NCBI GenBank assembly: GCA_019670725.1
Contig: AP024629.1
Coordinates: 186,001-250,000 of the forward strand
From: Alphaproteobacteria bacterium SO-S41
Lineage (GTDB): Bacteria > Pseudomonadota > Alphaproteobacteria > Micropepsales > Micropepsaceae
Direction: 5' to 3'
Length of the DNA: 64,000 nt
Shown in pieces: positions 1 to 64,000 of the stretch. A model generated the notes under the pieces. The model saw nothing but the letters and a program-made list of their open reading frames with translations, was not told where the DNA came from and did not search any database. Numbering within the stretch: the stretch's first letter is position 1; each line of letters begins with the position of its first letter. The translations under genes were made by a program, and so were the position numbers.

Positions 1-1204
1 GGTGCCACAGCTCGGCCGCGCGCGTGTCGTCTTCCGGGACGCCGCGGCCGAGCGCATAGGCATTGGCGAGCGCGTTCATAGCGGGCGGATAGTTCTGGTC
101 GGACGCCGCGGTCAGCCAGCGGATCGCCTTCACGTCGTCGAAGCCGACGAGTTCGCCCTTCTGGTAGAGGGTCGCGAGGTCGTATTGCGCGATGGCGCAA
201 TTGCCCTCGGCGGCGCGGGTGATCGACTGTGCCGCGGCGGTGCCGTCGACGGTGGCGCCGCAACCGCGCTGCTGCAGCCAGCCCTTGTTGTAGAGCGCAC
301 GCCAGCGGCCCTGGTCGGCCGCCTTGGTGCAGCTGGCATAGGCGGCGCTCATCGCATCGGGATTGCCGCCGCTGTTGCAGGCGTCGTTGGCGGAGAGGCA
401 GTGCAGGGTCAGCGCGTCGAGATCGCCGCCCTCAGCGGCTTCGCGTAGTGCGGGCAGGCCGTTCTCCATGACGCCGCGCTGGAGCAGTTTCTTGGCGGAA
501 ACACTGCACCACTCCGCTTCGGTGACCTGAAGCGCGCGCATGGAACTGCCGCCGATGACGCCCGAGGCGTAGAGGCCCGCGCCGGTCGCGAGCAGCGCGA
601 CCACGGCGAGGAGGCCGCCATAGAGCAGGCCGCGCGAGCGCGCAGGCGCCGGCGGGCCGGCGATGGGGGTGGCCGCGGGGGATGGTGGTGATGGTGGCGG
701 AGATATCGAAACAGTTTCTGCAGGCGGAACAAGGGGTTGAGCCGGTTTTGGCGTGGAATCGCCGTTCACGCCGAATGAGGCGAGGGCGAGCATCAGGGTC
801 TCGACCGGGTCGCCTTCGACGCCGGGCCAGGCTTCGACGGTGTTGCGGGTCTGGAGTGTCAGGACCAGCCGGTCCGGCAGATCGTCGGGCATGCGGACGT
901 GATCGACCAGGACCGGGATGATGGGCTTCCTCAGCGTGCGCGCCGCCGAGACCTCGTCGAAGCAGCGGTCGCTGGCGAGCGAGGCCTTGGAGGCGAAGAA
1001 CACGACCGCCTTGGCGCGGCGCATGTTGCGCGTGATGGTTTCTTCCCACAGCGCGCCGCCGGGGATGTTCTTGTCGAACCAGACCTTCACGCCCCGCGCC
1101 TTCAGCGCGTCGAGCAGCGGAATGACGGCGGCCGTGTCCTGGCGCGAGTAGGAGGCGGCGATATCGATGTCGTCGGCGGGATCGGCCGTCACGGTCTGGT
1201 CCAT
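1..1204 (-). CDS. TIR domain - transmembrane - Sel1 repeat protein (3' end outside window)
   Basis: The frame opens with ATG at 1204 and runs off the left edge, giving at least 401 residues. Residues about 12-105 form a TIR domain: an IAASYSRQD start, VWFDKNIPGG in the middle, and CFDE with Glu84 in the position of the catalytic glutamate of NAD-cleaving TIR domains. A proline-rich linker (about 150-190) leads to one hydrophobic helix (about 193-215). The remainder has Sel1/TPR-like repeats rich in Ala and Gly, such as AQYDLATLYQKG and AMNALANAYALGRGV. This predicts a membrane-anchored protein with a cytoplasmic TIR domain and a periplasmic helical repeat domain. The start lies 10 bp after the Smr stop, so it is probably cotranscribed with that gene. 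Partner and trigger are unknown. Confidence 0.85.
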   Translation of the reverse strand, partial: MDQTVTADPADDIDIAASYSRQDTAAVIPLLDALKARGVKVWFDKNIPGGALWEETITRNMRRAKAVVFFASKASLASDRCFDEVSAARTLRKPIIPVLVDHVRMPDDLPDRLVLTLQTRNTVEAWPGVEGDPVETLMLALASFGVNGDSTPKPAQPLVPPAETVSISPPPSPPSPAATPIAGPPAPARSRGLLYGGLLAVVALLATGAGLYASGVIGGSSMRALQVTEAEWCSVSAKKLLQRGVMENGLPALREAAEGGDLDALTLHCLSANDACNSGGNPDAMSAAYASCTKAADQGRWRALYNKGWLQQRGCGATVDGTAAAQSITRAAEGNCAIAQYDLATLYQKGELVGFDDVKAIRWLTAASDQNYPPAMNALANAYALGRGVPEDDTRAAELWH

Positions 1205-1214
1205 CTGGTGCCGG

Positions 1215-1763
1215 TCAGGCGGACCGGCGGCGGCGCAGATAAACATAGATCGCCCCCGCCCCGCCATGGCGTGCGTGCGCGGGCGAAAGGGCGGCGATCC
1301 AGGATGCGAGGGGCGCCTCGCGCAGCCACATCGGGACGAGGCGCTTCAGCGCGCCGCCTTCGCCCTCGCCTTTGCCGGTGATGACGAGGACGACGCGTTT
1401 GTTCGACCCTCGTGCGGCCGCGATGAAATCGTTGAGGGCGGCATGGGCGGGATCGAGGGTCAGGCCGTGGAGGTCGATCCGGCCCTCGATCTCCAACTCG
1501 CCCTTGCGCAGCCGGGTCGCGCGCTTGCCGTCGAGGCCGGTGAGATCGAAGGGGTCCGGCGCCGGTCGCAAGGCCGTGGCAGGCTCGGGTTTTGCGGCGG
1601 GTTTCAGCACCACAGTGCGGCGCTTGGCCGGCTTGGCGGCATTGGGCTGGGCCGCAGGGGCGGGGGGAACCACCGGCGTCGAGACGCGGCGGCGGCGCGG
1701 CTTCACGCCCGCCGCGACGTGATCCCAGAGTTCCTTCTCCTCAGGCGTCAGGCGTCGCGTCAT
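1215..1763 (-). CDS. Smr domain protein
   Basis: 182 residues. The N-terminal half is a basic, Ala/Pro-rich linker (RRRR near 23, repeated AKP). The C-terminal half is an Smr domain, with the hallmark IDLHGLT near residue 96, a VVLVITGKG strand and a terminal HGGAGAIYVYLRR. Small Smr proteins are nucleic-acid binding or nicking domains related to the MutS2 C-terminus; the substrate in alphaproteobacteria is unsettled. Its ATG overlaps the stop of mltA by 4 bp, so the two are translationally coupled. The order Tim44-like, mltA, smr next to secB is common in alphaproteobacteria. Confidence 0.88.
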   Translation of the reverse strand: MTRRLTPEEKELWDHVAAGVKPRRRRVSTPVVPPAPAAQPNAAKPAKRRTVVLKPAAKPEPATALRPAPDPFDLTGLDGKRATRLRKGELEIEGRIDLHGLTLDPAHAALNDFIAAARGSNKRVVLVITGKGEGEGGALKRLVPMWLREAPLASWIAALSPAHARHGGAGAIYVYLRRRRSA

Positions 1764-2965
1764 GCCGCCTTCGGCTTCAGGACATAGAAGCGTGCCGCGC
1801 CCTTGGTGGCCCCGGCGCGGAGTTCCGCCTCGCGGCCCCAGCCGAAGAAGAGGTCGCCCCGGACGACACCGCGAATGGCGCCGCCGGTATCCTGGGCGAT
1901 GCGGAGGCGGGCCATCGGCTCCTCGCCCGCGCCATGCGCCTTGGCGATGTCGGCGGTCACGAAGATCGGCAGGCCATAAGGGTAGATGCCGGGGTCGATC
2001 GCCATGGAGGTGTCCGGCGTCAGCGGCACGCCCTCCGCGCCATTGGGACCGAGATCGAGGTCGTCCAGTTTCTGTTCGACGAAGAAGACATAGGAGGCGT
2101 TGAGGTCCATCAGGGCCTCGGCCTTATCAGGGTTGACGCGCATCCAGTCGCGGATCGCCGTCATCGACATTTTCGAGGCTTCGATCTCGCCCCGCTGGAT
2201 GAGGGCGCTGCCGATCGCGCTGTAGGGATGGCCGTTCTGCGCGGCATAGGCGAGGCGGATCCAGGTGCCGTCGGTGAGATGCACGCGGCCCGAGCCCTGG
2301 ATCTGGGTGAAGAAGGAGTCGACGGGTGAGCGGAGATAGACCAGCGGCTTGATGCGTGCCGCATAGGCGGCGGTTTCGATTTCGGCGCGGGTCTCGTAGG
2401 GGACGAGCTTGCCGTCCACGACCTTACCCGCCATGCGGCGGCCGTTCAGGATGTCGGCGAAGGCCACGGGATCGACCATCACAAGGTCGGGCGGCACGCC
2501 ATAGGTCGGCGCGGAATAGAGCATGCTCCAGTGCCTGGAGCCTTCGAGTTCCGGTTCGTAATAGCCAGTGACGAGGCCTTCGTCCTTGCGCGACGCCGAG
2601 ACGGCGAAGGCCTCGAAATTGGTTTCGAAGAACGCGCGGGCATCGGCAGGTTTGGTTGCGACCGCGAGACCGCAGACCCCGCGCCATTCGGTCGGCGTGC
2701 CATAGGGATGGTCGATGAAGCGCGAGGCATCGACGCGGATGCCGCGGCAGCTGACCTTGAAGGCGGCCAGCGCCGGTTTCAGATCGTCGGCCTTCCAGCC
2801 GGCGAGGTCGGCGAAGGCGACGGGCGTCAGCGTGATCTTCTGCCCGCCTTTGGTGGCGACGGGCTTGGGTGGGGGTTCGGCTTGCGGGGGCGCCGCGGCG
2901 AGGCCCGCCAGGGCGGCGATCAGGAGGACGGCAGTGCGGGTCGGAGCTAACCGGCGCGGCGGCAT
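1760..2965 (-). CDS. mltA: Membrane-bound lytic murein transglycosylase A
   Basis: 401 residues with an N-terminal signal segment (about 10-30, ending AAPPQAE). The MltA domain is marked by GYYEPELEGS, a GSGRVHL segment and the C-terminal 3D domain QDTGGAIRG...DLFFGWG, whose Asp is the catalytic acid in the family. It cleaves the MurNAc-GlcNAc bond of peptidoglycan to anhydro-muropeptides in the periplasm. No lipobox cysteine is evident in the signal peptide, so it may be soluble in the periplasm rather than a lipoprotein as in E. coli. It sits 9 bp after the Tim44-like gene and overlaps smr. Confidence 0.93.
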   Translation of the reverse strand: MPPRRLAPTRTAVLLIAALAGLAAAPPQAEPPPKPVATKGGQKITLTPVAFADLAGWKADDLKPALAAFKVSCRGIRVDASRFIDHPYGTPTEWRGVCGLAVATKPADARAFFETNFEAFAVSASRKDEGLVTGYYEPELEGSRHWSMLYSAPTYGVPPDLVMVDPVAFADILNGRRMAGKVVDGKLVPYETRAEIETAAYAARIKPLVYLRSPVDSFFTQIQGSGRVHLTDGTWIRLAYAAQNGHPYSAIGSALIQRGEIEASKMSMTAIRDWMRVNPDKAEALMDLNASYVFFVEQKLDDLDLGPNGAEGVPLTPDTSMAIDPGIYPYGLPIFVTADIAKAHGAGEEPMARLRIAQDTGGAIRGVVRGDLFFGWGREAELRAGATKGAARFYVLKPKAA

Positions 2966-2974
2966 CGCACCTAA

Positions 2975-3652
2975 CTAATCTTCGTAGTCGGTGTCCGCGA
3001 GCTTCCAGTTCGGATCGCCCGATTTCACGTCGCGCACCCAGGTCCAGCGGTCGATGACGCGCTTCACCGCGGATTCGCTGCCCTCGACGACGTCGCCGGC
3101 GGCGTTCTTGGAGAACTGGATGATCTCGCTCTCGTAGCGCACGCCGATTTCGGCCGAGCGGCCCTTGAGCGCGGCGGAGACGAGCTGCGGGGTCTCCTGT
3201 TTCACGAAGACCGAGGTCGCCGTGAGACCACCTGTCTGGCGCGCGGTGATCGCGCCATCGAAGGCGGCGTAGACTTCGGGGCCGAGCAGTTGCTTCAGCT
3301 CGGCGCGGTCCCCCGCGGCGAAGCATTCGACGACGCGTTCATGCGCCGCGAGCGCGCCGCGCATGAAGCCCTCGGCATCAAAGCTGCGATCGGCGGCCGA
3401 AATCTCGGCGACGCCGCGCTGAACAGGGGCGGGCAGCGAGAGGGTGGGACGCGCGATGGGCGCAGGGCCCTTGTCGTTCGCGGGGAGCGGCGCGGAAGGA
3501 CCGCCGGTGCGGCGGGCGGGCGCGTCGGCATTCTGGGTTTCGGGCGAGCGCTCGGAGCCCGTGCGGGTGCCGAGGACCGACCAGAGGCGGAACAGGATGA
3601 ACCCGGCAATCGCCGCGAGCAGGAGGATGTCGAAGATTTCGATCGTGTCCAT
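2975..3652 (-). CDS. Tim44/TimA-like membrane-anchored protein
   Basis: 225 residues from ATG 3652. A longer in-frame start at 3862 would add a basic segment with no domain and would cover the secB promoter region, so I reject it. Residues 4-25 are an N-terminal hydrophobic anchor (IFDILLLAAIAGFILFRL), followed by a Pro/Ala linker and a Tim44 domain (about 85-225) with the typical RVVECFAAGD and W-x-W-x-RDVKS...NWKLADT ending. Bacterial homologues of mitochondrial Tim44 are inner-membrane proteins thought to act in protein export or assembly. Placement divergent from secB fits that. The divergent gap to secB is 218 bp. Confidence 0.85.
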   Translation of the reverse strand: MDTIEIFDILLLAAIAGFILFRLWSVLGTRTGSERSPETQNADAPARRTGGPSAPLPANDKGPAPIARPTLSLPAPVQRGVAEISAADRSFDAEGFMRGALAAHERVVECFAAGDRAELKQLLGPEVYAAFDGAITARQTGGLTATSVFVKQETPQLVSAALKGRSAEIGVRYESEIIQFSKNAAGDVVEGSESAVKRVIDRWTWVRDVKSGDPNWKLADTDYED

Positions 3653-3870
3653 AACCGCTCCGGGCCCATGCGGGCCGCTCTGCAGCCTCCGGCGCCAAAC
3701 TGCGCCACAACGTGAAGTTTTCCCCCGCCATCGTGTCGGAAAGAAGACTTCGGCGACGGGTTCGTTCCAGAATATAGGCCGCGACGAGGCCGGGCGCCAG
3801 CCGCTTCGCTTGCGCCTGACGCGGACGGCATGGTAGCTGCCGCGCCTCCTTAAGAACGGCATCAGATCAG
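3653..3870. promoter_or_regulatory. Divergent intergenic region between the Tim44-like gene and secB
   Basis: 218 bp separating two divergent operons, so promoters for both must lie here. A TATAGG hexamer near 3772-3777 could be a -10 for secB, but I find no convincing -35 at the right distance. CTCCTTAAGAAC near 3845 lies just upstream of the secB start without a clear Shine-Dalgarno. No gene fits in this stretch. Confidence 0.4.
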
Positions 3871-4347
3871 ATGACAGACGCTCCCGATACCGCGCCCACC
3901 GGCCCGCAGATTTCCGTTATCGGCCAGTTCGTGAAGGACCTGTCCTTCGAGAACCCCGGCGTCTCCGCCCAGCTGCCGCAGCAGAAGCCCGCCATCCAGG
4001 TCGGGATCGACGTCCAGGTCCGTCCGATCGGCGCCGACCAGTTCGAAGTGGGCCTGCGCGTCATGATCGACGCCAAGTCCGGCGACGCCACCGTCTATGT
4101 CGTCGAACTCGTCTATGCCGGGATTTTCCTGCTGCGCGGCATGCCTGCCGACCAGCAGCAGCCCTTCCTGCTGATCGAGTGCCCGCGCCTGCTCTTCCCC
4201 TTCGCGCGCCGCATCATCGCCGACACGACGCGCGACGGCGGCTACCAGCCGCTAATGCTGGACCCGATCGACTTCTCCAGCCTCTATCGCGCCCAGCTCG
4301 AGCGCCAGCGCGCGGCCCAGGCCGGCGGGCAGAGCGGCAACGCCTAG
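3871..4347 (+). CDS. secB: Protein-export chaperone SecB
   Basis: 158 residues, the normal size for SecB. The core SFENPG...QVGIDVQV and the YVVELVYAGIFLLRGMP segment are family hallmarks. SecB tetramers hold preproteins unfolded in the cytoplasm and deliver them to SecA. The gene is alone on the plus strand, divergent from the Tim44-like gene and convergent with dnaQ, whose stop codon is only 3 bp away. No terminator hairpin separates the convergent pair. Confidence 0.96.
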   Translation: MTDAPDTAPTGPQISVIGQFVKDLSFENPGVSAQLPQQKPAIQVGIDVQVRPIGADQFEVGLRVMIDAKSGDATVYVVELVYAGIFLLRGMPADQQQPFLLIECPRLLFPFARRIIADTTRDGGYQPLMLDPIDFSSLYRAQLERQRAAQAGGQSGNA

Positions 4348-4350
4348 GCT

Positions 4351-5043
4351 TCAGGCCTGATACTGCTTCCAGATCGCCTCGCCTTTCAGCGTGGCGATGA
4401 AGGCGGCATGGGCGGCCTCCTCGGCCGCCGTCAGGCGTGACGGCAAGGGTTCGGGGCGCGGCAGACGGCGCGTTTCCGAGGTGGCGGCGATCTGAATCTC
4501 GGTCTCGACGGCGAGGACAAGGCCCGGCTGACGGCCGCCGCAGAGTTCCAGATAGACCTGCGCCAGCAGCCCGGCGTCGAGCAGCGCGCCGTGCTTCACG
4601 CGCTCGCTCAAATCCACGTTGAAGCGCTTGCAGAGCGCGTCGAGCGAGGCAGGCGCGCCGGGGAATTTCCGCCGCGCGATCAGCAGCGTGTCGATGGCGC
4701 GTTCGGGCAGCAGCGTCTCGAAACCCGCGCGCTTCAGCTCGGCGTTGACGAAGCCCATATCAAACGATGCGTTATGCGCGACCAGCGTCGCATCGCCGAT
4801 GAAGTCGAGAAAGCTCTGCGCCAACTCGGCGAATTTCGGCTTGCCGCGCACCATCTCGTCGGTGATGCCCGAGACGCGGGTCGCGTCGGGGTCCATGAGA
4901 CGTTCGGGATCATAATAGTGATGCAGCGTGCGGCCGGTCGGCACGTGATTGATGAGCTCGATGCAGCCGAGCTCGACGATGCGATGGCCTTCCTCGGGGC
5001 GCAGGCCTGTCGTTTCGGTATCGAACGCGATCTCGCGGATCAT
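4351..5043 (-). CDS. dnaQ: DNA polymerase III epsilon subunit
   Basis: 230 residues with the three DEDDh exonuclease motifs: D8-T-E10 (ExoI), H90-NASF-D95 (ExoII) and H151...D156 (ExoIII). It is the 3'-5' proofreading subunit of the replicative polymerase. The C-terminal tail beyond about 175 is the expected region for binding the alpha subunit. The start codon overlaps the coaE stop by 4 bp, placing it last in the ppsR-maf-aroE-coaE-dnaQ run. Confidence 0.96.
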
Positions 5044-5672
5044 GGCTTTGCCGCCGTCTTGCGCGCGGTCCAGACCTTGGCCTCGCGCCGTTTCAAATCA
5101 TCCAGAATATAGGCGACGCGCTCACGCGCATGGTCGAGGCCAAGATCGGTGTCGATGACATAATGCGCCTTGGCGCGCTTCACGGCATCGGCGGTCTGGC
5201 GCTTCAGGATGGCTTCGAATTTCTCGGTGGTCATGCCAGGCCGGGCGAGAACGCGGGCGCGCTGCACCTCGGCGGGCGCGGAGACAACGACGACGGCATC
5301 GACGCGGGTCTCGCCGCCGGTTTCGAAGAGGAGCGGAATGTCGAGCACGACAATCTCGGCGCCCTTCGCTTCGGCAGCGTGGAGGAATTCCATCTGCGCC
5401 GCGCCGACGAGCGGGTGGATGATGGCTTCGAGCCGCTTGATCGCCGGCGTGTCGTTGAGCGTCGCGGCGGCAAGGCGGGTACGGTCAACCTTGCCGTCGA
5501 TGACGCTGCCGGGAAACGCTGCGCCGATCGGGGCGACCGCGAGGCCGCCGACATCGTAGAGCGCGTGGACGGCGGCATCTGCGTCGTAGACGGGGACATC
5601 AAGCGCGGCGAACATGCGCGCGGTCTCGCTCTTGCCCATCCCGATCGATCCGGTGAGGCCGACGAGCAGCAT
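5040..5672 (-). CDS. coaE: Dephospho-CoA kinase
   Basis: 210 residues. The P-loop GSIGMGKS is at 8-15, VYDADAAVH follows as the substrate site, and [12 protein letters not shown] is the lid/Walker B-like segment. It phosphorylates the 3'-OH of dephospho-CoA in the last step of CoA synthesis. Start and stop overlap both neighbours: TGATG with aroE and ATGA with dnaQ. Confidence 0.96.
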
Positions 5673-6538
5673 CAGTTGTTCTTCGCCTTGATATCGGCCT
5701 CGAGCATTTCGAAGAGCTCCTTGTGGACCGGTGGGGTCTGGCCGAACCAGGCGGCGAAGCCCGGCCGCGCCTGCTCGATGAGCATGCGGAGGCCCCCGAA
5801 GGCCGTCAGCCCGAGTTCGCGCGCGGCGAGCACCAGCGGGGTTTCGAGCGGCGAATAGATGATATCGGTGACGACCGAGCCCTGGGCGAGCGGCGCCAGG
5901 TCGATTTCAAGATTGGGCTGGCCGCGCATGCCAAGGCTCGTTGCGTTGACCAGCAGCGAGGCGCCGTCTAGCGCGTCGTTGCGCTGGTCCCATGGGATCG
6001 CTTCGAACTTGACCTTCTGGTCGGCGAACGCGGCCGCCACGGCTTCCGCCCGCTCCAGCGAGCGGTTCACGATGCGGATGCGTGAAAACTTGAGTTCGAT
6101 CAGCGCGACGACGATCGCGCGCGCCGCGCCGCCCGCGCCCAGCACGACGGCGGTCGCGCCGCTATTGCCGGTGCCGCAGGCTTCGGCGCGCAGGCTCTCG
6201 GCGAAGCCGGTCGCATCGGTGTTGCGGCCTTCCAGCGTGCCGTCCTCGCGCACGACAACCGTGTTCACCGCGCCGACCTTTTTCGCGGACGCGTCGAGAT
6301 GGTCGCAAATCTTGTAGGCGGCTTCCTTGTGCGGAACCGTGACATTGGCGCCGGCGAAACCGAGCGCCGGCAGCGCGCGCAGCGCCTTTTCGAAATTTTC
6401 CGGCTTCACGGCGAGCGGCACATAGGCGGCTTCGAGGCCGAGTGTCGAAATCCAGTGATTGTGCATCAGCGGCGAGCGCGACTGGGCGACCGGCCAGCCC
6501 ATGACGCCGGCGAGCTTCGCCTTTCCCGAAATGGTCAT
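5672..6538 (-). CDS. aroE: Shikimate dehydrogenase (NADP+)
   Basis: 288 residues. The N-terminal shikimate-binding part has [12 protein letters not shown], catalytic Lys71 in NVTVPHK and Asp108 in NTDATGF. The Rossmann part has GAGGAAR at 134-140 and NRSLERAE as the NADP-binding NRS/T motif. It reduces 3-dehydroshikimate in aromatic amino acid synthesis. It overlaps maf by 4 bp upstream and coaE by 1 bp downstream. Confidence 0.96.
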
Positions 6539-7149
6539 GAGCGCAGCGCGCCCTGGGTGCGGAGCATGTCGAGCACGGCGAGCAGCGGCAGGCCGAGAAT
6601 GGCGAAGAAATCGCCGTCGATGCGACTCATGAGATGGGGGCCTAGACCTTCCAGGTGGTAGCAGCCGACGCTGGCAAAAACCGCCTCGCCTGCTTCATCC
6701 AGATAATCACTGATGGCCGCCGCGTCCATCGCCCGCATCGTCAGCCGCGCGGTTTCGACATGGCGCCAGATAACCTCACCGCCCTTTGCCGCAACGACGC
6801 CGCCGACGAGGTCGTGGCGCTTGCCGGCAAGGAAGGCGAGATGGGCTTCGGCCTCGGCACGGCCCGCGGGTTTTTCGAAGATGCGGCCCTCGCAGACCAG
6901 CAATTGATCGGCGCCGAGCACGATGGCGTCAGGCGGCGCGGTGCGCGCGACCTTCAAGGTTTTGGCTTCGGCCAGCGCATCGGCGATGTCGCGCGGCGGG
7001 GCGCCCTCGGCGATGAGGCTTTCGATCAGCGCAGTTTCATCGATCCGTGCCGCAACCTGTGTGAAGGCGAGGCCCGCATTGCGCAGGATCGAGGCGCGGC
7101 TGGTGCTGGACGACGCCAGGATCAGCGGCAGATGGAGCTCAGAAATCAT
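6535..7149 (-). CDS. maf: Maf-type nucleotide pyrophosphatase
   Basis: 204 residues. Family motifs are LASSSTSR at 11-18, AEAK with Lys64, GADQ with Asp81, and the KRHDLVGG segment at 110-117. Maf proteins hydrolyse nucleoside triphosphates, often modified or m7G-type, to monophosphates. The protein begins inside the last 11 bp of ppsR, and its stop overlaps aroE. The exact substrate cannot be read from the sequence. Confidence 0.93.
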   Translation of the reverse strand: MISELHLPLILASSSTSRASILRNAGLAFTQVAARIDETALIESLIAEGAPPRDIADALAEAKTLKVARTAPPDAIVLGADQLLVCEGRIFEKPAGRAEAEAHLAFLAGKRHDLVGGVVAAKGGEVIWRHVETARLTMRAMDAAAISDYLDEAGEAVFASVGCYHLEGLGPHLMSRIDGDFFAILGLPLLAVLDMLRTQGALRS

Positions 7150-8044
7150 TGCCGCCGGCCATGGAGAGGCCGCCTTCGGTTTTGCGCCGGTTCATCAGCG
7201 CAATGATCGCGGCGGAGGTTTCCTCGATGGCGCGGCGGCTGACGTCGATCATCGGCCAGCCCTTGAGGAGGAAAAGCTTGCGCGCCGAGGTCATCTCGTC
7301 GCGGACGTGATCGGCGTCGACATAGTCGGTTTCATCGCGTTCGTTGAGCGCCATCAACCGGTTGCGGCGAATTTGGACGATGCGATCAGGGCTCGCGATG
7401 AGGCCGACGACGAGGGGGCCGCTATTGCCTTCCAGCGCCTCGATCTCAGGCGCGAGCGGCACGCCGGGGACGAGGGGCATGTTGGCGGCCTTGAAGCCGC
7501 GATTGGCGAGGTAGAGGCAGGTCGGGGTCTTCGAGGTGCGGGAGATGCCGAGCAGCACGACATCGGCTTGGTGGAAGCCGGCGACGTTCTGGCCGTCGTC
7601 ATGGGCGAGCGTGTAGTTCAGCGCCTCGATACGCGCGAAATAGCGCTGGTCGAGCTCGTGCTGGCCGCCGAGGACATGGCTCGATTCGATGCCGAGATAA
7701 CGGCCGGTCATCGCGATGGCGGGATCGAGCACGCTGAGGTGCGGCAGGCCGAGGCGGAGGCAGAGCGTTTCCAGCGCCTCGCGCTTGTCGTCCTTCATCA
7801 GCGTGTAAAGGACGAGACCCGGCGCATCCTCGATCATGGTCAGCGCGCGTTCGAGCTGGCGCGGCGAGCGGATCAGGGGATGGATGTGGAGGATCGGCCG
7901 CGCTTCCTCGAACTGGGCGCAGACCGCCTGGGCATAGGCCTGCAGCGTCTCGCCGGTCGAATCCGAGACGAGGTGGAGGTGGAAATAGACATTGGCCGGG
8001 CCCCAGCCCTGGCTGAGCGCCGTCGCCGAGATCTCGTCGCTCAT
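7139..8044 (-). CDS. ppsR: Bifunctional PPDK kinase/pyrophosphorylase (PSRP, DUF299, RP001 type)
   Basis: 301 residues of the DUF299/PSRP family. It has HLHLVSDSTGETL near 22-34 and the P-loop-like GISRTSKTP at 166-174. The family phosphorylates and reactivates pyruvate phosphate dikinase (or PEP synthase) on a threonine. It is the first gene of the leftward run and borders the candidate origin. This ortholog (RP001 in Rickettsia) also flanks the Caulobacter origin, opposite hemE. Confidence 0.93.
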   Translation of the reverse strand: MSDEISATALSQGWGPANVYFHLHLVSDSTGETLQAYAQAVCAQFEEARPILHIHPLIRSPRQLERALTMIEDAPGLVLYTLMKDDKREALETLCLRLGLPHLSVLDPAIAMTGRYLGIESSHVLGGQHELDQRYFARIEALNYTLAHDDGQNVAGFHQADVVLLGISRTSKTPTCLYLANRGFKAANMPLVPGVPLAPEIEALEGNSGPLVVGLIASPDRIVQIRRNRLMALNERDETDYVDADHVRDEMTSARKLFLLKGWPMIDVSRRAIEETSAAIIALMNRRKTEGGLSMAGGNDF

Positions 8045-8464
8045 GCGCGTAACCTTGTGGAGAAGCGGTGAGATAACACTGTGGAGAGCCGGACCCGCCT
8101 AATCAAGCACACCCATTTCACATTGCCTTCCGGGGTTCAGGGCCGCTCGTCAGCCGAGTCGTTCGCCGTGGAACAACCGTGGAGTGAGGTCTGGAATCAT
8201 GGGAGCGAGAGGCGACGCCCGCCGGGACTCCCGTTCTTCACACTATGCACAAGCCTGCGCACAGGGCGTTCCGGGCCGGAATTAACGGTTCATTAACCGC
8301 GACCCCGCGGAAAACCGACTCGTGGGACTCTTCCACAGGCCGCTGGGGACAGATCGGCGGGCCGCTTGATCCCCGCCATGCACAGGCCCCTCTACCACTT
8401 CCCACCACCACTCCTTCTCCTTAGAGATATAAAGGTAAGCGAGATTTCGAGTGCGAGTTCAGCC
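8045..8464. other. Candidate chromosomal replication origin (oriC) between ppsR and hemE
   Basis: A 420-bp gap without a gene, flanked by diverging ppsR and hemE as at the Caulobacter Cori. DnaA-box-like nonamers relative to TTATNCACA or its complement: TGTGGAGAA at 8056-8064 and CTATGCACA at 8243-8251 (one mismatch each); TGTGGAGAG at 8080-8088, TCTTCCACA at 8329-8337 and CCATGCACA at 8376-8384 (two mismatches). There is an exact CtrA-type box at 8282-8297. Five GANTC sites start at 8156, 8194, 8226, 8317 and 8326. An AT-richer stretch with TATAAAGG at 8428-8435 precedes hemE and may be its -10 and/or part of an unwinding element. No 9/9 DnaA box is present, so the call rests on context plus motif clustering. 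Confidence 0.75.
8282..8297 (+). promoter_or_regulatory. CtrA-type binding box
   Basis: TTAA-N7-TTAAC is matched exactly (TTAA 8282-8285, spacer 8286-8292, TTAAC 8293-8297). In Caulobacter, CtrA boxes of this form in the origin block initiation in swarmer cells. The box lies between DnaA-like nonamers and three GANTC sites. Confidence 0.7.
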
Positions 8465-9490
8465 GTGAAGCCCTTCCTGCAGACCCTGCGCGGTGAAGCG
8501 CTCGGCACGCCGCCGCTCTGGCTGATGCGCCAGGCGGGGCGCTATCTGCCCGAGTATCGCGCGCTGAGGCAGAAGGCCAAGGGCTTCGTCGATTTCTGCT
8601 TCAGTCCCGAGCTCGCCATCGAGGCGACGCTGCAGCCGATCCGGCGCTACGGCTTCGACGCGGCGATCCTCTTCGCCGATATCCTGCTGGTGCCCCATGC
8701 GCTCGGCCAGACCGTCTCGTTCGTCGAGGGCGAAGGGCCGCGCTTCGAGCCGATCCGGGATGCCGCTGGGCTGAAGCGGCTGTCGCAGGACAAGGCCGCC
8801 AATGTGCTGGCGCCGGTCATGGCGACCGTCGCGGGCGTCGCCGCGGCCTTGCCGCCGGAAACCGCGCTGATCGGCTTTGCCGGGGCGCCGTGGACGGTTG
8901 CGACCTATATGGTCGAGGGCCGGGGCGGCACGGATCACGGCGAAATCCGCAAGCTCGCCTGGACCCAGCCGGAGGTCTTCGCAGGGATCGTCGACCATCT
9001 CGTCGAGGCGACCTCCGCCTATCTCATCGCCCAGGTCGATGCGGGGGCCGAGGCGCTGCAGATTTTCGACACCTGGGCGGGCAGCGTACCGGCGGGTCTG
9101 TTCGAAACCGCGGTCATCCGGCCGACCGCGCGGATCGTTGCGGCGGTGCGTGCCCATCGCCCGGACGTGCCGATCATCGGTTTTCCGCGGGGCGCGGCCT
9201 CGCATCTCGCCGCCTATGCCAAGGGGACGGGGGTCAACGGGATCGGGGTCGATCACATGACCGATCTCGTCTTCGCCGCCGCCAGCGTGCCCGCCAATGT
9301 CACGCTGCAGGGCAATCTCGACCCGCTGCTGCTGCTGGAAGGCGGCGCTGTCATGGAGGCGGAAACGCGGAAGATCCTGGCCGCGATGGACGGCCGCCCG
9401 TTCCTCTTCAATCTCGGCCATGGCGTGACGCCGCCGACGCCGCCCGAGCATGTGGCCAAGCTCGTGGACATCGTCCGGGGCCGCATCTGA
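8465..9490 (+). CDS. hemE: Uroporphyrinogen decarboxylase
   Basis: I place the start at GTG 8465, giving 341 residues that begin MKPFLQTLRG as HemE proteins usually do. An upstream in-frame ATG at 8366 would add 33 atypical residues inside the origin region. RQAGRYLPEYR (about 22-32) and Asp72 in FADILLVP are active-site elements, and the C-terminal FNLGHGVTPPTPPEHV is diagnostic. It decarboxylates the four acetate side chains of uroporphyrinogen III to coproporphyrinogen III. It is the first gene of a heme operon, and its stop overlaps hemH by 1 bp. Confidence 0.95.
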   Translation: MKPFLQTLRGEALGTPPLWLMRQAGRYLPEYRALRQKAKGFVDFCFSPELAIEATLQPIRRYGFDAAILFADILLVPHALGQTVSFVEGEGPRFEPIRDAAGLKRLSQDKAANVLAPVMATVAGVAAALPPETALIGFAGAPWTVATYMVEGRGGTDHGEIRKLAWTQPEVFAGIVDHLVEATSAYLIAQVDAGAEALQIFDTWAGSVPAGLFETAVIRPTARIVAAVRAHRPDVPIIGFPRGAASHLAAYAKGTGVNGIGVDHMTDLVFAAASVPANVTLQGNLDPLLLLEGGAVMEAETRKILAAMDGRPFLFNLGHGVTPPTPPEHVAKLVDIVRGRI

Positions 9491-10527
9491 TGCGGCTGGG
9501 GGTTGTTCTCTTCAATCTCGGCGGGCCCGACACGTTGGATGCCGTGCAGCCCTTCCTGACCAATCTCTTCTCGGACAAGGCGATCATCCGTGCGCCCGGG
9601 ATCGTGCGCTGGCCGCTCGCCCGGCTGATCGCGGGGCGGCGGCGCGAGTATGCCAAGACGATCTACGCCTCGATCGGCGGCCGCTCGCCCATCGTGCCGG
9701 AGACCGAGGCGCAGGCGGCGGCGCTGACGGAGGTGCTGACGGCGGAGGGGATGACCGTGAAGACGGTGATCGCCATGCGCTACTGGCACCCCCGCGCCGA
9801 CGCGGCGGCGAAGGAACTGGCGGCCTGGCAGCCGGACCGGATCGCGCTTATCCCGCTCTATCCCCAGTTCTCGACGACGACGACGGCCTCCTCGCTGGAC
9901 GAATGGGGGAAAGCGGCCGGCAAGGCGCGGCTGACGGCGCCTTCGGGGGCGCTCTGCTGCTATCCCGTCGAGGCTGGTTTTGTGGCGGCCTATGCGGATC
10001 GGCTGACAAAGGTGCTTGCCGACGTGCCTGTGGGGGCAACGCCGCGGATCATCTTTTCCGCCCATGGCCTGCCCGAGCGGATCGTCACCGCAGGCGATCC
10101 CTACCCCCTTCAGGTCGTGGCCGGCGCCAAGGCGATCGCGGCCGCAGCCGGGGTCGAGGCGCTGGACCAGATCGTCACCTATCAGAGCCGCGTCGGGCCG
10201 CTGAAATGGATCGGTCCCGATACGGACAAGGAAATCGTTGCGGCGGCCGAGGCCGGCAAGGTGCCGGTCGTGGTGCCGCTCGCCTTCGTCTCGGAGCATT
10301 CCGAGACGCTCTATGAGCTCGACCAGATCTATCGCGAGGCGGCGCTGACGGCCGGGGCGCCCGCCTATCTGCGTGTGCCCGCCGTTGGGACGCATCCCGC
10401 CTTCATCGCGGGACTGGCCAGTCTGGTGCGTCAGACCCTGACCCGCGACGGCACAGCCCCCGATCCCGCCTGGGCGGGCTGCGGCGGGGCGACGGGCTGT
10501 CCGTGCGTGGGGAGAAAAGCTGCATGA
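9490..10527 (+). CDS. hemH: Ferrochelatase
   Basis: 345 residues from the ATG in the TGATG overlap with hemE. It has NLGGPDTLDAVQPFL at the N-terminus, His192 in SAHGLP as the metal/proton-abstracting residue, and SEHSETLYELD as the second active-site segment. The C-terminal tail has Cys331, Cys337 and Cys339 (CGGATGCPC), which with one further cysteine could bind a [2Fe-2S] cluster as in the Caulobacter enzyme. It inserts Fe2+ into protoporphyrin IX. It overlaps hemJ by 4 bp. Confidence 0.95.
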   Translation: MRLGVVLFNLGGPDTLDAVQPFLTNLFSDKAIIRAPGIVRWPLARLIAGRRREYAKTIYASIGGRSPIVPETEAQAAALTEVLTAEGMTVKTVIAMRYWHPRADAAAKELAAWQPDRIALIPLYPQFSTTTTASSLDEWGKAAGKARLTAPSGALCCYPVEAGFVAAYADRLTKVLADVPVGATPRIIFSAHGLPERIVTAGDPYPLQVVAGAKAIAAAAGVEALDQIVTYQSRVGPLKWIGPDTDKEIVAAAEAGKVPVVVPLAFVSEHSETLYELDQIYREAALTAGAPAYLRVPAVGTHPAFIAGLASLVRQTLTRDGTAPDPAWAGCGGATGCPCVGRKAA

Positions 10528-10964
10528 GCGCCCTCATCCCCTATTACGACTGGCTGAAGGCCGGGCACGTCATCTTCGTCATCTTCTGGATGGCGGGCAT
10601 GTTCATGCTGCCGCGCTATCTCGCCTATCACTGCGAAACCGCGATCGGCTCGGCCGAGAGCGAGGCGTGGAAGGCGCGCGAAAAGCGGCTGCTGCGCATC
10701 ATCGTCAACCCCGCGATGATCCTGACCTGGGTGTTCGGCCTGACCCTCGCCGCGACCGGCGACTGGTTCGCCCAGCCCTGGCTGCACGCCAAGCTGACGC
10801 TGGTCCTGTTGCTCTCGGGTTTTCACGGCTTTCTCGCCGGGCAGGTCCGCAAATTCGGCCGGGATCAGGGCCTGCGCAACGGCCGGACCTGGCGGCTGCT
10901 GAACGAGATTCCGAGCTTTGCGACCATCGCCATCGTCATCCTGGTCGTGATCAAGCCGTTCTGA
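10524..10964 (+). CDS. hemJ: Protoporphyrinogen IX oxidase HemJ (UPF0093)
   Basis: 146 residues starting in the ATGA overlap with the hemH stop, with GGGGAGAAAAGC as ribosome-binding site. About four transmembrane helices are visible (about 12-34, 60-80, 86-107, 130-146). The invariant His15 in the first helix (KAGHVIFVIFWMAGMF) and Lys90 in WLHAKL match HemJ. It oxidises protoporphyrinogen IX before ferrochelatase acts, so hemE-hemH-hemJ encodes three of the last four heme steps. Confidence 0.92.
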   Translation: MSALIPYYDWLKAGHVIFVIFWMAGMFMLPRYLAYHCETAIGSAESEAWKAREKRLLRIIVNPAMILTWVFGLTLAATGDWFAQPWLHAKLTLVLLLSGFHGFLAGQVRKFGRDQGLRNGRTWRLLNEIPSFATIAIVILVVIKPF

Positions 10965-10985
10965 GCGGCTGATCCGAAAAGGGAT

Positions 10986-11110
10986 GTCATCGCGGCTGCA
11001 CCCTCGGGCTTGACCCGAGGGGAGAGCCGGGACCCAGATGACTGGGCGCCCATGCTCGCGGCCCCTGGGTCCCGGGTCTCGGGCGCCTGCGGCGGCCTCG
11101 CCGGGATGAC
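10986..11110. repeat. Dispersed intergenic palindromic repeat, copy A
   Basis: The outer arms are GTCATCGCGG (10986) and CCGGGATGAC (11101-11110). Inside are CCCTCGGG/CCCGAGGG (11001-11008 and 11014-11021) and a perfect 11-bp inverted pair CCGGGACCCAG/CTGGGTCCCGG (11027-11037 and 11065-11075). The right three quarters is nearly identical to the copy at 47977-48090. The structure is that of a short, non-coding, foldable repeat as found between alphaproteobacterial genes. It could also act as the hemJ terminator. Confidence 0.75.
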
Positions 11111-11161
11111 GGGTCGGTGATGCTTCGGGCTCGTGACATGACGGTTGGATAACCCCCCGGT

Positions 11162-11190
11162 TTGAAAAACCGCGTCAAATCCGCTATACA
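11162..11190 (+). promoter_or_regulatory. Sigma-70 type promoter for rho
   Basis: TTGAAA (11162-11167), a 17-base spacer and TATACA (11185-11190) give a near-consensus promoter. Transcription would begin near 11197, leaving about 220-380 nt of leader before rho, depending on the start codon. Confidence 0.7.
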
Positions 11191-11558
11191 GGCCCCCGAG
11201 ATCGCGCTACCAATCCGGTGCGGTCTTCCTCCGAAGGCCCATCGGACGCCGGAAACAGCAGGCAAACGCCTCGGTTCTGCGCATCCGGCCCGCCTCCTCC
11301 ATCGCCGTCCGCCTTGCCTTCGCTGGCGGACATGAGGCCTGAACCCATTCTGGGTCCAGCGCCGGCAGATCAAGCTCCAGTTATCAGGCCAGTCCCATTC
11401 CCCCCAAAGCCCCCCTGACCACCACCACGCGCAAGAGCGCCACGCTGCGCACCACGGCGACGCGCGATCCTGCCCCTGCGGCCGAAGCGCCCATCGAGGT
11501 CGCCACCGAAGAGGCCGCTCCGGCTGCGCCCGAGCCGCCGAAGCCCGAACCCATTGTC
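11191..11558 (+). promoter_or_regulatory. Long rho leader, partly open in the rho frame
   Basis: 368 bases between the rho promoter and the first GTG in the rho frame. The frame has no stop from 11342 on and reads as a Thr/Arg then Ala/Pro/Glu-rich sequence (TRKSATL..., [11 protein letters not shown]..., [10 protein letters not shown]) with good coding character, but without ATG, GTG or TTG. CTG 11415 is the only plausible upstream initiator. Rho genes are often autoregulated by termination in such leaders. I see no simple riboswitch fold. Confidence 0.45.
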
Positions 11559-12866
11559 GTGCCCGAGAAGGCCCCGCCGATGTCCATGGATGATTACCGC
11601 CTGCAGACCGTGAAGCTGCAGGACCTGAAGTCCAAGACCCCGACCGAGATGCTCGCCTTCGCTGAAGAGCTCGAGATCGAAGGCGCCAGCACCATGCGCA
11701 AGCAGGAGCTGATGTTCGCGATCCTCAAGGCGCTGGCCGAGAGCGATATCGAGATCGGCGGCGTCGGCGTGCTGGAAGTCCTGCCCGACGGGTTCGGCTT
11801 CTTGCGCAGCCCGGAATCCAACTATCTCGCCGGCCCCGACGACATCTATGTCAGCCCCTCGCAGATCCGCCGCTTCAGCCTGCGCACCGGCGATACGGTC
11901 GAAGGCCAGATCCGCGGCCCCAAGGACGGCGAGCGTTACTTCGCCCTCGTGAAGGTCTCGACGATCAATTTCGACAGCCCCGAAAAGGCCGGCCACAAGG
12001 TCCATTTCGACAATCTGACGCCGCTCTATCCCGACGAGCGGCTGCACATGGAAGTGAACGACCCGACGCTGAAGGATCGCTCGGGCCGCATCATCGACAT
12101 CGTCGCGCCGCTCGGCAAAGGCCAGCGCGGCCTGATCGTCGCGCCGCCGCGCACGGGTAAAACCGTGCTGCTGCAGAACATCGCCAAGTCGATCGCGGCG
12201 AACCATCCCGAGTGCTACCTGATCGTGCTGCTGATCGACGAGCGTCCGGAAGAAGTGACGGACATGCAGCGCACGGTGAAAGGCGAGGTCGTCTCCTCGA
12301 CCTTCGACGAACCGGCGACGCGTCACGTCGCGGTTGCGGAAATGGTGATCGAGAAGGCGAAGCGCCTGGTCGAGCACGGCCGCGACGTGATCATCCTGCT
12401 GGATTCCATCACCCGCCTCGGCCGCGCCTACAACACCGTCGTCCCGTCGTCGGGCAAGGTGCTGACGGGCGGCGTCGACGCCAATGCGCTGCAGCGTCCC
12501 AAGCGCTTCTTCGGTGCCGCTCGCAATATCGAGGAAGGCGGCTCGCTGACCATCATCGCGACCGCGCTGATCGATACCGGCAGCCGCATGGACGAAGTCA
12601 TCTTCGAAGAGTTCAAGGGCACGGGTAACAGCGAAATCATCCTGGACCGCAAGGTCTCGGACAAGCGCGTCTTCCCGTCGATGGACATCCTGCGCTCCGG
12701 CACCCGCAAGGAAGAGCTGCTGGTCGAGAAGGGCATCCTGTCGAAGATGTATGTCCTGCGCCGCATCCTCAATCCGATGGGCACGGTCGATGCGATCGAG
12801 TTCCTCATCGACAAGCTGCGCTCGTCGAAGACCAATTCCGATTTCTTCGACAGCATGAACACCTGA
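11559..12866 (+). CDS. rho: Transcription termination factor Rho
   Basis: 435 residues from GTG 11559. ATG 11580 is another possible start, with GAGAAGG upstream, and the frame stays open upstream to 11342. The Rho N-domain is [15 protein letters not shown]...[10 protein letters not shown], and the RNA-binding cold-shock-like fold holds [13 protein letters not shown] and [12 protein letters not shown]. The ATPase has the P-loop APPRTGKT, the Q-loop/R-loop region and [11 protein letters not shown]. It is the RNA/DNA helicase that ends untranslated transcripts. It is transcribed from its own promoter after the heme operon. Confidence 0.97.
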
Positions 12867-12877
12867 TCGAGGCGCGA

Positions 12878-13252
12878 TCAGGCCAGCTTCAAGCCGCAAT
12901 GCGCGGCGTAGTGGCGAAAGTCGGCGTCGCGGGTGACCAGCGGCAGATCGTTGTCGAGACAGGCTTGGGCGATGAGCGCATCGCCCAGCCGCGCGCGCAG
13001 GCCCTTGGTGCGGAGAAGCCGGCGCGCCGCGCCGCAACGCTCCCAATAGCCATCTGATATCGTAGCGCGCTGGAAGGCGCTGATGATCGCCATCAAAGCG
13101 GGCGTGATGTCAGGCGCTGAAAGCGCCTCTGCGAGGACGACATGCGGCAGAATGAGGCTGCCGGCCGCCATATGGTCGTGCACCAGATCGACATCGCGCC
13201 CTTTTTGGCCGCCGAAATAGGCGCTGAGACTGCTGGTATCGGTGGCGATCAC
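12878..13252 (-). CDS. vapC: VapC-like PIN domain toxin
   Basis: 124 residues forming a PIN domain. The acidic metal-binding residues are present: Asp5 (MIATDTSSL), Glu42 (VVLAEAL), Asp91 (LGDALIAQ) and Asp109/Asp111 (VTRDADFRHY). VapC toxins are Mg2+-dependent RNases, often cutting tRNA. The ATG overlaps the antitoxin stop by 4 bp, the usual vapBC arrangement. It sits just after rho, convergent with it. Confidence 0.88.
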   Translation of the reverse strand: MIATDTSSLSAYFGGQKGRDVDLVHDHMAAGSLILPHVVLAEALSAPDITPALMAIISAFQRATISDGYWERCGAARRLLRTKGLRARLGDALIAQACLDNDLPLVTRDADFRHYAAHCGLKLA

Positions 13253-13455
13253 TCGCGGTCTTCTTTGAGCTGCTTCCAGTCAATGCCGAGATCGACCTTG
13301 CCGCGCAACGCAATCGCGGCCGCGTAGGCGGCCTTGCGGTTGATCTCTTCCAGCGCTTTGCGCACGGTCTCGGTGATGCCTTCGCCCGTGAATTTCTGGG
13401 CGCTTTCCAGAAGCGCGGCATCGACTTCGACGGTGATTTTCCTGAGGACACCCAT
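13249..13455 (-). CDS. vapB: VapB-like antitoxin
   Basis: 68 residues of the PF09957-like VapB type: KITVEVDAALLESAQKFTG (N-terminal DNA-binding strand-helix) followed by ITETVRKALEEINRK. The charged tail GKVDLGIDWKQLKEDRE should wrap the toxin. GGGAGG precedes the ATG. An inverted repeat upstream (13472-13490) is the likely operator. Confidence 0.85.
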   Translation of the reverse strand: MGVLRKITVEVDAALLESAQKFTGEGITETVRKALEEINRKAAYAAAIALRGKVDLGIDWKQLKEDRE

Positions 13456-13471
13456 GGCCGCCTCCCAAAAA

Positions 13472-13490
13472 ACTGGTAACTTGCACCAGT
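13472..13490 (-). promoter_or_regulatory. vapBC operator palindrome
   Basis: ACTGGT-N7-ACCAGT (13472-13477 and 13485-13490) lies in the 51 bp between vapB and the divergent acetyltransferase gene. On the minus strand a TATGAT -10-like hexamer (13491-13496) abuts the palindrome, so the antitoxin or toxin-antitoxin complex could repress vapBC. The acetyltransferase promoter may be affected too. Confidence 0.6.
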
Positions 13491-13506
13491 ATCATAGACC
13501 ATAGCC

Positions 13507-14061
13507 GTGGACCGGTCCATGTGGGAGTCCTATCGCGCGCCGGCGCTCGCCACAGCGCGCCTTGTCCTTGAGCCGGTGAATGCCTGGCATGGGGAGAGCC
13601 TGTTTCCCCTGCTGAAGGACCCGCTGCTCTACACCTATATCGCCAAGGAGCCGCCGCTTGCCGCTTCGCATCTGTCGCGGAGCTTTGAGGCGCTGGAGAC
13701 ACGGCGCTCGCCCGACGGCGCCGAGCTGTGGCTGAACTGGGCGGTGCGGATTTCGAATGGCGGCTATGCCGGGCTGGTCGAGGCGACCGTGAGTGCGGAC
13801 GACACGGCCCAAGTCGCGTGGTGGGTGTTCACGGCGTCGCAGCGTCAGGGCTATGGCCGCGAAGCGGTGGCTGAAATGCTGGCGCATCTCGCCGCGATCG
13901 GCGTGCGCGAGGCCGTTGCCTTCATAGATACGCGCAACACGGCCTCGATCCGTCTGGCCGAGGCGCTGGGGTTCACGCGGCATGAAACGCATATGCGGCG
14001 CGAGAAGGTGCGGGGGCGCTGGGTGGATGATCACGAATACCGCAGGGCGCTCAGCGTCTGA
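13507..14061 (+). CDS. GNAT family N-acetyltransferase (RimJ/RimL type)
   Basis: 184 residues from GTG 13507; ATG 13519 is an alternative. Typical GNAT layout: TARLVLEPVNAWHGESLFPLL at the N-terminus, the acetyl-CoA loop RQGYGREAVAEML near 120, and the C-terminal DTRNTASIRLAEALGF. Members acetylate N-termini of proteins, antibiotics or small amines; the substrate is unknown here. It is divergent from vapBC across 51 bp. Confidence 0.85.
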   Translation: MDRSMWESYRAPALATARLVLEPVNAWHGESLFPLLKDPLLYTYIAKEPPLAASHLSRSFEALETRRSPDGAELWLNWAVRISNGGYAGLVEATVSADDTAQVAWWVFTASQRQGYGREAVAEMLAHLAAIGVREAVAFIDTRNTASIRLAEALGFTRHETHMRREKVRGRWVDDHEYRRALSV

Positions 14062-14159
14062 ATTGCACCTGAACGGACACGCGCCCTTACTGCGGCCAAA
14101 TGCGGCGTTGAGCGCACGGCATCGATGGCGTGACGTCCTCAGGGATAAGGGAGTCTTCG

Positions 14160-15047
14160 ATGCCGATCCGTCTTGGTCTTGCCGCCCTGCTGCTGAGCGG
14201 GACCGCCTTTGCCAATGTCATGCCACCGACGGTGGACGAGGACGCCTTGCGCGGACTGCTGGAGGGCGGCTGGCGCTATGACGCCATGGCGGCCGAGCCC
14301 AACGCCTGCGGCCAGCCGCCCGCCGAGACCAGCCAGCTCATCACCTTCGACTTCCGGGCGATCGACGGGCTGGTAGCGTTCGAGACGCCGGACGGCGATC
14401 CGATCCGGCTGAAGACCTATGTCACGCAGCAGGGCGATACGATCGGTCTGGCGTCGGACGATATGTCGCTCGTCTTCCGGCTGGTCGACGAAAAGACGCT
14501 GAAGGGCCTCGCCATGGAGGGGCCGGGCGCTGTGATGACGGGGAAGACGCTGGTCAAATGTTTCGACGCGGCCGACCGGTCGAAAATCAATGTCGTGCAT
14601 GAGAAACCAATCGGCGGCGATGATCTCGCCTGGCTGAGCCAGGGCGGGCTCGGCGACCAGCCGCGCTTTGTCGACACACGTTTCGCCAGGAAGGGCGAAG
14701 ACGTCTGCACGGCGGCGGAGTCGCAATATCTCTTCTTCGACCTGATCGGGCCGCTGGGTTTCAGCGCGGGGCGCTGGAACAGCGGGGCGCTGGCCGAGAA
14801 GCTAGCGGTCAACAAGAAGCCCGCCGTTGCGCCAGACGAGATCGCGAACTGGACGATCGAGGCGGTCGAGCCGACGCCTGAGGGTTGGCGCGTGACGGCG
14901 ACCGAGCTGATCCCGCCCAACGGCTCGCGCGGCGACACGACGACGTTCACGCTGGTCGCCAAGGGCGATAGCTTGTCGATTCCTGAGTGGGAGCGCGAGT
15001 TCGTGCGCTGCACAGCGGGTGACGAGACCACGGAGGTACCCGAATGA
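14160..15047 (+). CDS. Secreted protein of unknown function with duplicated Cys motif
   Basis: 295 residues from ATG 14160, preceded by AAGGGAG; an upstream ATG at 14130 would disrupt the signal peptide. Residues 1-19 are a signal peptide ending TAFAN. The mature part appears to be two related halves, each with a Cys some 9-11 residues before an F-D-F/L strand: NACGQPPAETSQLITFDF and DVCTAAESQYLFFDL. A third Cys is in LVKCFDAADR and a fourth near the end (FVRCTAGD). I recognise no family. The stop overlaps the next gene, which encodes a similarly built protein, so the pair likely works together in the periplasm. Confidence 0.7.
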   Translation: MPIRLGLAALLLSGTAFANVMPPTVDEDALRGLLEGGWRYDAMAAEPNACGQPPAETSQLITFDFRAIDGLVAFETPDGDPIRLKTYVTQQGDTIGLASDDMSLVFRLVDEKTLKGLAMEGPGAVMTGKTLVKCFDAADRSKINVVHEKPIGGDDLAWLSQGGLGDQPRFVDTRFARKGEDVCTAAESQYLFFDLIGPLGFSAGRWNSGALAEKLAVNKKPAVAPDEIANWTIEAVEPTPEGWRVTATELIPPNGSRGDTTTFTLVAKGDSLSIPEWEREFVRCTAGDETTEVPE

Positions 15048-15838
15048 ACCGCTTGCTTTTCGCCGCCCTTATGATGTCCGGCGCGGCCTTCGCGCAGGAT
15101 GCCACGCCGCCGCCTGCCGTCGATCAGGCCGCGCTGGCGCCGATCCTCGCCCATGCCTGGTCGCCGGGCGGGACGTGTGCGGGCGAGGACGTGATGGACT
15201 GGGTCGTCGACAAGGACGGCTGGCCCTATACGCGTGCGCAGGGCTTCACGCCGCTGACGCAACTCGAATTCGCCGACGGCATGCTGCACACGATCGACCA
15301 GGTGGGGATCGGCAGCACGAGCTCTGCTTACAAGCTTGGGGATGACGGCACGCTGCGCCTGTGGTCGGAAATCTTCGACGAGGGCGAGGCGCAGGACGGC
15401 GCCGGCGCGCCGACCCAGCGGGTGCGCGACGGCCATATTGTGATCGACGATGCCGGCAAACCCGCCTCGCCCGGCGCCGAGACGCCGTCCATGAAGCCCT
15501 GCCCACCGCGTACCTCGCTGCTCGCGCCCGAGGCGGTCACGGCGCTCAACGGCACCTGGGGCATCAAGGACGGCGATAAGATCTGCCCCGCGGGCGGCGA
15601 CTCCGTGACCTTCGACCTCGAGCGCCCGATCCCGACCGTGCTGCGCGGTCCGTTCGGCGAACCCGCGCCGCTGACGGCCTGGGTAAAGACGATCGAGCGG
15701 GATGGCGAGGTCTGGCGGGTGACGGAGAGCAGTTCGTTCGACGCCGCGATCTATCGCTTCACGCCGGGGCCGGACTCAACGCTCGTCCAGAGCACGGAGT
15801 ATGACGACGCCAAGGTGACGCTCGCGCGCTGCCCATGA
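15044..15838 (+). CDS. Secreted protein of unknown function, partner of the preceding gene
   Basis: 264 residues beginning in the 4-bp overlap with the previous gene. The signal peptide is about 1-17 (ending AAFAQ). Two halves can be seen, starting at about 30 (LAHAWSPGGTCAGED) and 165 (LNGTWGIKDGDKICPAGG), the second followed by SVTFDLERP. Each half combines Trp, a Gly/Asp turn and Cys, as in the upstream protein. Five cysteines occur in all. There are no catalytic or membrane motifs. Paralogy with the upstream gene is inferred from the shared pattern, not measured. Confidence 0.7.
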   Translation: MNRLLFAALMMSGAAFAQDATPPPAVDQAALAPILAHAWSPGGTCAGEDVMDWVVDKDGWPYTRAQGFTPLTQLEFADGMLHTIDQVGIGSTSSAYKLGDDGTLRLWSEIFDEGEAQDGAGAPTQRVRDGHIVIDDAGKPASPGAETPSMKPCPPRTSLLAPEAVTALNGTWGIKDGDKICPAGGDSVTFDLERPIPTVLRGPFGEPAPLTAWVKTIERDGEVWRVTESSSFDAAIYRFTPGPDSTLVQSTEYDDAKVTLARCP

Positions 15839-15919
15839 GGCGATGACAACTCCATCGTGACTTGAGGCCGGGGGCGCGGGCGCGTAGAACGCCGCGCCCT
15901 TGTTGTTTTCTGGAAGTGG

Positions 15920-16939
15920 ATGGATTTCGTGGCGCGTTCTCCTGTCGTCGCGGTCGCGGGTGCGACCGGCGCTGTCGGTGTCGAGATGCTGAAGTGCCTG
16001 GAGAAGCGGAACTTCCCGCTCTCCAGCCTGAAGCTGCTCGCTTCGAAGCGGTCGGCGGGGACCACGATGCGCTTCCGTGGCGAGGACCTGCCTGTCACCG
16101 AACTGACCGAGCAGAGCTTCGCCGGCGTCGATATCGCGCTGTTCTCGGCGGGCGGATCGATCAGCAAGGCGTTTGCACCGGCGGTCGCCGCGGCCGGCGC
16201 TGTCATGATCGACAACTCGTCCGCCTTCCGGATGAATCCGGACGTGCCGTTGGTCGTGCCGGAGATCAATCCGCAGGCGGCCGCGCAGCATAAGGGCATC
16301 ATCGCCAATCCCAATTGCTCGACCATCATCGCGGCCGTGCCGCTGTGGCCGCTGCATCGCAAGAACCGCATCAAGCGCCTGATCGCCTCGACCTATCAGG
16401 CGGCATCGGGCGCCGGCTGGGCGGCGATGGAAGAGCTGAAGAACGCGACCCGCGCGGCGCTGGACGGCAAGCCGTTCACCCAGACGATCATCCCGCACCC
16501 CTATGCGTTCAACCTCTTCAGCCACAACACCACGGTCGATCCGGTGACGCTGGCCAATGAGGAAGAGGGCAAGCTGATCAAGGAGACGCGCAAGATCTTC
16601 GGCGATGCCGAGATCCGCATCTCCGCGACCTGCGTGCGCGTGCCGGTCCTGCGCGCCCATTGCGAGGCGCTGACGGTGGAGTTCGAGCGGCCCATGAGCC
16701 GGGAAGAGGCGACCGCAATTTTATCGGATGCGCCGGGCGTCAGGATCGTCGACGACATCGCCGCCAACCACTTCCCTATGCCGAACGAGGCGAGCGAGCA
16801 GGACGACGTGCTGGTCGGCCGCATCCGCGCCGATATGAGCGACCCCAGCGGTCACTCGCTGCAGCTCTTCGTCTCCGGCGATCAGCTGCTGAAGGGAGCG
16901 GCGCTGAACGCAGTGCAGATCGCGGAGCTGCTGCACTAA
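15920..16939 (+). CDS. asd: Aspartate-semialdehyde dehydrogenase
   Basis: 339 residues. The NADP-binding GATGAVG is at 14-20, the catalytic Cys133 in NPNCST, and His247 in RVPVLRAHCE completes the active site. It reduces aspartyl phosphate to the semialdehyde used for lysine/diaminopimelate, methionine and threonine. It is a single-gene unit. A 12-bp perfect hairpin with a T-run follows at 16961-16990. Confidence 0.96.
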   Translation: MDFVARSPVVAVAGATGAVGVEMLKCLEKRNFPLSSLKLLASKRSAGTTMRFRGEDLPVTELTEQSFAGVDIALFSAGGSISKAFAPAVAAAGAVMIDNSSAFRMNPDVPLVVPEINPQAAAQHKGIIANPNCSTIIAAVPLWPLHRKNRIKRLIASTYQAASGAGWAAMEELKNATRAALDGKPFTQTIIPHPYAFNLFSHNTTVDPVTLANEEEGKLIKETRKIFGDAEIRISATCVRVPVLRAHCEALTVEFERPMSREEATAILSDAPGVRIVDDIAANHFPMPNEASEQDDVLVGRIRADMSDPSGHSLQLFVSGDQLLKGAALNAVQIAELLH

Positions 16940-16960
16940 AGACGTGCTTTCCGCCGTCCT

Positions 16961-16990
16961 AAAACCGTGGGTAAGCTGACCCACGGTTTT
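16961..16990 (+). terminator. Rho-independent terminator after asd
   Basis: Perfect 12-bp stem AAAACCGTGGGT/ACCCACGGTTTT around a 6-base loop (16973-16978), ending in TTTT. It lies 22 bp after the asd stop. The flanking A-tract would let it work in both directions. The Shine-Dalgarno of the next gene (GGGAGGG) starts 2 bases after it. Confidence 0.85.
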
Positions 16991-17002
16991 CGGGAGGGCG
17001 GG

Positions 17003-17452
17003 ATGGCTGATGTTGCAGACCACAAGGCGTTGATCACGCGCGTCTTCGCGGCGTTCGAGCGGGGCGACATGGCCCCGCTGGCGGAGGCGCTGCACGACGA
17101 TGTCGTCTGGCGTCACAACGGCCAGATGTGGGCGTTCGATTTCGCGGACCAGGACTGGATCGGCAAGGCGGCGGTGCTGAAGGCGCTCGCCATGCTGACC
17201 GACGAATATCCGATGGTCGGATTCACCGCCGAAGAGATGTGCGGCGAGGGCGATGCGCTATGGGTGCTGGTCGATGCCCGGCGCCGCAGCCCGAAGGGCG
17301 AGGTCATGCATTCCCAGACCGCCCACCGCTATCGCTTCAAGGACGGCAAGATCATCGCCTTCCTCGAAATTCTCGATTCCGGCGAAATCCTCTTCAAGGC
17401 AGGCAAGCTGGATGTCGCCGCCGGCCGGGCGAGCGCCAGCCTCAGACCCTAG
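17003..17452 (+). CDS. NTF2-like/SnoaL-type protein
   Basis: 149 residues from ATG 17003, just after GGGAGGGCGG. The NTF2-like fold pattern is present: an N-terminal helix ALITRVFAAFERGDMAPLAEALHDDVVWR, then HSQTAHRYRFKDGKIIAFLEIL. Members include ketosteroid isomerase-like enzymes and small polyketide cyclases, but most are uncharacterised. Its TAG stop lies in a CTAG shared with the convergent oxidoreductase gene. Confidence 0.82.
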   Translation: MADVADHKALITRVFAAFERGDMAPLAEALHDDVVWRHNGQMWAFDFADQDWIGKAAVLKALAMLTDEYPMVGFTAEEMCGEGDALWVLVDARRRSPKGEVMHSQTAHRYRFKDGKIIAFLEILDSGEILFKAGKLDVAAGRASASLRP

Positions 17453-18417
17453 GGCCTGAGGATCAGGCTGCCGGTCGTCTTGCGCGCTTCGAGATCGCGA
17501 TGCGCGGTCGCGGCGTCGGCGAGCTGGTAGACCGTCGGCGCGGCGACCTTGACGGCGCCGGAGGCGATGACCGCGAAGAGCGCGGCGGCGGCATCGCGCA
17601 GTTCCTCGGTCGTGCCGACATAGGCCATGAGGCCGGGCCGGGTCATGTAGAGCGACTTCGGCGAGAGCAGTGCCGGCGAGAAGGGCGGGACGGGGCCGCT
17701 GGCATTGCCGAAGCTGGCGAAGAGGCCGCGCAGCTTCAGCGCCTTGATCGAGGCTTCCCAGGTGTCCTTGCCGACGCCGTCATAGACGACCGGCACGCCG
17801 GCGCCGCCGGTGATCTCCTTCACGCGCGCGGCGATGTCTTCGCGGCTGGAGACGATGACGTGGTCGCAGCCATTCGCCTTGGCGGTTTCGATCTTGGCAT
17901 CGCTCCCGACCGTGCCGATCACGGTCGCGCCCAAAGCCTTCGCCCACTGGCAGGCGATCTGGCCGACGCCGCCGGCCGCGGCGTGGAAGAGGATCGTCTC
18001 GCCGGCCTTCAGCGGATAGGTGCGGCGCAGGAGATATTCGGCGGTGAGGCCCTTCAGCATGATGGAGGCGCCGATATCGTCGCTGACGCCTTCAGGCAGT
18101 TTCACGACGCGCGCCGCGACAAGATTGGCTGACTCTGCGTAAGCACCGATCGGGCCGTTGCCGTAGGCGATGCGGTCACCGGGCTTCAGATCCGTGACGC
18201 CAGGACCAACGCTCTCGACGACGCCGGCTGCTTCCATGCCGATGCCCGAGGGCAGCTTCAGCGGGTAGAGGCCCGAGCGATGATAGGTGTCGATATAGTT
18301 GATGCCGATCGCCGTGTGGCGCACGCGAATCTCGCCGGCTGATGGCGCGGGGAGGTCGATCTCTTCGAAGCGGAGGACTTCAGGCCCTCCCGTCTCTGCG
18401 AACCGGATGGCCTTCAT
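17449..18417 (-). CDS. NADPH:quinone oxidoreductase (QorA-like, zinc-free MDR family)
   Basis: 322 residues. N-terminal catalytic domain with INYIDTYHRSGLYPLKLPSGIGMEAAGVV; nucleotide-binding GGVGQIACQWAKALGA in HAAAGGVGQ. No zinc-binding Cys cluster is present, as expected for quinone reductases in this family. It reduces quinones with NADPH in the cytoplasm. Stops of this gene and the convergent NTF2-like gene overlap by 4 bp. Confidence 0.92.
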   Translation of the reverse strand: MKAIRFAETGGPEVLRFEEIDLPAPSAGEIRVRHTAIGINYIDTYHRSGLYPLKLPSGIGMEAAGVVESVGPGVTDLKPGDRIAYGNGPIGAYAESANLVAARVVKLPEGVSDDIGASIMLKGLTAEYLLRRTYPLKAGETILFHAAAGGVGQIACQWAKALGATVIGTVGSDAKIETAKANGCDHVIVSSREDIAARVKEITGGAGVPVVYDGVGKDTWEASIKALKLRGLFASFGNASGPVPPFSPALLSPKSLYMTRPGLMAYVGTTEELRDAAAALFAVIASGAVKVAAPTVYQLADAATAHRDLEARKTTGSLILRP

Positions 18418-18447
18418 ATCGGTGTCCTCAATTCATCCGTATACGGA

Positions 18448-19140
18448 TCAGCTCAGATGCGCCTTGAAGAAGGCGGCCGTCGCGGCGTTCGCCGAGCGCG
18501 CGGCATCGGCGTGGAAGTGCGCGCCGTTGATGCGGGCGAAGGCGTGGTCCTGTCCTGCATAGGTCAGCATGGTCGCGAGCGGGTGCGGCCCGAAGACATC
18601 GGCCATCTGCTTCTGGCCTTCCGGCGGGACGAACTGGTCGAGCGCGGGGACGTGAAGAAGAATCGGCTTCGAAATCTTCGCGGCTTCGCCGAGGAGGTTC
18701 GGGATATTCACGCCGTAATAGCCGACCGACGCATCGATCGTCGTGCGCGTCGCGGTGAGGTAGGCAAGGAGGCCGCCGAGGCAGTAGCCGACCGCGCCGA
18801 CCTTGCCGATGCCGGGCAGTGCGCGCAGCCAGTCGATCGTCGCCTGGATGTCCTTGACGCCGAGATCGGCATTGAACTTGCCGAAGAGGTCGAAGGCCTT
18901 GGCCCATTCGGCTTCCGACTGGTCGGTGATGTCGACCCCGGGTTCGATGCGCCAGAAGAGGTCGGGCACGATGGCGACATAGCCTTCGGCCGCGTAGCCG
19001 TCGGCGATGGCGCGCAGATTGGCGTTCACACCGAAGATTTCCTGGATGACGACGATGCCGGGGCCTTTGCCCGACGCCGGCTTCGCCAGATAGGCGGCGA
19101 ACGAACCGTCCGCCGTCTTGATCTCGATCTTCTCGCCCAT
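18448..19140 (-). CDS. Dienelactone hydrolase family protein
   Basis: 230 residues with the DLH triad: Cys120 in GYCLGG, Asp168 in PALDQFV and His199 in GQDHAF, plus Glu34 in VIQEIFGVN. Dienelactone hydrolases open lactone rings of chlorocatechol breakdown products. Orphan copies such as this, far from aromatic-degradation genes, may act on other esters. It follows the yyaL gene on the same strand after 18 bp. Confidence 0.92.
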   Translation of the reverse strand: MGEKIEIKTADGSFAAYLAKPASGKGPGIVVIQEIFGVNANLRAIADGYAAEGYVAIVPDLFWRIEPGVDITDQSEAEWAKAFDLFGKFNADLGVKDIQATIDWLRALPGIGKVGAVGYCLGGLLAYLTATRTTIDASVGYYGVNIPNLLGEAAKISKPILLHVPALDQFVPPEGQKQMADVFGPHPLATMLTYAGQDHAFARINGAHFHADAARSANAATAAFFKAHLS

Positions 19141-19158
19141 CTGTTCCTCGTGAAACGC

Positions 19159-21288
19159 TTAGCGGTTATTGGCGGCGGTGGGACGCTGCGGCTGGCCCTG
19201 CTGCGCCTGGAGCTGGGCCTGCTGCATCTGCTGGATGCGGTGGAAGGGCTCGGCCTGCAGGCCGTTGAACAAAGCCTGCGGGTCGGTCACTGGGGCCGAG
19301 CAGCTTTCCGCCGAGCAGACATAGGCGGTGGGGCGGCCGCCCTCCATGCCCTTGCCGTAGGCGGGGTGGCCCTTGTGCAGCTTCTGGCCGGGCTTGATCA
19401 GCGTCATCAGGCGGCAGGGGAGCGAGCGCTCCATGACCGCGCGCATCAGCGCCTGGGTCTCGGCGGCCCGTTCGTCGCCGATGATGACGACCTGGACGGC
19501 GGTGACGACGAATTCCAGGCCGTTCATGACGGTCGCCATCATGATCGCATTGCGGTCGAGCTCGGCGGCGACCGAGGAGATCGCGGCGTTGGAGCGCTCG
19601 CGATATTTCTGTTCGCCGGTGAGGAAGGTGAGGCGGGCGAGGACCTCGATCAGCACGCCGTTATAGTTGGGCGTCGCGCCGTCCGCGCCGGTCTTGATGC
19701 GGACCGACACGTCGCCGGCATCCGAGCTGGTCAGGTAGTAGCCGCCACGCTCGGCGTCGCGGAACTTCGCCTCGACATGCTCGGTCCAGACCTTCGCCTT
19801 TTCCAGGTAGCGCTCGTCCATCGAGAGCTCGAACAGGATCAGCGCGGCGCGGGCCATCTGGGCGTAGCCCTCGGCCGTGGTCTCGTTGCGGCTGCGGCCG
19901 GTGGCGGTGAAGGCGTGGTAGAGCTTCACGCCCTCCCCCAGCTTCTCGTCGATCGCCCAGAAGGCGCGGGCGGCCGCGAAGTGCCATTCGGGCTTCTTGA
20001 AGACCGCACCGGCCTCGGCCAGCGCCGCGATCATCATGCCGTTCCAGTCGGCGAGCGCCTTGTCGTCGCGGCGGGGCGCGACGCGCTTGGCGCGGGCCAT
20101 CTGCAGCATGCGGCGGCAGCGGGTGAGGATCGCCTCCTGGTCGGGACGGAGGAAGTTGATCGCCATCAGGCGGTGCAGGATGTTCTTGCCCTCCCAGTTG
20201 CCCTGGGGGGTGACGCCGTAGACCTGTTTGAACATCGGGGCGTCGTTCGGGCCGAGCACCTGGTCGATCTCGGCTTCGCTCCAGGTGTAGAAGCGGCCCT
20301 CTTCGCCTTCGCTGTCGGCGTCGAGCGAGGCGGCGAAGGCGCCGTCATGGGTCACCATCTCGCGCAGCACCCAGTCGATGCTTTCGTCGACGCGGGCGGC
20401 GAGGAGCGGGGCGCGGGAATGCTGCCAGATCAGGGTCATCAGCTCGATGAGCTGGGCATTGTCGTAAAGCATCTTCTCGAAATGCGGGACCAGCCAGCGC
20501 TCGTCGGTCGAGTAGCGCGAGAAGCCGCCGCCGAGATGGTCGTAGATGCCGCCCTGGCACATATTGTCGAAGGTGACGCCGACGGCGTTGCCGTAGGGCT
20601 GCAGCGCCGAGCGCATATAGGCGCGCCAGACCAGGTTGAAGACCGGGGTCTGGGGGAATTTCGGCGCGCCTTCGATGCCGCCATAGAAGAGGTCCATGCG
20701 CTGGCAGAGGCGGCGCGCGATGACATCGACTAAAGCGGGGTTCATGGGCTTGGGCTGGTCGCTGCCCCAGATGCGGACCAAGGTCTCGCGGACCTTGCCG
20801 GCGGTGTCGTCGATCTCGCTGCGCTTGTCGTTCCAGGCGGTGACGACGTCGGACAGCACCTGCTTGAAGGGTGGGCGGCCGACGCCTTCGGTCTCGACCA
20901 GCGGGAAATAGGTGCCGCCGCCGAAGGCCTCGCCGTCGGGGGTCAGGAACAGGGTCAGCGGCCAGCCGCCGGTCATGCCGAGGGTCTGGATCGAGGTCTG
21001 GTAGATCAGGTCGATGTCGGGGCGTTCCTCGCGGTCGACCTTGATGCAGACGAAGTGCTCGTTGAGGTAATCGGCGGTCGCGGGGTCCTCGAAGGACTCG
21101 TGCGCCATGCGGTGGCACCAGTGGCAGGCGGCATAGCCGGCCGAGTAGAGGATCGGCTTGCCCGAGGCCTTGGCTTCGGCCAGCGCCGCTTCGCCCCAGG
21201 GGCGCCAGTGCACGGGGTTGTCCTTGTGCATCAGGAGGTAGGGGCTGGTCTCGTCGGCGAGCAGGTTGCGCGCGGGAAGGGCTGTCAT
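19159..21288 (-). CDS. YyaL/DUF255 thioredoxin-domain protein
   Basis: 709 residues from ATG 21288; an upstream ATG at 21396 adds 36 atypical residues. Residues 1-165 are the DUF255 thioredoxin-like domain with [21 protein letters not shown] and a CHWCH redox site (Cys55/Cys58). The rest is an (alpha/alpha)6 barrel-like region with [15 protein letters not shown] and [14 protein letters not shown]. The last ~30 residues are unusually Gln-rich ([21 protein letters not shown]). The family function is unclear. It is divergent from the DUF6489 gene. Confidence 0.9.
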
Positions 21289-21425
21289 GGCAGTTCGTCC
21301 GTGATGTCGGCGCCCAAAGGGCGCGCATGGGCGGCGCCGGCCGCCGGAAGGCGGGGTGACTCGCATGTTTGCGAAGCCGAGTCCAGAATGGGACATCGGC
21401 GGATGCGCCGGACCGAGGAGTGCCC

Positions 21426-21683
21426 ATGAAGATCACTGTCGATGTCGACCTGACGCCCGAAGAGGCGCGCCGCTTTCTGGGTCTGCCGGACCTGGAGCCG
21501 ATGCAGCAGGCGATCCTGAAGGACGTGCAGGAGCGGCTGCAGAAGAACATCGCCCGGGTCGACCCCGACCAGCTGATGAAGACCTGGTTCAGCTTCGCCC
21601 CGCAGGGGATGGAGCAGGTGCAGAAGATCTTCGGCGGCCTCGCCTCGATGGCGACCGGGCGGCGCAAGCCCGGCAAGGAATAG
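21426..21683 (+). CDS. DUF6489 family small protein
   Basis: 85 residues from ATG 21426 (GAGGAG upstream). The sequence [22 protein letters not shown] with a following amphipathic helix is typical of a small conserved alphaproteobacterial family often found next to mnmE. The function is unknown. The stop lies 10 bp before the presumed mnmE start, and AAGGAATAGG at its end may serve as the mnmE ribosome-binding site. Confidence 0.78.
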
Positions 21684-21693
21684 GCGTTTTTCG

Positions 21694-23034
21694 CTGATCG
21701 ATTCGGAGACGATCTATGCGCTGGCCAGCGCCGGCGGCCGGGCCGGGGTGGCGGTCGTGCGCCTCAGCGGCCCCGGCGCCTTCGCGGCGCTGCGGGCGCT
21801 CGCCCCGGAGCTGACGCCGCGACCGCGCTTTGCTCATCGGGTGAGGCTGATCGATCCGGGTGACGGGACGCCGATCGACGACGGGCTGGCGCTGACCTTT
21901 CCGGGGCCGGCAAGTTTCACGGGTGACGATGTCGTGGAGCTGCATCTCCACGGTAGCCCGGCGGTGGTGGAGCGGCTGTTCGTGGTGCTGGGACGGCTGG
22001 GGGCGGCGGCGGCGGGGCCGGGGGCCTTTACGCGGCGCGCCTTTGCCAACGGCAAGATGGACCTGACGGCGGCTGAGGGACTGGCCGATCTCATCGAAGC
22101 CGATTCGGACTCGCAACGAATCCAGGCCCTCGCGCAGATGGGTGGGGCTTGGGCCAGGCGGATCGCGGATTGGCAGGACCGTCTGCTGGATGCGCTGGCC
22201 TGGCTGGAAGCGGCGATCGACTTCACCGACGAGGATGATGTGCCCGAGGATGTCGCCGGGCGTGCGGCGGGACCTCTGGCGGCGATCGCCGGGGAGATGG
22301 CGGCGCTGCTGGCAGACGGGCGGCGGGGCGAAATCATCCGCGACGGGTTGCGGGTGGCGATCGTTGGACCACCAAATGCGGGAAAATCCACGCTTCTTAA
22401 CCTTTTGGTAGGACGTGAGGCGGCGATTGTCTCCGATATTCCCGGCACGACGCGGGATATCGTCGAGGTCCGGCTGGCGCTGGACGGCTATGTCGTGGTG
22501 CTCGCGGATACCGCGGGACTGCGCGACACGGCGGACCCGATCGAGCGCGAAGGCGTCAGGCGCGCGCGGGTGCGGGCCGAGGATGCCGATCTCCGGATCT
22601 TCGTGGTCGATACATTGGATAGCGAATCCAGGACTCGAGTCGGACTCGAAACGGAGTGTCTGGGACGCCCCGGCGATATCGTGTTTTTCAACAAGGCCGA
22701 CCTGGCGCCGCGGTCTCCGGCAACCCCGCAGACTGATGAGCGTTTAATAGAGGTGGCCGGCTCCGCTTTGGGCGGGGACGTGGAAGGCTTGCTGGACGAA
22801 CTTCGCCGCCGGGTCGGCGCGATGAAGGGCGAAAGCGTCCTTATTACGCGCGAGCGGCATCGTGCAGCGCTCTCGGTGGCACATGCGGCTGTGGTTCGAG
22901 CCCAAGCCGTGTCCGGCGATCTCGCCGCGGAGGATGTGCGGGTCGCATTGCAATCGCTTGCTCGCATCGTCGGGCGCTTCGATGTCGAGGCGGTGTTGGA
23001 CCGGATCTTTTCGGCGTTCTGCATCGGGAAATGA
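21694..23034 (+). CDS. mnmE: tRNA modification GTPase MnmE (non-AUG start)
   Basis: 446 residues if initiation is at CTG 21694. The N-terminal sequence DSETIYALASAGGRAGVAVVRLSGPGA is conserved in the family but has no ATG, GTG or TTG before GTG 21748, which would delete part of it. Then come the formyl-THF-binding domain, the helical domain, the G1 box GPPNAGKST, G3 DTAGLRDT, G4 NKAD and the C-terminal FCIGK with its catalytic Cys. With MnmG it makes 5-carboxymethylaminomethyluridine at the tRNA wobble base. The stop TGA lies in a parS site. The coding region holds two GANTC-G-GANTC elements. Confidence 0.93.
   Translation: MIDSETIYALASAGGRAGVAVVRLSGPGAFAALRALAPELTPRPRFAHRVRLIDPGDGTPIDDGLALTFPGPASFTGDDVVELHLHGSPAVVERLFVVLGRLGAAAAGPGAFTRRAFANGKMDLTAAEGLADLIEADSDSQRIQALAQMGGAWARRIADWQDRLLDALAWLEAAIDFTDEDDVPEDVAGRAAGPLAAIAGEMAALLADGRRGEIIRDGLRVAIVGPPNAGKSTLLNLLVGREAAIVSDIPGTTRDIVEVRLALDGYVVVLADTAGLRDTADPIEREGVRRARVRAEDADLRIFVVDTLDSESRTRVGLETECLGRPGDIVFFNKADLAPRSPATPQTDERLIEVAGSALGGDVEGLLDELRRRVGAMKGESVLITRERHRAALSVAHAAVVRAQAVSGDLAAEDVRVALQSLARIVGRFDVEAVLDRIFSAFCIGK
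22102..22112 (+). promoter_or_regulatory. Paired GANTC element 1 (in mnmE)
   Basis: GATTC-G-GACTC, two CcrM-type methylation sites one base apart; a third GANTC follows at 22118-22122. The surrounding 17-mer GATTCGGACTCGCAACG matches elements 2 and 3 at 15 of 17 positions. Confidence 0.5.
22637..22647 (+). promoter_or_regulatory. Paired GANTC element 2 (in mnmE)
   Basis: GAGTC-G-GACTC, immediately preceded by GACTC (22632) and near GAATC (22624), so four GANTC sites lie in 24 bp. The 17-mer GAGTCGGACTCGAAACG (22637-22653) is repeated exactly at 25302-25318. It encodes a variable loop of MnmE. Confidence 0.5.
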
Positions 23035-23047
23035 TTCACGTGAAACA
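23032..23047 (+). other. parS: parS site 1
   Basis: TGATTCACGTGAAACA matches the conserved TGTTTCACGTGAAACA at 15 of 16 positions and includes the mnmE stop codon. ParB binding site for chromosome segregation. Confidence 0.85.
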
Positions 23048-23061
23048 ATTAGGCCGTCCGA

Positions 23062-23077
23062 TGTTCCACGTGAAACA
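23062..23077 (+). other. parS: parS site 2
   Basis: TGTTCCACGTGAAACA fits TGTTNCACGTGAAACA fully. It is located in the mnmE-mnmG intergenic region. Confidence 0.9.
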
Positions 23078-23104
23078 TCGGTCTTAGGGCGAGTCCTGAG
23101 CGGC

Positions 23105-23120
23105 CGTTTCACGTGAAACG
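23105..23120 (+). other. parS: parS site 3
   Basis: CGTTTCACGTGAAACG, a perfect 16-bp palindrome holding the 14-bp parS core. It is 44 bp upstream of the mnmG start. Confidence 0.9.
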
Positions 23121-23163
23121 TGCATCGCCTTGACTTCAAGCCACCGGCGAGTCCTAAGGCGCC

Positions 23164-25026
23164 ATGAACTACGATGTTATCGTTATTGGCGGGGGCCATG
23201 CCGGCGCGGAGGCCGCTGCGGCCGCCGCGCGCATGGGCGCGCGCACTGCTCTGGTGACCCAGAAGCGGGCGACGATCGGCGAGATGTCCTGCAACCCTGC
23301 GATCGGCGGGTTGGGTAAAGGCCATCTGGTGAGGGAGATCGACGCGCTGGACGGGCTGATGGGGCGCGTCGCGGATGCGGCGGGTATCCAGTTCCGGCTG
23401 CTCAACCGGCGCAAGGGTCCGGCGGTGCGTGGGCCGCGCGCGCAAGCCGACCGGAAGCTTTATAGGCAGGCGATGCAGGCGGCCCTTGCGGCGGCCGCCA
23501 ATCTCGACGTGATCGAAGCGTCGGTCGAGGACCTCGTGCTGAAGGACGGCGCTGTCGCCGGGATCGTGACGGCCGGCGGCGAGACGCTTGCGGCCGGCGC
23601 GGTGATCCTGACCACCGGTACCTTCCTGAACGGTCTTATCCATATCGGCGAAACCCGGATGCCTGCCGGCCGTATGGGCGATGCACCGTCGATCGGGCTC
23701 TCGAAGACGCTGTACGGCATTGGCCTGGCGATGGGCCGGTTAAAAACGGGGACGCCGCCGCGGCTTGACGGGCGGACTATCGACTGGGCGACGCTGGAGA
23801 TGCAGCAGGGGGACGATCCGCCGGAGCCATTCTCCTTCCTGACCGAACGCATTTCGACGCCGCAGATCGCTTGCGGCATCACCCGCACGACGGAGGCGTC
23901 GCACGAGATCCTGCGCGCGAACCTGGACCGGTTGCCGCTTTACTCCGGCCAGATCGCTGGACGTGGGCCGCGCTATTGTCCGTCGATCGAGGACAAGATC
24001 GTCCGCTTCGCCGAGCGGGACAGTCATCAGATATTCCTGGAGCCCGAGGGCCTCGACGATCCGACCGTCTATCCGAACGGGATTTCGACCTCGATGCCGG
24101 AGGATCTGCAGCGGGCCTTCGTCGCGACGATCCCCGGCCTGGAGCGGGCGGAGATCGTCCGGCCCGGCTATGCCATCGAATACGACTATGTCGATCCGCG
24201 TGAATTGACCGCAGCGTTTCACGTGAAACGAGTCCCCGGCCTGTTCCTCGCTGGGCAGATCAACGGGACGACGGGTTACGAGGAGGCGGCGGCGCAGGGC
24301 CTGCTCGCAGGCCTCAACGCGACGGTTTATGCCGGCAGCGGACGCGAGCCCGTCGTGCTCGACCGGGCCGAGGCCTATGCCGGCGTGATGGCCGACGATC
24401 TCGTGACGCGCGGGGTCAGCGAGCCCTATCGCATGTTCACCAGCCGCGCAGAGTTCCGCCTCAGCCTACGCGCCGACAATGCCGATCAGCGCCTGACGCC
24501 GCTGGGCCTTCGGCTCGGTTGTGTCGGTCCGGAGCGGGCAGCGGCGTTCCGCGACAAGCTGGCGGCGCTGGAGACAGCCCGGGCCATGCTGGAGGCGCGG
24601 ACCATCACGACCACTAAGCTGAAGGCGCATGGCGTTGATATCGTCCAGGACGGCGTGACCCGCTCGGCGCGCGAACTGCTCAGCTTCCCCATGATCTCGC
24701 TTGTAACGCTTGCGGGGATCTGGCCCGAGCTCGGCGCGATTACCGAAAAAATCGCGGTTCAATTGGAGACCGACGGTCACTACGCCGCCTATCTCACCCG
24801 GCAGGAGGCCGATGTCGCCGCCTTCCGGCGTGACGAGAACCTGATCCTGCCGGATGCGCTGGACTATACGGCGGTCGCGGGCCTGTCCGCCGAGGTGGTG
24901 CAGAAGCTGAGCGCGATCCGACCCCACACGCTCGGTCAGGCTGGGCGCATCGAGGGCGTCACGCCGGGGGCGCTGACCGCGCTGCTCGGTCATGTCAGGC
25001 GGGGTGATGTCCGACGCAGCGCCTGA
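23164..25026 (+). CDS. mnmG: tRNA uridine 5-carboxymethylaminomethyl modification enzyme MnmG
   Basis: 620 residues. FAD-binding GGGHAG at 9-14, [25 protein letters not shown] and [13 protein letters not shown] are signature stretches; the C-terminal helical region has [20 protein letters not shown]. It works with MnmE on wobble uridines. A perfect parS palindrome lies inside the gene at 24215-24230, encoding FHVKR. The 3' end overlaps rsmG. Confidence 0.97.
24215..24230 (+). other. parS: parS site 4, inside mnmG
   Basis: CGTTTCACGTGAAACG, identical to site 3 but within a coding sequence. It is 1.1 kb from the other three and about 1.4 kb upstream of parA. Confidence 0.88.
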
Positions 25027-25675
25027 ACCCCTCGCGTCTCTGAGCATCGAGGCCTTCCAGGCCGAGGCCGGCATCGATGATGCGGCGCTGGCACGGCTGC
25101 GCGTCTATGCCGACACGCTGATCGACTGGAACGGGCGGATGAATCTCGTCAGCCCGAATTCGCTGATCGATCTGTGGCGCCGGCACATGCTCGACAGCAC
25201 GCAGCTCGTGAAGCTGATCCCCGAGACCGCGCGGCGTCACATCGACATCGGCAGCGGGGCGGGGTTTCCGGGACTCGTCATCGCCGCGCTGCTGGGGCCT
25301 GGAGTCGGACTCGAAACGATCCTCATCGAAGCGATCGAGAAGAAGTGTGCCTTCTTACGCGCCGCCGTGACAGCAATGGGACTCGAACATCACGTGACCG
25401 TCGTGCGCGGTCGGGCCGAAGAGGTGTCGCTGGAGAAGGCCGATCTCGTCACCGCCCGCGCTGTGGCGCCCTTGGTGTCGCTGCTTTTTTATTCGCGGCG
25501 GCTCGTCGCAAAAGGCGGAATCTGCCTCTTTCCCAAGGGCCGCACCGCCGCCGATGAATTGACCGAGGCGCGCCGATCCTGGACAATCAAGGCCGAGATG
25601 ATCCCGAGCCTCAGCGATCCGTCGGCCGCGATCATCGCCATCCAATCCTTTGGCACCAAAGGCCGCCGATCGTGA
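25007..25675 (+). CDS. rsmG: 16S rRNA (guanine527-N7)-methyltransferase
   Basis: 222 residues from ATG 25007 (preceded by GGCGGGG); ATG 24992 is an alternative. SAM-binding motif I is [16 protein letters not shown], and [19 protein letters not shown] is the family N-terminal signature. It methylates G527 of 16S rRNA. It overlaps mnmG by 20 bp and parA by 4 bp. A GANTC-G-GANTC element lies inside it at 25302. Confidence 0.95.
25302..25312 (+). promoter_or_regulatory. Paired GANTC element 3 (in rsmG)
   Basis: GAGTC-G-GACTC within the 17-mer GAGTCGGACTCGAAACG, which also occurs exactly in mnmE. Further GACTC sites are at 25272 and 25380. Confidence 0.5.
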
Positions 25676-26481
25676 CCAGCGCTTCCGAGAGCCGGCCCCG
25701 CATCCTTTCTGTCGCGAACCAGAAGGGCGGGGTGGGCAAGACCACGACCGCCATCAATCTGGGTACCGCGCTGGCCGCGGTGGGCGAGACCGTGCTGCTG
25801 ATCGATGCCGACCCGCAGGGCAACGCATCGACCGGGCTCGGCATCGACCGCAACCGCCGGACGACCACGACCTATGACGTGCTGATCGGCCAGGCGACGA
25901 TGGCGGAGACCATCCTGCCGACCGCCATTCCGCGCCTCTTCATCGCGCCCGCGACGCCCGACCTCGCCGGCGCGGAGACCGAGCTCTTCGATGCGCCGCA
26001 GCGCTCGTTCCGGCTGCGCGATGCGCTGGCCGTCATGGCGTCGCGCGGGCCGGCCTTCACCTACATCCTGATCGACTGCCCGCCGAGCCTGAACCTTCTC
26101 ACCATGAATGCGCTCGCCGCGTCGGACGGTCTGCTGGTGCCGCTGCAATGCGAGTTCTTCGCGCTGGAGGGTCTCAGCCAGCTGCAGCGCACGGTCGAGC
26201 TGGTGCGTGGCTCGCTGAACCCGACGCTGAAGATCCAGGGGGTCGTGCTGACCATGTCGGACAAGCGCAACCGCCTGTCCGAGCAGGTCGAGGCCGATGT
26301 GCGCGCGCATATGGGCGATACAGTTTATAGGACTGTTATCCCAAGGAATGTACGCCTATCGGAAGCGCCGTCCCATGGCCTCCCCGCCATTGTCTACGAC
26401 ATCAAGGCGCCGGGCAGTCAGGCCTATATCCAGCTCGCCTCGGAAATGATCCAGCGCGAACGCGCGCTGAAGGCGGCGTGA
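25672..26481 (+). CDS. parA: Chromosome partitioning ATPase ParA
   Basis: 269 residues from GTG 25672, inside the rsmG stop. Deviant Walker A KGGVGKTTT at 18-26, then LLIDADPQGNAS and YILIDCPPSL (Walker B region), with C-terminal IPRNVRLSEAPSHGLP, all typical of chromosomal ParA/Soj. It forms the nucleoid-bound gradient that moves ParB-parS complexes apart. parB follows after 37 bp. Confidence 0.97.
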   Translation: MTSASESRPRILSVANQKGGVGKTTTAINLGTALAAVGETVLLIDADPQGNASTGLGIDRNRRTTTTYDVLIGQATMAETILPTAIPRLFIAPATPDLAGAETELFDAPQRSFRLRDALAVMASRGPAFTYILIDCPPSLNLLTMNALAASDGLLVPLQCEFFALEGLSQLQRTVELVRGSLNPTLKIQGVVLTMSDKRNRLSEQVEADVRAHMGDTVYRTVIPRNVRLSEAPSHGLPAIVYDIKAPGSQAYIQLASEMIQRERALKAA

Positions 26482-26491
26482 TGCGCCGTTC

Positions 26492-26502
26492 GATTCGGAT
26501 TC
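26492..26502 (+). promoter_or_regulatory. Paired GANTC element 4 (between parA and parB)
   Basis: GATTC-G-GATTC in the 37-bp gap before parB, upstream of its start. It is the only one of the four elements outside a coding sequence. Confidence 0.5.
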
Positions 26503-26518
26503 AGAAGGATTTGATTTC

Positions 26519-27400
26519 ATGACGGCAAAGCCCGCCGCACCGCGCGGTCTCGGCCGCGGCCTCAGCGCCCTGCTCGGCGATACGCCTGCCGCGCAGGAGA
26601 ATGCGCAGCGCAGCAACGGCGCGCGCCAGGTCGCCATCGATCTGCTGGGTCCCAACCCGCAGCAGCCGCGCCGCACGTTCAACGAAACGGATTTGCGCGA
26701 GCTCACGGATTCGATCCGCGCCAACGGCATCCTGCAGCCGATCGTCGTGCGGCCCGATCCGCGTGGCCAGGGCCGTTTCCAGATCGTCGCCGGCGAACGG
26801 CGCTGGCGCTCGGCGCAGCGCGCCGGGCTGCACGAGGTGCCGGTCGTGGTGCGCGAGTTCACCGACGACCAGAGCCTGGAAGTCGCGATTATCGAGAACG
26901 TCCAGCGCGCGGACCTCAACGCGATCGAGGAGGCGCTCGGCTATCAGGCGCTGGTCGACCGCTTCAGCTACACACAGGAAAAGCTCGCCGAAAATGTCGG
27001 CAAGAGCCGCAGCCATATCGCGAACATGCTGCGCCTGCTCGCGCTGCCCGACGAAGTGCGGCGGATGGTCGAGGACGGCAAGCTCTCGGCCGGCCATGCC
27101 CGCGCGCTCATCACCGCCAAGGATCCGATCGGCCTCGCTCGCGAGGCAGTCGCGCGGGGGCTCAGCGTCCGCGAGATGGAAGCGCTCGCCAATGCCGCCC
27201 GCACTGTGCCGGCCAAGGGCGGCCGCAAATCCGGCCAGCCCGTGAAGGACGTCGATACCCAGCGCCTGGAAAAGGAAATGAGCGCTGCCACCAAATGCCG
27301 CGTCCTGATCGAGGCGGACAGCGGCAAGGAATCCGGCAAGATCGTCATCGCCTATGGCGATGCCGATGCGTTCGACGAACTTTGGCGGCGTCTCGCCTAG
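26519..27400 (+). CDS. parB: Chromosome partitioning protein ParB (CTPase)
   Basis: 293 residues. The N-terminal ParA-interaction motif is RGLGRGLSALLGD (9-21). The CTP-binding/arginine patch is GERRWR (92-97), with ENVQRADLN at 126-134. An HTH for parS recognition is at about 153-176 (TQEKLAENVGKSRSHIANML), and the C-terminal dimerisation domain ends the protein. It loads at parS, slides and organises the origin region. The stop shares CTAG with the convergent VOC gene. Confidence 0.97.
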   Translation: MTAKPAAPRGLGRGLSALLGDTPAAQENAQRSNGARQVAIDLLGPNPQQPRRTFNETDLRELTDSIRANGILQPIVVRPDPRGQGRFQIVAGERRWRSAQRAGLHEVPVVVREFTDDQSLEVAIIENVQRADLNAIEEALGYQALVDRFSYTQEKLAENVGKSRSHIANMLRLLALPDEVRRMVEDGKLSAGHARALITAKDPIGLAREAVARGLSVREMEALANAARTVPAKGGRKSGQPVKDVDTQRLEKEMSAATKCRVLIEADSGKESGKIVIAYGDADAFDELWRRLA

Positions 27401-27792
27401 GCTTTCGCGGCGGGCTGGATCAGTTCCAGCACATAGCCGTCGGGGTCCTTGCCGAACGCGACCAGCGCATTGCCGAGGCCGGGCGCCGGCGTCGGCTCGC
27501 GCGTGACTTCGAACCCGGCGGCGCGGATGCGCGCGGTGACGCCGGCGATGTCGGTCACGTAGAAGACGAGCTTTACGGGCGCGTTCAGATAGTTCTGCGT
27601 GGAGCCGTCGGTCCAGTGCATCAGCACCAGGGCAGAGCGGCCGGGATGCGAGAGGATGATCTCGTCCATCTCAGGCAGCTTGAAGGTCATGATCTGCTTC
27701 ATGCCGAGGGCGTCGATGTAGAACGCGGCGGAGCGTTCGAGACTGGTGACGCCGATGCCGACCGCGCCGAGATAATCCGCTGAACGTTCCAC
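27397..27792 (-). CDS. VOC/glyoxalase family protein
   Basis: 131 residues from GTG 27792, with GGAGGA at a suitable distance. Two beta-alpha-beta modules: YLGAVGIGVTSLERSAAFYIDALGM at the N-terminus and KLVFYVTDIAGVTARIRAAGFEV in the second half, ending DPDGYVLELIQP with the metal-ligand Glu of glyoxalase-like proteins. Substrate unknown. It lies downstream of holA on the same strand after 72 bp. Confidence 0.86.
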   Translation of the reverse strand: MERSADYLGAVGIGVTSLERSAAFYIDALGMKQIMTFKLPEMDEIILSHPGRSALVLMHWTDGSTQNYLNAPVKLVFYVTDIAGVTARIRAAGFEVTREPTPAPGLGNALVAFGKDPDGYVLELIQPAAKA

Positions 27793-27864
27793 GTGAATAA
27801 TCCTCCAGAGCCGGTCTTGGGCCGGCGTGATGCAAGTGTCGTTAGTCGTGTGTTCGGGGCAATC

Positions 27865-28914
27865 TCACGCGCGTCTCGCGCCCGCGCGGCGGGCCGCGGC
27901 GGCGACCATCAGCAGCGCGCGGCCGGTGATCGCGTCGGCCGGGAGTTCGGTGCGGCGGGTGAGGATCTCGGCTTCCGCGAGTTGTTCGACCGCGGCCATC
28001 GCGGCGTCCGGCGTCCACGCCCGGAGCTGGCGTTGAACGGCGGCCTTGCGCTTCCAGATGAGGCGCGGGAACGCCTTGTCGAGGGCGCGGTCGGGTTCAA
28101 GACCTTCGGCGACCAAGGCGGCGCCGAGATGGACACGCTCCATATGCATCAGCACCATGCGCAGCACGCCCTGCGCGGTGTCACCGCCGGCGATGGCGCG
28201 GGTATAGGCGGAATCGAGCACGGCGAGATCACCGCCGCTGCAGGCATCGATGATTTCGGAAATGTCGGCTTCGGCCTCGATGCCGAGCGCGGCCTCGACG
28301 TCTTCACGTGAAACCGTGCCGCGGCGGGCGCCGTCCGGTCCCTTGTAGAGCGCGAGCTTGACAAGTTCGCCACGTGTCATGCGGCGATCGTCGCCAAGCC
28401 GCGCGCTGAGATCGGCGAGCGCGTCGGAGGCGACGCCGAGGCCTTCGGCCTTCAAGCTCGAGACGATGATGGAGCGGAGGTCTTCGCCCTCGTCGGGATA
28501 GCAGGCGATGGAGGCGGCGATGTCGCCGACGCTTTCGGCGGCGCGGGTCAGCGCGCCCTTGCCGATATCGCCGGCCTCGACCACGACCAGCGCGTCGCCG
28601 GGTGGATCGGCGAGGAAGGCTTCGATCGCCTTCGCCAGCGAATGGTCCGCATCGCGCACGCGCACGACGCGGCGGCCGCCCATCATGGAGATCGCGGCGG
28701 TTTCATCGCCGAGCGAAGCGGGATCGGACTTGATCGTTGCGGCAGCGAGCTCAGCGACGCGGAACGGATCGGTCGGGTCGTCGACGACGGTGCGCGCGAT
28801 GGCGTCGGCGCGCTCGCGCGCGAGGCCCTGGTCGGGGCCGAAGACGAGCGCGAGACGCAGCGCGGCAGGCGGCTTCTTCAGGAACGCTTCGACGCCGCGG
28901 CCCTTGATCTCCAT
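27865..28914 (-). CDS. holA: DNA polymerase III delta subunit
   Basis: 349 residues. The N-terminal ATPase-like domain LRLALVFGPDQGLARERADAIARTV lacks a functional P-loop, as in delta, and the middle has MTRGELVKLALY. It is the clamp-loader subunit that opens the sliding clamp. The start is 4 bp after the lptE stop, forming a leuS-lptE-holA unit found widely in proteobacteria. Confidence 0.94.
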   Translation of the reverse strand: MEIKGRGVEAFLKKPPAALRLALVFGPDQGLARERADAIARTVVDDPTDPFRVAELAAATIKSDPASLGDETAAISMMGGRRVVRVRDADHSLAKAIEAFLADPPGDALVVVEAGDIGKGALTRAAESVGDIAASIACYPDEGEDLRSIIVSSLKAEGLGVASDALADLSARLGDDRRMTRGELVKLALYKGPDGARRGTVSREDVEAALGIEAEADISEIIDACSGGDLAVLDSAYTRAIAGGDTAQGVLRMVLMHMERVHLGAALVAEGLEPDRALDKAFPRLIWKRKAAVQRQLRAWTPDAAMAAVEQLAEAEILTRRTELPADAITGRALLMVAAAARRAGARRA

Positions 28915-28918
28915 GGGA

Positions 28919-29434
28919 TCAGGACGGCTTCATCAGCGAGACCGCGAGGCGCAGCTTGATCTGCTCGGCGATCTCGCGCGCGGCGCGGTCTTCGGCATCC
29001 TTGCGGGCGACGAGCGTCGCGTATTGGGAGTCGACCACATTGTAGGACGCCGTCGTCTCGGCGCGGCCATTGGCGATCGACTTCTCTGCGCCGATCGGCG
29101 TCAGCGTCCAGGTCGCGGTAACCCGGTAATTGTAGCGGGTGATGGAGGCATCGTCCTGAACGGCGAGGCCGCGGCGCTCGTCGGTCAGCTTGATCGCGAG
29201 CGCGTAGACGGTCGATTCGTGATGGCCGGGCGTGTGCAGCGTGCGGTCGAGCGCGTCGGCGACGAGATAGCCGATGCGGTCGCTGTCGTTCGTCGCGGGG
29301 ATCGGCTCGACACGGATCGTCGCGAAGGCGGACTCGGCACCTTCGGGGATACTGGATGTGCCGTAGAGCGGACGAAAGCCGCAGGCCGACAGCATCAACG
29401 CCGCCGTCACCGCGAGGATCGCCCTGGTCTTCAT
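28919..29434 (-). CDS. lptE: LPS-assembly lipoprotein LptE
   Basis: 171 residues starting in the TGATG overlap with the leuS stop. The signal peptide ends in the lipobox LSAC (Cys18), followed by GFRPLYG, the classic start of mature LptE. The beta-rich body holds YNYRVTATWTLTP. LptE plugs and assembles the LptD barrel that inserts LPS into the outer membrane. Gene order leuS-lptE-holA supports the call. Confidence 0.92.
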   Translation of the reverse strand: MKTRAILAVTAALMLSACGFRPLYGTSSIPEGAESAFATIRVEPIPATNDSDRIGYLVADALDRTLHTPGHHESTVYALAIKLTDERRGLAVQDDASITRYNYRVTATWTLTPIGAEKSIANGRAETTASYNVVDSQYATLVARKDAEDRAAREIAEQIKLRLAVSLMKPS

Positions 29435-32049
29435 CACAGCACGATATTGACGATGCGGTTCGGCACGACGATCACCTTCTTCGGCTTCGCACCATCCAGC
29501 AGTCGCTGCACGGAGTCGAGCGCCAGCACGGCGGCCTCGACCTCGGCGGCGGGAAGGTCCTTCTTCAGCGTGATCTCGTCGCGGCGCTTGCCGGCGACCT
29601 GCACGGCGAGCGTCACGCTGTCCTGCGCCACCAGTTCCGGCAGCGCCTTCGGCCAAGCGGCATGGACGATCATCGTGTCGTGACCGAGCAGCGCCCATGC
29701 CTCTTCGGCGAGATGCGGCATCATCGGCGCGACGATCAGCGTCAGCGTTTCCAACGCTTCGCGCAGCGCAGCGCCGGCGCCATCGGCTTTCGTGTCGAAG
29801 GACGAGAGCGTATTCACCAGCTCGTAAAGCCGCGCGACGCCGCGATTGAATCGGAACTGTTCCAAATCCTGCGTCAGCTCGTGCACGGTGCGATGCACGG
29901 CGCGGCGGAGTTCGAGCGAAGCGCCCGTCGCGCCGTCGGGCGAGGTTCCACGTGCAGCAAGATGCGGCAGTGCTTCGTTCAGCAAACGCCAGATGCGCTG
30001 CACGAGACGCGCGGCGCCGTCGACGCCGGACTGGGTCCATTCGCTGTCGCGCTCGGGCGGTGAGTCCGACATCAGGAACCACCGCGCGCAGTCGACACCG
30101 TAGGTGCCGGCGATCTCTTCCGGCGGCACCACGTTCTTCTTCGACTTCGACATCTTCTCGGGTGGGCCGAGCGTCACCGACTGGTTGGTGCCGCGCTTCA
30201 GGACGATGCCGTCGCGCTTCTCGACCTCGTCGGGGCTCAGCCATTTGCCGTCGGCGTCGCGATAGGTCTCGTGGGTGATCATGCCCTGGGTGAAGAGACC
30301 GTCGAACGGCTCCTTCAGCGCGACATGACCGGCCGCCTTCATCGCGCGCATGAAGAAGCGGGCATAGAGAAGGTGCAGGATCGCATGCTCGATGCCGCCG
30401 ATATACTGGTCGACCGGCAGCCAGTAATCGGTCGCGGCGGGGTTGGTCGGCTGATCGACCGGCGTCGCGTCGCAGAAGCGCGCGAAATACCAGGACGAGT
30501 CCACGAACGTGTCCATCGTGTCCGTCTCGCGCCGGCCGGGCTTGCCGCAGGTCGGGCAGGGCACATGCTTCCAGGTCGGATGGCGGTCGAGCGGATTGCC
30601 GGGGACGTCGAAGGTGACGTCGTCGGGCAGCACGACCGGCAGATCGGCATAGGGCACCGGCACCGGCCCGCAATCCTCGCAGTGGATGATCGGGATCGGG
30701 CAGCCCCAATAGCGCTGGCGCGAGACGCCCCAGTCGCGCAGGCGGTAATTGACCTGGCCCTTGCCGAGGCCGCGCGTTTCCAGTTCGGCGATGGCGCGCG
30801 CCTTGGCGGGGCCGGTGTCGAGGCCGTCGAGGAAGTCGGAATGGGCGATGCGGCCCTCGCCGGTATAGGCGTCCGAGCCGACGACGAAGCTGTCGGGATC
30901 GACGCCGGCGGGGATCACCACCGGTTTCACGGGCAGGCCGTATTTGCGGGCGAAGTCGAGGTCGCGCTGGTCGTGCGCAGGGCAACCGAAGATCGCGCCG
31001 GTGCCGTAGTCCATCAGCACGAAGTTCGCGACATAGACGGGCAGCGTCCAGTTGGGATCGAACGGATGGACGGCGCGGATGCCGGTGTCGAAGCCCATCT
31101 TCTCGGCAGTCTCGATCGCGGCTTCGGTCGTGCCGGAGCGGCGGCATTCGTCGATGAAGTTCGCCAGCGCCGGATCGCTCTTCGCGGCCTCGCGGGCGAG
31201 CGGATGGTCGGCGGCGATGGCGACAAAACTCGCGCCGTAAAGCGTATCGGGGCGGGTCGAATAGACCTCGACCTTTTCGATATCGGCGGGCGTCGCGGTC
31301 AGGTCGAAGGCGAAGGTCGCGCCCTCGCTGCGCCCGATCCAGTTCGCCTGCATGGCGCGGACCTTTTCCGGCCAGCGGTCGAGCGTCTTCAGATCGTCGA
31401 GCAATTCATCGGCGAAGGCGGTGATCTTGAAGAACCACTGCGTCAGCTTCTTCTTTTCAACGAGCGCGCCGGAGCGCCAGCCGCGGCCGTCGACGACCTG
31501 CTCGTTGGCGAGCACGGTCATGTCGACCGGGTCCCAGTTGACGGCGCTTTCCTTGCGGTAGGCGAGGCCCAGCTTCACGAAGTCCAGGAACATGCGCTGC
31601 TGGTGCTTGTAGTAGCTGGGATCGCAGGTCGCGAACTCGCGGGACCAGTCGAGCGAGAGGCCCAGCACATCCAGCTGCTCCTTCATCGCGGCGATGTTGT
31701 CGTAGGTCCAGCCCTTGGGGTGGATGCCGCGCTCGGCGGCGGCATTCTCGGCGGGCAGGCCGAAGGCGTCCCAACCGAAGGGGTGCAGCACGTTGAACCC
31801 CGCCATCCGCTTGTAGCGCGCGACGACGTCGCCCATCACATAGTTGCGGCCGTGGCCGATATGGATCTTCCCCGACGGGTAGGGGAACATCTCCAGCACG
31901 TAGTATTTCGGCCGCGCGGAATCCATTTTCGCGCGGAACACGTCCTCCGCCTTCCAGCGGGCGCGCCAGCGCGGTTCGGTCTCCGCGGCGTCGTAGCGGA
32001 CGGGCTGTCGGGGGTCGGTGCTGCTGTCGGTCATCGTGGGATTGATCAT
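29434..32049 (-). CDS. leuS: Leucyl-tRNA synthetase
   Basis: 871 residues from ATG 32049; ATG 32034 is an alternative. Class I motifs are HIGH at 63-66 and KMSKS at 632-636. The CP1 editing domain with GCPAHDQRD is at about 355-363, and a zinc-like CPTCGKP is near 498. It charges tRNA-Leu and edits mischarged isoleucine and valine. First gene of the leuS-lptE-holA unit. Confidence 0.97.
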
Positions 32050-32108
32050 CCAGGCCGCGCCGGTCCGCGCAGCCTCATTGCAATATGGGGCGGCGCCGGC
32101 GGCTCCGC

Positions 32109-32561
32109 CTATTCGTTTTCGATCGAGGCCTTAAGCTGGCGGGCGCGCAGCAGGATGGCTTCCTGAACGACCGGCTCGGTCATCGCATTGACGCCGGTCT
32201 CGACGCCGTTCACGCGGCGGCCGACCAGGACGGCGACTGAATTCGGGCTGATCGGGCCGGGATAGATCTGCACGACGACCTTGACCTCTTCGCCGGCCGG
32301 CGCGCCCTTGGAGGCGGGCCCCCAGGCGGTCTCGATCCGGCCCCGCGACGGCTCCTGCTTCACGATGGGCAGGAAATAGAGCGTTTCGAGCGCGCCCTGC
32401 CACAGGAAGGGATCGACCGCGAGGTCGGGGGGCATGTTGGCGAGCGTCATCTCGGCGTCACTCAGACCCAGGGTCTGGCATCCCGCGAGACCGGACGCCG
32501 CGAGACACAGACCGAAGGCGGCAGCGCGAAACAGGGGGCGGCGCACGGCATCTCTACGCAT
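32109..32561 (-). CDS. DUF3576 lipoprotein
   Basis: 150 residues with a basic N-terminus and a lipobox LAGC (Cys28). The mature domain has [29 protein letters not shown] and [20 protein letters not shown], matching DUF3576, an alphaproteobacterial family commonly next to leuS. Function unknown; an envelope role is inferred. 59 bp upstream of leuS on the same strand. Confidence 0.83.
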
Positions 32562-32773
32562 CAGGGCACTCGCCTCGTTAAAATTGTTTAGGTCGCAATC
32601 CTCAGGCCCAGCGTCTTAACTGTGCGCAGACGCCCGGGCAAGGCGAGCCCGAGGCCGACGGCGGGGCCGACCTGCCGCAAAAGTGACAAACCGCGTGGGC
32701 ATTCTTGGTAAACGCGCGTTAACGTGTCCTGATAGATGAAGGGCACCAGGACCTGATCGACAGGAGTAAGCCG
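32562..32773. promoter_or_regulatory. Divergent gap between the DUF3576 and porin genes
   Basis: 212 bp with no gene. A near-palindrome TAAACGCGCGTTAAC occurs at about 32708-32722. TTGGTA near 32706 could be a -35 for the porin gene, but no -10 at standard spacing is clear. AGGAG lies 8 bp before the porin ATG. Confidence 0.35.
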
Positions 32774-34036
32774 ATGTCCCGCACCGTTCTTTCCGGCGTC
32801 AGCCTCGGCGCGCTGGCTCTTGCCCTGGCGGCCGTCGCCGCGGCCAACGACGTCAAATGGGATGTCAGCGGTTTCGCCGACGGGTCGATCTTCGACGCCG
32901 ACCAGGATGTCAGCGGCTTCGCCAATCCTGGCCAAGACGGGTTCGACGCGCTGGGCAACGCCAAGCTGCAGCTCCGCGGCTCGTTGGTGCTTGAGGACGG
33001 CACCGAGGTCGGCGGACGCGTCGAACTCCGCCTGCAGAGCGGCGGGCGGTCCAATTCGACGACCGGCGTCTCGGACGCGTTTGTCGCGGAAAAGGTCTAT
33101 TTCTGGGTCGAAAACGGGCTCGGGCGGCTGGAGCTGGGCGCGCAGGACGGCGCCGCCAAACAGGCCCAGGCGGCTCCGCCCTCGATCACCAAGTCGATGC
33201 GCATCGACAATCCGCTGATGATGCCGGTCGCCGACGGCGACGGGCTTTATTATCGCCCGGCCGGGCTGATGCTGCGCACCGATAGCTATGCGTCGGACCA
33301 GAGCGCGAAGGTCATCTACCGCTCGCCGCGCCTGTTCGGGCTGCAGCTCAGCATTTCCTATATGCCGGAATTCTCGGCCAATCTGGAACGCTTCGTGAAG
33401 ACGTCAGCGACGGATTTCGACCAGCAGTCGAACATCTGGGAGGCCGCGCTCAACTACGACACCAATCTCGACGATATCCGCATCCGCGCCAGCCTGACCT
33501 ATCTGATGGGCGAGAACGAGGAAGCGCGGGATACGACCGTGACGCTCTCCAGCCCCTGGCGGTCCGGCGACTTGAGCGAGTGGAGCGGCGCGCTGAACCT
33601 CAAATACAAGGGTTTCAGCGTCGGCGCGGCCTACCGGCATTCCAATGCAAGGGGCGGTTTCGTCGATGCGGCCCCGGTCGTCCTCACCAATGGGGCGAGC
33701 GATACCGAGATCTGGTCGCTGGGCGCGCTCTATGAATGGGAAGACTGGCGGGTCGGCGCGAACTATGCGCGCGGGACGGCCAATGTCGCCGTGGAAAGCG
33801 GGCTCGGCGGACGGGTCGAGGAGCAGACCGGCGAGGGTTGGCAGATCGCGGCGGGCTATGCGGTCACGACGGACATCCAGATTTCGGCAGGCTTCCAGCG
33901 CTACGGCTTCAACGCCTCCAGCGGCCTCAACCCGTTCGGCCTCGCTGAATTCCACCCGGCGGGCCTGCCCAGCGGCGGCTATGTCGGCGATCTCGACGCC
34001 GATATCGTCTTCACCGAGTTCTCGTTCGGCTTCTGA
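32774..34036 (+). CDS. Outer membrane porin
   Basis: 420 residues. Signal peptide about 1-24 (ending AVAAAND). The mature part alternates polar and hydrophobic residues throughout, with tyrosine/tryptophan girdles, and ends EFSFGF with the C-terminal Phe needed for BAM insertion. KLQLRGSLVLEDGTEVGGRVEL and the later GAAYRHSN-type strands resemble general trimeric porins of alphaproteobacteria. Solute specificity is not evident. The last 58 bp overlap the 3' end of the ThiE-like gene on the other strand. Confidence 0.88.
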   Translation: MSRTVLSGVSLGALALALAAVAAANDVKWDVSGFADGSIFDADQDVSGFANPGQDGFDALGNAKLQLRGSLVLEDGTEVGGRVELRLQSGGRSNSTTGVSDAFVAEKVYFWVENGLGRLELGAQDGAAKQAQAAPPSITKSMRIDNPLMMPVADGDGLYYRPAGLMLRTDSYASDQSAKVIYRSPRLFGLQLSISYMPEFSANLERFVKTSATDFDQQSNIWEAALNYDTNLDDIRIRASLTYLMGENEEARDTTVTLSSPWRSGDLSEWSGALNLKYKGFSVGAAYRHSNARGGFVDAAPVVLTNGASDTEIWSLGALYEWEDWRVGANYARGTANVAVESGLGGRVEEQTGEGWQIAAGYAVTTDIQISAGFQRYGFNASSGLNPFGLAEFHPAGLPSGGYVGDLDADIVFTEFSFGF

Positions 34037-34587
34037 AGCGCCGAAATGGCGGCATAGCCGGAGACGGCTGTGCCGGTCAGGCGTGCGAAGCGATCCGGCG
34101 TCATGCCGCCTAGGGCGATCACCGGCATCGCCGCCTGCTCGGCCAGTGCGGCGAAGCGCAGGACGCCGAGCGTTTGCGCGCCGGGGTGGCTGGCGGTCGC
34201 GAAGACCGGCGAGACGAGGACCGCATCGACCTGCGCCCGTTCCGCCGCGACCAGACCGGGGACGCCGTGCGCGGCGGCGGTGACGAGACCGTGCGGCAGC
34301 AGGCGGCGGACAGCGGTCGCGCGATGGATCAACCATTCGGGGGCATGAAAGCCGTCGGCCTTCACGGCGGCCGCCAGTTTCACGTCGCCGGCAACGAGGA
34401 AAACGAGGCCCCGTCTTGCGGCGAGGGCCCTGAGCGTGCGCGCAAGCCTGGCGCGATCGGGCGCATTGTAGTGGCGGAAGATGACGCCGGCGCCGTGCGG
34501 CAAGGACCGCATCGCCGCGGCCGCGTCGCCGCGCGTGTCGTCGGTCATCAGCCAGAGGGTCGGGAGCGGCGGGCGCATGGTCCTCAT
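33979..34587 (-). CDS. Thiamine phosphate synthase/TenI-like protein
   Basis: 202 residues from ATG 34587 (ATG 34578 also possible). A TIM-barrel pattern: LWLMTDDTRG at the N-terminus, GVIFRHYNAPDRARLARTL, VLVSPVFATASHPGAQTLG as the phosphate-binding/TPP loop, and PVIALGGMTPDRFARL. It is shorter and more divergent than true ThiE and lies outside any thiamine operon, so it may be a TenI-type paralogue. The C-terminal tail (ALQKPNENSVKTISASRSPT) lies in the part antisense to the porin gene. Confidence 0.75.
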   Translation of the reverse strand: MRTMRPPLPTLWLMTDDTRGDAAAAMRSLPHGAGVIFRHYNAPDRARLARTLRALAARRGLVFLVAGDVKLAAAVKADGFHAPEWLIHRATAVRRLLPHGLVTAAAHGVPGLVAAERAQVDAVLVSPVFATASHPGAQTLGVLRFAALAEQAAMPVIALGGMTPDRFARLTGTAVSGYAAISALQKPNENSVKTISASRSPT

Positions 34588-34631
34588 GTCGCGCCTTGCG
34601 CGCGGGCGTGCAACACGCATAAGCGAGGGCC

Positions 34632-35294
34632 ATGACCGACGCCGTCGCCGCCCTTGCCGAGATCCACGCCCGTATCGCCGCTGCGGCCGTCAGCGCGGGA
34701 CGTGCTGCGGATGCGGTGACGCTGGTCGCGGTCTCCAAGACATTCGATTCGGCAGCGATCCGTCCGGTGCTCGAAGCGGGCCAGCGCGTCTTCGGCGAGA
34801 ACCGCGTGCAGGAGGCGCAGGCGAAATGGCTGGCGCTGCGCGACGATTATCCGGATACGGAGCTTCACCTGATCGGTCAGCTCCAGTCGAACAAGGCGCG
34901 CGAGGCTGTTGCGTTGTTCGATGCGATTCACAGCGTTGATCGGCTGAGCCTCGCCAGGGCGCTGGCCGTGGAGATTGCGAAGCAAGGCAAGGCGCCGCTG
35001 CTGTTCGTCCAGGTGAACACGGGCGAGGAGGCGCAGAAGGGCGGCGTCATGCCGCGTGAGACGGGCGCGTTCCTGACGGAGTGCCGCGATCTCGGTCTCG
35101 CGATCGGCGGGTTGATGTGCATTCCGCCCGAAGACGAAGCGCCCGCGTTGCATTTCGCGCTGCTTGCCGAACTCGCGCAGGACCATGGCTTGACGCGGCT
35201 CTCGATGGGCATGAGCGGGGATTTCGAAACGGCGGTGAAGCTGGGCGCGACGCATGTGCGCGTCGGCAGCGCGATCTTCGGCGGGCGCGGCTAG
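34632..35294 (+). CDS. PLP homeostasis protein YggS/YBL036C
   Basis: 220 residues, a single-domain PLP-binding barrel. Lys36 in VAVSKTFD binds PLP, FGENRVQEAQ follows, then HLIGQLQSNK and the phosphate-binding LSMGMSGDFE...GATHVRVGSAIFG. It controls free PLP and vitamin B6 balance. The stop shares CTAG with the convergent L,D-transpeptidase gene. Confidence 0.93.
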   Translation: MTDAVAALAEIHARIAAAAVSAGRAADAVTLVAVSKTFDSAAIRPVLEAGQRVFGENRVQEAQAKWLALRDDYPDTELHLIGQLQSNKAREAVALFDAIHSVDRLSLARALAVEIAKQGKAPLLFVQVNTGEEAQKGGVMPRETGAFLTECRDLGLAIGGLMCIPPEDEAPALHFALLAELAQDHGLTRLSMGMSGDFETAVKLGATHVRVGSAIFGGRG

Positions 35295-35872
35295 GCGGCG
35301 CTGACGACGATGTGCGTTTCGGGGCCGACCAGCGCGAGCAGCTTCATCATCTCCTCCAGCGGTACGGCGACGCAGCCGGCGGTCGGGCTGTAATCGCTGC
35401 GGCTGATGTGGAGGAAAATCGCGCTGCCCCGGCCGTCCGTGGGCGGATCGTCATTGTACCCCATCACGACGATGACGTCGTAGATGTCGTCCTTGCGCCA
35501 GAGCTCTTCGTGGCTCGCGCGATAGGGAAGTTGGACGGGCTTGTTGTAGTTCGGATCGCCCGGCGCGTCGCACCAGCCATCGCTCGGTTTCAGCGCCTGC
35601 ATGGGCAGGCGGGTCTGCGGCGCCGGCATCTTGTCGGGACGGTAGAAGCCTTCGCGTAGCGCCCAGCGGCCGATCGGCGTGCCGCCATCGCCCTCGTGCT
35701 TGTCCGCGGTGAGGCCGGTGCGACCCACCGCACAGCGCATCGCGAACCCATTCGCTTCCAGAATGAAGCCGCCTTCGGCCCAGGGCCGTACCGTGAGATC
35801 CATGGACTCGACGCTAAAGCCGTCGCAGGCATCTTCAGCCGTGACGGAGGGACGCAGGGGCTCAGCGGCCAT
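35291..35872 (-). CDS. L,D-transpeptidase/YkuD-fold protein
   Basis: 193 residues from ATG 35872, which overlaps the upstream gene by 11 bp; starts at 35896 and 35803 are also possible. The YkuD active site is HISRSDYSPTAGCVAVP, with the nucleophilic Cys. Upstream segments GRTGLTADKHEGDGGTPIG and VVMGYNDDP are typical of the COG3786 branch. No clear signal peptide is present with any start, so it may be cytoplasmic or exported in an unusual way. The family cross-links or modifies peptidoglycan stem peptides. Confidence 0.86.
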   Translation of the reverse strand: MAAEPLRPSVTAEDACDGFSVESMDLTVRPWAEGGFILEANGFAMRCAVGRTGLTADKHEGDGGTPIGRWALREGFYRPDKMPAPQTRLPMQALKPSDGWCDAPGDPNYNKPVQLPYRASHEELWRKDDIYDVIVVMGYNDDPPTDGRGSAIFLHISRSDYSPTAGCVAVPLEEMMKLLALVGPETHIVVSAA

Positions 35873-36779
35873 CGGCGCCTGTTGCGGTGTCCGCACCCAT
35901 ACGGCCGGACACGGTGCGGAGCGTCCTCAGGTAAGCCTCGCTGGCATTGCCGGCAGCGGCGGTGGTGACCCGATCATGGCTGGGGTTGATGGCGAAGAAG
36001 CGCAGATTTTCACCGCTGACGGGGATCATGGCCGGGGCCGCGATGGTGGCGACCGCGGGTGCGGCAGTGGGTGCAGATGGTGGCGCAGCCACGGGCGCGG
36101 CGATGGGGCCGATATCATTCATCGGGACGGGCCGGGAGTCGGCCGGTGCATCCTCGGGCATCGGTTCGGACGACCCGCTGCCGGTGACGCCGAAGCTCTG
36201 CATCAGCAAGGCGGTCTGATCAGGGGTCAGGCTGTCGATATTGGCGGCGACCTGGGCCATCGGGTTGGCGGCGGGCGTGGCTGCCGGCAGAGGCTCCTTC
36301 AGGCCGAAGCTGCTCATCAGCAGCGCCATCTGGTCGGGCGAGAGATCGGCAGCCGACGGTGTCGAGATGACGGGGGCTGGGGGTGTGGCCGGGGTGGCGG
36401 CAGGCTGCTTCTGGCCGAAGCCGTTCATGAGCAGCGCGAGCTGATCGGACGACAGGTCTGCGGCGCCGGCGGGCGCGGGGGTGGCCGGTGCGGCATGCGG
36501 CGTGAAGGCGCCGACGATCTGGGCGACCTGGTGGGCCGGGGGCGGCGCGGCTTCGCTGGTGGCGATGGGTGGAGGGACCACCGGCGCGGCCATCGCGGCG
36601 ACCGGGGTCGGCGCGACGGGGACGGGAGCTGCAGGCGCCGGGGCGATCGGGGTGGCCGCGGCCAGGGCGGCGGGGAAGTCGGTCTTCGCTTGGGCCGCCT
36701 TGGCTTCCTGCGCATGGACGCGCGCAAGGATGCGTTCGTGCCGCGCCAGGCTTTGGGCGTTTGCGAAGACGTCGTTCAT
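35862..36779 (-). CDS. Ala/Pro-rich protein with three DLSxDQxALLMxxFG repeats
   Basis: 305 residues, no recognised domain. The N-terminal helix (1-35) is charged. Then Ala/Pro-rich linkers separate three copies of one motif: DLSSDQLALLMNGFG (108-122), DLSPDQMALLMSSFG (145-159) and SLTPDQTALLMQSFG (183-197), spaced 37-38 residues. QVAQIVGAF (84-92) looks like a degenerate fourth copy. The C-terminus has a compact segment ENLRFFAINPSHDR and EAYLRTLRTV. There is no signal peptide or membrane helix. The repeat could form a short amphipathic helix for binding a partner. The start is 93 bp after ribA, and the end overlaps the L,D-transpeptidase gene. Confidence 0.7.
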   Translation of the reverse strand: MNDVFANAQSLARHERILARVHAQEAKAAQAKTDFPAALAAATPIAPAPAAPVPVAPTPVAAMAAPVVPPPIATSEAAPPPAHQVAQIVGAFTPHAAPATPAPAGAADLSSDQLALLMNGFGQKQPAATPATPPAPVISTPSAADLSPDQMALLMSSFGLKEPLPAATPAANPMAQVAANIDSLTPDQTALLMQSFGVTGSGSSEPMPEDAPADSRPVPMNDIGPIAAPVAAPPSAPTAAPAVATIAAPAMIPVSGENLRFFAINPSHDRVTTAAAGNASEAYLRTLRTVSGRMGADTATGADGR

Positions 36780-36872
36780 CGCCCCGGAACCAGCAAGCGG
36801 CGGGCCAGCGCCGCGACCGCGGAAATCGTGGGTTCTCTCCGATCAGGCGGCGCGGCTCGCGGCAATCCTTGC

Positions 36873-37991
36873 CTAGAGGACGTGGCCGGCCTTGGCCTTC
36901 TTGGTCTGGAGGTAGTCGGCATTATAGGGGTTGGACGGGAAGGCGTGGGCGACCCGCTCGGTGATGTGGATGCCGTGACGCTCCAGCGACGCGACCTTGT
37001 CGGGATTGTTGGTGAGCAGGCGCACCGCGGTGAAGCCGAGGATCTGCAGCATGGTCGCGGCGGGCAGGAACAGCCGTTCGTCGGCGTCGAAGCCGAGCCG
37101 CTCATTGGCCTCGATCGTATCGAAGCCCTGATCCTGGAGGTGGTAGGCGCGCAGCTTGTTCATCAGGCCGATGCCGCGGCCCTCCTGCGCGAGATAGAGC
37201 AGCACGCCACCGCCGCCCTCGGCGATCGCCCGGATCGCGCCGCGCAGCTGGTCGCCGCAATCGCATTTGAGCGAGCCGATCAGGTCGCCCGTGAAACATT
37301 CTGAATGGAGCCGCGCGAGCACGGGGCCGGGCGGGGCGGGCGGGTTGCCGTCGCGGTCACCGATCAGGATGGCGAGGTGTTCGGGCCCGCCGTCCGAGGC
37401 GCGGAAGGCGACGATTTCGGAATGCTCGGCGCCGGCGAGGGGCACGCGGGCCTGGGTGACGGCCTTCAGGCTGCGGGCCGCGGTCTCGTCATAGGCGGCG
37501 ATATCGGCGGCGGAGAGGCGCTCCAGCCGGTCGCGGTCTTCGATCGCATGCGCCGTGGCCTCGCTGACGCTGGTCGCGACGAGGGCGGGCAGCAGGCCCG
37601 CGAGTTTGGCAAGCTTGACGCCGGGACCGTAGGCCTCGGGCAAAGTGATGCGCAGCGCCTGGTAGGGGCCGACCAGGGGATTGGCGAGGTCGGCGGTCGG
37701 ATCGATCAGCGCGCGCAGGCGCTCCATCGCGCCGCTTTCGGGCAGATCGAGCGCGACGACGCCCTCCGTATAGAGACGAATCTTGAGCGTCTGGGCGCGG
37801 GCATGGGTCAGCACCGCGTGAACCGGAGCGCCCAGGGCACGCAGGGCTTCGAGCTGTCCCGCGCGCGCCGTTTCGCCGGCCAGCGCGAGGATCGCCCCGC
37901 CGGACGCGCCGTCGATCAGCACCGGTTCACCCCGGCGCAAGGCGGCGGCGGCGCGTTCAACGGGCTGGAGAAGGGTCAGGCGCGTGCGCAC
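36873..37991 (-). CDS. ribA: GTP cyclohydrolase II with degenerate RibB-like N-terminal half
   Basis: 372 residues. The C-terminal half is GTP cyclohydrolase II: RLHSECFTGDLIGSLKCDCGDQL with the three zinc cysteines, then YLAQEGRGIGLMNKLRAY and LLTNNPDK. The N-terminal ~190 residues align in layout with DHBP synthase but lack its acidic DDEDREN-type active site; RRGEPVLIDGASGGAILALA stands in its place. So only the RibA reaction, the first step of riboflavin synthesis, is expected. RibB must be encoded elsewhere. Confidence 0.92.
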   Translation of the reverse strand: MRTRLTLLQPVERAAAALRRGEPVLIDGASGGAILALAGETARAGQLEALRALGAPVHAVLTHARAQTLKIRLYTEGVVALDLPESGAMERLRALIDPTADLANPLVGPYQALRITLPEAYGPGVKLAKLAGLLPALVATSVSEATAHAIEDRDRLERLSAADIAAYDETAARSLKAVTQARVPLAGAEHSEIVAFRASDGGPEHLAILIGDRDGNPPAPPGPVLARLHSECFTGDLIGSLKCDCGDQLRGAIRAIAEGGGGVLLYLAQEGRGIGLMNKLRAYHLQDQGFDTIEANERLGFDADERLFLPAATMLQILGFTAVRLLTNNPDKVASLERHGIHITERVAHAFPSNPYNADYLQTKKAKAGHVL

Positions 37992-38132
37992 TTAACGATG
38001 GTCCGATGCTCATTTGGCGCTCGCGAGGGGGTGGAGCGTCCATCACAGTTTGCCGGGGGCTTTGCCTATAAGATACAAGACTTGGTCACAATGGCGCGGC
38101 CCGACAAGCCGCGCCGGTTCTCGAAAGCCCGC

Positions 38133-38816
38133 ATGACTGCAAAGCGACGCCTGCTGCTGGTCGATGACGACAAGGATCTGCGCGAGGCGTTGGCCGAGCA
38201 GCTGGTGCTGACGGGTGAATTCGAGACGACGGAAGCGCCGACCGGCGCCAACGGCGTCGAGCAGGCGAAGGCGGGCGGGTTCGATCTCATCCTGCTGGAT
38301 GTCGGCCTGCCCGATATCGATGGCCGCGAGGCCTGCCGGCTGATGCGCAAAGGCGGGGTCAAGACGCCGATCATCATGCTGACCGGCGCGGGCGAAGAGG
38401 CCGACCAGGTCCAGGGCCTGGAAGCCGGGGCCAACGACTATGTCGTCAAACCCTTCCGCTTCGCCGTGCTGCTCGCCCGGGTGCGCGCCCATCTGCGCAG
38501 CCACGAGCAGAGCGAGGATGCGACCTTCGCGGTCGGGCCCTACACGTTCAAGCCGGCCGCCAAGCTGCTGGTCACAGCCGCGAACAAGAAGATCCGGTTG
38601 ACCGAAAAGGAAACCTCGATCCTCAAATATCTCTACCGCCAGGGGAAGGCGGTGGCGCGTGAAACGCTGCTGCATGAAGTCTGGGGCTATAATCCCGCGG
38701 TCACGACGCATACGCTCGAGACGCATATCTATCGCCTGCGCCAGAAGATTGAGCCGGATCCCGCCAAGGCGGCCCTGATCATCACCGAAAGCGGCGGCTA
38801 TAGGCTCAACCCGTGA
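38133..38816 (+). CDS. OmpR-family response regulator, CenR-like
   Basis: 227 residues from ATG 38133; ATG 38091 would add 14 basic residues. The receiver has LLLVDDDKD, phosphoacceptor Asp in LILLDVGLPDIDG, and conserved Thr and Lys in MLTGAG and YVVKPF. The C-terminal winged helix has KIRLTEKETSILKYLYRQGKAV and HTLETHIYRLRQKIE. Sequence style resembles Caulobacter CenR, an envelope regulator, but no sensor kinase lies nearby, so this is tentative. TATAAG near 38068 may be a -10. Confidence 0.88.
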   Translation: MTAKRRLLLVDDDKDLREALAEQLVLTGEFETTEAPTGANGVEQAKAGGFDLILLDVGLPDIDGREACRLMRKGGVKTPIIMLTGAGEEADQVQGLEAGANDYVVKPFRFAVLLARVRAHLRSHEQSEDATFAVGPYTFKPAAKLLVTAANKKIRLTEKETSILKYLYRQGKAVARETLLHEVWGYNPAVTTHTLETHIYRLRQKIEPDPAKAALIITESGGYRLNP

Positions 38817-38855
38817 CCGGCCTTCGGCCAGGCCGGCCGCGCAAGGCGTGACGTA

Positions 38856-39707
38856 ATGGACAGCCAGTTCCTCATCCGCTTCTGGGGCGTGCGCGGCTCG
38901 ATCGCCTGCGGCGGCCCCGATTATGCGGCCTATGGCGGCAATACGTCGTGCCTGGAAGTGCGCTGCGGCGACAAGCTGCTGATCTTCGACGGCGGCACCG
39001 GGGTGCGGCCGCTGGGCGACGTGCTGCTGCGCGAAGCGCCGCTGAACGCCAGCATCTACCTCACCCACACGCATTTCGATCACATTTGCGGCCTGCCCTT
39101 CTTCCAGCCGCTCTTCAATCCCGCCAATCATTTCGACATCTGGTCGGGCCATCTCGCCTGGCCGCTCTCGACGCGCGATGCCGTGCACACGCTGATGTCG
39201 GCGCCGGTCCTGCCGATCGAGCCGGACATTTTCCGCGCGGCGGTCCATTTCCGCGACTTCCGCGCCGGCGAGACGTTGGAGCCGGGGGACGGCGTGACGC
39301 TGAAGACGGTGCCTCTGAACCACCCCAACGGGGCGGCCGGCTACCGGGTGGAATATAACGGCAAGTCCGCCTGCTATATCACCGACCTGGAACATACCGG
39401 GCCGGAGCCCGATCCGGTGCTGGCGGCGTTCGTGGCCGGGACCGATGTCCTCATCTATGACGCCTCCTATACCGACGCCGAATACGAGAAAAAGCGCGGC
39501 TTCGGCCATTCGACCTGGCGCGCGGGCCTCAGGCTCGCCGAGGTTGCGGGGGTTGGTCTCTACATCCCCTTCCATCACGATCCCGCCCATAACGATGAAG
39601 CCATGGCGGCGATCGAGGTCGAGGCGGTCGCCGCTTCCGCCGCCGCCGGCATTGCCTGCATCGCCGCGCGCGAGGGCATGGTCGTGCTGCCCGGCCAGAG
39701 CCTTTAA
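38856..39707 (+). CDS. MBL-fold metallo-hydrolase
   Basis: 283 residues. Metal-binding motif H71-x-H73-x-D75-H76 in THTHFDH, later LNHPNGAAGYRVE, ACYITDLEH, and LIYDASYTDAEY, as in the phosphodiesterase-like branch of metallo-beta-lactamase proteins. FWGVRGSIACGG...YGGNTSCLEV is a common start. The real substrate (cyclic nucleotide, RNA or other) is unknown. It follows the response regulator after 39 bp and may be cotranscribed. Confidence 0.88.
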   Translation: MDSQFLIRFWGVRGSIACGGPDYAAYGGNTSCLEVRCGDKLLIFDGGTGVRPLGDVLLREAPLNASIYLTHTHFDHICGLPFFQPLFNPANHFDIWSGHLAWPLSTRDAVHTLMSAPVLPIEPDIFRAAVHFRDFRAGETLEPGDGVTLKTVPLNHPNGAAGYRVEYNGKSACYITDLEHTGPEPDPVLAAFVAGTDVLIYDASYTDAEYEKKRGFGHSTWRAGLRLAEVAGVGLYIPFHHDPAHNDEAMAAIEVEAVAASAAAGIACIAAREGMVVLPGQSL

Positions 39708-39820
39708 CGCCCCACTTTGATTCATGCCCGCTGTGACCCGGATCACCGCGCGAAAGCCCGGGGTATGACAGGGTTGTCATAACAGGCGACTGGGGCAGGC
39801 CGCGTTCGATGGAGAGTATC

Positions 39821-40714
39821 ATGCCGACAACCAGGCTCTTTTTGACCGCGGGAACCGCGGCGCTGCTGGTCTCCACCGCTGCGGCGCAGGGTCCAGTGAC
39901 GCAGAATTTCCAAGCGCAGCGCCTCCAGGTCGATGCTCTGATCGCCGGCTTCCGGGTTGATGTCGTCCCCGGCACGTCAGGCATCCAGGTCAGCGTCGAC
40001 GGCGAGCCGGAGATGGTCCAGAAGCTCCGCCTCTCCACCTCGGGCGATGCTCTCGTCATCGGCATGGAGGGGATCGACGCGGGATGGTGGGACGATATGT
40101 GGGGCTCGTCCTCGATCGATCCCGAAGATCTCCATGTCGTCGTGACGCTCTCGCCGGGGATCCCGATCAAGGTCGACAACTATATGGGCGATGCCCAGAT
40201 CGGCGACATCAAGGCCCCGATCCGCTTCAACACCAGCGGCGGCGATACCCGGATCGGCGAGGTGACCGACGCCAAAGTCACGATCGCCGGCTCCGGCGAC
40301 ATCAATGTCTTCAAGGCGACCGGAACCCTGGAAGCCTCGATCGCCGGCTCGGGCAGCATCAATGGCGGCAATGTCGGCGAGGCCAATCTCGAGATCGCCG
40401 GCGGCGGCGACATCACGCTCGGCCGGGTCGAGCGCGGGCTCGACATCGACATCGCCGGCTCTGGCGAGGTGCGGGCGGAAGCCGTGAACGGCAAACTGGA
40501 TATCGACGTCGCGGGGTCCGGCGACGTCACGATCGACGGCGGCACCGCCGATCCCTTCAAGGTGGATATTGCGGGTTCGGGTAGCGTGCGCTTCGGCGGC
40601 ACCGCCAACAATCCGGACGTCTCCGTCATGGGCTCGGGCGATGTGTGGATCGCCGCCTATACCGGAACGCTTTCGTCCGACGGCGCGGACATCAAGATCG
40701 GCAAGGCCGAATAA
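39821..40714 (+). CDS. Secreted DUF2807 (head GIN domain) protein
   Basis: 297 residues from ATG 39821 (GGAGAG upstream; ATG 39809 lies within that region). Signal peptide about 1-23 (STAAAQG). The body is a right-handed beta-helix-like array of repeats with the recurring IAGSGDI/VAGSGDV pattern (at least six turns), characteristic of DUF2807. Envelope or extracellular location; function unknown. A strong terminator follows at 40747. Confidence 0.85.
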   Translation: MPTTRLFLTAGTAALLVSTAAAQGPVTQNFQAQRLQVDALIAGFRVDVVPGTSGIQVSVDGEPEMVQKLRLSTSGDALVIGMEGIDAGWWDDMWGSSSIDPEDLHVVVTLSPGIPIKVDNYMGDAQIGDIKAPIRFNTSGGDTRIGEVTDAKVTIAGSGDINVFKATGTLEASIAGSGSINGGNVGEANLEIAGGGDITLGRVERGLDIDIAGSGEVRAEAVNGKLDIDVAGSGDVTIDGGTADPFKVDIAGSGSVRFGGTANNPDVSVMGSGDVWIAAYTGTLSSDGADIKIGKAE

Positions 40715-40746
40715 AAGCCCCATCCCCTCGGCTTGGTCCTGCTGAC

Positions 40747-40776
40747 AAGGCCCCGCTCCCTCCGGCGGGGCCTTTT
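40747..40776 (+). terminator. Rho-independent terminator after the DUF2807 gene
   Basis: A 10-bp stem AAGGCCCCGC/GCGGGGCCTT (40747-40756 and 40765-40774) with an 8-base loop and a T-run. It lies between convergent genes and ends 3 bp before the GFA gene's stop, so it may serve both. Confidence 0.85.
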
Positions 40777-40779
40777 CTA

Positions 40780-41187
40780 TCAGTCCGGATCCTTGTCGTA
40801 AGTCCGTACGCCCGCGGGGAGCTGGACCCAGCCATGCCTGCGGCAGTCGTAGACCGCGACCTCGGGCGGCGGGAAATCCGGATCGGCGAAGGCGCCGACG
40901 GCGACCGCCACCGACCGGTCCTCATAGCCTTCCTCGGTGTGGAACAGCGTCGTGCCGCAGACCGGGCAGAAGCGGAACCTGAAGGCCGCGCCCGCATCGC
41001 CGGTGCGGACATAGTCGGTGGCGATCCCTGAGATCTTGTAGGGCGGCGCGAAGCTGGCGAGCGCGGCGAAGACGCTGCCGGTGCGGCGCTGGCAGGCGAG
41101 ACAATGGCAAACACCGACGCCGCGCGGCTCGCCTTCAACGGCGATCTGCAATTGGCCGCAGGAACACATGGCTGTCCGGGATGTCAT
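40780..41187 (-). CDS. GFA family protein (glutathione-dependent formaldehyde-activating-like)
   Basis: 135 residues from ATG 41187 (GGAGGGCGCC before it). Zinc-binding cysteines occur in MCSCGQL, CHCLACQRRTGS and FCPVCGTTLFH, the three Cys clusters of the GFA fold. The founding enzyme condenses glutathione and formaldehyde, but most members are uncharacterised, so no reaction is assigned. It is 44 bp after the MacB-like permease run on the same strand. Confidence 0.87.
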   Translation of the reverse strand: MTSRTAMCSCGQLQIAVEGEPRGVGVCHCLACQRRTGSVFAALASFAPPYKISGIATDYVRTGDAGAAFRFRFCPVCGTTLFHTEEGYEDRSVAVAVGAFADPDFPPPEVAVYDCRRHGWVQLPAGVRTYDKDPD

Positions 41188-41231
41188 GGCGCGCCCTCCG
41201 GATGCCGTTCGCATCCAAAGGTGAAGGCTAC

Positions 41232-42428
41232 CTACTCGTAGCGCAGGGCTTCAATCGGGTTGAGCTTGGCGGCGCGGCGGGCGGGGAAGAAGCCGAAGCT
41301 GATGCCGAAGGCGGCGGAGAAGAGCGTCGCGCCGACAATGATGCCGATCGAGGGCAGGAAGGGCGCGCCCATCACGGCGGTGCCGAGAAAGGCGAGGCCG
41401 AGACCGAGCACGATGCCGATAAGGCCGCCGAGGGTGGAAAGGATCATCGCCTCGGTCAGGAACTGCAGCAGCACGTCGCGCTCCTGCGCGCCGATGGCGA
41501 GGCGGATGCCGATCTCGCGCGTGCGTTCGGTGACCGAAACCAGCATGATGTTCATGATGCCGATGCCGCCGACGATCAGCGAGATCGCCGCAACCGCGCC
41601 GACGAAGAGCGTGATGATGCCGAAAATGCTCTGCGCCTGCTGCACGAAGCCCTGGAGGTCGCGGACGGTGAAGTTGTCCTTCTCCTCCGCGCCGATGCCG
41701 CGCGACTGGCGCAGCGCCAGGCGGACGCCGTCCATCACGCGGGGGATGTCGGCGCGGCTGGCGGCGGAGATCTGGATGTTGAAGAGATCGGTCGAGCCCT
41801 GGATGCGGCGCTGGAACGCCTTCAGCGGCATGACGATGATGTCGTCCTGGTCGCCGGTGAACATCGACGAGCCCTTGGCCTTCAGGACGCCGATGACCTC
41901 GCAGGCGACCCGGCCGAGACGGATGCGCTGGCCGACCGCGGTGCCGCCGGCGAAGAGCTTGTCGCGCACCGTCTTGCCGATGACGCAGACCGTGCGACCG
42001 GCTTCGGCGTCGGTGAAGAAGCGGCCTTCGGCGGCCTGCCAGAGGCCGATGCGGAAATACGAGGTCTCGCCGCCTTCGGCCTGGGTGTTCGCGGTGTAGC
42101 CGCCATTGGTCGCCTGGACGCCGCTCTGCGCGGAGGGCGTCATGTCGATCACGCCCGGCACGCCGCGCCGGATCGCCTCGACATCATCGCGGTCGAAGGG
42201 GGAATCGTCGCCGCGGCCGCCGGCATCCGGCCCGCCGGGAAAGGCGAAGACAAGATTGTTGCCGAGCGATTCCAGCGTGGAGGTGATCTGCGCGGTGACG
42301 CCGTTGCCGATCGTCACCAGCGCGATGACCGCGCCGACGCCGATGATCATGCCGAGACAGGTGAGGAAGGTCCGCATCTTGTTGGCGCGAAGTTCGCGGA
42401 GCGCGAGGCGGACGGTCGTCCAGTTCAT
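41232..42428 (-). CDS. MacB-type ABC transporter permease (copy 2)
   Basis: 398 residues. One N-terminal transmembrane helix (about 20-45, FLTCLGMIIGVGAVIAL), a large periplasmic MacB_PCD domain, and three C-terminal helices with the FtsX signature GGIGIMNIMLVSVTERTREIG. It has no ATPase domain of its own. It closely resembles the upstream permease (42438-43643), so the pair is a tandem duplication that may form a heterodimer. Last gene of the MFP-ATPase-permease-permease run. Confidence 0.92.
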   Translation of the reverse strand: MNWTTVRLALRELRANKMRTFLTCLGMIIGVGAVIALVTIGNGVTAQITSTLESLGNNLVFAFPGGPDAGGRGDDSPFDRDDVEAIRRGVPGVIDMTPSAQSGVQATNGGYTANTQAEGGETSYFRIGLWQAAEGRFFTDAEAGRTVCVIGKTVRDKLFAGGTAVGQRIRLGRVACEVIGVLKAKGSSMFTGDQDDIIVMPLKAFQRRIQGSTDLFNIQISAASRADIPRVMDGVRLALRQSRGIGAEEKDNFTVRDLQGFVQQAQSIFGIITLFVGAVAAISLIVGGIGIMNIMLVSVTERTREIGIRLAIGAQERDVLLQFLTEAMILSTLGGLIGIVLGLGLAFLGTAVMGAPFLPSIGIIVGATLFSAAFGISFGFFPARRAAKLNPIEALRYE

Positions 42429-42437
42429 GGCGCGCCC

Positions 42438-43643
42438 TTACTCGAACCGCAGCGCTTCGATCGGGTTCAGCCGCGCGGCGCGGCGCGCGGGGAAGAAGCC
42501 GAAGCCGATGCCGATGAGTGCGGAGAAAACCGTCGCGCCGATGATGAGCGGCGCGGAGGGCAGGAAGGCCCAGCCGAGCGCCCCGGTGACCATCCAGGCG
42601 ATGAAGAGCCCGAGTAGCACGCCGGCGAGGCCGCCGAGCACGGCGAGGGTCATCGCCTCGATCAGGAACTGGGTCAGCACGTCGCGCTCCTGCGCGCCGA
42701 TGGCGAGGCGGATGCCAATCTCGCGTGTGCGCTCGGTGACGCTGACCAGCATGATGTTCATAATGCCGATGCCGCCGACGATCAGCGAGATGAAGGCGAC
42801 GGCGCCGACGAAGAGCGTGACATAGCCGAGCACCGCAGTTGTCTCCTCGCCGAACGAGTTGACGTCCTCGATGGTGAAATCGTCGGGCTTGCCGGTCGGG
42901 ATGTTGCGCGCCTGGCGCAGCACGGCGCGGGCGCCCTCGATCATCGGCTGGACCTCCGAGGAGGAGCTGGCCATCAGCTGCAGCGTATTGATCCACTCAT
43001 CGCCGGTGAAGCGCCGCTGATAGGCGCGCAGCGGCATGATGATGCGGTCGTCTTCATCCTGTCCGAACGTGCCGGCGCCCTTGGGGGCGAGAAGACCGAT
43101 CACCTCGCAGGCGAGGCCGTCGATGCGGACGCGCTGCCCCACCGGATTGGCGTTGCCGAAGAGCTTGGCGCGCAGCGACTGGCCCATCACGCAGGCCATG
43201 CGTCCGGCGCCGGATTCGGCATCCGAGAACGGGCGGCCTTCGGCGAAGGTCCACAGGCGGATGGGGAAATAGTCGGGCGTGGTGCCGATGATCGTGGTCT
43301 GCGTGTCGAGATTGCCGAATTTCACGCTGTGGCCGCTGCCCACCGAGGGCGCGATCAGCACGACGCCGGGCACGGTGCGGCGCACGAGATCGAGATCGCG
43401 CCAGGTGAAGCGCTTGACCTCGCGCGCGGGGCCGCGCTGTTGCTCGCCGCCCGGCCAGATCCAGACGAGATTTTTGCCGATCGAGGCGAACTCGTGATTG
43501 ATCGAGGCGGTGACGCCGGCGCCGATCGTCAGAAGCGCGATGACCGCGCCGACGCCGATGATCATGCCGGTGCAGGTCAGGAAGGTCCTGAGCTTGTTGG
43601 CCCAGAGTTCGCGCAAAGCGAGACGGAGGGCCGAGGAGATCAT
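42438..43643 (-). CDS. MacB-type ABC transporter permease (copy 1)
   Basis: 401 residues with the same topology as its neighbour: an N-terminal helix with FLTCTGMIIGVGAVIALL, a periplasmic domain of about 220 residues, and three helices with the same GGIGIMNIMLVSVTERTREIG stretch. The periplasmic domains differ far more than the membrane parts. The start overlaps the ATPase stop by 4 bp. Confidence 0.92.
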   Translation of the reverse strand: MISSALRLALRELWANKLRTFLTCTGMIIGVGAVIALLTIGAGVTASINHEFASIGKNLVWIWPGGEQQRGPAREVKRFTWRDLDLVRRTVPGVVLIAPSVGSGHSVKFGNLDTQTTIIGTTPDYFPIRLWTFAEGRPFSDAESGAGRMACVMGQSLRAKLFGNANPVGQRVRIDGLACEVIGLLAPKGAGTFGQDEDDRIIMPLRAYQRRFTGDEWINTLQLMASSSSEVQPMIEGARAVLRQARNIPTGKPDDFTIEDVNSFGEETTAVLGYVTLFVGAVAFISLIVGGIGIMNIMLVSVTERTREIGIRLAIGAQERDVLTQFLIEAMTLAVLGGLAGVLLGLFIAWMVTGALGWAFLPSAPLIIGATVFSALIGIGFGFFPARRAARLNPIEALRFE

Positions 43644-44374
43644 GCCATCGCCTCGAGCTCGGCCTTGGTAATGGGCAGACCGTCATAGGCGATCTTGCCG
43701 TCGCGAAACCGGACATGGCGCTTGGTGTAGGCGGCGACCTCGTCCTCGTGGGTGACGAGGATGATGGTGATGCCGCGCTTGGCGTTGAGATCGCTGAAGA
43801 GGCGCATGATCTCGTTGGTGCGCTGGCTGTCGAGATTGCCGGTCGGCTCGTCGGCGAGCATGACGGCGGGATCGGAGACGAGCGCGCGGGCGATCGCGAC
43901 GCGCTGCTGCTGGCCGCCGGAGAGTTCGGACGAGGTGTGATCCATGCGGTCGCCGAGACCGACGAGGCGGAGCGCTTCTTCCGCGCGCTCGCGGCGCTCG
44001 CGCGCCGGCGTGCCGCGATAGACCAGCGGGAGCTGCACATTCTCCAGCGCGGTGGTGCGCTTCAGAAGATTGAAGCCCTGGAAGACGAAGCCCAGATAAT
44101 TCTGGCGCAGCAGAGCGCGCTGCTTGCGGTCGAGGGTTTCGACGGGCACGCCCATGAAGTCGTAGCTGCCGGACGAGGGGACATCGAGGCAGCCGAGAAT
44201 GTTCAGCGTCGTCGATTTGCCCGAGCCGGACGCGCCCATGACCGCGACGAACTCGCCGGGATAGATTTCGAAGCTGACGCCGTTGAGGGCGCGCACTTCC
44301 GCGTCGCCCTCGCCATAGACCTTGGCGACGTCGCGAAAGGCGAGGACGGGGCCGTTGCCGGTGGGAGCGGTCAT
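43640..44374 (-). CDS. MacB/LolD-type ABC transporter ATPase
   Basis: 244 residues with intact motifs: Walker A GASGSGKS (47-54), Q-loop FVFQGFNLL, signature LSGGQ (151-155), Walker B MLADEPT (172-178) and a switch His in LVTHEDEV. It powers the two FtsX-like permeases. In mechanotransmission transporters of this type, ATP binding drives periplasmic motions rather than transport through the membrane itself. Confidence 0.95.
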
Positions 44375-44386
44375 CCGTGTCCTGCC

Positions 44387-45658
44387 TTAGGCGCCCGAGC
44401 CGGCACGGGCGAGATCGGTGAGGACGTTGTCGCCCTCCTTCAGATCGCCTTCGAGAATCTCGGTGAAGGCGCCGTCGGTCGCGCCGATCTTGACCTTGTG
44501 TTCGACGGGCTTGCCGCCCTCTTCGATGAAGACGCGGCCGGCGGTCGGATCGCGCGGCTTGTCCTGGCCCTCGCCGCCTTGCTTCTCTTCAGCGATGGCT
44601 TCGCTCATCGAAATATCCGGCGGCACGAAACGCAGCGCCGCATTGGGCACGAGGATGGCGGATTCGACCGTCTTCACGGTGATCTCGGCGGTCGCGGTCA
44701 TGCCGGGCTTCAAGAGGCCGGCCTCGTTGTTGACCGACAATTCGGCCTGGTAGACGACGACGCCCTGGCTGGTCGCGCCGGTCGCGGCGTCCGCCTTCTT
44801 GGGCGCGTTGCGCAGCGAGCGGATGCGGGCCTCGAAGGTGCGGTTCGGGAAAGCGTCAACGGTGAAGCTGGCGCCCTGTTCCTCGTCGACCTGGCCGACA
44901 TCGGCCTCGTCGATATCGGCGAGCAGTTCGAGATTCTTGATGTCGGAGGCGAGGGTGAAGAGGATCGGCGTCTGGAAAGAGGCGGCGACGGTCTGGCCGG
45001 GTTCGACATTGCGATAGAGCACGATGCCGTCGATCGGCGATTTGATGACGGCCTTGTCGATGTCGCCGACCGCGACTTTCAGGTTCGCGTCCTGGATGGC
45101 GACCTGGGCCTTGGCGACTTCAAGACCGGCGACGGCCTGATCGTAGGTCGCCTGCGCCGTGTCGAGATCTTGCTGGCTGACATTGCGGCCCTTGGCAAGG
45201 TCGCGCAGGCGTTCGAGGCGCCGGGCGGCGTCGGAAAGGGCGGCTTCGGCCTGGCGGACGCCGGCCTTGGCGGCGGCGAGCTGGGCTTCGGTCTGGATGC
45301 GGCGGGCCTCGAGCTGGGTCGTGTCGATCTGGGCGAGGATGTCGCCGGTCTTCACCGTGTTGTTGAAGTCGACCTTCACCTCGACGACGCGGCCGGAGAC
45401 TTCGGCGCCGACATCGACCTGGTCGATCGGCTGGAGCGTGCCTGTGGCGGTGACCTTGACCGAGAGGGGGCCGCGCTTGACGGCCTCGGCCTTGAAGCCG
45501 ACCGGCGCGCCGCCGCCCGAGAACAGCAGGAAGAGGACGACGACGACCGCGCCGATCCCGCCGAGCCAGATCAGGCTCTTGGTGCGCAGCGAGCGCTTCT
45601 TCTTGCCAACGCCCAAGGTCTTTTCAATGCCTACGGGGGCAGTGGTCATGTGGTTCAT
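44387..45658 (-). CDS. MacA-type periplasmic adaptor (HlyD/MFP family)
   Basis: 423 residues from ATG 45658 (GTG 45673 also possible). N-terminal membrane anchor about 28-46, then barrel-sandwich SVKVTATGTLQPIDQVDVGAEVSGRV, a long coiled-coil hairpin (about 105-185) and beta-barrel domains. It should link the permease-ATPase complex to an outer-membrane TolC-like channel. No TolC gene is in the window. First gene of the operon, with a plausible promoter at 45702-45731. Confidence 0.92.
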   Translation of the reverse strand: MNHMTTAPVGIEKTLGVGKKKRSLRTKSLIWLGGIGAVVVVLFLLFSGGGAPVGFKAEAVKRGPLSVKVTATGTLQPIDQVDVGAEVSGRVVEVKVDFNNTVKTGDILAQIDTTQLEARRIQTEAQLAAAKAGVRQAEAALSDAARRLERLRDLAKGRNVSQQDLDTAQATYDQAVAGLEVAKAQVAIQDANLKVAVGDIDKAVIKSPIDGIVLYRNVEPGQTVAASFQTPILFTLASDIKNLELLADIDEADVGQVDEEQGASFTVDAFPNRTFEARIRSLRNAPKKADAATGATSQGVVVYQAELSVNNEAGLLKPGMTATAEITVKTVESAILVPNAALRFVPPDISMSEAIAEEKQGGEGQDKPRDPTAGRVFIEEGGKPVEHKVKIGATDGAFTEILEGDLKEGDNVLTDLARAGSGA

Positions 45659-45701
45659 CTGCTGAAAATCCACGCCGGCCCGCGGCGCTACTGGAAGGGC
45701 C

Positions 45702-45731
45702 TTTATACCCTACGGGGATAGTGGTTTTCAG
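45702..45731 (-). promoter_or_regulatory. Promoter for the MacA/MacB-type operon
   Basis: On the minus strand CTGAAA (45726-45731) is followed after 18 bases by TATAAA (45702-45707), a fair sigma-70 match 43 bp before the adaptor's ATG 45658. Confidence 0.5.
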
Positions 45732-45761
45732 TCCGTGACTGGGGTCACACGGATGTGATCG

Positions 45762-46931
45762 TCAGGATTGGGCGTAGGGATCGGCGGCATCGCGAAGGCC
45801 GTCGCCCATGAAATTGAAGGCGAGCACAGTCAGGATCACGGGGATCACGGGCAGAAGCAGCCAGGGATAGACCGACAAAGCCGCGAAATTCTGGGCGTCG
45901 TTGAGGAGGACACCCCAGCTCACCAGCGGCTCGCGGATGCCGAGGCCGAGGAAGGACAACGCGGTTTCGCCTAGAATCATCGCGGGGATCGCCAAAGTGA
46001 CGCTGGCGATGAGGTGGCTAGAGAAATTGGGCAACAGGTGGCGGAAGAGGATGCGGCGGGGCGAAGCGCCCATCATCGCCGCCGCCACGGCGTATTCCTC
46101 CTCACGGAGCTGCATCACCTTGGCGCGGACGCCGAGCGCCAGGCCGGGCCAGTCGAGCAGGCCGAGAATCACGGTGATGCCGATAAAGACCGACATTGGC
46201 GGCCAGGTCGCGGGAATGGCGGCGGAGAGCGCGAGCCAGAGCGGCAATTCCGGGAGGGCGCGCAGGAGTTCGATGACGCGGAGCACCGCCCAGTCCGTCC
46301 AGCCCCCGAAAAAGCCGGCGAGCCCGCCGAAGATGACGCCGAGCGCAAAGCTGATGGCGACGCCGATCAGGCCGATGGTCAGCGAAGTCCGGGCGCCGAA
46401 GACGACGCGGCTGAAGAGGTCGCGGCCGAGTGCGTCGGTGCCGAAGAGGAAGAGCGTCCCGCCTTCGCCGGCGCAGAAGAGGCGGGTACGGAGTTCGACG
46501 AGACCGAGGAGCTGATAGGGCGTGCCCTCGCAGAAGTAGCGGATGGTCTGCGGTTGGGTGGCGTCTTCGCTATAGATGCGGCGCATCTGGCCGAGATCGA
46601 CCTTCGAGGTCGTGGAATAGGCGAAGGGCAGCGAGAGCCCGTCGGCGCCGAAGAGGCGTACGGCCTGGGGCGGGTGGTGGCCGGCATCGGGGAAGCGCTG
46701 GTCGCGGCCGTAAGGCGCCAGGAATTCCGCGAAGGGCACGACGATCAGATAGAGGAAGGCGAGCAGCCAGAAGGCGGCGAGCGCCAGCCTGTGGCGGCGG
46801 AAGCGGCGCCAGAAGCGGCGGGCGGAGGTGAGGCCGTCAGCGTCCTGGGCGAGCGGTGGGCCGGGCGTGAAGGGGCGCTCGTCCGCCCAGTGCGGCGGGT
46901 CGCCGTCGCGCGGGGGCAAAGCGGCGCTCAC
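45762..46931 (-). CDS. Peptide ABC transporter permease, OppC/DppC-like
   Basis: 389 residues. N-terminal cytoplasmic tail of about 45 residues, one helix (about 50-72), a long periplasmic segment (about 73-165), then the BPD_transp domain with GTDALGRDLFSRVVFGARTSL and the EAA-like loop AAMMGASPRRILFRHLLPN. It imports peptides or related solutes with the OppB-like partner, which it overlaps by 4 bp. Last gene of the ten-gene run starting at 57878. Confidence 0.92.
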   Translation of the reverse strand: MSAALPPRDGDPPHWADERPFTPGPPLAQDADGLTSARRFWRRFRRHRLALAAFWLLAFLYLIVVPFAEFLAPYGRDQRFPDAGHHPPQAVRLFGADGLSLPFAYSTTSKVDLGQMRRIYSEDATQPQTIRYFCEGTPYQLLGLVELRTRLFCAGEGGTLFLFGTDALGRDLFSRVVFGARTSLTIGLIGVAISFALGVIFGGLAGFFGGWTDWAVLRVIELLRALPELPLWLALSAAIPATWPPMSVFIGITVILGLLDWPGLALGVRAKVMQLREEEYAVAAAMMGASPRRILFRHLLPNFSSHLIASVTLAIPAMILGETALSFLGLGIREPLVSWGVLLNDAQNFAALSVYPWLLLPVIPVILTVLAFNFMGDGLRDAADPYAQS

Positions 46932-47953
46932 AGCTTCGCCTTCTGGCCGAGCCGCACGCGCGGGTCGAGCGCGGCGAGGATGAGGTCGGAGACCAGCATG
47001 CCCGCCAGCGTCAACACCGCCGTGAAGAGCAGGATGAAGCCGGCGAGGAAGGTGTCCTGGCCGCGCAGTGCGCTGAGCAGGACCGGGCCGACGGTCGGCA
47101 GGTTCAGCACGACCGAGACGATGACCGAGCCCGACACCATCGAGGGCAGGAGATTGCCAATATCCGCGACAAAGGGCGCGAAGGCGAGGCGGAGCGGATA
47201 GCGCGTCAGCAGGCGTGCCTCACCGATGCCGCGGGCGCGCGCCGCGACGACATAGGGCTTGGCGACCTCGTCGAGGAGATTGGCGCGGAGGCGCCTTATC
47301 ATGATGCCGGCCGAGCCGAGCGCGATGACGAGGGCGGGGATCGCGAGATGGGCGGCGACGTCGCCGAGCTTGGCGAATGACCAGGGCGCATCGATATAGG
47401 CCGGGCTCATCAGCCCGCCGATCGTGATGCCGAACCAGGCATGGGCGAAGGAGAGGAGGACGAGCGCCAAGAGGAAGCTGGGGATCGAGAGGCCGATATA
47501 GGAGACGGTCGAGGCGCTGAAGTCGACGACGCCCCCCGGCCGCCGTGCGGCGAGGAGGCCGACGGGAAAGGCGATCAGATAGACGACGAAAACAGTCGCG
47601 AGATTGAGCAGCGCGGTGAGGCCGATGCGGTCGCCGAGCACTTCGGAGACCGGTTTGGAATAGATGAACGACCAGCCCCACTCACCCTGAAGGAGGCCAT
47701 CGAAACCGTGCGGTCCCGGCCAGAAGCCGGCCCAGATCGCATAGCGTTCGAGGAAGGGCCGGTCATAGGCGAATTCCTGACGCAGGAATTCCAGCCGCGC
47801 CGCGCCGGCGCCCTCGCCCTGGCTCTGCAGCTCCTGCATCTCGTTGGAGAGATAGTCGCCGGGCGGCAGCTCGACGACGACGAAGATCAGGAAGCTGACC
47901 GCGATCAGCGCCGGGATCATCGCCAGGATACGGCGGAGGGCGTAGCGCAGCAT
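46928..47953 (-). CDS. Peptide ABC transporter permease, OppB/DppB-like
   Basis: 341 residues, six predicted helices. N-terminal YALRRILAMIPALIAVSFLIFVVVELPPGD is the family signature, and the EAA loop is RARGIGEARLLTRYPLRLAFAP. It is separated from the binding-protein gene by 161 bp that carry a palindromic repeat, yet still on the same strand. Confidence 0.93.
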   Translation of the reverse strand: MLRYALRRILAMIPALIAVSFLIFVVVELPPGDYLSNEMQELQSQGEGAGAARLEFLRQEFAYDRPFLERYAIWAGFWPGPHGFDGLLQGEWGWSFIYSKPVSEVLGDRIGLTALLNLATVFVVYLIAFPVGLLAARRPGGVVDFSASTVSYIGLSIPSFLLALVLLSFAHAWFGITIGGLMSPAYIDAPWSFAKLGDVAAHLAIPALVIALGSAGIMIRRLRANLLDEVAKPYVVAARARGIGEARLLTRYPLRLAFAPFVADIGNLLPSMVSGSVIVSVVLNLPTVGPVLLSALRGQDTFLAGFILLFTAVLTLAGMLVSDLILAALDPRVRLGQKAKL

Positions 47954-47976
47954 TCAGCGCGTACTCCACTTATTCA

Positions 47977-48090
47977 CGTCATCCCGGCCGTAGCGCAGCG
48001 AAGAGCCGGGACCCAGGTGACTGGGTACGGTGCTTGCGGCCCCTGGGTCCCGGGTCTCGGACGCCTGCGGCGGCCTCGCCCGGGATGACG
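47977..48090. repeat. Dispersed intergenic palindromic repeat, copy B
   Basis: 114 bp bounded by perfect inverted arms CGTCATCCCGG (47977-47987) and CCGGGATGACG (48080-48090), with an inner 11-bp inverted pair CCGGGACCCAG/CTGGGTCCCGG (48006-48016 and 48043-48053). It lies inside the opp-like operon between the binding-protein and permease genes. The right part is nearly identical to copy A at 10986-11110. Confidence 0.82.
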
Positions 48091-48114
48091 GGTGGGTATC
48101 GGTTTGAGCTGGCA

Positions 48115-49996
48115 TCACCGGTCGAGCCAGAAGGCATCGATGCGGTAGATGCCGAACTGGGCGCCGGGATCCCAGCCGAAGACGCCGGACTCGGGGACGT
48201 TGCGCAGCGCGTTCGATGCGACGATGGGCTGCAGCACGCCCGAGACCGTGCCGATGGAAAACTGTTCGGTCGCGTTGATGTCGAGCATCTCGGTCCAGAT
48301 GCGCGTGCGTTCAGCGTCGTCGGTCGTGGCGTTCCACGCGGCGTACAGCGTGAGAAGCTTCTGCGCCTCTGGGAGGTCGGCGGCTTCGCCCGACTTGCCC
48401 TTGGTCGTGATGTACTGGCCCCAGCGCGGCCAGCTCAGCATTTCCTGCGTCACCGGGGCGAGTTCGTCGGGAATGGCGGAGGGGCGCGGCACGCCGTTTT
48501 CAAGGCCCGACCAGACCGTCATGATGCTCTCGCCGCCATAGGCGCGGTTGCGCAGCACGTCGCGCTCGTAGGGCCGCGTGATGAGGCCGATGCCGGCGGC
48601 GCGCCAGGTCGGCGTGATCAGTTCCAGCATGGCGGATTCCTCCGCGCTCTCGCCGGAGGTTTCGATCACGATTTCCAGCTTGCGGCCGTCGGGCATGAGG
48701 CGGAGGCCGCCCGCGTCGCGCTTGGTAAGACCCATCTCGTCGAGCAGCGCGTTGGCCTTGGCGGGATCGTAGACGGCTTCGCGCGTGGTGCGCTCGGCGG
48801 AATAGAGCGGGCTTTCCTTCAGCGCGGTGTTGTTGCCGGGGGTCGCGAGGCCGAAGAACAGCGTCGCGTTGATGTCGTCGCGGTCGATCGCGGCGGAGAG
48901 CGCCTGGCGGAAGCTGCGGTCGCGCAACAGCGCGCGCCAGGTCGGATCGGTCGTGGTGAGATTAGGATAAAGCGCGACCTGCGAGCCCTTGGTCACCGGC
49001 CAGAGGAGAACGCGGAATTGGCCCTTGCCCTCCGCTGCCTTCAGCGCGGTCGCGTCGGAGAACGAGATGCCGCGCGCCTGGAGATCGCTGTCGCCCGCCG
49101 CGGTCTTCGCGCCGATGAGGCCGGGCTCGACGACGGTGACCTCGATCTTGTCGATATAAGGCAGCTGCATCCCGTAGCGGTCGACGCGGTGAAAGTAGGG
49201 ATTGCGGTGCAGGCGATAGACCGGTCCGCCGCCGGCTTCGATGACGAAGGGCTGCAGGGTCGGCATATCCGGATTGTCGTTGTCGTACATGGAATCGCGC
49301 CGGTTATGCAGCGCGGCCCAGCTCTTCACCTTGGCCTTGGCGACGAGGTCGGCGATTTCGTTGGGATCGCCGTATTTGATGTGGAAGCGCTTCAGGTAAT
49401 GCGCGGGGCGGTAGATGTAAGGCTCGCGGGCCTGCGCGAGCAGCGCGAGGAAGCGCGGGTTCGGCGCCGGCCATTCATAGCGGACGGTCGTTTCGTCGAT
49501 GATGGTGACGGTGGGCGGTTGGCCGTCGACCAGCAGTTCCTCGGGCACGCCGGCCGGGGTCAGTTCCGCGTTGTTCGCAATGTCTTCCCAGAAATAGCGG
49601 AAGTCCTCTGACGTGAAGGGCGCGCCGTCGGACCATTTGTGGCCCTTGCGGAGATGCAGCGTGAAGCTGCGGCTATCGACGACATCGAGGCTGGAGAGAA
49701 TGTCGGGCTTGATCTCGAAGTTCTCGTCATAGCCGACGAGGCGCGCATAGCCCCACACATTGAGAAGCCGGATGTCCTTGTCCTTGGGGAGGAGGAGGCG
49801 GAGCGTGCCACCGCTCTTGCCGGTGGTGCGGCCCAAGGTTTCGAAGCCGCCAACGAGGGGATCGGCGGGGACGCGCGCGGTGACGGGCGGCAGTGCGCCG
49901 TTGGCGACGTCGGCGGCGAGCGCGGGCGGGTCGATGGGGGCGGGCGCGTCCTGCGCTATCGCAGGACCGGTGATCGCCCAGCTCAGAAGCAGAACG

Positions 49997-50016
<20 letters not shown>
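48115..50016 (-). CDS. Peptide-binding protein of ABC importer (SBP family 5)
   Basis: 633 residues. Signal peptide about 1-21 (ending AIAQD). SBP_bac_5 features: RSFTLHLRKGHKWSDGAPFTSEDF, LARDRS-like ALLRDRSFRQALSAAIDRDDI, and a C-terminal YRIDAFWLDR. It is longer than DppA (about 535), as are binding proteins of the Yej/microcin C type. Periplasmic ligand capture for the neighbouring permeases; the ligand is unknown. The start lies inside the end of the ATPase gene (20-bp overlap). Confidence 0.93.
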
Positions 50017-51826
<1,810 letters not shown>

Positions 51827-51835
51827 GCGGGGACC

Positions 51836-52960
51836 TTAGCTGCCTCCCGCGATCTCTGCGAGGAGGGCCGCGCTGCGGGCCGCGCCGCCGATATCGAGCG
51901 GGTCGTCGGGCAGCGAGGGCAGGTCCAGCGCATGCTGCGCAGCATGCGCGAGGGTCTGGGGCGTCAGGTCGGCTTCGTCGAGACAGGCCATGAAGTCGAG
52001 GGCGGCGAGGCGTTTGGCGCGTGTCGCCTGCTCGGGCTCGCCGGGCGGCGCGAAGGGAACGACCAGAAGCGGGGTGCGGGCTGCGATGGTCTCGATGACG
52101 GTGTTGTAGCCGCCGCGCGAGATGGCGAGCCGGGCGGCGGCGATGCGCTGCGGCAGGTCGGGCGTGCTGCGCAGCACGGTGACGGTTTCGCTCGCGGCAT
52201 TTGTCAGTTCGGCGAACACCGTGTCAGGTGCGTTGGGGCCGGTGATGAAGGTCCAGGGTTCGTCCAGCAGCAGGCCGTCGCGATGGGCCTGAAACGCAGC
52301 GCGCAGCAAGGGCGCGGCATCGCCGCCGCCGCCGGCCGAGACGACGACGCCCCGGCGGTTGGCGACGGGCGGAGGCGGCGGGGCGACGACATAGCCGGTG
52401 CCGCGCATCGGCACGGGGACCTCGCCCGGCCACAGTTCGTTGAGGCCGAAGATCGAGGTGTCGCCATGGACGAGGACGGCGTCGTAATGCGCGCGCAGGC
52501 GGTCGGCGCATTCGAGGACGCGGTCGGTGTTCGACGGCCAGGTCGGGAGGTCGCGGAGGCTGGCGACGATCTTTGCGTTCGCGGCTTTTGCTGCAGCAAC
52601 GAGGTGCAGCAATTCGGCGCTCAGTTTGCGGCGGCCGAAGGGGAAGGTCTCGGTGACGACGATGTCCGGGCGGGCTTCGGCCAGCGCTGCGTCGATAAGG
52701 GTTTCGCGGTTGGTCCAGAAGGCGGCATCGGGCGGGTTGCCGTTGGCGTCGACGAGGCGGGCATAGCTGGCGTCGGGGGAACGGACCGGAGGAAGTTCGA
52801 CGAGGCGAACGGCCGGGTCGAGGCGGCCGGGGAGCGGGGTGTTGCCGGCGATGACGGTGGCCGCGCCGCCGGCCTCGATCACCGCATTGGCGATGGCCGC
52901 GATACGGGCATAGTGGCCGGCGCCCCAGAGGTGATTGACGTGGAAGAGAACGCGGGTCAC
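51836..52960 (-). CDS. GT-B glycosyltransferase, MurG/COG4671-like
   Basis: 374 residues. N-terminal domain with HVNHLWGAGHYARIAAIANA; C-terminal domain with VVVSAGGGGDAAPLL and the donor-binding AISRGGYNTVIETIAARTPLLVVPF typical of MurG-like (GT28) enzymes. Donor and acceptor unknown. Similar in build to the enzyme at 55840, which has the same GGYNT element. Overlaps the histidine phosphatase by 4 bp. Confidence 0.85.
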   Translation of the reverse strand: MTRVLFHVNHLWGAGHYARIAAIANAVIEAGGAATVIAGNTPLPGRLDPAVRLVELPPVRSPDASYARLVDANGNPPDAAFWTNRETLIDAALAEARPDIVVTETFPFGRRKLSAELLHLVAAAKAANAKIVASLRDLPTWPSNTDRVLECADRLRAHYDAVLVHGDTSIFGLNELWPGEVPVPMRGTGYVVAPPPPPVANRRGVVVSAGGGGDAAPLLRAAFQAHRDGLLLDEPWTFITGPNAPDTVFAELTNAASETVTVLRSTPDLPQRIAAARLAISRGGYNTVIETIAARTPLLVVPFAPPGEPEQATRAKRLAALDFMACLDEADLTPQTLAHAAQHALDLPSLPDDPLDIGGAARSAALLAEIAGGS

Positions 52961-53544
52961 GCGCGCGGCTCCAGCATCAGGTTTGCCTGGAGCAACGTGA
53001 CCGTGCCGTCCGGCTTGAGATCGAAAAGGTGCGCGGCGCGCCAGCGGAGTTTGACGGGCGGCTTCTGCGCCATGTCCCAGCCAAGGGCGAGGCTGAGCGT
53101 CGCGCGGATGATGCCCTTGTGGGTCACACCGACAAACGCGCCGCCGCGCACCGCGAGATCGGCGAAGAGCGGGCGGAGGCGGGCTTGAACGTCACGTGGG
53201 GATTCGCCGTGGGGCGGGCGGAGGTCGAGGCCGGACTGGCCGCGGGCGGAGAGGCGTTCGGCGCGGGGATTGGTGATGGCGGTCGAGAGGCCCTCCCAGG
53301 CGCCCCAGTTGGTTTCGATCAGTCGGTCTTCGGTGGCCGCATCGCCGTGCAGCAATTCGGCGGTCTGGCGGGCGCGACGGAGGGGGCTAGTGAGCCAGGT
53401 CGCGCCGGCGAGCGCCGCGGGGGCGCGGAGAGTGCGGAGTTCGGCGATGCCTTTGGGCGACAGCGGGATGTCGGCGCGGCCCTGGATGCGGCCCTCTTCG
53501 TTCCAAGCGGTGACGCCATGGCGGATGAGCGCGAGGGTCGTCAC
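52957..53544 (-). CDS. Histidine phosphatase family protein
   Basis: 195 residues. Catalytic RHG with His9 in LALIRHGVTAWNEEGRIQGRADIPLS, acid Glu in ETNWGAWEG, and second His in VTHKGIIRA. Members dephosphorylate sugar phosphates, nucleotides or proteins. Being wedged between glycosyltransferase genes by 4-bp overlaps on both sides suggests a phosphosugar or lipid-linked sugar substrate, which is inference. Confidence 0.9.
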   Translation of the reverse strand: MTTLALIRHGVTAWNEEGRIQGRADIPLSPKGIAELRTLRAPAALAGATWLTSPLRRARQTAELLHGDAATEDRLIETNWGAWEGLSTAITNPRAERLSARGQSGLDLRPPHGESPRDVQARLRPLFADLAVRGGAFVGVTHKGIIRATLSLALGWDMAQKPPVKLRWRAAHLFDLKPDGTVTLLQANLMLEPRA

Positions 53545-54632
53545 GCGCCGATCCCCTTGAGGATGGGCGCCAGGCGCTGTGCGGCATACACGATGCTGCG
53601 TTCGCCATGAACGAAGGCGCTGGCGACCTCGCCCATGGTCTCGCGCGTCTGGCGGTTGGCGAGGAGGATGCGGAGCGACTGGGCGAGCGCCGCGGAATCG
53701 CCGGCCGTGCTGAGGAAGCCTCCGCGGCCCTGATGGACGACGGCGGGGACGCCCGCCGTGTCGCAGGCGACGACGGGGAGGCCGCTGGCCTGCGCCTCCA
53801 GAAAAGCGAGGCCGAAGGCTTCCTTGAGGCCGGGCCAGAGATAGAGATCGGCGCGGGCATAGAGTGCGGCCATGGACTCTGGTGGGAAGCGGCCGGCGAA
53901 GGTGACACGGGTCGGAGGGAAGTTCGCGAAGGCGGCCTCGGCCTCGGCGTGGCCGGACCCGTCGCCGGCGACGAGATAGTGCCAGGGGAGATCGGCGATG
54001 CGGGCGAGTGCCGCGGCGATCAGCGGGAAGTTCGCGAGCTTCTTGCCGGGGCGCAGCATGGCGACGGAGAGGATGATAGGCGTGCGCGCGGGGCGGCTGC
54101 GGGCCGGCGGGAAGAGTGCGGTGTCGATGAAGGGATCGAGGCGGAAGAGGCGCTCGGGCGGGACGACGGCGGCGAGACCAATGCGGTCATGCGCGGTCAT
54201 CGCGATGACGGCATTCGCGGCCTGAAGCGCGCGTTTTGCTGCAGCATGGGGTGCAGCAAAATCGCCGGCGGCGCGCTTCGCGGCATAGCTCGCTTCGACG
54301 ATGGCGTAGGGGATGTTCAGCGCCGCCGCGACCGCTGGGCCCAGATGATCCGGCGATTTGTAGTAGTTCATATAGGTCAGCCACAGCGCGGGCGGGGCAG
54401 CGCGATGGGCGGCGATAAGGCGCGTGACTTCTGTTTCCGCGGCGGCGGCGATGGCGCTTTGCTGCAGGGTATTGCCGGTCGCTTCGTAGCTGCGGAGCGC
54501 TGAGGCGCCGTCGATCGTGTATCCGAGTTGCCCGAGGGCGCGGGTGAGGAGGCCGCTCATGGCGCGGTCGCCCGATGGCGGCGCGCCTGGCGCGGGCGGG
54601 TTCATGGGGCAATAAAGCAGCGCGCGGCTCAT
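53541..54632 (-). CDS. GT4-type glycosyltransferase
   Basis: 363 residues from ATG 54632, in a 4-bp overlap with the next enzyme's stop. The N-terminal part is unusual for GT4 (LLTRALGQLGYTIDGASALRSYEA), while the C-terminal donor domain is standard: ILSVAMLRPGKKLANFPLIAAAL, the YLVAGDGSG strand and EAFGLAFLEAQASGLPVVACDTAGVPAVV with the E-x7-E motif. It retains its sugar configuration if a true GT4 enzyme. Substrates unknown. Confidence 0.87.
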   Translation of the reverse strand: MSRALLYCPMNPPAPGAPPSGDRAMSGLLTRALGQLGYTIDGASALRSYEATGNTLQQSAIAAAAETEVTRLIAAHRAAPPALWLTYMNYYKSPDHLGPAVAAALNIPYAIVEASYAAKRAAGDFAAPHAAAKRALQAANAVIAMTAHDRIGLAAVVPPERLFRLDPFIDTALFPPARSRPARTPIILSVAMLRPGKKLANFPLIAAALARIADLPWHYLVAGDGSGHAEAEAAFANFPPTRVTFAGRFPPESMAALYARADLYLWPGLKEAFGLAFLEAQASGLPVVACDTAGVPAVVHQGRGGFLSTAGDSAALAQSLRILLANRQTRETMGEVASAFVHGERSIVYAAQRLAPILKGIGA

Positions 54633-55843
54633 GCCATCGCCCCGCGCAGCAAGGCGGCGATGGCGTCGGCGCCGGGCGCGGCGGCGAAATCCGTGGCCAC
54701 GCGCGTGCGGCCCGCTTCGCCCATGGTGGTGCGCGCGGCGGGATCGGCAATAAGGTGGGCGAGGGCCGTGGTTAGTGCAGCCGCGTCGTTCGGCGGGCAT
54801 AGCAGGCCGTTCGTGCCGTCGGTGATGAGTTCGCCGACGCCCCCGACTTTGGTGGAGACGACGGCGAGACCCTGGCTCTGGGCCTCAACGATGACATTGG
54901 GCAGGCCGTCGCGGTCGCCGTCCGCGGCGACGACGGGTGTCAGCGCGAAGAGATCGGCAGCCTGCATTGCGGTGCGTACGGCGTCTTCGCTCTGCGAGCC
55001 CATCCAGGTGAAGCGGTCTACCAGATCATGCGCGACGACCCGGGCCTTGAGGTCGGGCAGCAGCGGGCCACCGCCGATATGGACGAAACGCCAGTGCTGA
55101 GCAGGGTCGAGGGCGGCCAGCGCATCGATCAGGGTTTCGTAACCCTTCTTCTCCACCGCACGGCCGACGGAGAGGATCGTGACGGGATCGCTCGCGTCGC
55201 TGCCATCGCGCGGCGGACGCGCGGGTGCGGCAGGCCAATGCGCGAGGTCGAGGCCGTGGCGGTTGAGGGACAGCGTGTCGCCGCCGACGGCTTTGAGGCG
55301 GCCCAGCCCATCCGCGGTGCAGGTCGTGACGAAGCGGGCCGCGGTCAGCTTGTCCTTCAGATCCCAATCGGGCGTCGTCCAGATGTCGCGGGCGTGGGCG
55401 GAGACCGCGAAAGGAAGACCTGTCAGCGCCGCCGCATAGCGGGCGACCGAGCCGGGTGTGTGGATGAAGTGCGCGTAGAGCAGCGTCGTCTGCGGCGGCA
55501 GTTCGGCGGCGAGGACCAGCGCCTGGCCGAAGCGACGGATGCGGTTGCGGGTGCGGTCGCGCTTCCAGTCCGCGCGGAAGAGGGCCTTCGCCGCGCGGTA
55601 GTTTTTCGACCAACGGAATTTACGCCAGGCGCGGAAGACGCGGCGCGGCTCTTGATGGAGATATTCCGGCACGTAGGTGACGACGCCTTTCACCGCTGCA
55701 TGCGCGGGATGGGTCTTGGTGTCGGTGGGGTGGCGGAGCGACCAGAGCGAGAGAGCGAGGCCGCGGTCTTCGAGCGCCTCCAGTTCGCGCGCGATGAAGG
55801 TCTCCGAAAGGCGCGGCCAGCCCTTCAGGATGACCGCGATCAT
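54629..55843 (-). CDS. GT4-type glycosyltransferase
   Basis: 404 residues from ATG 55843. N-terminal IAVILKGWPRLSETFIARELEALEDRG is typical of exopolysaccharide GT4 enzymes; then FAVSAHARDIW, ILSVGRAVEKKGYETLIDALA, and the E-x7-E region LPNVIVEAQSQGLAVVSTKVGGVGELI. Overlaps both neighbours by 4 bp. Likely builds a cell-surface glycan or glycolipid. Confidence 0.9.
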   Translation of the reverse strand: MIAVILKGWPRLSETFIARELEALEDRGLALSLWSLRHPTDTKTHPAHAAVKGVVTYVPEYLHQEPRRVFRAWRKFRWSKNYRAAKALFRADWKRDRTRNRIRRFGQALVLAAELPPQTTLLYAHFIHTPGSVARYAAALTGLPFAVSAHARDIWTTPDWDLKDKLTAARFVTTCTADGLGRLKAVGGDTLSLNRHGLDLAHWPAAPARPPRDGSDASDPVTILSVGRAVEKKGYETLIDALAALDPAQHWRFVHIGGGPLLPDLKARVVAHDLVDRFTWMGSQSEDAVRTAMQAADLFALTPVVAADGDRDGLPNVIVEAQSQGLAVVSTKVGGVGELITDGTNGLLCPPNDAAALTTALAHLIADPAARTTMGEAGRTRVATDFAAAPGADAIAALLRGAMA

Positions 55844-57015
55844 GTCAGCCAGCGCGCGCTGAGACGCACCACTTCGCCGAGCCCGTCCATCATGCCGAGA
55901 CGCAGCGCGGCGGAGGGTTTCGGCTGGGCGGCGAGGCCGCGGATCGCTTCGGCCATCGCGAACGGGTCGCGCGTACCGCCATGTTCGGCAGGGTCTTCGA
56001 GCATGCGTGCGAGACCCATGTCGGCGGCCTGCTTTGCGCGAATCCATTGTTCCCGGCGCGGTTTCTCGCGGGGCACGATGACGGCCGGCTTGTCGAAGGA
56101 GAGGATCTCGCAAAACGTGTTGTAGCCGCCCATCGCGACGACGCCGGATGACTTCTCGACGATGCGCTCCATCTCGGCGTCGAAGACCGTGGCGGTGACT
56201 TCGGGCAGCGCCGCGGCACGGGCGAGGAAATTCTCCTGCGCGGCCGGTTCCATGAAGGGGCCGAGGACGAAGAGCGCCTGGGGCAGATCGGCGCCGAAGT
56301 GTTCGTAGGCGGTGAGCGCCCAGTCGATCAGCCCCTCGCCGTCGCCGCCGCCGCCGGTGGTGATGAGGACGAACGGCCCGTCGGGCAGGCGTTGTTGTGG
56401 CCGTCCGGGTGAGGTCTCGCGTTTCAGATAGCCGGTGAATTTCGTCTTCTCGCGAAGCCCTTCAGCGAGCGCCACGCCCTGCAGCGGGTCGTAGATGTCC
56501 TCGCAGCCATAGATCCAGATCTCGTCATAGAGCTCGGACAAAGCGGGGTGGACGCCCTTGCGGTGCCATTCCTGGTCCAATGCCTCGGCGTCGTCGAGCA
56601 CGTCGCGGAGGCCTAGGACGAGCTTGGTGCCGCGCTCCTTCAGCATGCGCAACGTTTGGGTCAACTCGCCGCGGAGGCCCAGCGGTTCCTTGTCGACGAT
56701 CAGGAGATCGGGCGCGAAGACGCGGGCGGCCTGCTCGATGATTTCGGCGCGCAGGCGAAAGGCGTCGCCCGCTTCCACCGAGAGCTTCAACGGCACATAG
56801 GCACCGTCCTTCAGCTTGATGACGCCGGGGACGCGGACGAAATCGACGCGTTCGGGAAATTCGAAGGCGCCGATGATCGGCGAGCCTGAAAGGATCAGGG
56901 TGGTGAGATCGGGCCGCGATGCCGTCAACGCCCCGCCCAGCGCCCGGCAGCGCCTGAGGTGGCCGAGGCCGAAACTGTCATGGCTGTAGACGAGAACGCG
57001 GGCGGGTTGGGTCAA
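55840..57015 (-). CDS. GT-B glycosyltransferase, COG4671-like
   Basis: 391 residues. RVLVYSHDSFGLGHLRRCRALGGAL at the N-terminus is the signature of COG4671 predicted glycosyltransferases. PDLLIVDKEPLGLRGEL and the C-terminal VVAMGGYNTFCEILSFDKPAVIVPR (MurG-like donor site) follow. It shares its donor motif with the enzyme at 51836. It overlaps the alpha/beta hydrolase and the GT4 gene by 4 bp each. Confidence 0.88.
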   Translation of the reverse strand: MTQPARVLVYSHDSFGLGHLRRCRALGGALTASRPDLTTLILSGSPIIGAFEFPERVDFVRVPGVIKLKDGAYVPLKLSVEAGDAFRLRAEIIEQAARVFAPDLLIVDKEPLGLRGELTQTLRMLKERGTKLVLGLRDVLDDAEALDQEWHRKGVHPALSELYDEIWIYGCEDIYDPLQGVALAEGLREKTKFTGYLKRETSPGRPQQRLPDGPFVLITTGGGGDGEGLIDWALTAYEHFGADLPQALFVLGPFMEPAAQENFLARAAALPEVTATVFDAEMERIVEKSSGVVAMGGYNTFCEILSFDKPAVIVPREKPRREQWIRAKQAADMGLARMLEDPAEHGGTRDPFAMAEAIRGLAAQPKPSAALRLGMMDGLGEVVRLSARWLT

Positions 57016-57878
57016 AGGAAATCGCGCAGCGCCGCCATGAAGCCGTCGAACTGGTCGTGGTGGACCCAGTGGCCGGCATTCTGGAACGAGATGACCTTGG
57101 CCGTCTTGAAGTGTGCGATCCGGCCGTCTTCCTCGGGGTTCGAGGCCCAGCTGTCGGCGCCGTAGACCAGCAAAGTCGGGCAGGTGATGGCGCCCCAGAG
57201 CTCCTCGACATCGGCCGGCGCCATGTCATAGGGCGGGAAGGCGCGCATATAGTTGTCGAACTTCCAGCTATAGGTGCCGTCCTCGTTCTGGCTGACGCCG
57301 TGCACGGTCAGGTGCCGGGCCTGCTCGTCGGAGAGGTGGTGGTTCTCCTCCTTCATCCGGGCATAGGCCTCGTCGAGCGTCGCGTAGCGGCGGTGCGAGC
57401 GGGCGGCGATGCCGCGCCTTGCATCGACCCAGCCGCGGATGCGGTGTCCCATGGTCTTCGCCAGGCGCTCGGCCATCATTTTGGGCGATGGTCCCATGCC
57501 CTCGATGGCGACGAGCTTCTTCACATTGTCCGGATAGACGCCGGCATAGCGCAGGGCGATGCCGCCGCCGAAGGAATGGGCGACGATGGTGACGGGGGCG
57601 AGCTTCAACTGGTGGATGAGCTGGCCGAGGTCGTAGAGGCTGGCGAGCGGGCCGTAATTGCCGTCGGCCGACCAATCGCTGTCGCCGTGACCGCGGAGGT
57701 CCGGCGCGATGACATGCCAGTCCTTGCGCAGTTCCTGGGCGGTCCAGTCCCAGGAGCGGGAATGGTCGCGCCCGCCATGCAGCAGGATCAGCGGCGGTGC
57801 GTCGGGGTTGCCCCAATCGACATAGCGCAGTTTGAGGCGCTGGGAGACATAGCTGTGCGAGGTCGGGCCTGAAATCAT
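57012..57878 (-). CDS. Alpha/beta hydrolase
   Basis: 288 residues from ATG 57878. Oxyanion HGG at 34-36, nucleophile Ser102 in AHSFGGG, acid Asp242 in VYGADSW, and His270 in NAGHWVHHDQ complete the triad. An ester, lactone or thioester substrate is possible. It is the first gene of the ten-gene run, divergent from the pseudo-ABC gene across 129 bp. Confidence 0.92.
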   Translation of the reverse strand: MISGPTSHSYVSQRLKLRYVDWGNPDAPPLILLHGGRDHSRSWDWTAQELRKDWHVIAPDLRGHGDSDWSADGNYGPLASLYDLGQLIHQLKLAPVTIVAHSFGGGIALRYAGVYPDNVKKLVAIEGMGPSPKMMAERLAKTMGHRIRGWVDARRGIAARSHRRYATLDEAYARMKEENHHLSDEQARHLTVHGVSQNEDGTYSWKFDNYMRAFPPYDMAPADVEELWGAITCPTLLVYGADSWASNPEEDGRIAHFKTAKVISFQNAGHWVHHDQFDGFMAALRDFL

Positions 57879-58007
57879 GCCTGTTGTGTGCCGAATCCCG
57901 GGGGGCCGCGCAACCACGGTGCGGCATCCCGGCACTGGTGACCATCGCCGCTTGCGCGCCGCGCGGCCTGCCCGTATGGCGATGGCAACTCCCGGACCCA
58001 GGGGCGC
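57879..58007. promoter_or_regulatory. Divergent region between the glycosyltransferase operon and the ABC-like gene
   Basis: 129 bp that must carry promoters for both directions. I see no good -10/-35 pair. A GAATC (GANTC) site is at about 57894. GGGGCGC precedes the ABC-like ATG. Confidence 0.35.
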
Positions 58008-60638
58008 ATGGAGCGTCGGCTTTTCACCTATATCTGGCGGCACAGCTTCGGCGAGCAGCTGCGGGTGCTTGCCCTTATTCTGCTGTCCCTGCCCTTCTAT
58101 TTCGTCTCGCTGAACCTGCCCAAGCTGATCGTCAACGGGCCGATCCAGGGCGACGGGTTCGCGGACGGGGCGAGCCGGACCTATTTCAGCGTGCCGCTGC
58201 CGGACTGGCTGGGCGGCGGGCATCTGTTCCCCGGCCTCAGCCTCGACCAGATGAGCGCGCTGTTCGCGCTGTCGTTCACCTTCCTGGGGCTCGTCTGCGT
58301 CAACGGGCTCTTCAAGTACCGCATCAATGTGATGAAGGGGCGGATGGGCGAGCGGCTGCTGCGGCGGCTTCGCTATGAGCTGGTCGACCGGATCCTGCGC
58401 TTCTATCCCCAGCGCCTCCGCCGGGTGAAACCGGCCGAGATTTCCTCGATGGTGAAGGACGAGGTCGAGCCGCTGGGCGGGTTCGTGGGCGAGGCTTTCG
58501 CGACGCCGGCCTATCTGGGCGGCCAGGCGCTGACCGCGGTCATCTTCATCGTGCTGCAGAACCCGCTGCTGGGGGCGATCGCGGTCGGCATCGTTTCGAT
58601 CCAGGCCTTCGTCATCCCCTATCTGCGGCGCCCCATCCTGGCGCTGGGGCGGCAGCGCCAGCTGACCGCGCGCGAATTGTCGGGCCGGGTCGGCGAGATC
58701 GTCGATGCCGCGGCGGATATCCAGGCAAACGACACCTCGAACTGGGAACGCGCCGACATCACGCGGCGGCTGGGGCGGATCTACGACATCCGCTTCGAGA
58801 TCTATCGCCGGAAGTTCTTCGTCAAATTCCTCAACAACTTTCTAGCCCAGGTCACGCCCTTCTTCTTCTACGCAGTAGGCGGTTATTTCGCGATCAAGGG
58901 CCAGCTCTCGATCGGCCAGCTCGTGGCCGTCATCGCGGCCTACAAGGACCTGCCCGGGCCGATCAAGGAACTGCTCGACTGGTATCTGGAAAAGCAGGAC
59001 GCGCAGATCAAATACGAGCAGGTGGTCGAGCAGTTCCGCGCCGACCGGCTGATCGATCCCGCCGCGCATGCGCCGGGCGACTACGCCCCGCTGGCGAACG
59101 AGGTCGAGGTGCGCGAGGCGACGGTCGCCGACGAGACCGGGGCGCGCTTGCTCGATGCCGTCAGCTTCGCCTTTGGGGTCACGCAGCATGTCGCCTTTGT
59201 CGGCCCGCCCGGCGGCGGCAAGGAAGCGGCGGCGGCGCTCATCGCGCGGCAGATGAGCGTGCGTTCGGGCACGGTGGTGATCGGCGGCCAGCCGATCGAG
59301 GGCCTGCCGCAATCGGCGACTGGACGGCGCATCGCCTATGTCGGACAGGACGCCTACGTGTTTGGCGCGAGCCTGCGCGACAACCTGCTCTACGGCATTC
59401 GCAACGAACCGCGCTGCGCGGCCGCTCATGTCGGACCGGCGCTCGCGCTCGCCGAGGCGCGGCGACTCGAGGATGGGCTCGCGGGGAATGCGCCGTTCGA
59501 CATCGAGGCGGATTGGCTCGACTACAAGGCGCTCGGCATCGAAGGCCCGGCCGGCGTCGACTGGGCGCTGATGGGCGTCGTGACGCTCGCCGGACTGGAG
59601 GCGGATGTCTTCCGCTTCGGCCTGCAGGGCCGCTTCGATCCGGAGGAGGCGCCCGCCGTCACCGAACGGCTGCTGAAGGCGCGCCAGCTCTTCAAGGAGC
59701 GCGAGATGACCGGCGATGTCGATGTCGTCGAGCCGTTCGACGCGGCGCTCTACAATGCGCAGGCGACGATCGGCGAGAACCTGCTGTTCGGTGTCGCGAT
59801 CGGGCAGACCTATGCGCCGCAGAACCTCGCGCAGAACCGCACGGTGAAGCACCTGCTGGAAGAAAGCGGGCTCGACGCGCAGCTCTTCACCCTCGGCCGC
59901 GGGATCGCCGAGACGATGGTCGAAATCTTCCGCGGCCTGCCGCCGGACCATCCCTTCTTCGCGCAGTTCAGCTTCATCGCCGCGGCCGAACTGCCGCTCT
60001 TCGAAACGTTGCTCGCACGGCTCGACGCAGGTCAGACGGTGACACCCGACCAGCGCGCGCGGATGATCGGTCTCGCTTTTTCGTACAGCGAAGCACGCCA
60101 TCGTCTCGGCCTGCTCGATGATGAGATGCGCGCCAAGCTGCTGAACGTGCGCCGTCTCTTCCATGAGCGCTTGCCGCAGCACGAGCGGGCGAAGATCGCC
60201 TTCTACGATGCCGCCGAATACAACGAGGCCGCATCGGTGGAAGACAACATCCTGTTCGGCCGCGTCGTCTATGGTGTGCCGAACGCGCAGGCGCGGATCG
60301 AACAGATCCTCGCCGAGGTGATCGCGGAGCTTGGCCTGAAAGACGACATCGCGCGCATCGGCCTTGGCTTTCCCTGCGGCGCGGCGGGCAAGCGCCTTGC
60401 GCCGTCACAGCGCCAGCGCCTCGCGCTCGCGCGCGCACTCGTCAAGAACCCCGATCTGCTGGTCGTCAACGGCGCGCTCGCGGTGCTCGATCCCAGTGCG
60501 CAGAACGAGATCCTGAAGCGCGTGCTGACCGCGCGCACGGGACGCGGCGTGATCTGGACGCTGGCGCCGGGCCAGGATGCATCGGCATTCGACAATGTCG
60601 TCGGTTTCGAAGGCGGGCGCCTCGCCGGCGCCGCTTGA
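58008..60638 (+). CDS. ABC exporter-like protein with degenerate, expanded nucleotide-binding domain
   Basis: 876 residues. An exporter-type membrane domain (about 15-320) leads to an NBD that begins normally (GPPGGGK at 399-405, Q-loop at Gln447). The critical residues are replaced: Ser/Thr after the Walker A Lys is Glu406; the signature is LAPSQ (797-801); the Walker B Asp is Asn821 and the catalytic Glu is Gly822 (LLVVNGAL); the switch His is Ala853. Between the Q-loop and signature lie about 330 residues instead of roughly 60. They include two further copies of the post-Q-loop motif: RDNLLYG 457-463, GENLLFG 589-595 and EDNILFG 745-751. ATP hydrolysis is unlikely. A cyclic-nucleotide-binding protein gene follows 13 bp downstream. 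Confidence 0.85.
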   Translation: MERRLFTYIWRHSFGEQLRVLALILLSLPFYFVSLNLPKLIVNGPIQGDGFADGASRTYFSVPLPDWLGGGHLFPGLSLDQMSALFALSFTFLGLVCVNGLFKYRINVMKGRMGERLLRRLRYELVDRILRFYPQRLRRVKPAEISSMVKDEVEPLGGFVGEAFATPAYLGGQALTAVIFIVLQNPLLGAIAVGIVSIQAFVIPYLRRPILALGRQRQLTARELSGRVGEIVDAAADIQANDTSNWERADITRRLGRIYDIRFEIYRRKFFVKFLNNFLAQVTPFFFYAVGGYFAIKGQLSIGQLVAVIAAYKDLPGPIKELLDWYLEKQDAQIKYEQVVEQFRADRLIDPAAHAPGDYAPLANEVEVREATVADETGARLLDAVSFAFGVTQHVAFVGPPGGGKEAAAALIARQMSVRSGTVVIGGQPIEGLPQSATGRRIAYVGQDAYVFGASLRDNLLYGIRNEPRCAAAHVGPALALAEARRLEDGLAGNAPFDIEADWLDYKALGIEGPAGVDWALMGVVTLAGLEADVFRFGLQGRFDPEEAPAVTERLLKARQLFKEREMTGDVDVVEPFDAALYNAQATIGENLLFGVAIGQTYAPQNLAQNRTVKHLLEESGLDAQLFTLGRGIAETMVEIFRGLPPDHPFFAQFSFIAAAELPLFETLLARLDAGQTVTPDQRARMIGLAFSYSEARHRLGLLDDEMRAKLLNVRRLFHERLPQHERAKIAFYDAAEYNEAASVEDNILFGRVVYGVPNAQARIEQILAEVIAELGLKDDIARIGLGFPCGAAGKRLAPSQRQRLALARALVKNPDLLVVNGALAVLDPSAQNEILKRVLTARTGRGVIWTLAPGQDASAFDNVVGFEGGRLAGAA

Positions 60639-60651
60639 AGGAGATGAGCGC

Positions 60652-61122
60652 GTGACCATCGTTGAGGAAGTTGAGGCGCTGCGGCGCATCCCCTATTTCG
60701 CCACGATGGATCCGGCGAAGCTGAAGCTGCTGGCCTTCACCAGCCATCGCTTCTCGCTGCCCGCGGGCGGCGTACTGTGCCGCGAGGGCGAGCCAGGCGA
60801 TGCCGCCTATATCGTGATGGAGGGCGATGCCGACGTCATCGTGACGACCGAGGACGGCCGCCGCGTCGTGGTCGCGACCGTGCCGAAGAACACCTTCATC
60901 GGCGAGATGGCGGTGCTGCGCAACGTGCCGCGCACCGCGACAGTCGTGGCCTCATCGCCGCTGACCGCGCTGAAGGTCGGCAAGGATGCGTTCTTCCAAT
61001 TGCTGCGCGACGTCCCGCAATTCGCGCTGGAACTGATGCGCGAACTCGCCGAGCGGCTGGAAGATACGACAGTGCAGTTGCGCGATGCGCGGGCGAAGAT
61101 CGAGGCCGGCGGGCAGGATTGA
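60652..61122 (+). CDS. Cyclic nucleotide-binding domain protein
   Basis: 156 residues from GTG 60652, with AAGGAG at 60638-60643. It is a single CNB domain: REGEPGDAAYIVMEGDADV, then the phosphate-binding cassette FIGEMAVLRNVPRTATV with Glu85, Arg94 and Thr95 intact, so cAMP or cGMP binding is feasible. The C-terminal helix (FALELMRELAERLEDTTVQLRDARAKIE) is coiled-coil-like. There is no HTH, so it is not a Crp-type regulator. It probably acts with the ABC-like protein encoded immediately upstream. Confidence 0.9.
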   Translation: MTIVEEVEALRRIPYFATMDPAKLKLLAFTSHRFSLPAGGVLCREGEPGDAAYIVMEGDADVIVTTEDGRRVVVATVPKNTFIGEMAVLRNVPRTATVVASSPLTALKVGKDAFFQLLRDVPQFALELMRELAERLEDTTVQLRDARAKIEAGGQD

Positions 61123-61271
61123 TTCAAGCTCATACGCGCGCGGCGCCGTTTGGTTTCGCCTGATCACGAAAACTTAAAACCGCGATTCAACGGGCATTTG
61201 GGCATCCAGCACGGCGGCGGTGCGTAAGACCTTCTGCGAGACGGGAAGCGTCTCACGGAGGAGATCAATCA

Positions 61272-61877
61272 ATGTCTGTCATCAAAAGCGGCCTCGCCGC
61301 CACCCTTGCGCTTGCCTTGTCGTCTGCTGCTGTTGTCATCGCCGCCCCTGCCGCGCTGGCCGCGATGTCTGAAAAGACCCCGGGCATGGCTGAAAAGACC
61401 GTCGAGGTCGGCGGTGCGCCGATGTATCCGTCCAAGACCATCGTCGAAAACGCGATGAACTCGAAGGACCACACCACGCTCGTCGCCGCGGTGAAGGCCG
61501 CCGGCCTCGTCGAAACGCTGTCTGGCCCCGGCCCGTTCACCGTCTTCGCGCCGACCAATGCGGCGTTTGAAAAGCTCCCGGCCGGCACCGTCGATACGCT
61601 GGTGAAGCCCGAGAACAAGGAAATGCTGACAAAGATCCTGACCTATCACGTCGTCGCGGGCACGATGACCTCGGCCGACATCGCCAAGGCGATCGAAGCG
61701 GGTGGCGGCAAGGCGACGCTGACGACGGTGGAAGGCGAAACGCTGACCGCGGCGATGGACGGCGACAAGCTGGTCCTCACCGACGCGAAGGGCGGCACCT
61801 CGACCGTCACGATCGCCGACGTCACGCAGTCGAACGGCGTCATCCATGTCGTCGACACCGTGCTGATGCCGAAGTAA
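61272..61877 (+). CDS. Fasciclin (FAS1) domain protein
   Basis: 201 residues. Signal peptide about 1-31 (ending ALAAM). One FAS1 domain with TLVAAVKAAGLVETLSGPGPFTVFAPTNAAFEKLP (H1) and ILTYHVVAGTMTSADI, ending SNGVIHVVDTVLMP (H2). Extracytoplasmic adhesion or matrix protein. GGAGGAG precedes the ATG. The 149-bp upstream gap has a small GAGACG/CGTCTC hairpin near 61236. Confidence 0.92.
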   Translation: MSVIKSGLAATLALALSSAAVVIAAPAALAAMSEKTPGMAEKTVEVGGAPMYPSKTIVENAMNSKDHTTLVAAVKAAGLVETLSGPGPFTVFAPTNAAFEKLPAGTVDTLVKPENKEMLTKILTYHVVAGTMTSADIAKAIEAGGGKATLTTVEGETLTAAMDGDKLVLTDAKGGTSTVTIADVTQSNGVIHVVDTVLMPK

Positions 61878-61970
61878 CGACGGCGGCGATCTGCGTATCA
61901 GATCGCGAGGCGCCGCGGCCGCGTTCCCCCAACATCTCTCCCAGGTCGCGGCGCTGCTGTCGTTTCCCGC

Positions 61971-62006
61971 GTGAGCCCTCGTTCCTCTCCAGGAACGGGG
62001 GCTCAC
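61971..62006. terminator. Bidirectional terminator-like hairpin
   Basis: GTGAGCCC-TC-GTTCCT (61971-61986) pairs with AGGAAC-GG-GGGCTCAC (61991-62006), a 16-bp stem with one mismatch around CTCC. It sits between the convergent fasciclin and serine hydrolase genes. No long T-run follows. Confidence 0.65.
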
Positions 62007-62018
62007 GCTCTTCCGGCG

Positions 62019-63071
62019 TCAGCAGGCGCCGTAGAGGTTTGCGATGGCGCAGGCCATGCCTTCCGCGTCGAAGCTCTCGTTATTGGCGAGGACGATGACG
62101 GTGATGCCGGTGGGGAGATCGCGCAGATAGAAATTGGCGGCACCGAACCAGCTGCCCCTATGCGAGACGACCCTACCGTCGTCGCTCACGACCCAGCCGA
62201 ACCCATAGCCTTCGCTGTCGCCGTCATCGATGGGCTCGCCGCTGTCGAACGTGCCGTTCGCGAAGAGCAGCTTCATTGTCGCGGCGTCAGCGAGCTTGCC
62301 GGATGCCAACGCGGTCTCGTAGCGCGCGAGATCGCCGATCGAGGCGAACACGCTGCCGTCGCAGGTGATCGGGCTCGGCGCGAGGCTGATATCGAAATCA
62401 CCGTCGTCGCCGGCATAGCCGGTCGCGGTGGGCGCGAGCCCTTCAGGCGCGCGGGTGTGCGTCATGCCCAGGGGCATGAAGATTTCCCGCTGGAGGATGG
62501 TGTTGAAATCCGCTGCGCCGGCGATCTGCATCAAGGCGCTGGCGAGCACGACATAGCCGGTGTTGGAATAGTTGAAATCGGTGCCGGGCGCGAAGTCGAG
62601 CTCCTGATCGTTCGCCCAGGCGACGACATCGGCGTTCGTCATCTGGGGTTCGTAGAGATCCTCGTAGTCGGGCAGGCCCGCGACATGATGGATGAGATCG
62701 CCGGCGGTGATGGCGCGCCCACCGTCATGCTGCTTGAAGGAGGGCAAAACGCGGTCGATCGGCGCGGCGAGATCGAGCTTTCCCGCCTTCGCGAAGCGCA
62801 GCGCGATGAGCGCCGTCATCTCCTTGGAGAGCGAGGCGAGATCGAAGGCGGTGTCCGCCGTGACGGGCGTGCGCCGTGCAATGTCGGCGAGGCCGTAGCC
62901 TTTGGTGACAAGCGTCTTGCCGTTCTGCGCGACGAGGATGGCGAGGCCCGGCGTGTCCGTGCCGACGACCGGGGCAACGACGGCGTCGATGTCGCGCTCG
63001 GTCGGCGCCGCCGACGCGAGCGGCGCGGCGATAAGCAGCGCGGCGGCGAGAAGACCGGCGCGCGCACTCAT
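62019..63071 (-). CDS. Serine hydrolase of beta-lactamase/PBP fold (class C-like)
   Basis: 350 residues. Signal peptide about 1-21. Active-site motifs are S80-LS-K83, Y168-S-N170 and H304-R-G306 (HxG in place of KTG), the set found in EstB-type esterases, D-aminopeptidases and LACTB. Periplasmic hydrolase of peptides or esters; a true beta-lactamase role is unlikely. It lies 1 bp after the xthA stop. Confidence 0.9.
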   Translation of the reverse strand: MSARAGLLAAALLIAAPLASAAPTERDIDAVVAPVVGTDTPGLAILVAQNGKTLVTKGYGLADIARRTPVTADTAFDLASLSKEMTALIALRFAKAGKLDLAAPIDRVLPSFKQHDGGRAITAGDLIHHVAGLPDYEDLYEPQMTNADVVAWANDQELDFAPGTDFNYSNTGYVVLASALMQIAGAADFNTILQREIFMPLGMTHTRAPEGLAPTATGYAGDDGDFDISLAPSPITCDGSVFASIGDLARYETALASGKLADAATMKLLFANGTFDSGEPIDDGDSEGYGFGWVVSDDGRVVSHRGSWFGAANFYLRDLPTGITVIVLANNESFDAEGMACAIANLYGAC

Positions 63072-63072
63072 A

Positions 63073-63888
63073 TCAGCCGCGCTCCACCGTCACGACGATG
63101 GGGACATGGTCGCTGGGCTGCGGCCAGTCGCGGGCGTCGCGCAGGATGGAGTGGGCTGACACATGGCCCTTCAGCGCCGGGCTCGCCCAGACATGGTCGA
63201 GCCGCCGGCCGCGGTCGGAGACCTTCCAGTCATTGTTGCGATAGCTCCACCAGGAATAGATCTTCTCGGTCAGCGGCACGTATTGGCGCGTGACGTCGAT
63301 CCAGTCCCAGCCGGCGAGGATCGTCTTGAAGCGATCGGTCTCGGCGGGCGTGTGGCTGACGATGTTGAGGAGCTGCTTGTGGCTCCACACATCGTGTTCG
63401 TGCGGCGCGACATTGAGGTCGCCGACCACGATGACGCGGTCGCGCGCCTTGCCGCGACGCTTGCGCCAATAGGCTTCCTTCTCGTCGAGGAATTGCAGCT
63501 TGTGGGCGAACTTCACGTTCGCCTCGGGGTCGGGAATGTCGCCGCCGGCGGGGATGTAATAGTTCTGGATCTCCAGCCCGTCGCCGAGCGTCACGCTGAG
63601 ATGGCGGCCGTCATCCTTGGCGCACCATTCTTGCTTCGACACCTTGGCGAAGGGTTCGCGCGAGAGAATGGCGACGCCGTGATAGCCCTTGCGGCCGTTG
63701 ACCGCGCGATGGGGATAGCCGAGCGCCGCGATGGGATCGTGCGGGAAGAGCGGATCGTCGACCTTGGTCTCCTGCAGGCAGATGACATCGGGCTGGGCCT
63801 CAAGGACGAGGCGCTGCAGCAGCGGCATGCGCAGCCGCACCGAGTTGATGTTCCAGGTGGCGATGACGAGAGGCTTCTGGGCGGTCAT
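63073..63888 (-). CDS. xthA: Exodeoxyribonuclease III (AP endonuclease)
   Basis: 271 residues. TWNINSVRLR with Asn13, Glu40 in CLQETK, the VVGDLNVAPHEHDVWSH segment with the Asp-Asn pair, and the terminal SDHVPIV are the metal and catalytic residues of the ExoIII family. It cuts at abasic sites and trims 3' ends in base excision repair. Confidence 0.96.
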   Translation of the reverse strand: MTAQKPLVIATWNINSVRLRMPLLQRLVLEAQPDVICLQETKVDDPLFPHDPIAALGYPHRAVNGRKGYHGVAILSREPFAKVSKQEWCAKDDGRHLSVTLGDGLEIQNYYIPAGGDIPDPEANVKFAHKLQFLDEKEAYWRKRRGKARDRVIVVGDLNVAPHEHDVWSHKQLLNIVSHTPAETDRFKTILAGWDWIDVTRQYVPLTEKIYSWWSYRNNDWKVSDRGRRLDHVWASPALKGHVSAHSILRDARDWPQPSDHVPIVVTVERG

Positions 63889-64000
63889 GGCGTGGCATTA
63901 AGGCGCTGACACGCTCGGCGTCAATTCGACGCATCGCGCCGTTCCGGTCCGGGGGTCTCAATCGCAGCGTAACACCGGTCTGACGGGTCGCAGGGAGGCG
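63889..64000. other. Right edge, no gene visible
   Basis: 112 bases upstream of xthA up to the window end. I see no start codon with a ribosome-binding site, no hairpin and no clear promoter. Confidence 0.5.

Follow-up and report, generated by a model that had tools for sequence, protein, structure and literature searches.

A conserved and probably ATP-independent family of ABC-exporter-fold proteins with a degenerate, acidic ATP site and, usually, a cyclic-nucleotide-binding partner

ATP is what defines the ABC proteins, and the locus described here raises the question of what such a protein does once its ATP site has degenerated, and whether its gene is then anything other than a decaying one. 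The gene lies in the window, the whole stretch of 64,000 nucleotides analysed here, where an open reading frame runs from an ATG at 58008 to a TGA at 60636-60638 and encodes a product of 876 aa, exactly the frame and coordinates given by an earlier, sequence-only reading of this DNA. The product is an ABC-exporter-fold protein, as was also claimed there: Pfam recovers ABC_membrane (PF00664, residues 85-310; 46.6 bits, cut-off 28) and ABC_tran (PF00005; 51 bits, cut-off 25, split over two stretches), and exporters are the best PDB matches in Foldseek, with TmrAB, TM287/288, PCAT1 and Atm1 at probability 1.00. Whole-chain superposition on PDB exporters is poor (TM by query 0.2-0.4; 0.36-0.40 for these four half-exporters). 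The AlphaFold model has a mean pLDDT of 83.6, with the nucleotide-binding domain (NBD) and its insert mostly at 85-95 and values below 50 at two short membrane-domain stretches, 161-174 and 314-320. Scores against the CydD (TIGR02857, 138 bits) and MsbA (TIGR02203, 134.9 bits) models stay below their cut-offs of 435 and 602, respectively. We refer to this protein and its relatives as the pseudo-ABC family.

Table 1. Features of the pseudo-ABC locus in window coordinates. Homologue counts cover the 80 kept loci only, many with flanks <5 kb, and those of the two GT28-type and two GT4 genes may cross-match one another.
Feature	Coordinates	Strand	Basis
Pseudo-ABC exporter, 876 aa	58008..60638	+	ORF and translation; Pfam ABC_membrane, split ABC_tran; AF2 pLDDT 83.6
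Transmembrane domain, residues ~1-345, most conserved part	58008..59042	+	PF00664 85-310; conserved columns; AF2 helices
A-loop position, Asp375-Glu376 where an aromatic is expected	59130..59135	+	D/E census at 375, 376
Walker A remnant GPPGGGKE (399-406), acid replaces Ser/Thr	59202..59225	+	sequence; family census
Q-loop and first DNLLYG element copy, start of repeat 1, residues 444-465	59337..59402	+	sequence; hhalign
Insert splitting the NBD, ~315 aa, residues 466-780	59403..60347	+	alignment length; insert-only model
Repeat 2, extra Q-loop/helical subdomain copy, residues ~563-720	59694..60167	+	hhalign; VIA-align
Repeat 3 into signature helix, residues ~720-815	60165..60452	+	hhalign r1-r3 E 1.7e-6
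Degenerate signature LAPSQ (797-801)	60396..60410	+	sequence; family census
Degenerate Walker B LLVVNG (817-822)	60456..60473	+	sequence; family census
H-loop position, Ala853	60564..60566	+	sequence; family census
cNMP-binding domain protein, 156 aa, inferred GTG start	60652..61122	+	PF00027; adjacency/fusion count
Alpha/beta hydrolase, divergent first gene	57012..57899	-	start chosen; open frame reaches 58223
GT28-type glycosyltransferase	55840..57015	-	PF04101; homologue in 66/80 loci
GT4 glycosyltransferase (start chosen)	54629..55744	-	homologue in 66/80 loci
GT4 glycosyltransferase (start chosen)	53541..54641	-	homologue in 61/80 loci
Histidine phosphatase family protein	52957..53544	-	homologue in 20/80 loci
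GT28-type glycosyltransferase	51836..52960	-	homologue in 64/80 loci
Importer genes: two permeases, SBP family 5 protein, fused double ATPase	45762..51826	-	gene scan of window

The sequence-only reading held that every catalytic residue of the NBD had been lost. Its residue numbers are correct throughout (GPPGGGKE at 399-406 with K405-E406, LAPSQ at 797-801, LLVVNG at 817-822 with N821-G822, and TLAPGQD from 851 with A853), and the losses stand for Glu406, the LAPSQ signature, Asn821, Gly822 and Ala853; the word "every" is nevertheless too strong, as Lys405 of Walker A, Gln447 of the Q-loop and Asp828 of the D-loop are retained. One loss had escaped it, the A-loop aromatic being replaced as well, by Asp375. 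The motif set of active exporters (A-loop aromatic, GxxGxGK[ST], LSGGQ, Walker B D-E, H-loop H) is not matched by the window protein. The C-terminal NBD, whose order had been described as intact, is cut in two by about 315 residues (466-780) that had gone undescribed.

These peculiarities extend to the relatives. The census comprises 226 distinct full-length proteins, the window protein included, obtained from 252 matched frames after removal of 21 duplicates and five short pieces (L028 twice, L030 twice and L256); near-identical rows remain among them and the rows are thus not independent. The Walker A Ser/Thr position 406 is Asp or Glu in 191/226, the A-loop position 375 is D/E in 218/226 and position 376 in 208/226, and N occupies position 821 in 154/226; positions 822 and 853 vary widely, so that the exact E/N/G/A combination at 406/821/822/853, for which a check had been proposed, is not a family trait. 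Position 405 is Lys or Arg in 164/226, which may permit weak nucleotide binding, and in a Rhizobiales branch the Walker A lysine is also gone (A, G, S or T). An aromatic residue is found at 375 in none of the 226 and somewhere within 373-375 in 53, where it could act as a shifted A-loop. With all 226 counted, a relative carries at most five of eight canonical ATP-site features, and a complete site occurs in 0/226. Homologues with normal motifs had been named earlier as the sign of local decay; the best case is L224, which alone combines K-[S/T], the Walker B D, the catalytic E and the H, yet has no aromatic at 375, no Q-loop Gln and no LSGGQ, so that this check does not speak for decay. Since the degenerate pattern recurs in 226 proteins and is absent from ordinary exporters (nine checked positions canonical in 31/31 control rows), it exceeds what chance would give. 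Judged from its motifs, the family would be incapable of ordinary ATP hydrolysis, its site being degenerate in every relative counted and mostly acidic at 375, 376 and 406. Of 386 genomes sampled from the class, 130 have members, as do 28 of 397 in a phylum-wide sample, all 28 of the same class, the class make-up of that sample not being given; three family loci carry titles of Betaproteobacteria or Plasticicumulans (L052, L073 and L055). In one relative from the same family, G010, the gene is split over two frames.

The insert that splits the NBD is a steady feature: the span 466-788 measures 315-328 aa in 48/48 aligned relatives and, modelled alone, the insert reaches a pLDDT of 92.7. Compared by hhalign as separate segments, three repeats match one another (r1-r2 E 1.6e-5, r1-r3 E 1.7e-6, r2-r3 E 3.4e-13; four control pairs, probability 0.1-0.3). 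The 19 highest-scoring VIA-align rows are without exception ABC exporters, matched in the same segment, the helical subdomain, at Z 4.0-5.8, which is below 8 and under the range that the tool calls safe; the next row has 3.3. Foldseek with the insert alone found no relative (best E 0.33), and Pfam gave no match in the window copy and, across the alignment, only scattered matches at E 0.0019 or weaker in at most 3/48 members each; it is the VIA-align rows and the sequence repeats that link the insert to ABC helical subdomains. By sequence, the NBD carries two extra copies of its Q-loop/helical subdomain, making three in all.

The downstream gene encodes a cyclic-nucleotide-binding (cNMP) domain protein (PF00027; 77.6 bits, gathering score 27.5, E 7.5e-22), and an AAGGAG at 60638-60643, before this gene, overlaps the pseudo-ABC stop codon by that codon's final base. 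Such a protein is adjacent in 190 and fused in 14 of 225 loci (204/225), with two of the fusions, in Ruegeria TM1040 and L029, confirmed by Pfam; no cNMP gene lies in reach at 21/225 loci, in three of these 21 because the ORF runs off the analysed stretch. The pairing lends indirect support to the ligand-gated role that the sequence-only reading had offered as one possibility. The phosphate-binding cassette G-E-x-A..R-x-A is present in 193 of the 216 loci with a cNMP match and absent in 23. Close to the R. etli cluster there is a gene for a nucleotide cyclase (PF00211).

On the other side, the neighbouring glycosyltransferases (Table 1) suggest envelope glycans as a candidate substrate of the pseudo-ABC protein. 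Gene counts were taken from homologue counts, as opposite-strand open frames inflate the neighbour clusters, and the "ATPase" neighbour count was left out because it matches the pseudo-ABC gene itself. Importer genes of the same kinds also belong to the clusters of R. etli and S. meliloti. The fused form in Ruegeria TM1040 has no glycosyltransferase among its 20 listed genes, and neither the scanned genes of the window nor those listed for the R. etli cluster include an exporter gene beside the pseudo-ABC gene. Eleven relatives lack an ABC_tran match at E 0.01, nine of them scoring above the ABC_membrane cut-off; membrane-only matches in G072 and G204 (loci L300 and L303), where no matching frame was picked, are not included. 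The membrane-domain-only relatives carried by three plasmids are surrounded by copper/cytochrome clusters, and their listed neighbours include neither a cNMP gene nor a glycosyltransferase.

Could all this be the ordinary decay of an exporter gene in the window's lineage? In the window's genus dN/dS is 0.21-0.35 for the NBD and insert against 0.14 for the membrane domain, and it is the 0.32-0.35 of NBD-N and insert, together with the two-frame state of G010, that would favour such an account. Against it stand the full-length proteins found across the class, 226/226 without a complete ATP site, the constancy of insert length, and purifying selection in the four clades tested, with dN/dS medians of 0.04-0.35 over four regions. 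Decay was rejected on the motif census and these medians, and its probability is negligible; there is good support for the view, already taken from the window protein, that the pseudo-ABC genes are not decaying and form a conserved pseudo-ATPase family. Conservation is moreover inverted, the membrane domain being better conserved than the NBD (columns conserved at 95% or more: 51/350 against 1/104 and 6/93 for the NBD parts), whereas in control exporters the NBD leads (83/226 columns against 16/308). Fitch reconstruction on two trees from one alignment makes an acid the ancestral state at 406, with rooting on one outgroup, since the outgroups were not recovered as monophyletic, with midpoint rooting not used and deep support in the core tree partly low (0.27-0.88 at the first nodes).

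A conserved family need not transport anything, and the pseudo-ABC protein may do no more than keep the cNMP sensor and the glycosyltransferases in place at the membrane; the degenerate ATP site, the extra helical subdomains as docking faces and the glycosyltransferase neighbours would all suit a scaffold. We think this unlikely, given that conservation is highest in the membrane domain, beyond what an anchor should need, and that the listed neighbours of the three plasmid-borne relatives include no glycosyltransferase. Less likely still is that both NBDs bind but never hydrolyse ATP, making the protein an ATP sensor in the manner of SUR/CFTR-type regulatory ABC proteins: the frequent Lys/Arg at 405, the retention of Gln447 and Asp828 by the window protein and the 53 relatives with an aromatic within 373-375 are consistent with binding, but acids prevail at the A-loop position (218/226) and the Walker A Ser/Thr position (191/226), the Rhizobiales branch is without the lysine too, and a pocket with three acids would be expected to repel ATP. 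A degenerate half of a heterodimer, paired like TM288/TM287 or TAP with an ordinary half-exporter encoded elsewhere, is very improbable. The window's genome does hold other exporters, and degenerate sites are common in heterodimeric exporters according to PMC7756269; yet the linked partner is the cNMP protein, with no exporter gene adjacent in the scanned or listed genes, and, the pseudo-ABC signature being degenerate as well, the site of a partner would be affected too.

With its ATP site lost and rebuilt with extra copies of one of its parts, and with its usual cNMP pairing, the pseudo-ABC family probably functions without ATP consumption. At a probability of about 0.6, we favour a pseudo-ATPase family whose NBDs provide a docking and regulatory platform for the cNMP protein and whose membrane domain is ATP-independent. 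The two NBDs would be permanent structural platforms, their extra helical subdomains offering new docking faces; helical subdomains touch the membrane domain in ordinary exporters. The cNMP protein might dock on these subdomains and, on sensing a small-molecule ligand, pass the signal on to a membrane domain that would switch state without ATP. Most speculatively, the membrane domain may move or hold an envelope glycan or lipid-linked precursor supplied by the neighbouring glycosyltransferases, any such movement being passive or driven by an ion gradient, as with ethidium in the isolated MsbA membrane domain. That NBD-less domain, MsbA-MD, moves ethidium with a pH gradient, as PMC4979069 describes; in PMC8660845 it does not rescue growth of an MsbA-deficient strain, which leaves NBD-free movement of lipid unestablished even for MsbA. 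The fullest version of our proposal is tentative, and we hold it clearly likelier to fail than to stand: a widespread alphaproteobacterial exporter that gave up ATP altogether, whose NBD pair, with triplicated subdomains and acidic pockets, receives a cyclic-nucleotide or alarmone sensor that gates an ATP-free or ion-driven membrane domain, related lineages having dispensed with the NBD.

The family would offer a natural test of the roles of NBDs other than hydrolysis. It would equally test whether the membrane domain of an exporter can function when ATP plays no part, for which the literature examined relies on an engineered MsbA truncation. Its pairing with the cNMP protein points to an ABC-fold membrane protein that takes input from a second messenger, and provides a lead to the function of genes annotated "ABC transporter ATP-binding protein", a label that is probably misleading here. 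A literature search, with subscription papers outside its reach, returned no paper on the family by title or abstract opening.

Among known systems, the pseudo-ABC protein has its membrane domain, domain order and NBD fold in common with Type IV (ABCB/MsbA-like) half-exporters, from which the degenerate acidic ATP site, the triplicated helical subdomain in the NBD and the cNMP partner set it apart. SUR and CFTR likewise turn the ABC exporter fold to regulation or to a channel instead of pumping; they are eukaryotic and still bind ATP, and we know of no cNMP partner of the pseudo-ABC kind for either. A pairing of exporter-fold and cNMP-domain proteins like that in the window is seen in the NHLM bacteriocin exporters (TIGR03796) and cyc_nuc_ocin (TIGR03896, "bacteriocin-type transport-associated protein"), families that work together. 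The window pair nonetheless falls far under both cut-offs (115.5 bits against 853.3 for the pseudo-ABC protein, whose strongest match begins only at position 213 of the 710 in the profile, and 44.5 against 161.05 for the cNMP protein), and the pseudo-ABC NBD is degenerate, unlike that of NHLM exporters. TAP, TM287/288 and Pdr5, the last with one site altered in the Walker A Lys, Walker B Glu, H-loop His and signature, keep one canonical site (PMC7756269), whereas the pseudo-ABC family has a full site in 0/226 and no linked canonical exporter gene. HetC of Nostoc, a PCAT, requires its own ATPase and peptidase residues and carries its cNMP domain at the N-terminus, in both of which it differs from the pseudo-ABC locus; like that locus, it joins an exporter-fold protein to a cNMP domain, one that the exporter needs and that bound ppGpp, not cAMP (PMC10986499).

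The sequence-only reading had placed degenerate ATP-site residues at E406, in the signature LAPSQ, at N821-G822 and at A853 of the window's exporter-fold protein, here called pseudo-ABC together with its family, and had held that its gene is not a pseudogene. The placings agree with the translated ORF (K405-E406, LAPSQ at 797-801), and the degenerate site is common to 226 full-length proteins, marking a family rather than a broken gene. Pfam detects an ABC membrane domain and, in two stretches, an ABC_tran domain in the window's copy, whose AF2 model (mean pLDDT 83.6) comes closest, among solved structures, to exporters like P-glycoprotein and TmrAB. The source genome (4.44 Mb, one contig) encodes a single copy, the 12 further matches being much weaker (best E 3.7e-14). 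Relatives occur in 22/61 genomes of the "relatives" sample (E 1e-60 or better, source genome counted), and a 48-row profile recovers the family in 130/386 genomes of the class (E no worse than 1e-100, completeness at least 80) and 28/397 of the phylum sample, all 28 belonging to the same class. Confirmed relatives lie on 308 contig stretches, of which 80 were kept; the residue census covers the 226 distinct full-length proteins. A literature search judged on titles and abstract openings found no paper describing the family.

Coordinates of features in the window and in loci with relatives (L-numbers)
Feature	Location	Strand	Remarks
Pseudo-ABC ORF	window 58008-60638	+	876 aa
cNMP gene start	window, GTG 60652 (most likely)	+	13 bases past pseudo-ABC stop, behind AAGGAG
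Fasciclin-domain protein	window 61272-61877		3' of cNMP gene; homologues in 1/80 loci
Serine beta-lactamase-family (PF00144) protein	window 62019-63071		3' of cNMP gene; homologues in 0/80 loci
Plasmid TMD-only proteins	L260:11773-13077; L264:8785-9984; L265:8773-10077		marine plasmids; annotated as ABC transporters
Nucleotide cyclase (PF00211), R. etli p42e	L261:2643-3986		just upstream of importer-glycosyltransferase-pseudo-ABC-cNMP cluster
Pseudo-ABC match, S. meliloti Ak57	L259:10001-12651		two pieces, no CDS listed; between methyltransferase and Crp-like gene
Permease pair, SBP, ATPase set, Ruegeria TM1040	L262:1-5338		about 7 kb from fused pseudo-ABC-cNMP gene

Across the 226 proteins, position 406 is Glu in 113, Asp in 78 and Ser or Thr in 13; position 405 is Lys in 115 and Arg in 49; position 821 is Asn in 154 and Asp in 27; Glu at 822, His at 853 and the Q-loop Gln at 447 are found in 89, 43 and 48. 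At the A-loop position 375, Asp occurs in 163 and Glu in 55 but an aromatic in none, although 53 proteins place one somewhere within 373-375; 376 is acidic in 208. When eight canonical features are counted, no protein has more than five and 70 have none; the highest scorer (L224) keeps GKT, DE and His, with signature LSGAQ, and lacks the aromatic at 375 and the Q-loop Gln. Two trees that take ordinary exporters of the source genome as their root give an acid as the family's reconstructed ancestral state at 406, with deep support partly low. Because of this census and reconstruction, the loss of the ATP site looks old and the replacement of the Walker A Ser/Thr by an acid looks non-random. As a control, we took an ordinary exporter of the source genome and its best 30 matches from a 96-genome sample of the class, which makes 31 rows with the query's own copy among them; the canonical residues Tyr, Lys, Ser/Thr, Ser-Gly-Gly, Asp, Glu and His stand at their positions in 31/31. 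In these exporters the nucleotide-binding domain (NBD) is far more conserved than the transmembrane domain (TMD), with 83/226 against 16/308 columns at 95%, whereas in pseudo-ABC the order is reversed (TMD 51/350, the two NBD parts 1/104 and 6/93), figures to be read as a contrast rather than a measurement since the sets are neither equally large nor equally diverged. In four clades the median dN/dS ranges are 0.04-0.15 (TMD), 0.04-0.35 (NBD-N), 0.06-0.32 (the insert splitting the NBD) and 0.04-0.21 (NBD-C); by these ratios all four parts are constrained, most weakly in the window's own genus.

One same-family genome (G010) holds the gene in two frames (L028 and L030, open frames of 772 and 420 aa), owing either to a break of recent date or to faulty assembly. 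Some genomes have two or three copies, namely G182 (L159, L165, L308), G347 (L158, L251), G755 (L157, L164) and G077 (L160, L254); the two copies read in each are both degenerate, and heterodimers are possible.

The span 466-788 measures 315-328 aa in all 48 aligned relatives, and the insert folded alone with its own alignment gives pLDDT 92.7 and pTM 0.82. The window's insert has no Pfam match and its model no significant Foldseek match. With VIA-align the top 19 rows are all ABC exporters, aligned over one 68-74 residue stretch (model 113-257, window protein about 578-722) to the NBD part from Q-loop to signature helix, for instance MsbA 427-498 at Z 4.4; the next row, unrelated, has Z 3.3. 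Comparing profiles of three separate segments with hhalign, 430-562 matches 563-719 (E 1.6e-5, probability 79) and 720-815 (E 1.7e-6, probability 90), and 563-719 matches 720-815 (E 3.4e-13, probability 98), against a probability of 0.1-0.3 for four control pairs with membrane-domain segments. The common core in the window protein reads QDAYVFGASLRDNLLYG, AALYNAQATIGENLLFG and AAEYNEAASVEDNILFG. We read this as a helical subdomain in three copies, copies 1 and 3 being the ends of a normal NBD.

A same-strand match to the cyclic-nucleotide-binding-domain (cNMP) protein encoded just 3' occurs in 79/80 kept loci, at a median offset of 0 from the pseudo-ABC end. Under a stricter rule, 225 loci divide into 190 with an adjacent cNMP gene, 14 with a C-terminal fusion and 21 where none was found, 3 of which extend past the retrieved sequence. 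Two of the fusions are borne out by Pfam (Ruegeria TM1040, 989 aa; L029, 1028 aa), and 193/216 cNMP matches carry the phosphate-binding cassette pattern. The R. etli p42e cyclase is a candidate source of the ligand. Divergently from pseudo-ABC in the window run an alpha/beta hydrolase, a GT28 glycosyltransferase, two of type GT4, a histidine phosphatase and another GT28, and beyond these a fused double ATPase, an SBP family 5 protein and two permeases. Glycosyltransferase homologues recur in 61-66 of the 80 loci; R. etli p42e and S. meliloti Ak57 have the importer genes and three glycosyltransferases ahead of pseudo-ABC, and no glycosyltransferase is among the genes listed near the TM1040 fusion in L262. 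The Ak57 record is titled pSymA, and the strain 2011 match lies on pSymB.

Plasmids of Phaeobacter, Thalassospira and Pseudosulfitobacter encode three TMD-matching proteins (399-434 aa) that have no ABC_tran match in Pfam; the neighbours of these three are multicopper oxidases, cupredoxins and c-type cytochromes, with no cNMP gene listed. Eight more, of 313-413 aa, likewise lack an ABC_tran match, in genomes that also encode pseudo-ABC. Nine of the 11 exceed the Pfam ABC_membrane cut-off of 28 bits (L264 at 26 and L307 at 19.9 fall below). A second TMD-only group, of 313-377 aa, comes from diverse genomes of the class (L296, L298, L299, L301, L302, L304, L307), and no common neighbour was recognised among these loci. 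Since such TMD-only relatives exist, the plasmid ones with no listed cNMP gene, the pattern fits a cNMP protein tied to the NBD and points to a TMD that can be retained on its own.

The finding of the sequence-only reading is real and larger than it stated. At the level of sequence, we regard as established a degenerate, mostly acidic ATP site family-wide with extra helical subdomains, along with the cNMP linkage and fusion and the relatives with no detectable NBD. We propose that pseudo-ABC would lack an ATP-driven cycle, and that its NBD pair would form a platform on which the cNMP protein may dock and relay a ligand signal; any substrate assignment is speculative. Ethidium transport coupled to a pH gradient persists in NBD-less MsbA (PMC4979069), but NBD-less MsbA does not rescue MsbA-deficient cells (PMC8660845). 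A precedent is HetC, an exporter-fold protein needing a cNMP domain, which in HetC bound ppGpp (PMC10986499); Pdr5 has Lys, Glu, His and signature altered in one of two sites (PMC7756269). Pseudo-ABC, still a variant of a known superfamily, appears to be a widespread family of pseudo-ATPases built on the ABC exporter fold, its NBD rebuilt and a nucleotide-sensor gene linked to it.
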